35,272 bases of DNA, taken from NCBI RefSeq assembly GCF_014641495.1, contig NZ_BMHV01000028.1, forward strand, positions 1 to 35,272, written 5' to 3'. This DNA comes from Terasakiella brassicae. GTDB lineage: Bacteria; Pseudomonadota; Alphaproteobacteria; Rhodospirillales; Terasakiellaceae. Of the stretch, positions 1-35,272 are shown piece by piece. How positions within the stretch are numbered: position 1 is the first letter of the stretch; each line of letters opens with the position of its first letter. Below the pieces are notes generated by a model. That model was not told the DNA's origin, searched no databases, and was given only the letters and a program-made list of their open reading frames with translations. The translations under genes were made by a program, and so were the position numbers.

Positions 1-36
1 TATAGTTAAGTCATTGGTTTTACTTGAATAATAAAA

Positions 37-65
37 TTGGCACTATTCGGTTTCAGGCTTAAATT
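37..65 (+). promoter_or_regulatory. Putative sigma-70 promoter in left terminal repeat
   Basis: TTGGCA (37-42) and TAAATT (60-65) are separated by exactly 17 bp, a good match to -35/-10 hexamers. Transcription would start near 72 and give a leader of about 50 nt before the ATG at 121. The same promoter occurs mirrored in the right repeat. It is predicted from sequence only. Confidence 0.5.
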
Positions 66-76
66 CATAGTCATAA

Positions 77-98
77 ACGCCCTCGATGGGAGGGTCGT
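77..98 (+). promoter_or_regulatory. Hairpin in the leader of the left terminal gene
   Basis: ACGCCCTC (77-84) pairs with GAGGG-t-CGT (90-98) around the 5-nt loop GATGG, an 8-bp stem with one bulged T (95). It lies just downstream of the predicted transcription start and 8 nt before the GAGG ribosome binding site (106-109). It could act in the mRNA leader or as a terminal DNA structure. Confidence 0.5.
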
Positions 99-120
99 AG
101 AGTATGAGGATTAATGGGTT

Positions 121-681
121 ATGAGTGAGTTTTCCAAAAAACAAAAACCTGAATATACAATCGATCAAGTCGATAAAGATTTATCTCACACAGTTGAAAG
201 TGCATCCACAAGATCAGTGATTTACAAAGCACCAAATGGTTCAATAAAACCTTTTATTAGTAAAGGTGAAGATGAGGTTGCCTTATGGGTCAAGCGTTTT
301 CGACCATTTCTGGACGCGACCATAAATGCAGCGGAAAACCACGGTGTTCAAAGTGGTGAATTCAAAATTGTTCGGGTTCGCGATAACCAAAAGAACAAAA
401 GTTTTGCGCTTATTCCCCCTCATAAAATCAATATCCTGATGGATGGGGAGTTCATGTACGGCTTGGAAGCTGGTTACTATTTAATCGCAGAAACGCTGAT
501 CAAATATTACGAAAATAAGCTTTCCGTATTTTCAAAGACTTTCAGATCGCATGAAAAGGCAGAAAAAGTATTTTTGGATTTCAAATCCGCTGTTAGCACC
601 AACGCCATGAGCTATCCGAATTTATACATGATGTTCTGCCAAGACTTGGTGCTTTTAGAATCCCCTTATGCCGCTGAATAA
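121..681 (+). CDS. Left terminal gene, unknown function (186 aa)
   Basis: This open reading frame starts at the inner edge of the terminal repeat; its ATG belongs to the repeat. The start is supported by GAGG at 106-109, with 11-nt spacing. I do not recognise the family. The protein is soluble-looking, with a charged N-terminus, a mixed central region around residues 45-105 and a helical, Lys-rich C-terminus. No signal peptide, membrane segment or catalytic motif is evident. Being the first gene inward from the end and sharing promoter and leader with the gene at the other end, it may be a terminus-associated function such as end protection or replication control; that is inference from position only. 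It shows no obvious sequence similarity to the right terminal protein. Confidence 0.75.
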   Translation: MSEFSKKQKPEYTIDQVDKDLSHTVESASTRSVIYKAPNGSIKPFISKGEDEVALWVKRFRPFLDATINAAENHGVQSGEFKIVRVRDNQKNKSFALIPPHKINILMDGEFMYGLEAGYYLIAETLIKYYENKLSVFSKTFRSHEKAEKVFLDFKSAVSTNAMSYPNLYMMFCQDLVLLESPYAAE

Positions 682-690
682 ATAACCATC

Positions 691-758
691 GGAAAGCCCT
701 ATTCAGAAGTAGCTATCTGAATTAACACGGTTTGTTTCTCCTCACCGCAGGGCTTTCC
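691..758 (+). promoter_or_regulatory. Structured leader (possible three-way junction) before the rep gene
   Basis: A perfect 10-bp outer stem, GGAAAGCCCT (691-700) with AGGGCTTTCC (749-758), encloses two hairpins. The first is ATTCAGA (701-707) with TCTGAAT (716-722), directly abutting the outer stem. The second is CGGT (728-731) with ACCG (744-747). The element ends 38 nt before the ATG of the helicase-primase gene, whose ribosome binding site is GAGGAG near 784. It could be an RNA control element for rep expression, a terminator of the upstream gene, or an origin-associated cruciform. Confidence 0.5.
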
Positions 759-796
759 AATACTGTTTTCGAGGAGATCATATTGAGGAGAAAATA

Positions 797-3127
797 ATGA
801 ATAACAATACTCCAATGGACGCTCCAACAGGAGCGTTTCAATACGACTATTCCAATATCACCATCAAACTGGTCGATGCACTGGCCGGGGCTGGCAAAAC
901 CTACAATGCGTGTAAATGGGCATTGGAACGAGCATGTGCAGGTCAAAAAGTGATGATCGTCCAACCTTCCATCAAATTGCTGCAACAGACCGAAGCCGAT
1001 TTGAAACCCATGATCAAAGCTTCTGGACAACATATTCTGTTACGTCGGTTTGATACGGATGCGCTTGAAGGGCAATCCGTCACCAAATCGGTGATGGCAT
1101 TCTTGAAAGATTATCCGCAAGGGCGATCTGTCATAGCTATGATGACCCATCAAGCGTTTGACCTTCTACCATACTTTCACCGCGCTCAAGATTGGACAGT
1201 CATTTATGATGAGTTGCCCGTGGTTGATATGGACCTGACTATGCGGGTTCCGCGATCTAATGGGATGTTTATGGGATATGTACAGCCAGTGGATCAAAGT
1301 GGCGATTATTACAAACTGATTGCACGTGAAAACAATGGGCTTCGGAAATTCACCAGAGGTGATGACGATGTGTACCAGCCATTGCAAAGCTTTGCCCATA
1401 AGATGTTGGATGAGCATTGGAACGTGTATGCGATAAAATCCAATTATCATGATGTCGTTTTCGGTAATGACCTTGAAAAGAAAACAAGACTAAGTTTGTT
1501 TGCCCTTCTCAAGCCTACAAAGTTCAAGGATTTCCGTGAGACTGTGATTATGGGCGCATGCGCGATGGAAAGCGTTATGTACCGTCTATGGTCTTCGTGG
1601 GGCGTTCGCTTTGAAGAGCATTCTGAAATCATGGCGGGACTTCAATATCACCAGCATAACAACGGAAGTCGTTTGAAGGTCCATTATTTCAGTGATGAGG
1701 CTTGGTCGAAGAACCTGCGGGATAAAACAATGGAAGATAGCGACACCACCGTTATGGATGGGATGCTCTCAGAATTGACGGCGCGTCTGAAAGAAGACGA
1801 TTTTCTGTGGGTGGCGAACAATGATGTTGAAGATAATGTCTTTGCCGATTGTGAAGGAGCGACCCGACTATCCAATATCTCCCACGGGTTAAACTCTTAT
1901 CAGCATATCGATCATGTCGCCTTTTTATCGGCGTTGAACCGTACTCCCGCCCATTTCAAGTTTTTACAAGCACAAGGGATCAATGCAGGGGAGCTTCGTG
2001 ATGCACTGGTTCATCAAACAACATATCAATCGGTCATGCGTTGTTCGTTACGCAATCCGAATGCCAACAAGCCCGTCCATGTTTATGTGACAGATATGAT
2101 GACGGCTGAATGGTTGGCGAATATCTTCCCCGGTAGCTCTGTTAGCTGCTTTGCCCCAGAAGGGTTCGCCTTTCCTGAACTAAAACAGCGTGGCCGCCCC
2201 GCCCAACATGAAAATGCCGCCGAACGCCAAAAAGCATATCGCCAACGACTTAAAATGGAGCAAATCGCGTTGAAAAACGTGAATGCTCAATTGACGGTGC
2301 TGACGGACCTTTATGATACGAAGGGTGAAACCTTTGACGTTTCTGCGGTAGATGACTTCATCAATCAACTTCATGAAGCGTGGCAGATAACCTACGCCAA
2401 GAAGCAGGATAACCATCTGGTGTCATCAGCGGTGTTTAATCCAGCCCTTTCTGAAAAGACGGACCGTGGACTAAAGAATGTTGAATATACGTGGGGCATC
2501 TGGCTGGACAATGACGATCCAAACGGTGTGACGTGGCAAGACTTCAAGAATGTGTTTGCGCACTTGAAAATGGTCGGTTGTAATTCCCACTCTGGTCATG
2601 GTCGTTATCGAGTGTTCTTACCAACAACCACAGCCATGACTGCCGAGGTTCACCAGATCGTCGTTGATCACATCTTCCAGACATTGGCCGCTCATGGATA
2701 TGGGCATCACGGGTTTGACCTTTCGAAACGCCATGCGGCATCGCTTTTCTACCTCCCGTGTCAGGCAAAAGACGGTGATAGTTTCTTTGACATTTGTGAG
2801 GGCGACCTATTGGACCCGATTGCGGTTTTGAACGTGATGGAGTTTCCTGATGTGCCCGTACAGAAACCATCAATCGGGAAGTCGGTTTCTGATCAATCCA
2901 TCCAAACTTCTATAGACCATTATCGTAATGTTCAGGCTGGAAGTGGGCAGCGCAACAAGGCATTCTTTGATCTTGGATATATTCTTTTGAGGAAAGGTTG
3001 TGATCTTGTCACAATTGAGGAGGCTTTAGAAACAGCTGATTATGATGACAGTCGTCGTGCGAAGGGGCAAATCGCCAGCGTGATCAAAAGTCTCGAAAGT
3101 GGTCGTTATGGGGACGTTTGGGGTTAA
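797..3127 (+). CDS. Replication-type protein: SF2-like helicase plus primase-like domain
   Basis: This 776-residue protein joins two enzymatic modules and is the best replication initiator candidate in the window. The N-terminal part has a Walker A motif, GAGKT (31-35), a Walker B DE in VIYDELP (138-139), and an arginine-containing segment QSVMRCSLRN (411-420), consistent with an SF1/SF2 helicase. A basic linker GRPAQ...ERQKAYRQR (467-484) resembles DNA-binding stretches of alphaproteobacterial plasmid proteins. The C-terminal part looks like an archaeo-eukaryotic primase-type domain: acidic motif WLDNDDPNG (569-577), SHSGHGRYRVFLP (597-609) and FDLSKRHAASLFYLP (640-654). No DNA polymerase is seen elsewhere, so a host polymerase is probably used. 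Its last 4 nt overlap the convergent toxin gene. The domain calls come from motifs only. Confidence 0.7.
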   Translation: MNNNTPMDAPTGAFQYDYSNITIKLVDALAGAGKTYNACKWALERACAGQKVMIVQPSIKLLQQTEADLKPMIKASGQHILLRRFDTDALEGQSVTKSVMAFLKDYPQGRSVIAMMTHQAFDLLPYFHRAQDWTVIYDELPVVDMDLTMRVPRSNGMFMGYVQPVDQSGDYYKLIARENNGLRKFTRGDDDVYQPLQSFAHKMLDEHWNVYAIKSNYHDVVFGNDLEKKTRLSLFALLKPTKFKDFRETVIMGACAMESVMYRLWSSWGVRFEEHSEIMAGLQYHQHNNGSRLKVHYFSDEAWSKNLRDKTMEDSDTTVMDGMLSELTARLKEDDFLWVANNDVEDNVFADCEGATRLSNISHGLNSYQHIDHVAFLSALNRTPAHFKFLQAQGINAGELRDALVHQTTYQSVMRCSLRNPNANKPVHVYVTDMMTAEWLANIFPGSSVSCFAPEGFAFPELKQRGRPAQHENAAERQKAYRQRLKMEQIALKNVNAQLTVLTDLYDTKGETFDVSAVDDFINQLHEAWQITYAKKQDNHLVSSAVFNPALSEKTDRGLKNVEYTWGIWLDNDDPNGVTWQDFKNVFAHLKMVGCNSHSGHGRYRVFLPTTTAMTAEVHQIVVDHIFQTLAAHGYGHHGFDLSKRHAASLFYLPCQAKDGDSFFDICEGDLLDPIAVLNVMEFPDVPVQKPSIGKSVSDQSIQTSIDHYRNVQAGSGQRNKAFFDLGYILLRKGCDLVTIEEALETADYDDSRRAKGQIASVIKSLESGRYGDVWG

Positions 3128-3408
3128 TTCCGAATTTCTTTTGAATGCCACACACGGATGATGACAATATCGCTATCAGTTTTCATGTATCGAAGAACAT
3201 AATGGCTGGCTCCAAAGGGGAGGAAAAGTTCGCGCCTCCCCGTGTCATCATCCACCGGGCGACCTATGTCACCGAATTCGTTTAATTGCGATGCGCAATC
3301 GGCAATAGTTCTAACAGCACGTTCTGCGGCAGTTGGGTTTAAGGGCAGGAGAAAGTCAAACAGGCGTTGCACATCCTGTTGCGCTTCCGATAGCCAGACG
3401 ATTGACAT
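3124..3408 (-). CDS. RelE/ParE-family toxin
   Basis: This 94-residue protein has the size and pattern of the RelE/ParE superfamily: helical N-terminus (WLSEAQQDVQRLFDFL), NPTAAERAVRTI helix, GRPVDDDTGRRELF and a C-terminal beta strand VIIRVWHSKE. Such toxins either cleave mRNA at the ribosome or poison gyrase; sequence alone does not decide which. Its ATG overlaps the antitoxin stop as TAATG (3406-3410), so the two are translationally coupled. It probably stabilises the replicon by post-segregational killing. Confidence 0.85.
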   Translation of the reverse strand: MSIVWLSEAQQDVQRLFDFLLPLNPTAAERAVRTIADCASQLNEFGDIGRPVDDDTGRRELFLPFGASHYVLRYMKTDSDIVIIRVWHSKEIRN

Positions 3409-3674
3409 TATTTTTGCGCGGCTTGAGCTTGTGTAACCAGCCCATCAAAGAAAGTGGTCATCTCTTCGTTGGTGACGCACACACCAGTTTCTTGGAAACG
3501 CTGCCAACGATCCATATCTTCCAGTTTTTCACGCTCGAAGATTTCTTCGCGTTCCAGATACTCGGCAATGGCTTTTTTCATCATCCAGTGAGTTGAACGA
3601 TCTTTATGTTCGCCAAGCTTTTGCAGACGCTCTCGAGTTTCGTCTTCTAACTTGATACCGACCGTGGTGCTCAT
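3408..3674 (-). CDS. Ribbon-helix-helix (CopG-like) antitoxin
   Basis: The start chosen is the internal ATG at 3674 (MSTTVGIKL), giving 88 residues. A longer reading would add 14 hydrophobic residues and run through the operator. Residues 1-45 fit a ribbon-helix-helix DNA-binding fold (VGIKLEDETRERLQKL, then a helix with MMKKAIAEYLE). The acidic C-terminus would bind the toxin. It lies upstream of and overlaps the toxin gene, the usual type II order, and probably represses its own promoter through the inverted repeat at 3692-3708. Confidence 0.85.
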   Translation of the reverse strand: MSTTVGIKLEDETRERLQKLGEHKDRSTHWMMKKAIAEYLEREEIFEREKLEDMDRWQRFQETGVCVTNEEMTTFFDGLVTQAQAAQK

Positions 3675-3691
3675 TCTGCAAAATTCCATAA

Positions 3692-3708
3692 GTTGCAATA
3701 ATAGCAAC
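3692..3708 (-). promoter_or_regulatory. Operator/promoter of the RelE-type toxin-antitoxin pair
   Basis: The inverted repeat GTTGC-N7-GCAAC lies 18 bp upstream of the antitoxin ATG. Its spacer on the - strand reads TATTATT, which contains a near-consensus -10 hexamer (TATTAT), so a bound antitoxin would cover the promoter. No convincing -35 hexamer is seen. Confidence 0.5.
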
Positions 3709-3791
3709 CATATCAAAATCTACCTTGTGTGTCATCTGAAACTACACATCCACGTCCGCATAAATAGGTGTATCTAAAGAGGAGATACATC

Positions 3792-4274
3792 ATGCGTATA
3801 AACGAATTTGACTATCAAATAGAAGAACCAAAGGGCTTGAAATCCATAGATGTCTGGGCCGGACAACAAACCAAAATATATACCTTGTTTCTTCGTGTCA
3901 TGGGTGTGTTGGATAACTTAACATACCAGCCAGAAATGCCCGAAATATGGATTGGAAATTATTTGATTAATGAAACTGGCAGCCAGATCACGGTTGAGAA
4001 ATCCGCCGAAAAAGATGGTTACGCGGTGAAGTTTTCTTGCTTCGGCCTGTACCCAATGGTGATTGAGCCACCTCACGATTTTGAAACGGTGGAAAGGAAC
4101 AGTCGAGCTTTATCTCCCGAGTTGGTTACAGAACGTGACCGCCACAAAATCCCGGGTGCTCATATTTTTGTTGGCAGTTGTAACGTCGTTGATTTCGACA
4201 ATCGCTGTTCCATGACATTGATCCGCAGTGCTGAAAAACGAGAAATTGATGGAGGCGACAATGCGAATGTATGA
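3792..4274 (+). CDS. Hypothetical protein (160 aa)
   Basis: The start is the ATG at 3792 (MRINEFDYQIEEPKGL), preceded by GAGGAG at 3779-3784. I do not recognise the family. The protein looks soluble and beta-rich, with no signal peptide or membrane helix. Its last 14 nt overlap the next gene (4261-4659), whose product is of similar size and also mostly beta. The two are co-translated and may be partners. Confidence 0.65.
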   Translation: MRINEFDYQIEEPKGLKSIDVWAGQQTKIYTLFLRVMGVLDNLTYQPEMPEIWIGNYLINETGSQITVEKSAEKDGYAVKFSCFGLYPMVIEPPHDFETVERNSRALSPELVTERDRHKIPGAHIFVGSCNVVDFDNRCSMTLIRSAEKREIDGGDNANV

Positions 4275-4659
4275 GTTCCTCCCCGAAGTCGCCTCAACTT
4301 TCATTTATTCCATTGAGTTTATGGAAGTCCCGGTGGATTTAAAGGACATTGATGATAAAGAGTGGCCCGTGGCAAAAATCAACGGTTCTGATTGCGTGAC
4401 CATTTCCAAACGGATTGATCATAAAAAACCGCACGGGTTTACTGTCCGCGTCGCAACATTTGGTAATGACATCTCTGAAATTCAGACCCACGTTCGCGCA
4501 TCTGAGGTTCGTTGGGGAAATCAGTATTTTGATGGCTGGCGATGTAATCCAACGCTTGTGTCGGATGTCATGGAAGTCAAACGGATGGACCCGCATGGTA
4601 CAGAGGTTGTTTATCACGATCTTCGCAGGATGATCGAAGAGCTGGTGGAGCGGATGTAA
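4261..4659 (+). CDS. Hypothetical protein (132 aa)
   Basis: The start at 4261 (MRMYEFLPEV) is chosen because GGAGG precedes it at 4251-4255; an in-frame ATG at 4228 has no such site. No family is recognised. The protein is soluble with a charged C-terminal helix (DLRRMIEELVERM). It overlaps the upstream small gene by 14 nt, which suggests translational coupling. Confidence 0.65.
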   Translation: MRMYEFLPEVASTFIYSIEFMEVPVDLKDIDDKEWPVAKINGSDCVTISKRIDHKKPHGFTVRVATFGNDISEIQTHVRASEVRWGNQYFDGWRCNPTLVSDVMEVKRMDPHGTEVVYHDLRRMIEELVERM

Positions 4660-4885
4660 TTTGAATAATTTCTTGATGTTTGCATATAGGCCACACCTAT
4701 CTTGGCCGACTTTGAAACAATTTTGAGACACAGAATAGCCTGCGTATAGTTTTTCTGGCTTTTTTTACGCAACTTACTGGTAAGATTATAGAATACAGTC
4801 ATCCCTATACGCTCTTGCGCTTGGCACAGTTCATTTAAACCGCCATGCTTACGTTGTTTTCCACTTCATGTAACAGGAGATCAAC
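4660..4885. other. Intergenic region, 226 bp, without a gene
   Basis: No credible open reading frame is seen. The region has a 6-bp inverted repeat, TGCGTA (4741-4746) with TACGCA (4766-4771), around a T-rich stretch, and a short hairpin CTTAC-TG-GTAAG (4773-4784). A weak promoter candidate, TTTACG (4765-4770) plus TATAGA (4787-4792), could drive the gene at 4886. Confidence 0.4.
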
Positions 4886-5332
4886 ATGAAAATTGAAGCA
4901 TATGCATATGGACGTGTTTCTGTTTATACCGGGGCACTTTTGGCAGAAGTTGTTGTTTCTCAACAATATCGTACGGACCTCACCGCAGAAGAAATCTGCG
5001 ATGCTATTTATGAGCAAGTATCATCTGGTGATGGAAATATCACCGAATTGGCATCTAAGTTGATTTATGCCACAGGTGAGCGTTATCTCAGTATTTCGCC
5101 GAATGGATATGGACACCAAAAAGGTAAAATTACGGAAAATCGTTATTGGTGTTTACATAAACATGATCTGACATCTGTGCTGTATGATGACCTGATGGAA
5201 GAAGGCATCACATACAAGGGGTATGAAGCCTTGGATATTGCTAAAGAACAAAGAAATGGCAATCTACTCCACCTCCCACACCCTGATGAAGTCGGGGCAA
5301 TTATTGATTTGGATGCGATTAGCGCAGCTTAA
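4886..5332 (+). CDS. Hypothetical protein (148 aa)
   Basis: The ATG is preceded by AGGAG 7 nt upstream. The product is an unrecognised soluble protein with acidic stretches (DLTAEEICDAIYEQ) and a His/Tyr-rich middle. No signal peptide, membrane helix or known catalytic motif is visible. It is a single gene with spacers of 226 bp before it and about 140 bp after it; a 7-bp hairpin (5369-5387) follows its stop. Confidence 0.65.
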   Translation: MKIEAYAYGRVSVYTGALLAEVVVSQQYRTDLTAEEICDAIYEQVSSGDGNITELASKLIYATGERYLSISPNGYGHQKGKITENRYWCLHKHDLTSVLYDDLMEEGITYKGYEALDIAKEQRNGNLLHLPHPDEVGAIIDLDAISAA

Positions 5333-5368
5333 CTCGACATTCAAGTCCGTCCCGACACTGGGATTTTT

Positions 5369-5387
5369 CAGCATTCTATAAATGCTG
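5369..5387 (+). terminator. Hairpin downstream of the gene ending at 5332 (weak terminator)
   Basis: CAGCATT (5369-5375) and AATGCTG (5381-5387) form a perfect 7-bp stem with a CTATA loop. No T-tract follows, so rho-independent termination would be weak. It may instead be part of the leader of the gene at 5475. Confidence 0.35.
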
Positions 5388-5474
5388 TTCCAATATAGCA
5401 CTTTCAAAAATCAGTTCCTGAATCAGGCAGGTTGCCACCTGTCAACGCTACTCCTTTGCCAAATGGAGGCTTGT

Positions 5475-5858
5475 ATGAAACGCAAATATATTATTCTCGA
5501 CGGTCTTAGAATGACCCAACAACGACTTCAAACAATCAAAACAGCCTATTTCAAACTGAAAGACATTAAAGAAACGGCAGATCACTACAAAGGTACATAT
5601 TTCTGGAAACCCCCTTCGTCTTCTGGAATTCGCAGGCATATGGAAAGAAAAAATCACTTTGATGAATGCGTCGAATTGGCTTTTCTGAATTTGAAGATAA
5701 ACTTTCATTTAAGCCTGAGTGTGTCATGCAAGCATGTGTACAAAACGCAACAGATCACACTGAATGGGGAGCGTAAAACCCTGCAAATCGTTAATCGGTT
5801 AATCGAAGAGCTGGAAGATGTTCTTATTGAGCGGAATATAATCAAAGAGGCTGCATAA
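5475..5858 (+). CDS. Hypothetical protein (127 aa)
   Basis: The start at 5475 (MKRKYIILDGLRMTQ) is supported by GGAGG at 5465-5469; upstream in-frame ATGs lack a ribosome binding site. The protein is basic and largely helical, with a Lys/Arg-rich central part and a C-terminal amphipathic helix (RLIEELEDVLIERNIIKEAA). The basic character is compatible with nucleic-acid binding, but no family is recognised. It ends next to a bidirectional terminator-like hairpin. Confidence 0.65.
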   Translation: MKRKYIILDGLRMTQQRLQTIKTAYFKLKDIKETADHYKGTYFWKPPSSSGIRRHMERKNHFDECVELAFLNLKINFHLSLSVSCKHVYKTQQITLNGERKTLQIVNRLIEELEDVLIERNIIKEAA

Positions 5859-5859
5859 A

Positions 5860-5891
5860 AATGCCCCCACCACATTCATGGCAGGGGCATT
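5860..5891. terminator. Bidirectional terminator-like hairpin between convergent genes
   Basis: AATGCCCC (5860-5867) pairs with GGGGCATT (5884-5891) over a 16-nt loop. On the - strand the hairpin is followed by TTTTAT, and on the + strand by a moderately T-rich stretch. It sits exactly between the convergent ends at 5858 and 5896. Confidence 0.5.
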
Positions 5892-5895
5892 CGGG

Positions 5896-6078
5896 TTATT
5901 TCCCTTTTGGCTTTTCGCGACGAACACCTTTAAATTTGGTGCCATCAGCCTTTCCATCCATGATTTGTCCCGTGCTTTTGTCACGTTTAAACCAAGTCCC
6001 ATTGGGGTGTTGGAATTGAGAGCGACCCTTCACCGCACCATTGCGGTGGCCGTCGCCAGAGGGAGGATTAGTAGCCAT
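5896..6078 (-). CDS. Small basic conserved-type protein (60 aa)
   Basis: The start is the ATG at 6078 (MATNPPSGDGHRNGAVKGRSQ), with TGGAG upstream on the - strand; a longer reading frame upstream is not needed. The Gly/Lys-rich sequence, with NGTWFKRDKSTG and KFKGVRREKPKGK, resembles a small protein type common in proteobacterial genomes and plasmids, which I recall only as hypothetical. It is probably a compact nucleic-acid-associated or stress protein, but the function is unknown. Confidence 0.65.
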   Translation of the reverse strand: MATNPPSGDGHRNGAVKGRSQFQHPNGTWFKRDKSTGQIMDGKADGTKFKGVRREKPKGK

Positions 6079-6164
6079 TGCGTAAACTCCATATACTACT
6101 AAATGAAGTTTGGACTTTTCACGACGCAGGTTTACCGTTAGTAATAACAGTCTATACAAAACGC

Positions 6165-6243
6165 ATCGCCAGTCGCCCCAAACATTCAAGCGACTGTCGG
6201 ACGGTTCGGCGGTAAGGGTTGCAGCCCTTGCCGCCTTTTGTTT
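6165..6243 (+). ncRNA. Candidate small RNA with two hairpins and terminator
   Basis: The first hairpin pairs CAGTCGC (6170-6176) with GCGACTG (6190-6196). It is followed by a strong intrinsic terminator: GGCGGTAAGGG (6208-6218) with CCCTTGCCGCC (6225-6235), a 6-nt loop, then TTTTGTTTG. No + strand gene ends here, since the neighbour on the left is on the - strand. A promoter-like pair, TTTACC (6131-6136) and TATACA (6153-6158), would start transcription near 6165. This suggests an RNA of about 75-80 nt, or a barrier protecting the next promoter. No RNA family is recognised. Confidence 0.35.
6208..6243 (+). terminator. Strong rho-independent terminator upstream of the HTH/peptidase gene
   Basis: An 11-bp stem with one G-T pair, loop TTGCAG (6219-6224) and a T-rich tail from 6236. 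It insulates the following promoter (6258-6286) from upstream transcription or ends the candidate small RNA. Confidence 0.7.
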
Positions 6244-6257
6244 GTCAGCCTAAAGAC

Positions 6258-6313
6258 TTGACGGAATCCGTCCTTAGGTTTACATTTACAGTAAATTTAT
6301 TGATTTGTAAACC
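6258..6313 (+). promoter_or_regulatory. Promoter with nested operators for the HTH/peptidase-PIN operon
   Basis: TTGACG (6258-6263) and TACATT (6281-6286) are separated by 17 bp. Two perfect 13-bp palindromes with a central A overlay the promoter: GACGGAATCCGTC (6260-6272) and ATTTACAGTAAAT (6284-6296), with centres 24 bp apart. An outer pair, GGTTTAC (6277-6283) and GTAAACC (6307-6313), brackets the second one. Autorepression by the HTH protein encoded downstream is the obvious reading. Confidence 0.6.
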
Positions 6314-6324
6314 GGAGATGATAG

Positions 6325-7410
6325 ATGTTTGGGGAGAGACTTAAGATAGCTCGTAAAAAAGCGGGTATATCTTTACGTGCCCTTTCAGACGATCTGGGGG
6401 GTATCGTTTCCGCACAAGCCATTGGCAAGTACGAGCGCGGCGAAATGATGCCAAACTCAACTGTACTGATTGCACTATGTTCAGCATTAAAAGTGAGTTT
6501 AAGCTACATGGCGGCACCAACTGGTGCGCGATTGGGTAATGTTGATTTTCGTAAGCATTCCGGCACTCGCGCCCAAGAACGCGCCGAAGTGGAAGCATCT
6601 GTCTTGGAACATGTCGAGAAATATCTTCTGATCGAAGAAATTCTCGAAATGGATAGTGCTGCGTGGCATCAGCCATTTGATCGCCGAGAACTGACTTCCA
6701 TTGAAGAAGGTGAAGAAATTGCCCGTGAAGTCCGCGCTAAATGGAATTTAGGTATCGACCCCATCCCAAATCTGACCGAGCTTTTGGAAGAAAAAGGCGT
6801 GAAGGTCATGATGCTGGATTTGCCAGATCGTGTTTCCGGTTTGACTTGCGAAGTCATGCGAGAAGGTAAAACCGCTGTCCCTGTGATTGTCGTTAATGCA
6901 AACCATTCACTGGAACGTCGTCGCATTACTCTGGCGCACGAGCTTGGACATAGATTGTTCACTGCCGATTCAAAAATCGAAGAAAAAGCCGCTACTCGGT
7001 TTGCCAGTGCCTTCTTGATGCCATCGGAGCATTTGACTGCGGAAACTGGAAAACATCGCCGTGCTATTGGTGTGGAAGAAATTTACACCCTGAAACGCAT
7101 CTACCGTGTCAGTGCTGCGGCATTGATTGTCAGATTGCGTGACCTTGAGGTTATTTCTAATGAACGTATGACTCGCACCTTCCAAACTGTTGGGCGGTCT
7201 TGGCGGCGTGTAGAACCACGCCCCTTTGAGGAAGGTTCGCAACAAGGTTGCTTCGAAAAACCCAAACGCTTTCCGCGACTGGTGTACCGGGGGCTGGCAG
7301 AAGACCTGATCTCCATCTCAAAAGCGGCCGAGCTTCTTAATGAACCAGTCAAACTGGTTGAGCAAGCAATGACTGAGGGGTTGCCGGATGGTGCAAATCG
7401 TTGTGAGTGA
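6325..7410 (+). CDS. XRE-type HTH / ImmA-IrrE metallopeptidase, antitoxin-like
   Basis: Residues 3-60 form a helix-turn-helix of the XRE type (RLKIARKKAGISLRALSDDL ... KYERGE). The central domain carries the zinc-peptidase motif HELGH (205-209), followed by EEKAATRFASAFLMP, typical of the ImmA/IrrE (COG2856) family. The C-terminal part (300-361) looks like another helical, possibly DNA-reading segment. Such proteins act as repressors that cleave, or are paired with, a partner. Here the gene overlaps the PIN toxin gene by 23 nt, so an antitoxin or regulator role is likely. The promoter upstream carries palindromic operators. Confidence 0.85.
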   Translation: MFGERLKIARKKAGISLRALSDDLGGIVSAQAIGKYERGEMMPNSTVLIALCSALKVSLSYMAAPTGARLGNVDFRKHSGTRAQERAEVEASVLEHVEKYLLIEEILEMDSAAWHQPFDRRELTSIEEGEEIAREVRAKWNLGIDPIPNLTELLEEKGVKVMMLDLPDRVSGLTCEVMREGKTAVPVIVVNANHSLERRRITLAHELGHRLFTADSKIEEKAATRFASAFLMPSEHLTAETGKHRRAIGVEEIYTLKRIYRVSAAALIVRLRDLEVISNERMTRTFQTVGRSWRRVEPRPFEEGSQQGCFEKPKRFPRLVYRGLAEDLISISKAAELLNEPVKLVEQAMTEGLPDGANRCE

Positions 7411-7894
7411 TAGCTCCGTCCTAATGGATTTGGCTCGAACGGGCTTAATCGAATACACGGGCGGACTCCCTTTCGATTTTATCATCCCAAACACAATGTT
7501 TGCCGAAGAATTGCTGGATTTAGGCGAATACAGCCGAGATCAGTTGCTAAAGATGGGTTTTGCGTTATCTGAACTAAGTGGCAATGGCTTTAGGATTGCA
7601 CAAAGTCACATGTCAGAACACAAGAAACTAAGCATTCAAGATTGTTTTGCCCTTGCTTTAGCGCAGGAAAAAGACGCTATCTTGATGACCGGGGATGGCT
7701 TACTTCGCAAGGTATCTCAGAAAAACGGTGTTGAAACCCACGGGGTTCTTTGGTTCTCAGATTTGATTGAGAAACACCAACTCGTCGCCAATGAATTCTT
7801 GCGTGACTGCCTTCTGACCTTGCAGCAGCACCCGGCCACACGGTTGCCAAAAAAAGAATTACAGGACAGGATTGATCGCTTGGGGGTAGAATAA
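7388..7894 (+). CDS. PIN-domain toxin (predicted RNase)
   Basis: This 168-residue protein has acidic residues of a PIN nuclease: D8 in VSDSSVLMDLA, E40/E41 in FAEELLD, D85 in SIQDCFALALA and D103 in LMTGDG. PIN toxins cleave RNA with a bound metal ion. The start overlaps the upstream HTH/peptidase gene by 23 nt, a known pairing of COG2856-type proteins with PIN toxins. The C-terminal extension (residues 125-168) is helical. A third gene follows after only 19 nt. Confidence 0.8.
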   Translation: MVQIVVSDSSVLMDLARTGLIEYTGGLPFDFIIPNTMFAEELLDLGEYSRDQLLKMGFALSELSGNGFRIAQSHMSEHKKLSIQDCFALALAQEKDAILMTGDGLLRKVSQKNGVETHGVLWFSDLIEKHQLVANEFLRDCLLTLQQHPATRLPKKELQDRIDRLGVE

Positions 7895-7913
7895 ATTAGG
7901 TGACCACACGCAA

Positions 7914-8918
7914 ATGGTAGATTTTGAAGTCCCCGATTTTTTTGATCCTGCAAATGCGACGAACGTGAACTTCTCTCCGTCTCTGCCGACAATTTTTCAA
8001 TATGCTAATGAACATTTGAAAACAAACGACATTCAACAATCTTATGCTGACAAAAGCAGAATTGAATTGTTGCTTATTGATTGCCAGAAAGACTTATGCT
8101 TCTCGCCGTATTTTGATTCACCTGAACAGCCGCGAGGTGATAACGCTGTCCGTATTGCAAAGTTTATTTACAAAAATCTGCCCTGCATTTCTTACATCAC
8201 CTCATTGATGCGGAGTCATTTTCCTTATCAAATTTTCTCCCCGTTATGGTGGGTCAACGCGAATGGTGAACACGTTGGAGATATGACGACTATTTCTTCT
8301 GCTGACCTACGATCTGGCAAATATCGCCCGGCACCCGAAGTTTCTCAATTTGCCAGTGGACGGTATAGTTGGGCATCTCGTCAGGTCGAACACTATATCA
8401 CTTCCCTTGAAGGGAAAGGCTATCAACTTTGTGTAAAACCTTTCCATTGCCTGATGGGAAGTGACGGATGGAATATGGTGGGGATCATCCAAGAAGCCTT
8501 TTGGTTCCATTGCGTCACGAGAAGTACCCAACCTAATCTACAAATATATGAGAACAACCCGTGGATAGAGTGTCATTCAGCATTCGGGTCAGACTGCTTA
8601 ACACGATGGGATGGCAAAGGTTGTCTTGACCAAAAAGATACCGCCCTCATGCTTAGACTTTTGCAGAACGATTGCCTGTTCATTGCTGGATACTCAGCTT
8701 TTCACCCGATAACAGCAACAATTGACGATCTGTTGCGTCAAATCATGATTACAGACCCAGCACTGGCAAAAAAGGTCTATCTCCTGACCGATTGCATGGT
8801 ACCCGTGGCGACATCTGACACCAATATTCAAGAAGTATATGAGCGATATTCAGATGCAGGGATTAACCTTGTCAGCTCTACCGAAACCATCAATTTAAAT
8901 GAGTACCGCTTTAAATAA
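7914..8918 (+). CDS. Isochorismatase/nicotinamidase-fold protein lacking catalytic Lys and Cys
   Basis: The fold is indicated by LLLIDCQKDLCF (D56), the VKPFHCLMGSDGW segment (H178), FIAGYSAFHPITATI and KVYLLTDCMVPV. In the larger cysteine-hydrolase relatives I know, the Lys lies about nine residues before the YS(I/A) segment and the Cys follows SH. The corresponding positions here are Y212 and P265, so two of the three catalytic residues appear lost while D56 stays. A nicotinamidase reaction is therefore unlikely; binding of a nicotinamide-like ligand or a structural role is possible. An N-terminal extension of about 50 residues precedes the domain. The gene is 19 nt downstream of the PIN toxin on the same strand, and its last 24 nt overlap the convergent restriction gene. 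Confidence 0.7.
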   Translation: MVDFEVPDFFDPANATNVNFSPSLPTIFQYANEHLKTNDIQQSYADKSRIELLLIDCQKDLCFSPYFDSPEQPRGDNAVRIAKFIYKNLPCISYITSLMRSHFPYQIFSPLWWVNANGEHVGDMTTISSADLRSGKYRPAPEVSQFASGRYSWASRQVEHYITSLEGKGYQLCVKPFHCLMGSDGWNMVGIIQEAFWFHCVTRSTQPNLQIYENNPWIECHSAFGSDCLTRWDGKGCLDQKDTALMLRLLQNDCLFIAGYSAFHPITATIDDLLRQIMITDPALAKKVYLLTDCMVPVATSDTNIQEVYERYSDAGINLVSSTETINLNEYRFK

Positions 8919-11900
8919 TTTATCAATGTAGGTGTCTTTATCTTCATTTTGGAAAAGTACATGCCTTTCAGCAAAATCATCGGATGTGGCAAGTTCAGGC
9001 TTCCACCAACGCACATTTGCGAGAGGCGTATTCGACACTATGAAAGAGTTCATCGTCACCTTGTTCGACAATTTGGACCCTGCTGTCCGCATCTTGGTTT
9101 CAATGTCCTTAACCGTTTCATAAAATCGCAGTTTGGGATCATCAATACCTTCACAGTGCATAATCCCTTTGGGGTCAACGAATACTATGTGCTGAATATC
9201 GGCTTCAATAATCCACAAAATAAAATCAGGATAGAAGTTGCCAGCCTCAAAAAAGCCAATTCCGCGTCCTTTTGACTGATTTCGTAAAAGATAAATTTCT
9301 CTGTGGTCTAACAATGGCGGCTTATTTCGGTAAAACTCGCGCAAATCCATAACAAAATCCCGCTCACCTTCATTTAGATGCACTGGTGAAATTTTGAAAA
9401 GGTCTGCATCAACACCCTTCTTCAAGTGGAGAAGGGGGGAATAAAGGTGTTGGTCGAAGACGAATGCTTCCCCTTTACCACCAATATTAAAATCAACCAA
9501 TGTGCCATCAGCTATATGCTGTTGTAATTCTTCAATTCGTTGAATAATGAGTTTTTCAGATTGATCAACTAAGACTTTATATTCAGCAAAAAAGTTGGGG
9601 TCGGCGGGATCGAGTTCCTTATATTCCCGAAATGGAGCTTCAAAAGACTCCTTCTGGAATTTGTAAAAACGATCACAGAACTTCTTTAAAAGAGAAATTG
9701 CTATTTCTTCCCATTCTGATACACGACTAAAATCACCAACAGATAAACGTTCTTCCGGGATATAAAGCGTATACCAGTGGGGGTCACGCAAAAGCGCAAG
9801 AACGGCGTCTTTGCTCATATTGAAGTTATGCCAGTTCCGCTCCGCTTTCAGGCGTTGTATTTCAAAATAGATATTTTCAATATCCATGAAAGCAATATGG
9901 CGTTCCCGAAGCTTATCTTCGTGAGGCAAGGTATCAAAACTTGTTTGTTTCACACCACGGCTTGCCATTGATTTGACACGGGGGTACCAATCAAGCGTGA
10001 CTCGGCGTTTCGGCAAAAATTCAGATGGCGGTAATGCCAGTGTGGTTTTTGCCTGTTTTTTGAAGTTGATTCCTTCGGGTACACTCACGGTGATCAAAGA
10101 AGTTTTAGGCAATTTGAACCGTATTGGGAGATTAAATTCAATTCGATCTTCTGGTTTCTTAATACCTTCACCTTCGAGAAATTCATTAAAACGGGCCATA
10201 TAATCGGATTTCACACCGAAAACATTTAATGTTTCCAATATTGGTAGTTCATCGTCTTTCGGAACCCATGAAAACTCCCCATCTTTGGCAGACCAATGAA
10301 TTGCTTTGCTTCGTTTAAGTGAATTTTCAAAGCCGCGTAAGCGAACTCCTCGTCCGAACAATTGTATAATCTCAGAACCTTCTTTTTGACCAACAAACAT
10401 TAGCCCCATCGTAGCGACACGGAAACTGTTCCAACCTTCTGTAAAGCGTTTTGACCCTATTAAAAGATTGAGCTTCGAATTCTTCTCGTTGATCCCTTTG
10501 AAAAGCGAGTGACTGAACTCAATTTCCTTTCCATCCAGATTATTTTCTTGGCAAAGGTCAAAAAGTTTCTTGGCATCACCAACATTGATTACGCCGAAAT
10601 GATCATCACTGTCGCCAACCCTCAAAGCCAATTCGCCATCACCGCCTTTAAGATAATCAATATGCAGCACCCCACCTGTATAGGAATTGAACAGACGAGA
10701 CATAATGTCGTTATAAAGTGTTGCTACGTTATCCTTAGATTGAAGCAGGTATTGAAACGCTTCTGCAAAAATGTCTGTATTCTTTTCATTTAACAGCCCC
10801 GTATCACCAGAGAGCAGCTTTTCAATATTGGCGAGTGTTCGCGCCTTGTTTGAAATAAACGTCGAAAGAAAGAGTAGAATATCCACCACGTCTGACACGT
10901 CGCGTTTATTTTCTTTTCGGATGGCAGTAACTTTACTGCCAACGAATACCCACAAAGGACGGTCTATATCGAAAGCTTTGTATGCTGCTTCTCGTTCATC
11001 ATAAAGTCGCAGTTGTTGATAGAAAGACAATAAACATGCTGATAGATACAAATGGCGATTTTCTTCATCGGCTTTAGTATCATCACGCCCTTCGATGTTG
11101 AGAATATTGTAATCTTTACCAAAACCATCAGCATGAAAATAACGGTAAGAATAATCAAATAGTATACATTTAGCATATTCGTCAGCCAGTCCCGTATTAC
11201 CACTGACAGCCTGACCTAACGTAGCCGAATATTCAAATGTGAATCCATCTTCTGCAAGGCGACGGCGCATTTCGAACCAGACATCGCCTTTCGCTCCCCG
11301 GTGACCTTCATCAATGAGAACGAGGTTGTTGGTTTCGAACTCTTCAACCGAAACTGTTTTCTTGCCACTTTCTTCACGCAGTTTATTCATATCAATCACA
11401 TCAATCTCTTGTGACGACAATAAACCTGATCCAGAGTTATTTTTATTAAACGGAACGGCCCGCATACCCGATTTTCGGAATTCCTCCAAATGCTGATGTG
11501 TCAACCCTTCGTTTGGCGTGAGCACGACAATACGATTCAGCTCATGTAGCTTTTTGTGCTTTTTCAAATAGTGCTGGAACTGTAAGACGTTGATATGCAT
11601 CAAAAGTGTCTTACCGCTCCCCGTGGCATTCCAGAAAGCAAGTTTTCGTAAACTGTCTTCGGTAAATAATGAAAGTCGGTCAGATTTCTTATTTTCACCC
11701 CATTCAAGGAGAACTTGGTTGAATTGGTTTACCAGACGGTTGAGATCATCCAACAACCCTTCTCGGTTGCTGAAAAATTGATCCAGAAAAATCTCCGCAA
11801 ACAGTAGTGACATATACTGGAAGTATTTCCACTCGATTTTTGGTGTGCGCTTTCTATTGATGTAATCTGTATGACGCGCAATGTTTGCATCAAACTCCAA

Positions 11901-12125
11901 AAGCATTTCTGGCGTTAGGAAACTATCAGCCTTCAATAACCCGACAAGCTCGTCATGATAGGCATAGCGCCCATCTTCTTTACGTCTTTCCAACGTTTCA
12001 TCAGTAAGACGATTTTTGGCAACTTGACGAAAGAGATCACCCTCCAAATCAGTGGCATCAACACCAAACTGGCTCAAGATATAGCGGTTTAAAATGAGCT
12101 TATGAGGAAATGGAACGACGGGCAT
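8895..12125 (-). CDS. Type III-like restriction subunit (Res): helicase-nuclease
   Basis: This 1,076-residue protein has a DEAD-like helicase core with Walker A NATGSGKT (166-173) and the DEGH box in LIDEGHRG (272-275). The C-terminal nuclease motif is YPDF (D967) followed by VDPKG (D984, K986), a PD-(D/E)xK arrangement typical of type III Res subunits. It would translocate or switch on DNA at unmethylated sites recognised with the Mod partner and cut. Its ATG overlaps the stop of the ATPase gene as TAATG (12123-12127), placing it last in the eight-gene operon. It is separated from its Mod by three unrelated genes, which is unusual. Its 3' end overlaps the convergent gene by 24 nt. Confidence 0.9.
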   Translation of the reverse strand: MPVVPFPHKLILNRYILSQFGVDATDLEGDLFRQVAKNRLTDETLERRKEDGRYAYHDELVGLLKADSFLTPEMLLEFDANIARHTDYINRKRTPKIEWKYFQYMSLLFAEIFLDQFFSNREGLLDDLNRLVNQFNQVLLEWGENKKSDRLSLFTEDSLRKLAFWNATGSGKTLLMHINVLQFQHYLKKHKKLHELNRIVVLTPNEGLTHQHLEEFRKSGMRAVPFNKNNSGSGLLSSQEIDVIDMNKLREESGKKTVSVEEFETNNLVLIDEGHRGAKGDVWFEMRRRLAEDGFTFEYSATLGQAVSGNTGLADEYAKCILFDYSYRYFHADGFGKDYNILNIEGRDDTKADEENRHLYLSACLLSFYQQLRLYDEREAAYKAFDIDRPLWVFVGSKVTAIRKENKRDVSDVVDILLFLSTFISNKARTLANIEKLLSGDTGLLNEKNTDIFAEAFQYLLQSKDNVATLYNDIMSRLFNSYTGGVLHIDYLKGGDGELALRVGDSDDHFGVINVGDAKKLFDLCQENNLDGKEIEFSHSLFKGINEKNSKLNLLIGSKRFTEGWNSFRVATMGLMFVGQKEGSEIIQLFGRGVRLRGFENSLKRSKAIHWSAKDGEFSWVPKDDELPILETLNVFGVKSDYMARFNEFLEGEGIKKPEDRIEFNLPIRFKLPKTSLITVSVPEGINFKKQAKTTLALPPSEFLPKRRVTLDWYPRVKSMASRGVKQTSFDTLPHEDKLRERHIAFMDIENIYFEIQRLKAERNWHNFNMSKDAVLALLRDPHWYTLYIPEERLSVGDFSRVSEWEEIAISLLKKFCDRFYKFQKESFEAPFREYKELDPADPNFFAEYKVLVDQSEKLIIQRIEELQQHIADGTLVDFNIGGKGEAFVFDQHLYSPLLHLKKGVDADLFKISPVHLNEGERDFVMDLREFYRNKPPLLDHREIYLLRNQSKGRGIGFFEAGNFYPDFILWIIEADIQHIVFVDPKGIMHCEGIDDPKLRFYETVKDIETKMRTAGSKLSNKVTMNSFIVSNTPLANVRWWKPELATSDDFAERHVLFQNEDKDTYIDKLFKAVLI

Positions 12126-13651
12126 TATACTGCTTCTCTTAATTGAAGGTTCAATTGTTGTGCTATTTCAGTCAATCTTTGACGTAAAGAAAGGGTGTAA
12201 AATCCCCATATAGCAGATGCCGAAGCGGCTTGAACTAAGTATTGCTCAACCCCTTCAAGACTAAGTCCAAAATGTTGGGCAATATTCCAAATGACTGACT
12301 TATCTGGGTCACTAAAAACATTACCATCAGCAAAATCAATATACTGTTGGACAAATCCAAAACCAGCACCATTAGTCAAAGCATCTCTTGTTGCATGTAA
12401 CAAAATTGCTTCTGGTCGGCACAAGCCAAATCCATACATTGCATTAATTACGGGCGCGTCAAACTGCTTTATTAAACCAAGAGTGCTGTCCCATAAAGCT
12501 TGCATATGACTGCCAGTGCCGTTTACTGAATTACGGATATGGCTACTTTTTAGTTCATCTGTTTCAAATTTATCGCCATCCAGTAGCACAATTGATGTGT
12601 CAATGCGGTGACCTTCAAGAGCAAGAGAACCTGCTACAGTGAATGCATTTTGTGCGGCACCATAGGTATTGAACTTAATATTTTGGTTTATACCAAGCTC
12701 TTGTGCGACTTGCTTGGCAATTTTCTGCGCCAAGGTATCTTCTGTCCAGAGATTGATCCGCCGAAGGTGCTGTTCATCTTCGGTAATTTGATAGAGCGAC
12801 GAAGGAGAGAAGCCCTCTAAGCAAAAAGATTGTCCCCCTTGATGCTGTAGTGTTCGGATGGCTAATAAGTCTTGAAATTCAGTAATCTGCGGCCAGTGTG
12901 TTGAGAAAATAATTTGTAAGTTTTTGTTCTGTGCAATTTCACACATCTTACCGATCAAGCGTCTAAGTGCCCGATCATGGAGAGAGACTTCAAGCTCCTC
13001 AATAATAATTAAGCCATTGTTTGGCGCACGGATGATCGCATCCAAAATTTGAAAAATCTTCTGTTCACCAGCCCCCATGTAGTGGGATAAATAAGACCTC
13101 CCATCTGTGCTTGCCATTAAAAAACGTCCAACAGCTCCCCAGTTTTTTTCACCTATTACAATATCAGTGTAACGGCGATTTAGTACGTAGCTGGCATCAT
13201 CTAAAAGCTGCTGCTTTTTATTTGGGCTTAGATCATATGGTCTTTCTGTAAAGGAAAAACGCGCAGTAACCGTTTCTCGCTCAACATGGGGTGCGCATTC
13301 GAGAATACCAATAAATCGATTATAGCGTTCTTTTCTGTTCTTTCTCAGAGGTATCCACTTAGAGTCTTTTTTGTATTTATTGGTCAGGCCATCCGCGAAA
13401 TGAACCGTAAGGGCAGAGCCTTCCCATAAATTCCCAGTGTGTGGAATAAAGAAATCAGTCCACCACCTTCCCACATATCCTTGCTGAGTATACTGATCTG
13501 GTTTGTATAGGCACGCAAGGGCGTGAAGCACGGTTGACTTGCCAGCACCGTTTTCTCCCATCAAAGCGACAACGCCGCTTTCAGGAAGGTTGATTTCCAC
13601 ATTTTGTAATCTTTTGAGATTAGCGATTTCCAGTTTTATGACTGCCGTCAT
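12125..13651 (-). CDS. OLD-like ATPase with TOPRIM-type domain
   Basis: An ABC/SMC-type ATPase: Walker A GENGAGKST (32-40), signature-like segment MGAGEQ (192-197), Walker B LIIIEELEVSL (214-224) and a downstream His in FSTHWPQ. The C-terminal half looks like a TOPRIM nuclease: E304 in LWTEDTLAQK and DGD (358-360) in IVLLDGDKFE. This matches the overcoming-lysogenization-defect (OLD/GajA-like) family, DNA nickases or nucleases used in phage defence. The ATG overlaps the preceding stop as ATGA (13648-13651), and its stop overlaps the Res start. It is probably an effector or sensor within the operon; partner specificity is inference. Confidence 0.8.
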   Translation of the reverse strand: MTAVIKLEIANLKRLQNVEINLPESGVVALMGENGAGKSTVLHALACLYKPDQYTQQGYVGRWWTDFFIPHTGNLWEGSALTVHFADGLTNKYKKDSKWIPLRKNRKERYNRFIGILECAPHVERETVTARFSFTERPYDLSPNKKQQLLDDASYVLNRRYTDIVIGEKNWGAVGRFLMASTDGRSYLSHYMGAGEQKIFQILDAIIRAPNNGLIIIEELEVSLHDRALRRLIGKMCEIAQNKNLQIIFSTHWPQITEFQDLLAIRTLQHQGGQSFCLEGFSPSSLYQITEDEQHLRRINLWTEDTLAQKIAKQVAQELGINQNIKFNTYGAAQNAFTVAGSLALEGHRIDTSIVLLDGDKFETDELKSSHIRNSVNGTGSHMQALWDSTLGLIKQFDAPVINAMYGFGLCRPEAILLHATRDALTNGAGFGFVQQYIDFADGNVFSDPDKSVIWNIAQHFGLSLEGVEQYLVQAASASAIWGFYTLSLRQRLTEIAQQLNLQLREAV

Positions 13652-14670
13652 TTCCGCCCCCGTTTAGCTGTGAATTTTACGGCGACACGTTCCTCCGGGT
13701 CTAACTTCAACCCGTTTATATTATCAAACCAACCCTTGCGCTTTTTATCATAGCGGAATTCATGTAATTTCATGCCCGGGCGACTGACGCTGGTGACAAT
13801 GCAAATTACATATTCCCCCTGATTGAATTGGCTTTTTTGATGCTCTGTGATGGCATCATATTCGTTAAATGTGAAATCAGCCGTTACGGTATCAATTCCA
13901 TGTCCTTTTACTTCAATGCAAAGGATTTCCTGACCATCTTGAGAGATCGCCTGTAAATCATACCCAACATTTCGATCTTCAAATGACTCAACGGTGTAAT
14001 GGCGTTTCTCAAATTCATCGGTAACGAGCTTGATCGCGCCTTCTTCGACTTCTTTTTTCCGCTCCTGATTAATGACAGGCTTTTTCCGTTTCTTACTGAC
14101 TGATACTCCTGTTTTTCCTTGAGCCAGTTTCCACAACTTCCGCTCCATCTTTGAGAACTTTTTCTTTTCGGAAATATAGAAAGGTCTGGCCTGTTTCCAT
14201 GTATCCCCAAGTCCTTTCAACAGTTCTTTGTCACGAAGCTCTGTTTCCAAGAAAAACACGTCACCTGCGTTTGCACTAACGCGATACCAAGCGTCACCTT
14301 TAAAGGGACGATTAATTTCATCTGGGCAGTATTGCTCGTCTCGATAAACCCTTGCGTTTCTGTACCAACCGACCACAACCATACCGCCTGATGGGTGTTT
14401 CGCTGTCCAGATAACGGTTACGCCGTCCACATATTGGTGACCTTTGTCATCTTGGTCTACCTCACCAAGACGTTCTATATGAATGCTATCCCCTTTGCTG
14501 ATACGAGCAAATCCATAGTGGCAGCCATCATTTTCCACTTGAAAATTAAAGGCTTCGTGCGGGTCTGAGCCATCAAACAAATGTTCAAATGTCGGTTTAT
14601 CGATATTTTCAAAACCTTTGTAGTCTTCCATCCATTGCAGGCGGAAGAGCACCATCTTTTGACTGCTCAT
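13648..14670 (-). CDS. DUF3883-domain protein (PD-(D/E)xK-like) with N-terminal reader-like domain
   Basis: The C-terminal 125 residues fit DUF3883: VGYDLQA, then ILCIEVKGHG, then a NEYDAITEHQ helix, i.e. D and ExK of a restriction-endonuclease-like core (D241, E256, K258 counted from the upstream ATG at 14679). The N-terminal half (VVVGWYRNARVYRDEQ) resembles small beta modules that often precede DUF3883, possibly sensing modified DNA. The middle is Lys-rich (KKRKK). The start at 14670 (MSSQKMVLF) is preferred because it overlaps the upstream stop as ATGA; 14679 is an alternative. The downstream ATPase gene overlaps by 4 nt, so the two are coupled. Confidence 0.75.
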   Translation of the reverse strand: MSSQKMVLFRLQWMEDYKGFENIDKPTFEHLFDGSDPHEAFNFQVENDGCHYGFARISKGDSIHIERLGEVDQDDKGHQYVDGVTVIWTAKHPSGGMVVVGWYRNARVYRDEQYCPDEINRPFKGDAWYRVSANAGDVFFLETELRDKELLKGLGDTWKQARPFYISEKKKFSKMERKLWKLAQGKTGVSVSKKRKKPVINQERKKEVEEGAIKLVTDEFEKRHYTVESFEDRNVGYDLQAISQDGQEILCIEVKGHGIDTVTADFTFNEYDAITEHQKSQFNQGEYVICIVTSVSRPGMKLHEFRYDKKRKGWFDNINGLKLDPEERVAVKFTAKRGRK

Positions 14671-15236
14671 AACATCCATCCGAAAAATGCCGCCTTAACA
14701 GGCAATAACTGTAATGCCCAGTATCCCAAGCCTAACGGGATAACGCTTTCTAATAAAAAATATCGGATGCGCCAGACAGTTAGTAACCATCTTGTTGAGG
14801 TTTCTTCATAAGTGCGCCCAAAGGTATGACCGAAATATTGGAGATGGGCCGTTGCAGCTTCTACGAAAAAATGAGCCAGCAAATAGGCGACTAAAAATGT
14901 TAATCCAGTATCAATGGCAACAGGGGTCAGTCCCTCAATTTTTAGACCTAAAAAGGCTGTGCTGGGACTACTTGCTGCCGTGATTTTGAGGTCAAATGAT
15001 TTGTAAAAAACAGCGACACCAGCAACAATTAATAAGTTGCGGCGAATGCGGTCAGCACGATCTGAAAAGGATGGTGGAGGAGCAATCAATTCATCCATTT
15101 CTTTTCGTATTCGATGCTTACGATGAACTTCAATTTCTGTTTTTAAGGCAATTAAAGTTTCAACAAAGTGCTGTTTAAATGGTTTGTCCTCATCAGTGGG
15201 ATTTTGCCATTTCTCAACCTTCTTCCAATCCGACAT
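14667..15236 (-). CDS. Small membrane protein in the restriction operon (189 aa)
   Basis: The start at 15236 ([10 protein letters not shown]) is 7 nt from GGAGG (15244-15248); the ATG three bases earlier is an alternative. The N-terminal 80 residues are soluble and charged ([12 protein letters not shown]). They are followed by about three hydrophobic segments: [31 protein letters not shown], and a C-terminal [17 protein letters not shown] do not recognise the family. The start overlaps the Mod stop as TGATG, and its own stop overlaps the DUF3883 start as ATGA, so it is clearly an operon member. It may anchor the complex at the membrane or act as a membrane-damaging effector; both are inference. 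Confidence 0.75.
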
Positions 15237-18200
15237 CATACATCCTCCACATCGAACATGAGGGTGTGGAAGGTTTCTTCGGTTAGGCGGACTTTCCATG
15301 TTTCGTCGGCGCGACGCAGGTTTTCGAGGTTATTGTCGCCATTGACGAAGATGAGGTCGAATTCCATGTCATGGGTGTTGTATTGCTGCTTCTGGAACCA
15401 TTCATCCAGAGCGTCATTGTCACACTCGTTTGTGTTGCGCCAGATAATCAGGGTGTTATCGCCATCTGGCATGGTGCCCGTGACTTCATAGATGCCTTTG
15501 GAACGACGCATGGTCTTCACGCGCAAGCCCAGCAGGTAGTTGAAGGTCTCAAGCATATCAACACGCACATTGCGGGTCTCATCATCGCGTGTGACCTTCA
15601 TGGTCACGTTGAACGGGTCTACAAAGCGATCCAGATCAAGCAAGGAACCCCGACTTTCCACATCCAGCATATAATGCAGCATGTAATCTTCACGGAAACC
15701 CGCATGCTGTTGAAGGAGTGCATTCTGTTGCTCTGTACGAGACAGGTTCAGGTTATTGGTTGCGTCTTCATAAGACTCAAGGCGGATGTATTTGGAGAAA
15801 ATAGAGTTTCCATCTGAACGGTCTGCTTGACCATCCTTCCAATTAGACGAATAGGTGACTTTCTTGACACGCGGCATGACAATTTCGTCAAAATAAGTGC
15901 CTACTTCAACTAAACAAAAATTCCGACTGCTATTGTCTCGTTTGTTAGCATCTACAACAGCCTGATAGGTGGTACCAGAACCCGCAAAAAAATCCATTAC
16001 GGTATGGTTTGACCAAGTTGTATGCTCGACGAGTCTTTGGATGAGAGTTGTTGGTTTAGGGTTGGAGAATGCCCGATTTTTTCCGAATAAATGGTAAAGC
16101 TGTTTTTCCCCATCCGTGAAATCGGTTACTACAGATTTCCCAACATTTGTCTCAACCTCATGCACAAAACGTTTTACTTGAGGGATTTTGTTTTCATCTT
16201 CCCCCCATGCAATACGGTGATCAGCAGCAAGATCATCAAAACAATTTGATTGCTTCCCAAAAGGTTGCTTAGGCCAACTCCACCCCCTTTTAGGGGCAGG
16301 ACAAGGTTGGCCTGTTATTGGATGTGTTGGCTTATAAAACCTAAATTCTGGATTTAAAGGGTCTTTAAAAGCTGCTTTTTGTGAATCTTCCTTCACTTGT
16401 GGCATTGAGGGGTTATCTTCACGCCAAACCCATATTTTAGCATCCTGTGCTTTTGCATCTGCATGATCTACTAATACATTATTTCGATTTCTATATTCGG
16501 CTCGCCTGTAGTTGTATAGTCCCTTCCAATCCTCAGCATTTAAGTCTTCATCCTCAAGTTCTCCAGCCATAGCCGCTTTAACCTTGGCTTTGTTCTTCTT
16601 ATATAACTCAGAGATTCTTACTTCCACATCGGCCAATGGCAAATACTGAGGAGTAATTTCCTCAAGAAGTTCCTGCAATTCATCCAAGCCCGGTTTCGGC
16701 TCTCGAAATCTACGAAAATCCGTTTTAGCTTCATGCAAGTTTTTAGCAAAGACTTCTACATATTCATGATTAGTTGAATAGGTAGGAGATTGGTTTTTAT
16801 TTGAGTTTTGAACCCAAATAATTTCTTCAACCTTATTTTCGACACCATAAGTGTTTTCCAAAGCACGTTCTAACTGGGCGCGTTCGTTGGCATCAATACT
16901 GGCAAAGAAAACACCTTTTTCACCCAAAAGACCTTTCGATAATTTAAGGCGATCAGAGATCATGGATAACCATGAGGAATGCTGATAAGCGTCCTTATAA
17001 AAGAAACCATCCCCTCCGGTGTTATAGGGAGGGTCAATGTAGATACAGTCTACTTTTTCTTGGTAGCTTTCCTGTAACAAATTCAAAGCATGAAAATTAT
17101 CACCATTCACCAATAGCCCGTTTGTGCTTTCATCCAGATCATCAACCTCCGCCAGCAAACGGTCTTTGAAGTCTTGATTATAAAACGCTGTATCGAGAAC
17201 CAGTGAAGGGTTGGCTTTGAGGAACTCGATGGTCAACGGATTGCTATAGGCAGGTGTCGTTTCAAATGACATGCTGCCTTGGTCGCTATCTTCGTCAGAA
17301 GTCGTCCCGATTTCATCAATGGCGAAGAGTTTTATCCACTCTTCTCGTTGGGCATCGTTGGCGGCAATTTCTGCGTAAAACTTTTCGTCAATCCTGTCCA
17401 GCGTGATGAGCCAATTGGTTTCCAGCACGAATTTCTTTTTAAGCCAAAGCTTCTTCTGGAAATCTTCCAGTTGCGCCAAAAATTCAATGACCTTAAGGGC
17501 AATCTTTTTCAGGGTAGCTGCCTTGCTCAACATCTGTTGAGAGACCATGATCTGTGCATTTAGTTTATCAGGGTCATTGGGCAGCAGGTCGTCCAGCAGC
17601 ATAACTTCATTCTGAATGAAAAAATCGAGTTCCCGTTTGAGGAACTTGCCCAAATCTTTATGAATGAAATAATCAAACGAGTTCTTGGCGGTATAATCCG
17701 TCAAATGCTTTTCCAGCACCGTGCGGTCTTTATTCTTTTCTGTTGCGGCATTGGCGGAAAGAGCTTCCAACCAGACATCCCAATCTTCAATATCAGCGAC
17801 CAGCGGTGATCCTTCGGCCAATCCCAAGAGGGCTTCTACGGCCAAGCTATTCAAATCTTTTTGGCTGCGCTTTTTTTCATCTGCCCGATATTCAAAACGA
17901 ATGATTAATTCACCGTTTTCAACGGCAATCGGGTCTGCACCATGCAGGATGAAACGGCGTTCCTTATCGGCGGCCTCCTTGTTATTGTTTTGCTCGGTGG
18001 TGGCAGAAACCAGTTCAAAACGGACACGTTTGCCAATAATCGTACCAGTCGCCCCGGGGACAGCAGGAATAGTCACGGGAACCTTAAAGGCATAGGTTTG
18101 GAAATTTTCCGCGCTCTTGATGTAATATTGATCCGCGTTAGCCCAGTGAAGTTTGACCTCTTCCCCCTCGTAAGGAAGGGCATACACACCTTCCTTGTAA

Positions 18201-18613
18201 CGACGAAGCGACATAAAATCGCCATCACTGTAATAACGGGCAAAGAAGGTATAGAGATCGGAATAGACCTGTTCTTCCAGTTTCTCAATATCAACACCAT
18301 TTTCAAGCTCGGCACGGAGTTCCTGAATACGGGGAACCGCGTTCGGGTCCATGTTCAATGCTTGGGCATTCTTGATGGCACTATCGAGTTCTTCACGCTT
18401 GGAAACCATGCTTGCAGGTTGGAACTCAGCAAGAGCTTTTTTAACCGTCGGCAGCAGGTCTTGGTCCAAGAAGGTTTCAACCTCATCACGTTTGGCATTC
18501 ATAATACGGTATATGCCAAAGTCCAAATCCGCCTGATCCATCTGGAACATTTCACGGAGTTTATCTTTCAGTTGTCGAAGACGAGGTGTCTCTTCCTGCT
18601 TGTGCGTCGCCAT
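15236..18613 (-). CDS. Type III-like DNA adenine methyltransferase (Mod), 1,125 aa
   Basis: The catalytic motif is IDPPYN (526-531), and the AdoMet-binding motif DFFAGSGTT (874-882) follows it, the beta-class order of type III Mod subunits. An N-terminal extension of about 500 residues (mostly helical, with [21 protein letters not shown]) and a large insert between the motifs (about 600-860, likely target recognition) make it nearly twice the usual Mod length. Such long Mods are the kind I associate with SNF2-helicase-linked modification systems. It would methylate N6-adenine at an asymmetric site to protect self DNA. The stop overlaps the next gene as TGATG; the preceding gene ends 15 nt upstream. 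Confidence 0.9.
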
Positions 18614-18628
18614 AGTGTTTTTCTTTCT

Positions 18629-19765
18629 TTAATCTGAGCGTTCGGTTGCAGCCTGATCCATGGCCAAAATGAAATTACCCAATAACAGGAAAATAAGCCA
18701 TGATGGATCGAATGTGTCGCCAATAAAAAATGCTTTTCGGGAAAAATATTCAACAAACAAAAACAAGGTAACTGCTTTTAATGTTGTGATTAACAGGTTT
18801 TGCAATGGTCCATTGTCACCTTCTACTCTGTAACGAACCCAAATTCGCATAACAGTTGATGAGATAAACGATACGGTCATAGTCAGGAAAATTACGGGCA
18901 ACCCAATCGTCAGCCCTTTTCGGATGATACTGTCTGTAGAAAAAAGTAGCCCTGAAATACGGACAAAAAAATCAGATTTTTGATTGAGAATATCAGAACC
19001 CGGAACAAAACCACTCGTCCACGAACCGAAGAAGACCGTCAAAACATCATGGAGAAATATTAGAGTTACAGGTGCCAACACCCAACAAATGACGGCAAGC
19101 CCAATCATCCCACCAATAACTTGGCAAAAATTTTCTTTATATTGTTTGTTTTGATAATAGAGCTTTACGGCTGGTCTTGGTAAACTACCGACATTGCTCT
19201 TTTTGACGTAAGCCGTCACCACGCTAATGGCGATACAGGCAGGTGAAGCCAAGGCCATCATTGGAAGGGACCAGCTAACTGTTTCCCCAAAAAACATAAG
19301 CCCTTCTGAACCTGTTAGTGCCGCGTAAATACCAAATATCGAAAGAATTCCGAGATAAACAGTCGTCGTCCAACGAATTGGTTTTCCCGCTAAGATAACT
19401 TCGACTTGGTAAAGTCGTTTGCTTTGTATTTTTCGAATTTTGTAGTCTCCGAGAAAAATGATTCCGACAAAGCGACCAATCATTTTCCCGGTAAAAAACA
19501 CCCCCATTCCCAAGAAAATAAACACAAAGCACCACAAGCCCAATATTACTGCCATAACAAATATAATGGACATATCATTCCAATTACTGGAAAGGCCACC
19601 GCCATTGCAGCAAGTTTCGCTCATTAACAATGTCAAGCTAAGCAAAATTAGAACGGGTACTACAACCCATATGGTGCCCATTGTAATTCTGGGAACTTTC
19701 TTGAAATCTTCAAAAAGCAAAAGATAGGCTTGATAAAACTTCTGTATCGAAGATAAGTTATTCAT
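18629..19765 (-). CDS. Polytopic membrane protein in the restriction operon (378 aa)
   Basis: The start at 19765 (MNNLSSIQKFYQ) is taken because the longer reading frame lies inside the helicase gene; this start is 4 nt after the helicase stop. About eight hydrophobic segments span the protein, e.g. VVPVLILLSLTLLM, IIFVMAVILGLWCFVFIF, TVYLGILSIFGIYAAL, IGLAVICWVLAPVTLIFL and WLIFLLLGNFIL. A CCNGGG loop follows the first segment. No transporter signature is recognised. It lies between the SNF2-type helicase and Mod genes. Membrane proteins in anti-phage operons often act as effectors, but that role here is inference. Confidence 0.75.
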   Translation of the reverse strand: MNNLSSIQKFYQAYLLLFEDFKKVPRITMGTIWVVVPVLILLSLTLLMSETCCNGGGLSSNWNDMSIIFVMAVILGLWCFVFIFLGMGVFFTGKMIGRFVGIIFLGDYKIRKIQSKRLYQVEVILAGKPIRWTTTVYLGILSIFGIYAALTGSEGLMFFGETVSWSLPMMALASPACIAISVVTAYVKKSNVGSLPRPAVKLYYQNKQYKENFCQVIGGMIGLAVICWVLAPVTLIFLHDVLTVFFGSWTSGFVPGSDILNQKSDFFVRISGLLFSTDSIIRKGLTIGLPVIFLTMTVSFISSTVMRIWVRYRVEGDNGPLQNLLITTLKAVTLFLFVEYFSRKAFFIGDTFDPSWLIFLLLGNFILAMDQAATERSD

Positions 19766-19769
19766 TGAC

Positions 19770-22661
19770 CTAACGTACCTCCCAACGAATGTTAAACAGC
19801 ATCTCAACCTGACTTTCGCTTTCCATACGTTTGCGCAGGTTGTCGATCAATTGATCTCGTTTTTCTTCCGCTTCATCCTGAACATCAAAGATTTCACGAC
19901 GGAGTTTCTTCTTTTTACGCTCCAAGTCTCTGATTTGTTCTTGGAGTTTCAATTGGGCATCAAGGTTTGTTGTTTTATTGGTTTCACGCTGTAAATCACG
20001 GATGCGATCCTTGGTGTCTTTCAGTTTTTTCTCTGCTGCAATTTCAACATCGCGCACCCATTTATCCAGCTTTTCACGTTCGTCATTAAAGTGCTTGTGA
20101 TTGCGCTCTTCGGTTTCTTGTAGAGCCGCCTGAATATGTCTCTGAGAAACCGTTTTCAGGCGATCTCTTTCATCTAAAGACAAAGGCGTGATGTCCGTTG
20201 ATAGCGAGGCCGTGCAATCAAAAATCTTTTCACAGATTTCTTGATCCAGTTCTTTTCCTTGATCTGTGAAGGCAGTGAAAAGTAAGAACTCATCATCTTC
20301 AAACGATCTGACATTTAAACGCTGTAACATCAAAATGCCCGACTGGCCTTGTAAAGCTTCAACAACGCTGATCTTGGTCGGATGATCGGTGATGTTGAAC
20401 GCAACCGTTCTTTCGCTCAAGTCGTACTGTGCTGCTGTATCGATAACGTATTCGCCGAGCCTGTGGGATGGTCGATAAAGATATTGCCCGTGAAGGTTGC
20501 CTTTTTCTTCCTTGTTGATGAGGTGATAGACACCCGTCTCAAGCCTCAAGCCCTGTGGCGGTTTATCAAGGAAGAAGGTCAGGTGATCATCATCGAAGCC
20601 TGCGCGTTCACTGAGCACATGCTTGCTGGTTTCCCAGAAATATCGTCCAAAGCGATCAATATTGCGTTTGGTTTCATCGAGATGGCTTTTCAATCGGCTA
20701 TGCACATCTTCGTCAAAATGTTCCAGCAGTTTTGAACGGGTTTCCGACATTTTGGCATTGATGATCTCGTCCATTTCGGCTTGGAGGACGTTGAAGGCTT
20801 TTTCGATTTCTTTGGGGTCACGACAATCTTGATAGATTTGCAAAATGCGTTTTTCAAAATCAATCCCGTTTTCAAGTGAACCAAGCACTTCATCAGAAGC
20901 ACCAAAAACACCGGAAAACAGATTGAACTTTTCAGTTAAAAGCTGATGTACTCGTTGGTCAGCTTCATTACGTTTGTTAAGGAAGTTAATGACGACGACA
21001 TCATGTTTTTGCCCATATCGGTGACACCTCCCAATACGCTGCTCAACTCTCTGAGGGTTCCAAGGCAGGTCGTAGTTGATCAGAAGAGGACAGAATTGAA
21101 GGTTAATGCCTTCTGCCCCGGCCTCTGTTGCGATCATGATTTCAGCTTCGTCACGGAAATGTTCCACGATGGCGGATTTTACATCCACCGGGCGTGATCC
21201 AGTGATACGCCCTGTACTGACATTCTTGTTTAGCCAGTTCTTGTATATTGATTTGGCAATATCATCGCCGTTCGTGCCATTGAAAAGAACGATCTTGCCC
21301 TTGAACCCATTTTCTTCAAGAAACGACAATAAGAAATCTTGTGTCCGTCGAGATTCAGTGAAAATCAGGGCTTTGCGCGGGGCATTGGTTTCTTTGAGAC
21401 TTGAGAAACCTTTATCCAATGCTGTCAGCAATGAACGTGCTTTGGTATCGGTCTTTAGGGATTTTGCTAATTCAATGAACCCTGTGAGTTCGTCAATCTC
21501 TCTTTGCAGGCTCTTGGAGTAAGCGGATGGGTCTTGCTCTTTGTTGTTTTCAGGTGTTTCAATTTCCTCAAATTCAAGATCGAACTCTTCATCAAGGTAT
21601 TCATCTACAATATCAAGATCACCCAAAATTTGGTTATCTTCATTTTCTGTAGATTGATTTTCCTTGAGAGCCTCAAGGCGTTGTACCATCGCTTCCAAGG
21701 TGCCGATGATGGCATTCGTTGAAGATGCCAAGAGCTTACGCAAAATAAGCGTAATGAGGTGTTTTTGCCGCTGTGGGATCGCATGAGTTTGCTTGCGGCT
21801 TAAAAACGCCGATACAGCATCGTAAAGAGCTTGTTCATCATCAGTGGGGGTGAACGGCACGGTAAGGGCTCTACGCTCGGTATATCGGATATATTCAAGA
21901 ACCTGAGAACGAAGAGTTCGATGGCAGAAAGGTGTCATCCGTTCTCGCAAATCCTCAAGGTCGCTTTTTACTGCCGTATATTGTGATCGGAACGAGCGAA
22001 TATGACCGAAAATACGATCATCAATCAAACTGGCGAGACCATATATCTCATCCAATTTGTTTTGTAAGGGGGTTGCCGTCAGGAGAACCTTTTTGGTGTC
22101 TTCCAACGCCCATTTAATTGCTTTGCCTATCTTGTTTTTGGGCAGGTAAACGTTTCTGAGTTTGTGAGCTTCATCAATAACCGCTAAGTCCCAGCTAACT
22201 TGGCGTATTTCTGCCTGCTGACGGTTGGCATATTGATAGGAGGTAATGACAATGGATTGCTTTTGATCAAAGGGATTTATCACGCCCTTTTTCTTAAAAT
22301 CCCGTGCTGTCTTTGCATCCAAAACAACAGAGGGTAGATTGAACTTCTCGTCCAATTCATTTTGCCATTGTTTGCGAAGAGATGCAGGACAGACGATAAG
22401 CAATTTTCGTTTACGCTCTGCCCATAACTGACAAAGCAGAAGACCTGACTCGATGGTTTTACCCAAACCAACTTCATCTGCGAGAATAACGCCTTTGCTT
22501 AGTGGAGAGCGAAGCGCAAAGAGAGCAGCATCAATCTGGTGTGGATTTAGATCAACACATGCGTCAAACAAGGAACGAGATAAACGCTCTACACCATTGT
22601 GACCGTGTTTTTGCGACAACACGTTAGCATAATATTTTGCATGAAACGGTGTGATTCGCAT
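19770..22661 (-). CDS. SNF2-type DEAH helicase/translocase (963 aa)
   Basis: Motifs of an SNF2/RapA-like ATPase are in order: NPHQ (39-42), ADEVGLGKTIE (61-71), VIDEAHKL (161-168), LTATPLQ (194-200), ATEAGAEGINLQ (511-522) and QRIGRCHRYGQ (541-551). An acidic insert (338-378) separates the two RecA lobes. A long coiled coil follows at about 840-950, rich in Glu, Lys and Arg. Such helicases translocate on double-stranded DNA and occur in defence systems with methylases. It is the first enzyme of the operon, 97 nt downstream of the XRE regulator gene, and its start (MRITPFHAKYY) is well defined. Confidence 0.9.
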   Translation of the reverse strand: MRITPFHAKYYANVLSQKHGHNGVERLSRSLFDACVDLNPHQIDAALFALRSPLSKGVILADEVGLGKTIESGLLLCQLWAERKRKLLIVCPASLRKQWQNELDEKFNLPSVVLDAKTARDFKKKGVINPFDQKQSIVITSYQYANRQQAEIRQVSWDLAVIDEAHKLRNVYLPKNKIGKAIKWALEDTKKVLLTATPLQNKLDEIYGLASLIDDRIFGHIRSFRSQYTAVKSDLEDLRERMTPFCHRTLRSQVLEYIRYTERRALTVPFTPTDDEQALYDAVSAFLSRKQTHAIPQRQKHLITLILRKLLASSTNAIIGTLEAMVQRLEALKENQSTENEDNQILGDLDIVDEYLDEEFDLEFEEIETPENNKEQDPSAYSKSLQREIDELTGFIELAKSLKTDTKARSLLTALDKGFSSLKETNAPRKALIFTESRRTQDFLLSFLEENGFKGKIVLFNGTNGDDIAKSIYKNWLNKNVSTGRITGSRPVDVKSAIVEHFRDEAEIMIATEAGAEGINLQFCPLLINYDLPWNPQRVEQRIGRCHRYGQKHDVVVINFLNKRNEADQRVHQLLTEKFNLFSGVFGASDEVLGSLENGIDFEKRILQIYQDCRDPKEIEKAFNVLQAEMDEIINAKMSETRSKLLEHFDEDVHSRLKSHLDETKRNIDRFGRYFWETSKHVLSERAGFDDDHLTFFLDKPPQGLRLETGVYHLINKEEKGNLHGQYLYRPSHRLGEYVIDTAAQYDLSERTVAFNITDHPTKISVVEALQGQSGILMLQRLNVRSFEDDEFLLFTAFTDQGKELDQEICEKIFDCTASLSTDITPLSLDERDRLKTVSQRHIQAALQETEERNHKHFNDEREKLDKWVRDVEIAAEKKLKDTKDRIRDLQRETNKTTNLDAQLKLQEQIRDLERKKKKLRREIFDVQDEAEEKRDQLIDNLRKRMESESQVEMLFNIRWEVR

Positions 22662-22758
22662 TGATGCCCCCCAAACCCCAAATCCACAATTGAGTTAGCA
22701 CAATACTGACGACAAGGCCAGTCATTACATGCAATGATGGTGCGCGTGCAGTTCTTTG

Positions 22759-23103
22759 CTACCGTTGACGCTTTTCCAAGGCATCAACCAGTTCTGCGAG
22801 AACTTGAAGGTCTGCTTCGGGAAATGTTTTTAGGGCATATTGAATTTTTTGTGCAGCTTTTGTGAGTTCAATCTCGGCAACGCTGACATCGCAATCATCA
22901 AAAAATGCGGATACCGAACATTCAAGCTTTTGGGCAATTTGTTCAATTGTGGTGAGAGAGGGGGACACTCTCCCATTTTCGACCTTCGAGATGGTTTCGA
23001 CGGTTTTTAATGTAGCCCGGGCAAGCCTTGCCTGTGTGAAGCCTTTTTGCTTCCTCAATGCCTTTATGCGGCTGCCAACTTGTTTTGATAATGAATCCGA
23101 CAT
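22759..23103 (-). CDS. XRE-family transcriptional regulator
   Basis: This 114-residue protein has a helix-turn-helix at residues 9-66 (VGSRIKALRKQKGFTQ ... VETISKVENGRVSPSL). The C-terminal helix (LQVLAELVDALEKRQR) may dimerise. It is transcribed first in the - strand defence operon. It probably controls both itself and the SNF2-type helicase gene, as C-proteins do in restriction systems. Likely binding sites are the 26-bp-spaced boxes upstream of its start. No catalytic residue is present. Confidence 0.85.
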   Translation of the reverse strand: MSDSLSKQVGSRIKALRKQKGFTQARLARATLKTVETISKVENGRVSPSLTTIEQIAQKLECSVSAFFDDCDVSVAEIELTKAAQKIQYALKTFPEADLQVLAELVDALEKRQR

Positions 23104-23120
23104 GAGTCGGATATTGCTCT

Positions 23121-23212
23121 AATTATTCAATTTTAACTATTGACGTAATTAATCAATATTTTTTATTGTCTCAATTATTCAATTTTTTAGCTTGTTGAAT
23201 TTGTTCAGGTTG
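23121..23212. promoter_or_regulatory. Operator array of 26-bp-spaced boxes between divergent genes
   Basis: Boxes AATTATTCAATTTT (23121-23134), AATTAATCAATATT (23147-23160) and AATTATTCAATTTT (23173-23186) repeat with a period of exactly 26 bp. A degenerate fourth, ATTTGTTCAGGTTG, is at 23199-23212. The region lies between the XRE regulator (- strand) and a membrane-protein gene (+ strand). A + strand promoter candidate, TTGACG (23140-23145) and TATTGT (23164-23169), is embedded in it. Binding by the adjacent regulator is likely but unproved. Confidence 0.6.
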
Positions 23213-23269
23213 AGATGGGTGGGAAATGAATATTCAAAACGGCCATCGCTATGACCAAGGGGGCCAAGA

Positions 23270-24148
23270 ATGAGTGAAACTCTGCATATGAAGAACCCGA
23301 ACACGGGTGAAGTCAAAATTCTCAATCCCGGGTTCAGTTGGCTGGCGTTTGTGTCGACACTTCTTTTAGGTATTCCGCTATTCATACGCCGCCAGTGGAT
23401 GTTTGCGGTGTTGGCTCTGCTGGTTTTTCCGGTGACGCTTATCATGGGCGCAATAGCGGATTTGAAATTTGGTCCGGCGTTTACAATTGCCATGTTGTGT
23501 AGCGCAGGATTGGGAACTGCATTTGGCTTTCTTGCCCATGACAATTACGTCAAATCTTTGCTGGGGCGAGGATTTCAGAAAGCCGCATCCGAAACGGGTG
23601 ATGCCGCGCCGGGACATGAAGCCAGTGCCCAATCGTCGTTTTTGAAATCCAAAGCTTTCAAAATTGGCGGAGCGGTGACAGCCATCTTGGTGATTGGCGG
23701 TATAGCGTTATCGCAACTTGGCGGAAGTGGTTCAGCATCGTTCAAACCTGATGCAACAACCGGGTTAATTGAACCCACTCAAAAGTCAATGGACGGTTAT
23801 TATCTTCCCCGGTGCCAAAGAGAAATCGCCAATCTCATGCTCAATCCTGAAACGGCTCAGTTTTTCGAAGCTGAATATCGCTACTGGGACAAACCTAAAC
23901 GCACAAGTATGCGTGGCGGCATAAGTTTGGCGGAGTTTAAAAGTCTGTCTACGGACGAACAAGAAAAACGTCAGCAAACTGAATTGGAAAACAGAGGGTT
24001 GGTCTTCGCCCAAAACCTCTCAAATCTGCCATTGGTGAATGTGAGAGTACGCGTCAAGGGGCATAACCGATACGGCCAAATGGTGACGAATTATGGCCTT
24101 TGTAAATTTTCAGAGCGTGGTCAACCTACTGCCGAGTTAGAGGAATAA
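23270..24148 (+). CDS. Membrane protein with DUF2628-like N-terminus (292 aa)
   Basis: The N-terminal 100 residues (MKNPNTGEVKILNPGFSWLAF, then three hydrophobic stretches up to residue 90, then YVKSLLGRGF) resemble DUF2628-type proteins; this match is from memory of the pattern. A further transmembrane segment at about 131-149 precedes a soluble C-terminal domain of about 140 residues, probably extracytoplasmic, with two cysteines (CQRE and GLCKF). It is followed 3 nt later by a secreted-protein gene, so the trio 23270-25164 is probably one operon. Divergent from the XRE regulator. Confidence 0.6.
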   Translation: MSETLHMKNPNTGEVKILNPGFSWLAFVSTLLLGIPLFIRRQWMFAVLALLVFPVTLIMGAIADLKFGPAFTIAMLCSAGLGTAFGFLAHDNYVKSLLGRGFQKAASETGDAAPGHEASAQSSFLKSKAFKIGGAVTAILVIGGIALSQLGGSGSASFKPDATTGLIEPTQKSMDGYYLPRCQREIANLMLNPETAQFFEAEYRYWDKPKRTSMRGGISLAEFKSLSTDEQEKRQQTELENRGLVFAQNLSNLPLVNVRVRVKGHNRYGQMVTNYGLCKFSERGQPTAELEE

Positions 24149-24151
24149 ATC

Positions 24152-24679
24152 ATGAAAACATTACTGATGGCATTTGTCCTACTTTTGGCAGCGGTCAACG
24201 TGCAAGCCGAAGAAGTCCGTGCGGGTTGGATACTTGATGATTTGCACAAAAGCTGCATGGGGCGTGCTGGCGCAACAGACACGTTTTGCGAATGTGCCGT
24301 CAACAAGGTCTATGATGCTGATTACACAGACGCGCAACTTGAAACCTATCTGAATGGCCCAAAAGACAATAGCGATAACAAACTGGTATGGGAGATCGGC
24401 GAATATTTTTGGCCCAGTTTAAAAAACACCTGCTCACAAGATGAGATCGGCATTCGTGCTGAAATGTATGGTATTTGCATCGAAGAAATGGACATTTTCG
24501 CGGATAATAAAGAGAAAGTTTGTGGCTGCCGTGCTGATGTCGGAATGGAAAGAGAACCTCTGGCCGTTCTTTATGGTTATTTCTCTGGCTCCCCGGATGA
24601 CAGTGATCCAAACCGCAAAAAACTGATAGCCATGCTTAAAGGCAAGAATGCATCTGTGAATGCAAAATGCGGTGGGTAA
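24152..24679 (+). CDS. Secreted Cys-rich protein with internal duplication (175 aa)
   Basis: A signal peptide occupies residues 1-19 (cleavage after VQA). Eight cysteines fall into two similar sets: C35, C46, C48, C94 and C109, C124, C126, C173, i.e. C-x10-CxC-x45-C and C-x14-CxC-x46-C. This implies two tandem disulfide modules stabilised in the periplasm. No known family is recognised. AGAGGA upstream of the ATG supports the start. Its end overlaps the next gene by 13 nt. Confidence 0.7.
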   Translation: MKTLLMAFVLLLAAVNVQAEEVRAGWILDDLHKSCMGRAGATDTFCECAVNKVYDADYTDAQLETYLNGPKDNSDNKLVWEIGEYFWPSLKNTCSQDEIGIRAEMYGICIEEMDIFADNKEKVCGCRADVGMEREPLAVLYGYFSGSPDDSDPNRKKLIAMLKGKNASVNAKCGG

Positions 24680-25164
24680 TCACCATGATGTTGGTCGGCG
24701 TGGTTTCCTCCGCCTCCGCCACTACTGATCAAGAATTCATGAACCCCGATCATTGGCTCGAACAAGAACGCCTTGCCAATGGTCGGGATCATGGCGGAGT
24801 GCATCTAAAACAACGTGCTGAATATTGTGATGCGGTGAGAAATGACATCAGTGACATTTTTAGCAGAAATGCAAACCGGGTCTGGTCGTTTTCCGTCTTC
24901 AAACCGGAGGGTTTTATGGTCATGGCTGACATTCAGAAGTTTGAGCGCAAATTACGCAATGCTTCCGAGTATGCCTATAAACAGATAAACCGTATTATGC
25001 ATAGCGGCTCTACCATGTCCGAATGTGATACGCAAAAAGATGATGCGGTAAATACAATGGCTTGCATCATGAGCATCCTGCCAAAGTTTGAACCCATTGG
25101 GATTTCAACAGAGCAATTTCAGACTGTCAATTGTGATTGGCAACTGGACCCGAGCCGCCCGTGA
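24667..25164 (+). CDS. Secreted protein with four cysteines (165 aa)
   Basis: A signal peptide is predicted at residues 1-18 (MRWVITMMLVGVVSSASA, then TTDQ). The mature part is helical with four cysteines (54, 120, 133, 156). It overlaps the previous secreted-protein gene by 13 nt, so the two are co-translated and probably act together in the periplasm. No family is recognised. Its stop at 25164 directly abuts the stop of the convergent gene at 25165. Confidence 0.65.
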   Translation: MRWVITMMLVGVVSSASATTDQEFMNPDHWLEQERLANGRDHGGVHLKQRAEYCDAVRNDISDIFSRNANRVWSFSVFKPEGFMVMADIQKFERKLRNASEYAYKQINRIMHSGSTMSECDTQKDDAVNTMACIMSILPKFEPIGISTEQFQTVNCDWQLDPSRP

Positions 25165-25467
25165 TTAGGTTGCGAGTGCTGCGATGTGTTTCCAGATTTT
25201 TGACTGAATTACATGAAGTTCTTCAAGTCCTTGCAAATATGCGTCACGTTCACTGTTATGTGTGGTTTTAATTACCCCTTCGGTGTCATCGGCAATCGAG
25301 TTCAGCGAAAACCATAAACGTACCCACGCGGATAAATCTGGCGATGTATCCTTCGCCCATTGAGATCGTATCGTACTACCGCCGTATCCGAACATGTTAG
25401 AGTATTCATCTGCCGTTTCGACGGTTCCAAGGCTTTTCAAATTTGCATAAAGCTTACGGGTATCCAT
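25165..25467 (-). CDS. Small protein, possibly DUF6626-like (100 aa)
   Basis: The start at 25467 (MDTRKLYANLKSLG) is chosen because AAGGAG lies 9 nt upstream; the ATG at 25476 sits directly on that site. The segment TVETADEYSNMFGYGGSTIRS resembles the compact HTH-like start of DUF6626-type proteins, as I recall them. It is soluble, with a C-terminal amphipathic helix. It may bind DNA and act as a small regulator; confidence in the family is low. Confidence 0.55.
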   Translation of the reverse strand: MDTRKLYANLKSLGTVETADEYSNMFGYGGSTIRSQWAKDTSPDLSAWVRLWFSLNSIADDTEGVIKTTHNSERDAYLQGLEELHVIQSKIWKHIAALAT

Positions 25468-25494
25468 CAAATCCATCTCCTTGATTTCTAAGTA

Positions 25495-25543
25495 TTTATC
25501 ATTTCAGAACCGTGGTGCTGCCCGGGGAGCGGAAATTGATAAA
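25495..25543. promoter_or_regulatory. Inverted repeat between divergent small genes
   Basis: TTTATCA (25495-25501) and TGATAAA (25537-25543) are extended by flanking TTTC/GAAA with one bulge. The repeat lies between the divergent genes starting at 25467 and 25576 and is a plausible operator. No clear promoter hexamers stand out. Confidence 0.4.
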
Positions 25544-25575
25544 TAAATTTAGAAAAACCTTTGAGGAGAAAAACG

Positions 25576-25827
25576 ATGACCTTTTATGAAGACCATGCTG
25601 CGAACATCGCCAGAAAATATCCACATTGCTTTTGTCTTGAAAGCAAGCTCATCAGCGCTTTTGAACGTTTGGACAACGCCATGATTCCTCATCAGATTAC
25701 GGATGGAATCGGATTGACCTGTACCCGGGAAACATTGCGTGAAGAACGACAAATGTTTGACAGCTACCAGATATATGTTCATGCGAAGAACAAAAGTGAT
25801 TTGGATAGTTTGATGGCTTTGGTTTAG
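25576..25827 (+). CDS. Hypothetical protein (83 aa)
   Basis: The start at 25576 (MTFYEDHAANIARKY) is supported by GAGGAG 7 nt upstream; an in-frame ATG at 25561 lacks a site. The protein is small and soluble with three cysteines in the first half (CFCLES, LTCTRE). No family is recognised. A strong hairpin terminator follows 55 nt after the stop. Confidence 0.6.
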   Translation: MTFYEDHAANIARKYPHCFCLESKLISAFERLDNAMIPHQITDGIGLTCTRETLREERQMFDSYQIYVHAKNKSDLDSLMALV

Positions 25828-25881
25828 TGGCCTTTGGGCCATAACCATCTGCAAATATGGTCCAAACTATACTCTTGAACT

Positions 25882-25915
25882 TGGCCGACCTTATCAGTCG
25901 GCCATATGCTTTTTC
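25882..25915 (+). terminator. Rho-independent terminator (or attenuator) before the DUF6641-like gene
   Basis: TGGCCGAC (25882-25889) pairs with GTCGGCCA (25897-25904), an 8-bp stem with a 7-nt loop, followed by TATGCTTTTTCT. It ends the gene at 25827. It lies only 29 nt before the next ATG (25944), so it could also attenuate read-through into that gene. Confidence 0.75.
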
Positions 25916-25943
25916 TATGGAAATGAAAGCATAAAGGTACGTC

Positions 25944-26378
25944 ATGAAAGAGCTTAAATTCAGTACACAGAACCGCCCCACGGTTCAGCAGAAACGTCGC
26001 CGAAAAGGTGCCGATGTCATGGTGGAGGGTATCGAAAATCAGATCGCCCTTATCAATGACCCAACCTTCAAGATTGAGCGTTATCGTTATGTCAATCATG
26101 AAGACGAACATGGCAATGTTATAAAAAAGAAAAAGCTGGTTGCAGCCAAACCCCGGGAGTGGTTCTGGAAAAATGATTCAGATATTTGGCAAGTGGAAAT
26201 GAGGTACGGTTCGAGCTTTGTGTTCGAAGTCGAACCCGGGAAGCCTTCCATCGAATGTGGATCAAATAAACAGGACATTGTGGAAGTCTTGGAAACCATC
26301 AAAAAAATGATCATTGCAGGTAAGTTGGATAAACAAATTGCAGACTGTAAAGATCGTGCGCGTCGTCGCGTCAAATAA
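25944..26378 (+). CDS. DUF6641-like protein (144 aa)
   Basis: The pattern fits DUF6641 as I know it: basic N-terminus with RRRKGADVMVEGIENQI, central KPREWFWKNDSDIWQVEMRYG, then KPSIECG and a C-terminal helix IAGKLDKQIADC. This family is common on proteobacterial plasmids and phages; its function is unknown, possibly nucleic-acid-related. The gene is convergent with the methyltransferase gene, with 21 nt between their stops. Confidence 0.65.
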   Translation: MKELKFSTQNRPTVQQKRRRKGADVMVEGIENQIALINDPTFKIERYRYVNHEDEHGNVIKKKKLVAAKPREWFWKNDSDIWQVEMRYGSSFVFEVEPGKPSIECGSNKQDIVEVLETIKKMIIAGKLDKQIADCKDRARRRVK

Positions 26379-26399
26379 TCAATGTCATTTTTAACCACA

Positions 26400-28820
26400 T
26401 CAGGCGGCTTCGGAATGCGGGTTTTCGCACTCCGTTTTTGCTGCTTCTTCACGGGCATGGGTAATACGGTCATTGGCAATTTCAATGTGTTCTTCGGATA
26501 GTTCATAGCCAACGAATTTACGCCCGTGTTTTATGGTTGCCACAGCGGTTGTCCCACTTCCCATAAACGGGTCCAAGACGACATCATTAGAACCGGACCA
26601 ATGTTGGATGAAGCGGCTTGGAATTTCCAACGGGAATGGTGCTGAATGCCCGATACGGGTGGCTTTTTCCGTCTCGATATGCCACACGCTGCGATAGAAT
26701 TTGCCGAAGTCACCTTTTGTCCCTGTCTTGATGCTTTTAAGTTCTGGGCGACGATAGGAGCCTTTATAGAACATCAGAAGCATTTCATGTTCGTCGATGA
26801 CACCCGGGGCAGAAGCACGACGGATGCTGCCGACACAACGTCCATTTCGGGAATTACCCTTATCCCAAATCTTGTTACCACGTACCTTGAAGCCAACACG
26901 GGTCATCAATTCAACCCATTTATGGGCAAAAGGATGTGTGTCCCAGTTGAGACTTTCGGCTACATTGATAACAACACGGCCCGTGTGATCTGTTACACGA
27001 TAAAGCTCGGTCGCAATCTTTTCCATCTCAGCCCAATAGTCTTCCCATTTACGTTTATCGTTGATGGCACCACGGTAATCTTTGTCCAAATTGTATGGTG
27101 GTGATGTCACCGTCAATTGAACAGAACGGTTGGGCAGGTGCTTCATATCTGAACATGAATGATGATGGATCACATCAGTTTCGAAATCAAGTTCACCAGA
27201 CAACTCCTTTGCACGTTTCTGACGCTCAATGCGTTTCCAATATTGCACGGGCAAATCAGGAATGCTTGGGTGAGAACGATCATAGAAAACATGCCCATCA
27301 TATTGACCAAGTTCTTCAAAATACTTTGTGAAACGCTCATGGTCGCCCCAAATTACAAGAGCCAGACCATGAGGCAGGGTATCATGCTTATGAACAAGAT
27401 TACCGCTATCATCGAATTGGCGGAATTTCATCTTACCAGTGATGAAGATAACTCGGGCATGATCCTTGATGTATTTTTGCCAATAGCGAGTATGTGTACG
27501 TGCAGGGAGAAGCATCACAACCGTCCGAGCCTTGGGTTTCCGGCGTTTACCAGAAGCCTCTGTAGGAGCGTTTCCCATACTCTGGCACCAAACACTATCG
27601 GCAGCCTTCTCGACCCACGGGGCAAGGTTCTCGTAGGGACCATTGACGTAGACAGTTCCGTACCAATCTTGCACCAACCCATCATCTTCACGAGTATAGT
27701 GGGTCTTGGCATTGACCGGGGCTTTTTCCCCCTTGCAGGGACTACAAGGGTCAACATCAAAAGGTTGGTTTCTGTTTGCTGCATACAAGTGATCAAGAAA
27801 ATCCTGCGGCGAGTAAGCTTCCACCGAACGCTTCAAACCCGGGCGGTTCAAGAACAGGTCTTTGACATGCTGTTTGGTTTTGTTCTTTACGCGGTTATCG
27901 TTGCTGGCTTTGTTAGATGTAGGTTTCACAGGGCGATTGTCGTTACTTGCAGGCTGGACATATTCAAGCAAAGGAACAGCGCATTCCGACAGATATTTGT
28001 GGTAAAAACGATTAGTGTAGTTCGCCGCGAAAATTTCAGTTTTGTCCTTATCACCAGCGTCGCACAAACCGCTTTTATAGCTATAGACATAACCATTCAG
28101 CGTCTCAGTACGTTGGCGCATCTCTTCGCTGTTGTTGATGGTCAGTAGGACATTGTGGTTGCATGCGTCGATATTTGCGAAGAATGCGTCCATGTCGATC
28201 TCGCCAAAACGATAGACCTGAGAACCTTTGTCGGCATAAGGCGCATCAAGATAGTTCAAAACGCCGTCACCATCGGCATTCATAACTTCGGAATAATCGA
28301 GGTTGGTGATTTTCACGCCTTGCAACAGGCGACTGAACTCAAAATGACGGTTGATGTAGCTTTGTTTGATGCCACGGCCATCTTTCAGGTATGATTTGTT
28401 GAACCCAGCCATGTGAGTTGCACCACCTCTGACCAAGCGATTTACCATCCATAGGGCAACGGCTTTTGTGACTTTATCTTCATCATCCATAAGAGATTTC
28501 ATCTCAAAGAAGAACTCTTCGCTACCGAGTCCATGTTCGGCATGAAGCTTGGTTGCCAGTTCAACGAATTCACCAACATGATCGCGAACAACGGTCCAAT
28601 AGTTCACAAAATCGGGATCAATGTCGTTGATCCAATAGCGTTCCGCAATTCCAGCACGTTTTGCAGTCAAGGTGAAGGCAGCCGAATTACAGAACGGTTC
28701 ACGGATTTCCTTGATAGCATTAGGACGAATACTGACCAGCAGCTTGGAAGTTTTGTGGCATCCACCCGCCGCTTTTAGCGGGGATGCCCAGTTCATTGGG
28801 ATGCGTTCACGAATAACCAT
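26400..28820 (-). CDS. Triple DNA-methyltransferase fusion protein (806 aa)
   Basis: Three methyltransferase-like modules follow one another. Residues 8-280 resemble D12-class (Dam-type) adenine methylases, with EPFCNSAAF (41-49) in the AdoMet-motif position and DAPY (192-195) in place of DPPY. Residues 330-500 resemble phage Dam-type N6-adenine methylases, with VDPCSPC and NGPY (393-396) in place of NPPY. Residues 545-795 form a canonical beta-class N4/N6 methyltransferase with TSPPYN (572-577) and DPFMGSGTT (750-758). Only the third has fully standard motifs, so the first two may be weak, inactive or recognition modules; the variants could also be normal for their subfamilies. A low-complexity linker rich in SNDNR separates modules 1 and 2. 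The ATG overlaps the upstream stop as TAATG with GGAGG before it. Confidence 0.8.
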   Translation of the reverse strand: MVIRERIPMNWASPLKAAGGCHKTSKLLVSIRPNAIKEIREPFCNSAAFTLTAKRAGIAERYWINDIDPDFVNYWTVVRDHVGEFVELATKLHAEHGLGSEEFFFEMKSLMDDEDKVTKAVALWMVNRLVRGGATHMAGFNKSYLKDGRGIKQSYINRHFEFSRLLQGVKITNLDYSEVMNADGDGVLNYLDAPYADKGSQVYRFGEIDMDAFFANIDACNHNVLLTINNSEEMRQRTETLNGYVYSYKSGLCDAGDKDKTEIFAANYTNRFYHKYLSECAVPLLEYVQPASNDNRPVKPTSNKASNDNRVKNKTKQHVKDLFLNRPGLKRSVEAYSPQDFLDHLYAANRNQPFDVDPCSPCKGEKAPVNAKTHYTREDDGLVQDWYGTVYVNGPYENLAPWVEKAADSVWCQSMGNAPTEASGKRRKPKARTVVMLLPARTHTRYWQKYIKDHARVIFITGKMKFRQFDDSGNLVHKHDTLPHGLALVIWGDHERFTKYFEELGQYDGHVFYDRSHPSIPDLPVQYWKRIERQKRAKELSGELDFETDVIHHHSCSDMKHLPNRSVQLTVTSPPYNLDKDYRGAINDKRKWEDYWAEMEKIATELYRVTDHTGRVVINVAESLNWDTHPFAHKWVELMTRVGFKVRGNKIWDKGNSRNGRCVGSIRRASAPGVIDEHEMLLMFYKGSYRRPELKSIKTGTKGDFGKFYRSVWHIETEKATRIGHSAPFPLEIPSRFIQHWSGSNDVVLDPFMGSGTTAVATIKHGRKFVGYELSEEHIEIANDRITHAREEAAKTECENPHSEAA

Positions 28821-29482
28821 TATGCGACCTCCTTGTTGATATTGGTTTGGGTGTTGTCATTTGCAGCTACACGATCAGCAGCAGAAATGATTTTCAAATT
28901 GCCGTCTTCTGTGATCTCGGCAGCCAAATTGATGCGACCACCTTTCGCCACCAGTTCAGACAGATAATCGGGATCAATCACCACTTTCGGCTTACGGGAG
29001 CGAGATTGGCTTTGCTGACGAACGACTTTTGCTTTTGGGGTGGTATCCTCTGCGTCATCATCAACAGGATCATCTTTTTTAGATGCACGATAGTCTGCGG
29101 CGATTTTAGTAAGCCCACCGTTCTCGTCAGCAATCCAACGAGCCACATCTTCCGCGACAAACTCTTTGCATTTGTACTGTTTCAACGCGGCACACAGAAC
29201 CAATGCACGGATATTGAAACGTTGACGCTGATCATCGCCTTGACGATGGAACAGGGTTTTAATGACCAGCAAAGCCAGTTCGTCATACGCACGGTCAGAA
29301 ACAGTTACGCCACGGGCAGCACACGCCTTGATAAAGCCATCTGGGTCTTGACGTGCATGATGCAGAATAACCGCAGCTTCACCCATAATTTCGCGAAGTT
29401 TCTTACGAGAAGCATTGTAAGCGTCGATGTAAGCATCAACCTGATCGCAGGCCTTGTTCAGCATTTTGGTAAAGTCAGTCAT
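28820..29482 (-). CDS. Hypothetical protein upstream of the methyltransferase (220 aa)
   Basis: The start at 29482 (MTDFTKMLNKACDQVD) is 9 nt from GAGAGG (29492-29497); an ATG at 29488 is too close to that site. The N-terminal 110 residues are helical. A basic, Ser/Arg/Gln-rich linker (QQSQSRSRKPK) leads to a small C-terminal domain ending in VAANDNTQTNINKEVA. The function is not recognised. Its stop overlaps the methyltransferase start (TAATG), so it is probably a partner or accessory of that enzyme. Its leader is a copy of that of the gene at 30437. Confidence 0.65.
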   Translation of the reverse strand: MTDFTKMLNKACDQVDAYIDAYNASRKKLREIMGEAAVILHHARQDPDGFIKACAARGVTVSDRAYDELALLVIKTLFHRQGDDQRQRFNIRALVLCAALKQYKCKEFVAEDVARWIADENGGLTKIAADYRASKKDDPVDDDAEDTTPKAKVVRQQSQSRSRKPKVVIDPDYLSELVAKGGRINLAAEITEDGNLKIISAADRVAANDNTQTNINKEVA

Positions 29483-29538
29483 GATCATATTCCTCTCTAA
29501 AAATTGATAAATTAATTTGGGGATTAGGCAGCCATCGC
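29480..29538 (-). repeat. Direct repeat copy 1 (leader plus gene-tail module, 59 bp)
   Basis: Aligned without gaps to 30435-30493, 955 bp away. The gene-proximal 27 bases (29480-29506) are identical, and they include the ribosome binding site and both ATGs. The remaining part is similar and contains ATGGCTGCCTAA on the - strand, which encodes an MAA-stop protein tail. It suggests a past tandem duplication. Confidence 0.85.
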
Positions 29539-29561
29539 ATTCAGACAACGTGTTGTGTGTT

Positions 29562-30437
29562 CTATAGGCGGGACAAGCGGTACGATGGTTTCTTCACGGT
29601 ATTTGCTTCGTTATCATTTGCTGCAATGCGCACAAGCGTGGCATCCACCCAACGTTGCTGCTCAGGGGGACGGGTATTCTTGCCCCAAAGGTGTGCGCAG
29701 CGAATGACATAACGATACGGACCTACTGTTTCCGAACCCGCTTTGGTTTTGTCTGAAACGTATCGAGAAAAGCGAATAAGCGTATAGTCGCGTTTCTTCT
29801 TTTTAGGGCGATTTGAATTGGCTGCAACGAGGGGTTTTCTGTGATGAGAGATGTTCTTTATCTCTACGTCCTGACAGTTCAACATGAAGAGAAAATTCAC
29901 AAGGACAATTGCAGCCGCATTCAAATACTCATCAGCCTGTTTGAGGCTTCTGTAATATTCTTGACCTTCTTCAAATCCCAAACAGGCTTTTCCGTTTTTG
30001 AGGACAATTTTGCACACGCATTTTGAAACAAATTTAATGCCACGAAATTCAACATAAAGGTTAAAGAAGATACCCTCACCTGTTTCATATGCTGCAATCG
30101 AGATATAGGCATCTTCTGGAACTCCGTGCTCGTTGAGGCATGTGACAGGTTCTGCCGATTCAATCCAAATGTGGGAATGTGGCAAGTGAAGCTTATCAAA
30201 AGCCTCTAAAGCAGATAATGAAGAAACAACATGCTCTGGATTGCTAACGTTTGTGACCAGATCATCAATGACGTAAATTGCTCCATCGTTCAGACAGCGA
30301 GAGACGTTTTTAAAGGTTCGACCAGAAAAACATTCCTGCATATCATCACAGACTTTACGAAAACGATTTGGACGTGGCGTACCTTTGTTACGTTTAGAAT
30401 TGGGGCAGTTTTTAAGGTTAATTTTTGCTGTTTGCAT
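29562..30437 (-). CDS. Hypothetical protein (291 aa), possible frameshifted C-terminus
   Basis: The start at 30437 (MQTAKINLKNC) has GAGAGG 9 nt upstream; an ATG at 30443 is too close. The protein has a basic N-terminus (KRNKGTPRPNRFRK), a central beta-rich domain with several Cys, a basic linker (NRPKKKKRDY) and a tail with RYVIRCAHLWGK and RPPEQQRWVDA. This end resembles phage or plasmid proteins that I cannot name. After AANDN the frame ends at 29562, but the -1 frame continues as VPLVPPIEHTTRCLNAMAA and stops at 29524, matching the CxxAMAA tail of the upstream small protein. A -1 shift near 29590-29605 may therefore have changed the C-terminus. Confidence 0.65.
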   Translation of the reverse strand: MQTAKINLKNCPNSKRNKGTPRPNRFRKVCDDMQECFSGRTFKNVSRCLNDGAIYVIDDLVTNVSNPEHVVSSLSALEAFDKLHLPHSHIWIESAEPVTCLNEHGVPEDAYISIAAYETGEGIFFNLYVEFRGIKFVSKCVCKIVLKNGKACLGFEEGQEYYRSLKQADEYLNAAAIVLVNFLFMLNCQDVEIKNISHHRKPLVAANSNRPKKKKRDYTLIRFSRYVSDKTKAGSETVGPYRYVIRCAHLWGKNTRPPEQQRWVDATLVRIAANDNEANTVKKPSYRLSRL

Positions 30438-30493
30438 GATCATATTCCTCTCTAAAAATTGTTTAATGAACTCGGGGTTTAGGCAGCCATAGC
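30435..30493 (-). repeat. Direct repeat copy 2 (leader plus gene-tail module, 59 bp)
   Basis: Partner of 29480-29538. It covers the start region of the 291-aa gene and the last codons (AMAA-stop) of the 61-aa gene. The 27 gene-proximal bases are identical between the copies. Confidence 0.85.
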
Positions 30494-30664
30494 AGCCGCA
30501 CAGGGCGGCTGCTTGGTTGGTTGGCGATTGTCGTTAGCTGCTTTGGGGATATGACGAGAGGTAGTGATGCGTGTGACCGTGCGGGTGCTGCTATGCTTCA
30601 CACCTGCAAAAGATTTGTGGTTTTTCACGTTCAAAGTGTAGACATTGCGCATTCCATATTTCAT
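30479..30664 (-). CDS. Small basic protein (61 aa)
   Basis: The start at 30664 (MKYGMRNVYTLNVKN) is supported by GGAGAA 7 nt upstream; a longer reading frame extends into the intergenic region. The protein is very basic (Lys, Arg, His, Thr-rich), contains AANDN and ends in CAAAMAA. It is the first gene of the - strand run that leads to the triple methyltransferase. A nucleic-acid-binding role is plausible but unproved. Confidence 0.6.
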   Translation of the reverse strand: MKYGMRNVYTLNVKNHKSFAGVKHSSTRTVTRITTSRHIPKAANDNRQPTKQPPCAAAMAA

Positions 30665-30685
30665 GATCGTTCTCCATAATATTTT

Positions 30686-30717
30686 CAGCACAAGGTCAAT
30701 CTGTAACCATAGTGCTG
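30686..30717. promoter_or_regulatory. Inverted repeat CAGCAC/GTGCTG in a divergent promoter region
   Basis: CAGCAC (30686-30691) and GTGCTG (30712-30717), flanked by AT-rich sequence, lie between the divergent genes at 30664 and 30808. It may be an operator for one or both. Confidence 0.4.
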
Positions 30718-30751
30718 TTATTATGCATACATGTAATATTGTTTTAAAACA

Positions 30752-30799
30752 AAGGGTTGAGCCAACTTCACATAGGCGACAACCCTTCAACTGTGAAGT
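30752..30799 (+). promoter_or_regulatory. Interleaved inverted repeats: possible RNA pseudoknot before the gene at 30808
   Basis: AAGGGTTG (30752-30759) pairs with CAACCCTT (30780-30787), and ACTTCACA (30765-30772) pairs with TGTGAAGT (30792-30799). The order A-B-A'-B' is that of an H-type pseudoknot, or of two mutually exclusive hairpins. The last arm ends 8 nt before the ATG, over the ribosome-binding region, where no strong Shine-Dalgarno sequence is seen. Control of translation is likely; a double DNA operator is the alternative. Confidence 0.55.
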
Positions 30800-30807
30800 G
30801 ATGCTCA

Positions 30808-31506
30808 ATGAAGAACGATTTTAAAGCCGTTGGATTTTTGCTTGAAAACTTGTTTGATAGTTGGGACGTTGAGCATCAATGTGGAATGCTTGAAGATTTC
30901 TGCCGTTATCGTCTTGGCAGTAACGATACAGATGTGATCCTATCTGATGAAGCTTGCGCGTTTGCTGATTTCACTGATCTGATTGAACAGTACCGCCCGA
31001 ACGCTTCAAACCCAAACGGGTGTATTTTTGTGGTTCCCACGTTAGATCATGTCAAATGTGATACACATATTTTACAAGCGATAATCCAAAACTCTATCGC
31101 AGTGGTGCCGATTGACCAATTTGGGGATGGAAATGCCCGTATTGAAGCTAATTTATTGATTCAAGAAGCTTTAAAAGCTCATAGAAGCCTATATTCATCA
31201 TTTGAAAAGAAAATGGGTTTGCGTCGCGAAAAAACTGCAAAAGAAATTGAAGCCAGAAGAAAACGTGCTGACAAGGAAGCGCGTCACCGCGAACTTATTA
31301 AGCCGTGTTTATTGCACGAAATTCAAAAGGGAAATTTGTCATTTTATTCAATTGCTGAGGTATTTAATAACGCAAATGAAGAATGCGAAACGGATCAACC
31401 ATTTCCTACTTTTTCAGATAAATCAAAGTGGCACTCAGAAACGATCAAGAGAATTATTTTTAAAGATGATGAATTAAAAGATGAATATCAAAAAAGAAAA
31501 AGATAG
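30808..31506 (+). CDS. Degenerate serine-recombinase-like protein (232 aa)
   Basis: The N-terminal 135 residues follow the layout of serine recombinases: KAVGFLLENLFD, then a helix, DVILSDEACAFADF, CIFVVPTLDHVKC and SIAVVPID. The catalytic Ser expected early in the first motif and the arginines of the LDRLSR segment are missing. The middle is highly charged. The C-terminal part (LIKPCLLHEIQKG...IAEVFNNAN...WHSETIKRII) recalls the helical DNA-binding part of large resolvases. The protein is therefore probably not an active recombinase; it may be a DNA-binding or architectural factor. It is preceded by the pseudoknot-capable leader and is convergent with the gene ending at 31510. Confidence 0.5.
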   Translation: MKNDFKAVGFLLENLFDSWDVEHQCGMLEDFCRYRLGSNDTDVILSDEACAFADFTDLIEQYRPNASNPNGCIFVVPTLDHVKCDTHILQAIIQNSIAVVPIDQFGDGNARIEANLLIQEALKAHRSLYSSFEKKMGLRREKTAKEIEARRKRADKEARHRELIKPCLLHEIQKGNLSFYSIAEVFNNANEECETDQPFPTFSDKSKWHSETIKRIIFKDDELKDEYQKRKR

Positions 31507-31509
31507 CAC

Positions 31510-31788
31510 CTACTCCACCACCTTCAAATGCGGAACGTGGGTCGGTTTAAACCGTGTCTTCTCCCGGCCCAGCATCTTATCAAATTCATCCTGAATGAAT
31601 TTCCCTGCTACAATCCCACGGTTCAGTTGTGCTTCAACTTTTTCAAGGTCAACACCTTCACCGCTTTCCCACATGTCACGGGCGCAGTGTTCCAGCATCA
31701 TCGCCAGATCGTTCATGCACCTAAGAACTTTGCGCAATTTGATTTTCAAAGCTTTGGCAAGTTTGGCGGTGGTGTGGATGTAAAGCAT
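31510..31788 (-). CDS. Third gene of the ParDE operon, unknown (92 aa)
   Basis: The ATG overlaps the toxin stop as TAATG, so it is translated with it. The N-terminus is basic and helical (KLAKALKIKLRKVLR), the middle acidic, and the C-terminus Lys/Pro-rich. No family is recognised. A third protein in a ParDE-type operon might modulate the pair or be a passenger. Confidence 0.6.
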   Translation of the reverse strand: MLYIHTTAKLAKALKIKLRKVLRCMNDLAMMLEHCARDMWESGEGVDLEKVEAQLNRGIVAGKFIQDEFDKMLGREKTRFKPTHVPHLKVVE

Positions 31789-32078
31789 TATAAAACCGCC
31801 TCAATGTCACGGGTGCTGTGAAGAACCCGCACGATATAAATCCCATCACTTTTGATCTGGTAGAAAACCGAATGATGCTGGTGTTCAAACCGATGATAAC
31901 CACCACGGATATAGCCAATATCCCGACCCAAGTTTGGATGTTCAACCAGTTGCAGGAAAGAGCTTTCCAATTCTGATAGATAAAGGTCGGCCTGTTTTTC
32001 ACCAAATTGCCGATAGGTATAAACGTAGATGTCGTGGAGGTCTTGGTCGGCCAGTCCCGAAAGACGATAATCACGCAC
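31788..32078 (-). CDS. parE: ParE-type toxin (96 aa)
   Basis: The GTG start at 32078 overlaps the antitoxin stop by 8 nt. The sequence has the ParE/RelE layout: YRLSGLADQDLHDIYVYTYRQFG, a helix with LYLSELESSFLQLVEHPNLGRD, then YRFEHQHHSVFYQI and IVRVLHSTRD. ParE toxins inhibit DNA gyrase. Together with the upstream antitoxin it forms a second toxin-antitoxin pair of this superfamily on the replicon. Confidence 0.9.
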   Translation of the reverse strand: MRDYRLSGLADQDLHDIYVYTYRQFGEKQADLYLSELESSFLQLVEHPNLGRDIGYIRGGYHRFEHQHHSVFYQIKSDGIYIVRVLHSTRDIEAVL

Positions 32079-32304
32079 CGTTTAACTGTGCCTTCGCTGC
32101 TTTGACAATATCGCTGACCTTGCGCTTACTGACACCACTTTGCTCACCATCCATCAAGGCGATATTGATCAGTTCGCGTTGACGCTGGTCTTTGCGGATC
32201 AGGTCGCGGACATAATCACTGGCATTGGCATAAACGCCCGTTTCGACCTGTCCATCTACCCATTCACGCATGGCATTTGGTAATGACACATTCATCGTTG
32301 CCAT
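32071..32304 (-). CDS. parD: ParD-type antitoxin (77 aa)
   Basis: The start at 32304 (MATMNVSLPNAMREWVDGQV) removes five residues from a longer reading. The ribbon-helix-helix part, then YANASDYVRDLIRKDQ, is typical of ParD. The C-terminal segment (SGVSKRKVSDIVKAAKAQLNGA) wraps the toxin. Its start codon lies within an inverted repeat that is probably its own operator. Confidence 0.9.
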   Translation of the reverse strand: MATMNVSLPNAMREWVDGQVETGVYANASDYVRDLIRKDQRQRELINIALMDGEQSGVSKRKVSDIVKAAKAQLNGA

Positions 32305-32351
32305 AAGTGTATCCTTCAAAAGTAATTTCTAAAAGAATAACACTTATGGCA
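32299..32351 (-). promoter_or_regulatory. Widely spaced inverted repeat at the parD start, probable operator
   Basis: TGCCATAAGTGT (32299-32310) and ACACTTATGGCA (32340-32351) form a perfect 12-bp inverted repeat separated by 29 bp of AT-rich sequence. The proximal arm covers the parD ATG. Repression by ParD-ParE binding would fit. A short hairpin, GGCAA-AGA-TTGCC (32348-32360), overlaps the distal arm. Confidence 0.6.
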
Positions 32352-32371
32352 AAGATTGCCAATGCGGTTAG

Positions 32372-32992
32372 TTAGTCATGGCCCGTCTTGGCAAAAACAA
32401 TGATCACCACCGCATTCGGTGGACAACATTCCGTATCAAAAGTTGGACTATCTGGAACAGCTAAATCCAGCCCATATTCAAAGGTAGAACGATCTTTCGG
32501 AATTTCCTTCATAATGCGGATATAGTTTTTAACTTTAGTCAGTAGTTCCTCTGAGGGAGAACCTATTTTAGCCTCTTCATTGAAGCGCTCAAAGTCTTCA
32601 TCCAATAGGTCTATCTCAACATAGACCCAGCCAATTTTGTCACTGCCATAAGGGGAACTGTCATGTTGGTTAAAGTAAAAATTGTCTTCATAGCTGACCT
32701 TGAATTCTGGAAATTTTTTAGACATTATAGCAGCAAGGTCTTTAAGTACGTTCTGGTTTTCGAAACGATGAAGGATGTATTTACCTCCACCAAATACGAC
32801 CTTCTTTTGATCCCCAATACGCTCCGCATCATTAGCTTGCAGCATCACGCGATTTTGATTCATATAGAACTCGTCTTCGCAGAAATCTTCTAAGGCATTA
32901 TAAATACGCATATCATCCCACTCACGGCCTGTAATCGTAAAGGCAATCCAAGATGGGTCATATTTTTTTGTCTGTTTTAGTTGAAGCGTCAT
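32372..32992 (-). CDS. Hypothetical protein (206 aa), last gene of the right-end operon
   Basis: The start at 32992 (MTLQLKQTKKYDPSW) overlaps the upstream stop as ATGA. The protein is soluble, acidic and rich in aromatic residues, with no signal peptide or membrane segment (DEFYMNQNRV, YILHRFENQ, GWVYVEIDLLDEDFE). No family is recognised. It is the third gene of the - strand operon that starts in the right terminal repeat. Confidence 0.65.
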   Translation of the reverse strand: MTLQLKQTKKYDPSWIAFTITGREWDDMRIYNALEDFCEDEFYMNQNRVMLQANDAERIGDQKKVVFGGGKYILHRFENQNVLKDLAAIMSKKFPEFKVSYEDNFYFNQHDSSPYGSDKIGWVYVEIDLLDEDFERFNEEAKIGSPSEELLTKVKNYIRIMKEIPKDRSTFEYGLDLAVPDSPTFDTECCPPNAVVIIVFAKTGHD

Positions 32993-33291
32993 TTCTGTTC
33001 CCCCATGAACGGCGTGACACAAAAATGCTGATGATCAATGCCGCGCTGTGCAGCGAGTTTTGCTTGCTGTGGTGTTAGAAGAGCTTTGTGGCGGAAAGTC
33101 ACGTTGACGACACGGTAGAATTCCCAACCGTATACGGTACGTTCAATAACCAATGCTTTGTTATTCCCAAGCGGAACAGCAAACTGACCACCAACACGTT
33201 CATTGCCGCGTAAACGATATTTTTTTAAAGCGCGTTCAGCTTTATGTGCGATGGACTGATCCATATGGCGAAAGCGTTTAAACAGTTGCAT
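32989..33291 (-). CDS. Basic hypothetical protein (100 aa)
   Basis: The start at 33291 (MQLFKRFRHMDQS) has GGAGG 6 nt upstream. The protein is strongly basic (LKKYRLRGNERVGG) with a beta-rich middle (ALVIERTVYGWEFYRVVNVTF), so RNA or DNA binding is possible. It overlaps the reconstructed upstream gene by 14 nt and the downstream gene by 4 nt, so it belongs to the right-end operon. The IS insertion upstream may reduce its expression. Confidence 0.65.
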   Translation of the reverse strand: MQLFKRFRHMDQSIAHKAERALKKYRLRGNERVGGQFAVPLGNNKALVIERTVYGWEFYRVVNVTFRHKALLTPQQAKLAAQRGIDHQHFCVTPFMGEQK

Positions 33292-33383
33292 GACCAGCCT
33301 CCGTTTTCTGCATGACTTGTTGAACAAACTGATCTGGATCAAGCCCTTCGCCATTTTTATGGTTTTCCCAGTCAGAAACATAT

Positions 33384-33415
33384 TGGACCTGTACGGAAAA
33401 AGTGGAGTGTGTCTC
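33384..33415 (+). repeat. Left inverted repeat of the IS element
   Basis: Matches the reverse complement of 34582-34613 at 31 of 32 positions. Confidence 0.9.
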
Positions 33416-33445
33416 CTGAGTTAATTATGCTGACTACAGGAGAAT

Positions 33446-33721
33446 ATGATGAGTCGCAAACGCACCCCAGAATTTAGAGAAGAAGCAGTCCGCGTCGCTT
33501 TAAGCAGTAACCAGCCCCGCAAAGTTGTTGCCGCCGATTTCGGCGTCAGCCTTAACAGCCTTAATCGTTGGATCGCCCAGCACCGAGAGAAAGAAACCAC
33601 AGAACCGTCTGACGATGTTCATAAAGAATTGGCCCGTCTTCGCCGTGAGGTCCGTGAACTGCGGGAGGAGAGGGATATTCTAAAAAAGGCGGCACGCTAC
33701 TTTGCGAGCCAAAAATCGTGA
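33446..33721 (+). CDS. IS3-family transposase OrfA
   Basis: This 91-residue HTH protein (MMSRKRTPEFREEAVRVAL...VVAADFGVSLNSLNRWI) ends in a leucine-zipper-like coiled coil (LARLRREVRELREERDILKKAARYFA), the usual OrfA layout. An A6G heptamer at 33682-33688 (A-AAA-AAG in frame) is the typical -1 ribosomal frameshift site, which would produce the OrfAB fusion transposase. OrfB overlaps by 4 nt. Confidence 0.95.
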   Translation: MMSRKRTPEFREEAVRVALSSNQPRKVVAADFGVSLNSLNRWIAQHREKETTEPSDDVHKELARLRREVRELREERDILKKAARYFASQKS

Positions 33722-34575
33722 AGTTCCAATTTGTTCACCAGCAACGTGACAGTCACAGCATTGCAGGCCTGTGTCGTGCCATGAACGTTTCTGAAAGCGG
33801 TTATTTTGCTTGGCGTAATCGCCCTGTCAGTAAGCGTCAGCGTGAAGATATGGTCTTGTTGGCCCATATCAAATCCATTCATTATGCCAATTATCAATCT
33901 TATGGTCGGGGCCGCATGACAGAGGAATTGCAGGAAGAAGGCATTTGTGTCGGCGAACACCGCGTTGCCCGTATCATGAAGCAAAACAATTTACGGATCG
34001 TGCGAAGTCAGAAATTCAAACGCACAACCAACAGCGATCACACGCATAATATCTCGCCCAATCTGCTGGATGGTGACTTTACCGCAACAGCACCCGATCA
34101 AAAGTGGGCGGGAGATATTACTTATCTATGGACGGGTGAAGGCTGGCTCTATCTGGCAGTTGTCATCGACCTTTACTCCCGCCGTGTCATCGGCTGGTCT
34201 GCAAGCAGACGAATGAAGAAGGATTTGGTGATCGATGCCCTGAACAAGGCGATTGCCCTCCGAAAACCGTCAAAGGGCGTCATTTTCCATTCGGATCGCG
34301 GTAGTCAATATTGCTCACACAAATTCCGTAAACTGTTGGCAAAGTACAAGTTTGAACAGTCGATGTCTGGCAAGGGGAATTGTTATGATAACGCCGCTGT
34401 AGAGACCTTCTTCAAAACCCTGAAAGCAGAAATGGTCTGGAAAATTGCCTTCCAGACACGCGATCATGCCCAAAAGGAATTGTTCAAATATATAAACGGG
34501 TTCTACAATGCCCGTCGCCGTCATTCGTATCTGAATGGCCTCAGCCCCATCAAGTTTGAAAGACGGGCTGTCTAA
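33718..34575 (+). CDS. IS3-family transposase OrfB (DDE catalytic domain)
   Basis: The 285-residue protein has the DDE triad D133 (PDQKWAGDITY), D193 (FHSDRGSQY) and E229 (NAAVETFFKTLK) of the rve integrase domain. The start is a GTG at 33718, but active transposase would be made by -1 frameshifting from OrfA at 33682-33688; the -1 frame is open from there. The protein is intact. It probably binds the IS ends through the OrfA part of the fusion. Confidence 0.95.
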   Translation: MKFQFVHQQRDSHSIAGLCRAMNVSESGYFAWRNRPVSKRQREDMVLLAHIKSIHYANYQSYGRGRMTEELQEEGICVGEHRVARIMKQNNLRIVRSQKFKRTTNSDHTHNISPNLLDGDFTATAPDQKWAGDITYLWTGEGWLYLAVVIDLYSRRVIGWSASRRMKKDLVIDALNKAIALRKPSKGVIFHSDRGSQYCSHKFRKLLAKYKFEQSMSGKGNCYDNAAVETFFKTLKAEMVWKIAFQTRDHAQKELFKYINGFYNARRRHSYLNGLSPIKFERRAV

Positions 34576-34581
34576 ATGAGT

Positions 34582-34613
34582 GAGACACACTCCACTTTTT
34601 CCATACAGGTCCA
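34582..34613 (-). repeat. Right inverted repeat of the IS element
   Basis: Matches the reverse complement of 33384-33415 at 31 of 32 positions; TAT at 34614-34616 is the second copy of the target duplication. Confidence 0.9.
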
Positions 34614-35174
34614 TATGAACGTTCCGTATAATCCATCGCGGTTACGGCATTACGCATCAGCATGCTCATCAACAGTTCACGTTCTTTTTCTGAAAAAGCT
34701 GAATTGGCGATAAGAAGAAGGTTCTGGACTTCCTGATCATCTGCTTCATCCTTACAAAGCAGGGCGCGATGAAGTTGATGCCGCTGATGAAGATCAAGCA
34801 AACCATAAATCACAAGAAAGTGTTGCAGACATTTGTGCTGGTTAGCTTCCGCTTGAAATTTTGAAGCTTGAATAAACGCTTGATAATCATCAGCATCAAA
34901 TTCAATTCGCACATGGAAGTAAGCTTGAAGCCATAATGCAAAGTGAGAAACCTTTGCTCCAAAAGAGGTTGTAAAGCCAGTAACAATTTTCGTTTCATTC
35001 ACATCCGTTGTAGACAACCACGCTGTGCATGTCTTTTTGATATAATGACGGTGATCATTGTCGGTACCAATTTCGTAACCATCATCTTCTGCGCAGGAAT
35101 TTAGTACATCAAGAGGAATGACCCCATTTGCGAACTTGTATTCAATAGGCATAATCCATTAATCCTCATACTCT

Positions 35175-35196
35175 ACGACCCTCCCATCGAGGGCGT
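35175..35196 (-). promoter_or_regulatory. Hairpin in the leader of the right terminal gene
   Basis: Mirror copy of the 8-bp, one-bulge hairpin at 77-98, between the predicted transcription start and the ribosome binding site of the gene starting at 35152. Confidence 0.5.
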
Positions 35197-35207
35197 TTAT
35201 GACTATG

Positions 35208-35236
35208 AATTTAAGCCTGAAACCGAATAGTGCCAA
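35208..35236 (-). promoter_or_regulatory. Putative sigma-70 promoter in right terminal repeat
   Basis: Mirror copy of the left promoter: TTGGCA (35236-35231) and TAAATT (35213-35208) on the - strand with a 17-bp spacer. It would drive the right-end operon: the interrupted gene, then the genes starting at 33291 and 32992. Confidence 0.5.
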
Positions 35237-35272
35237 TTTTATTATTCAAGTAAAACCAATGACTTAACTATA

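Follow-up and report, generated by a model that had tools for sequence, protein, structure and literature searches.

The Eco86II/BspHIV subgroup of type III restriction-modification (RM) systems has a published three-gene core, in which an SF2 helicase-like ATPase is encoded together with mod and res (PMC8259958). Methylation to m4C has a precedent in the subgroup, Eco86II cutting activity was obtained in a fraction in which Mod and Res alone were found, and inserted genes are mentioned nowhere in that paper. In the SNF2-Mod-Res locus of E. coli NCTC86 the three genes follow one another in that order with nothing in between.

The locus described here lies in a 35,272-nucleotide stretch of Terasakiella brassicae DNA (contig NZ_BMHV01000028.1), the whole of which is called the window. 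Eight ORFs, all on the minus strand between 8895 and 23103, had been predicted to form a single new defence system, and checking the ORF coordinates and junctions against the sequence confirmed their placement, strand and spacing. The window is like Eco86II/BspHIV in gene order, homology, and DPPY and PD-(D/E)XK motifs, but it carries additional genes, here called cargo, in two slots. Slot A, the SNF2/Mod junction, holds TM1, and slot B, the Mod/Res junction, holds TM2, a DUF3883 protein gene and the gene for an OLD-type TOPRIM ATPase. The features, from the 5' end of the gene array, are:

22759..23103, minus strand: XRE/HTH_3 regulator, 114 aa, with an HTH_3 domain
19770..22661, minus strand: SNF2-type ATPase, core, 963 aa, SNF2-rel_dom and Helicase_C; third gene of the Eco86II/BspHIV subgroup
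18629..19765, minus strand: TM1, slot A cargo, multi-pass membrane protein, 378 aa, six hydropathy peaks, near-orphan
15236..18613, minus strand: Mod, core, beta-class amino-methyltransferase of type III, 1125 aa, N6_N4_Mtase
14667..15239, minus strand: TM2, slot B cargo, small membrane protein, about 190 aa, two hydropathy peaks, near-orphan
13648..14679, minus strand: DUF3883 protein, slot B cargo, 340-343 aa, NOV_C; likely start at 14670
12125..13651, minus strand: OLD-type ABC ATPase with TOPRIM-like C-terminal region, slot B cargo, 508 aa, AAA_15/AAA_21
8895..12125, minus strand: Res, core, SF2 helicase with PD-(D/E)XK nuclease motif, 1076 aa, REase_III PDLC03654 at 680 bits

The Pfam domains found in the eight proteins were HTH_3, SNF2 plus helicase C, N6_N4 methylase, ResIII, NOV_C and AAA_15/AAA_21. 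The SNF2 protein is 54% identical to its NCTC86 counterpart over aligned residues, and Mod and Res are 41 and 42% identical to theirs. Because an SF2 ATPase gene lies 5' of mod and is homologous to that of NCTC86, the core belongs to the Eco86II/BspHIV subgroup. Pfam gives only helicase domains for this protein, which is an SF2 ATPase without a nuclease domain. In Mod, which matched the PADLOC model MTase_III PDLC03646 at 704 bits, DPPY (motif IV, at 527) comes ahead of FAGSG (FxGSG, motif I, at 876), the order of a type III beta-class amino-methyltransferase. Res has the GSGKT, DEGH and C-terminal PD...DPK motifs of a type III Res. Motif inspection found the catalytic motifs intact in SNF2, Mod, Res, OLD and the DUF3883 protein. 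From SNF2 to Res the genes share one strand and every junction is an overlap or a gap of at most 15 nt, a spacing from which we infer a single transcript. Membership of the XRE gene in the operon is doubtful, because in G002 and G005, which have other genes in place of the operon, its homologue is still found at the site; it is better regarded as a site resident and possible regulator. In a second congener and, judging by gene sizes, in a third, an Ssp-type system occupies the site and the XRE gene is retained. Whole gene sets are exchanged at this chromosomal site.

A survey of relatives entered 111 loci, of which 107 had Mod, 75 had SNF2 upstream, 95 had Res downstream and 69 had both, i.e., a complete core. 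The four loci without a called Mod were dropped, including L017, which is annotated with inserted genes between SNF2 and Mod. Eighty species-genome loci had been picked by similarity to the query, and the first 22 of 78 viral-contig loci (L104-L125) were analysed. The ORF caller was mechanical, and some short cargo ORFs may be spurious. No insert was present in 33 of the 69 complete loci, and 36 had an insert of at least 200 bp, 32 of these with a co-directional ORF. In L026, L085, L086 and L095 the gap contains no co-directional ORF of at least 60 aa; the SNF2 gene of L026 itself appears fragmented. Cargo was scarcer in viral-contig and E. coli loci, being absent from 8 of 10 complete loci of the former and from both of the latter. 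The insert set of the window was found in none of the 68 other complete loci. The original prediction had treated the eight genes as one new system and had itself named the finding that would undo it, namely homologous loci in which SNF2-Mod-Res mostly occur without the other genes. With nearly half of the complete loci insert-free, different cargo in other loci, and the three-gene core already in print, most of that finding has now been made, and a single new system of eight genes is not supported. The reported separation of Mod and Res by three genes is real; it arises because cargo occupies the slot, not because the order of the core is new.

Insertion is precise in most loci. At slot B, the inserted genes begin at most 20 nt from the Mod stop in 23 of 28 loci, and in 21 of 28 they end at most 20 nt from the Res start. 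In the relatives 74 cargo ORFs were listed, of which 26 were scanned with Pfam, the rest of each cluster being named by similarity. Most are defence-like, e.g., Fic, GmrSD (in L045, L062 and L100), YhcG, RhuM and AAA+DUF4276. For six of the 26 scanned (L016, the slot A protein of L024, L031, L049, L090 and the 470-aa protein of L100), Pfam gave no family above cut-off.

A close comparison is with L024, from the same genus and the same site, whose core proteins are 91.2, 92.7 and 91.9% identical to those of the window and whose cargo is different. TM1, TM2 and OLD are missing from L024, and the sole cargo common to both is a DUF3883 homologue, 32% identical, in slot B. Comparison of sequences establishes core membership, the two slots, the tight junctions, and differing cargo on a near-identical core at one site. 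On a tree of 68 Mods, cargo presence changes 22 times, with 16 changes forced by well-supported branches; the distribution is nearly random, as shuffling gave 23.3 changes and 175 of 500 shuffles were as low. Cargo is nevertheless inherited in part, because loci with both slots filled cluster beyond chance (8 changes versus 11.2 shuffled; 2/500 as low) and because the window, L024, L032 and L053, all with both slots filled, form a supported group (99). Further, OLD sits before Res with an identical 1-nt overlap in 4 of 4 loci, the window and three others, so that it may be tied lastingly to this type of Res and not be free cargo.

The membrane proteins have few relatives. TM1, for which the mechanical ORF extends to 19807 and the ATG at 19765 gives a 4-nt gap, and TM2, for which it extends to 15299, had no match in PADLOC, Pfam or NCBIfam; their membrane peaks were counted by a simple hydropathy scan. 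Among 384 other genomes of the class there was no match to TM1 and one weak match to TM2, and plasmid searches gave no match for either, nor for the slot A protein of L024. The DUF3883 protein joins an N-terminal module of no recognised fold to a NOV_C PD-(D/E)XK-like domain; the nuclease residues D..ExK are kept in 6/6 NOV_C-type homologues, and in L217 an N-terminal module of this type is fused to HNH. A type IV (modification-dependent) restriction enzyme, in which a nuclease is coupled to a reader of modified DNA, is a candidate identity for it. Its predicted structure, at pLDDT 41, was left out of the fold search; a search of solved structures gave no usable match and one of phage records no match. 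In OLD, Walker A, YMG.GEQK, E304, D358 and D360 are conserved in 4/4, and these residues, an ABC-type ATPase with TOPRIM acidic positions, place it with the OLD-family nucleases. The nearest solved sequence is the OLD nuclease 6p74; fold support is weak, with a model of medium confidence (pLDDT 62.7) and Foldseek query TM of 0.25-0.37 among the matches listed. The genome search with OLD was uninformative, returning, the window itself aside, only short matches around the ATPase motif. Single-protein searches of viral contigs, with only close relatives within reach, found none of DUF3883, OLD or TM1.

We read the locus as a three-gene type III RM operon of the Eco86II/BspHIV subgroup with exchangeable accessory genes in two slots, and from the sequence comparisons we put the probability of this reading at roughly four in five. 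Type III operons of this kind, it suggests, are sockets for the swapping of immune modules. Mod would methylate an asymmetric site on one strand only, with m4C as the precedent, and Mod with Res would recognise incoming DNA that lacks the mark and cleave it some 25 bp away. The cargo of both slots is probably co-expressed with the core and would most likely confer independent or second-line immunity, with the DUF3883 protein as a putative sensor-nuclease, OLD as a predicted ATP-gated nuclease and, for the membrane proteins, growth arrest as a possible effector function. More speculative, and in our judgement rather improbable, is the extension that Eco86II-type operons are general sockets for backup effectors, with two fixed insertion points, a shared toxin/nuclease pool, and a switch, formed by the SNF2 ATPase (or Res), that frees the plugged-in effector when restriction fails.

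It is unlikely that the cargo genes, as selfish or addictive elements such as toxins and orphan nucleases, have hitch-hiked to a defence hotspot, where they exploit the operon promoter with neither immune benefit nor contact with the core. The nearly random presence of cargo on the core tree fits such an origin, as do the toxin-antitoxin-like nature of several cargo types (Fic, HTH-M78), the lack of SNF2-Mod-Res beside DUF3883 relatives in 4/4 plasmid loci inspected, and the swapping of entire gene sets at the site, but many nuclease and OLD/AAA defence families are likewise represented in the cargo pool, most loci have exact junctions at both ends of the insert, and DUF3883 and OLD of the window keep their catalytic motifs. 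That SNF2-Mod-Res requires the membrane proteins, DUF3883 and OLD as obligate partners in one integrated system of eight genes is very improbable, since the compact same-strand array, the DUF3883 gene in slot B of L024 and the adjacency of OLD to Res in three other loci are outweighed by the uniqueness of the set among the 69 complete loci and the many of these that are insert-free, by the absence of three cargo genes from L024 despite its 91-93% identical core, by the persistence of XRE beside another gene set, and by the cutting by Eco86II in a fraction in which Mod and Res alone were found (PMC8259958).

The exchangeable-slot reading has practical consequences. The recurrence of varied defence-like genes at two exact positions offers a handle on the role of the SF2 ATPase. 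The window and L024, nearly identical in core but unlike in cargo, form a natural pair for functional comparison. The slots are also a guilt-by-association source of new effectors, such as TM1, TM2 and the 169-191 aa family of L016 and L024; if the socket reading is true, TM1 and TM2 would be new membrane effectors of the shared pool. Such loci may be broken up by automatic callers into a DISARM fragment and type III genes.

That the operon is an RM-based composite, distinct from BREX, DISARM and a plain two-gene type III system, was borne out. DISARM consists of DrmA, DrmB and DrmC with DrmD or DrmMI. The SNF2 protein of the window matches DrmD models (712 bits in PADLOC), yet its 714 bits against NCBIfam DrmD_b fall below the NCBI cut-off of 950. 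Among the matches listed, PADLOC and NCBIfam gave no DrmB or DrmC in the eight proteins, and the lone DrmA match was the SNF2 protein, at helicase level. BREX has PglZ and BrxC, neither of which was among the PADLOC matches listed for the eight proteins, at most 25 each for SNF2, Mod and OLD. ARMADA and Hma were weighed and set aside.

As described in PMC12707154, PrrC is likewise a second-line effector gene inside an RM locus, EcoprrI; the RM system of PrrC is type IC and that of the window type III. The cargo of the window shares with PrrC-like guardians the position inside an RM operon, and no anticodon-nuclease family was among the PADLOC, Pfam and NCBIfam matches listed for it. The same source describes BrxU, a modification-dependent (GmrSD) enzyme in a BREX island, comparable to the GmrSD cargo of relatives; the host system differs, and the window has a DUF3883 protein instead. 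Finally, an ABC ATPase is common to OLD, GajA, PtuA and AriA, with a TOPRIM region in the OLD and GajA kind. In the window no GajB, PtuB or AriB partner gene adjoins OLD in the operon, and, in contrast to all four, its ATPase is encoded directly before res.

The eight minus-strand ORFs of the original prediction are present in the sequence, the XRE gene at 22759-23103 and the others at 8895-22661. The junctions it described also hold: XRE is separated from SNF2 by 97 nt, SNF2 from the membrane-protein gene TM1 by 4 nt and TM1 from Mod by 15 nt, after which the genes overlap up to Res. Two starts were corrected, that of TM1 to 19765 (378 aa) and that of the second membrane-protein gene, TM2, to about 15239 (190 aa); neither protein had a family match in PADLOC, Pfam or NCBIfam. 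The catalytic motifs of the other five operon proteins are intact:

SNF2 ATPase: GLGKT, DEAH
Mod: DPPY, FAGSG
Res: GSGKT, DEGH, PD...DPK
OLD, an OLD-type TOPRIM ATPase: Walker A, GAGEQ, E-D-D
DUF3883 protein: GYDL...EVK

The composite operon was confirmed, but not as a new eight-gene system: SNF2-Mod-Res is a known core, and the rest is cargo in slots, slot A being the SNF2/Mod junction (here TM1) and slot B the Mod/Res junction (here TM2, DUF3883 and OLD). Such cargo-slot behaviour on a known type III core is apparently undescribed. No description of inserted cargo in the Eco86II/BspHIV type III subgroup was found in the literature searched, where subscription journals were thinly covered and absence is unproven.

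The locus sample (n = 111) comprised the window and loci from species genomes, plasmids, E. coli and viral contigs (the first 22 of 78); the species-genome loci are the best 80 of the 577 relatives confirmed by a scan with the Mod alignment. Mod was found in 107 loci, SNF2 upstream in 75, Res downstream in 95, and both in 69. Counting inserts of at least 200 bp, 33 of these 69 complete loci had none, nine had slot A only filled, 15 slot B only, and 12 both; four of the 36 with an insert lacked a co-directional ORF in the gap, leaving 32. Insert-free loci made up 22 of 53 complete loci in species genomes, 8 of 10 in viral contigs, 1 of 3 in plasmids and both of those in E. coli; the window makes up the 69. 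The fit of slot B cargo is tight: in 23 of 28 loci the start of the first gene lies 20 nt or less from the Mod stop, and in 21 of 28 the end of the last gene is equally near the Res start; cargo-free Mod-Res gaps are at most 24 nt in 63 of 64 cases. Among 398 genomes drawn separately from the phylum, 19 had any match at the set limit, and five matches besides the window reached at least 600 bits. Slot B cargo was present in genomes G557 (RhuM) and G482 (AAA + DUF4276), G794 and G748 had none, and in G581 Mod adjoins Res, the upstream side lying beyond the contig. A core Mod gene of G748 (C37:5471-8449) has an internal stop, and therefore the core is sometimes broken.

Cargo types by slot in the compared loci (L-numbers).
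Slot A, Fic relatives: five loci forming a single similarity cluster, two of them scanned with Pfam
Slot A, GmrSD: L045 (twice), L062
Slot A, YhcG/DUF1016 nuclease: L087
Slot A, HTH-M78 protein beside a 120-aa ORF: L079
Slot A, 169-191 aa family without Pfam match: L016, L024
Slot B, OLD/AAA cluster of 19 members: 16 loci including the window
Slot B, DUF4276 relatives: 9 loci
Slot B, RhuM: L045, L067, L075, L200 (PDC-S05 by PADLOC)
Slot B, YhcG: L035, L063
Slot B, GmrSD_N: L100
Slot B, Schlafen AlbA_2: L046
Slot B, DUF3800: L054
Slot B, PLD, at its cut-off: L083
Slot B, PHP protein: L087
Slot B, DUF3883: window, L024
In L203, the AAA gene and the DUF4276 gene are HEC-01A/B by PADLOC.

A Mod tree (FastTree, 68 sequences) was used to map cargo states, with shuffled labels for comparison. 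Presence or absence of cargo required 22 changes, 16 of them forced by well-supported branches, against a shuffled average of 23.3 (as low in 175 of 500). Two results speak against free exchange. The both-slots-filled state was clustered (8 changes versus 11.2; as low in 2 of 500), and the four slot states together took 27 changes versus 31.5 (as low in 1 of 200). Because both-filled loci cluster, and because the window, L024, L032 and L053, each with both slots filled, make up a well-supported group, filled slots are partly inherited while their content changes. The cleanest case of cargo turnover is the window and L024. Full-length core Mod occurs in two of six genomes of the genus, the window's and G004, a MAG deposited as Methylocystaceae HF-Din02 whose compared stretch is identical to L024. 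The two operons have a common site and flanks, with identities of 91.2, 92.7 and 91.9% for the core proteins and 90% for two proteins of the far flanks. In L024, a 191-aa protein stands in place of TM1, and the sole slot B gene encodes a DUF3883 protein with 32% identity to that of the window, TM2 and OLD being absent.

TM1 matched none of 384 genomes of the class, window excluded, and TM2 gave one weak match in the same set. Walker A, the ABC signature and three TOPRIM-like acidic residues are conserved in OLD of the window, L027, L032 and L053; since in all four the OLD stop and the Res start share one nucleotide, OLD-Res may be a lasting pair. Among solved sequences, an OLD nuclease (6p74) is nearest; Foldseek matches of a medium-confidence model were retron ATPases, OLD, Rad50, PtuA and GajA. 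Among 897 plasmid records with an OLD match, 399 reach 80% coverage of OLD or more, every one below 60% identity. An N-terminal module with 17 invariant residues (including W88 and G101-W102-Y103) is common to eight DUF3883 proteins, whose C-terminal ends are NOV_C-type (six, all with conserved D and ExK), HNH (one) or an unknown domain (one). SNF2-Mod-Res was not found within 6-9 kb of DUF3883 in the four plasmid loci inspected. The DUF3883 protein is likely a self-contained sensor-nuclease, perhaps of type IV kind.

The operon site looks like a defence hotspot. Congeners G002 and G005 have the same flanks and keep the XRE homologue and the gene at 23270, enclosing another gene set that replaces SNF2-Mod-Res (L214:9680-17201 and L216, at the site of window 8895-22661). 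The G002 genes score as SspB, SspC, SspD and SspE (PADLOC); G005, compared by order and size only, has the same gene order and similar sizes. XRE is tied to the site at least as much as to the window's operon. Other features of the window are:

1-123 and 35150-35272: contig ends, 123-bp inverted copies, 99% identical, with no further occurrence in the assembly and similar stretches at L024, L214 and L215
797-3127 (+): 776-aa protein whose only matches, to helicases, are weak; its family has several copies per genome in the genus and is ~90% identical at this site in three congeners
6325-7894 (+): possible toxin-antitoxin pair of an HTH-M78 (ImmA-like) gene and, after it, a gene with a weak PIN-domain match that falls below the Pfam cut-off; missing from the syntenic stretch of L024
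26400-28820 (-): 806-aa protein with MethyltransfD12, Dam and N6_N4_Mtase matches in one chain
33718-34575 (+): transposase with rve integrase core, close to the contig end

The core most likely restricts unmodified DNA in the type III manner, and the cargo is probably made from the same message. DUF3883 and OLD would add separate tests of the invader, and TM1 and TM2 perhaps membrane-level arrest. By analogy with EcoPrrI, whose inhibition triggers PrrC (PMC12707154), the core may act as a trigger of cargo, a candidate reading; RM guardians are an idea already present in the literature.

Plasmid relatives of Mod vary: SNF2-Mod-Res lacks an inserted gene in an E. coli plasmid, one small gene lies between SNF2 and Mod in Blastomonas and several in Hymenobacter, and in Aeromonas AAA + DUF4276 separate Mod from Res. 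The Mod-Res family extends beyond SNF2-Mod-Res: the product of the first gene in Priestia, annotated ATP-dependent DNA helicase, aligns with SNF2 at only 19%, and Haloplanus has an AAA ATPase in that position. A relative of the res gene was covered at least 80% in 162 of 5426 E. coli genomes at the sensitivity used. A 298-nt piece of the L019 plasmid res gene (locus 14068-14365) is repeated, at no less than 99% identity, in numerous further plasmid records of E. coli, where it is usually annotated DUF1158 protein.

The published subgroup includes Eco86II of E. coli NCTC86 (GAGCC, m4C) and BspHIV (CGCCC, m4C), with an additional helicase-like ATPase gene of unknown role 5' of mod in >500 genomes; this ATPase is dispensable for methylation and was undetected in an Eco86II preparation with cutting activity; cuts fell ~25 bp from the site (PMC8259958). 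The NCTC86 locus that we found has SNF2, Mod and Res with nothing between. From this gene order, and from the one putative type III system in five of six strains, all but Acinetobacter (PMC8259958), we infer that it is Eco86II itself. The window's SNF2, Mod and Res are 54, 41 and 42% identical to those of NCTC86 over aligned residues.
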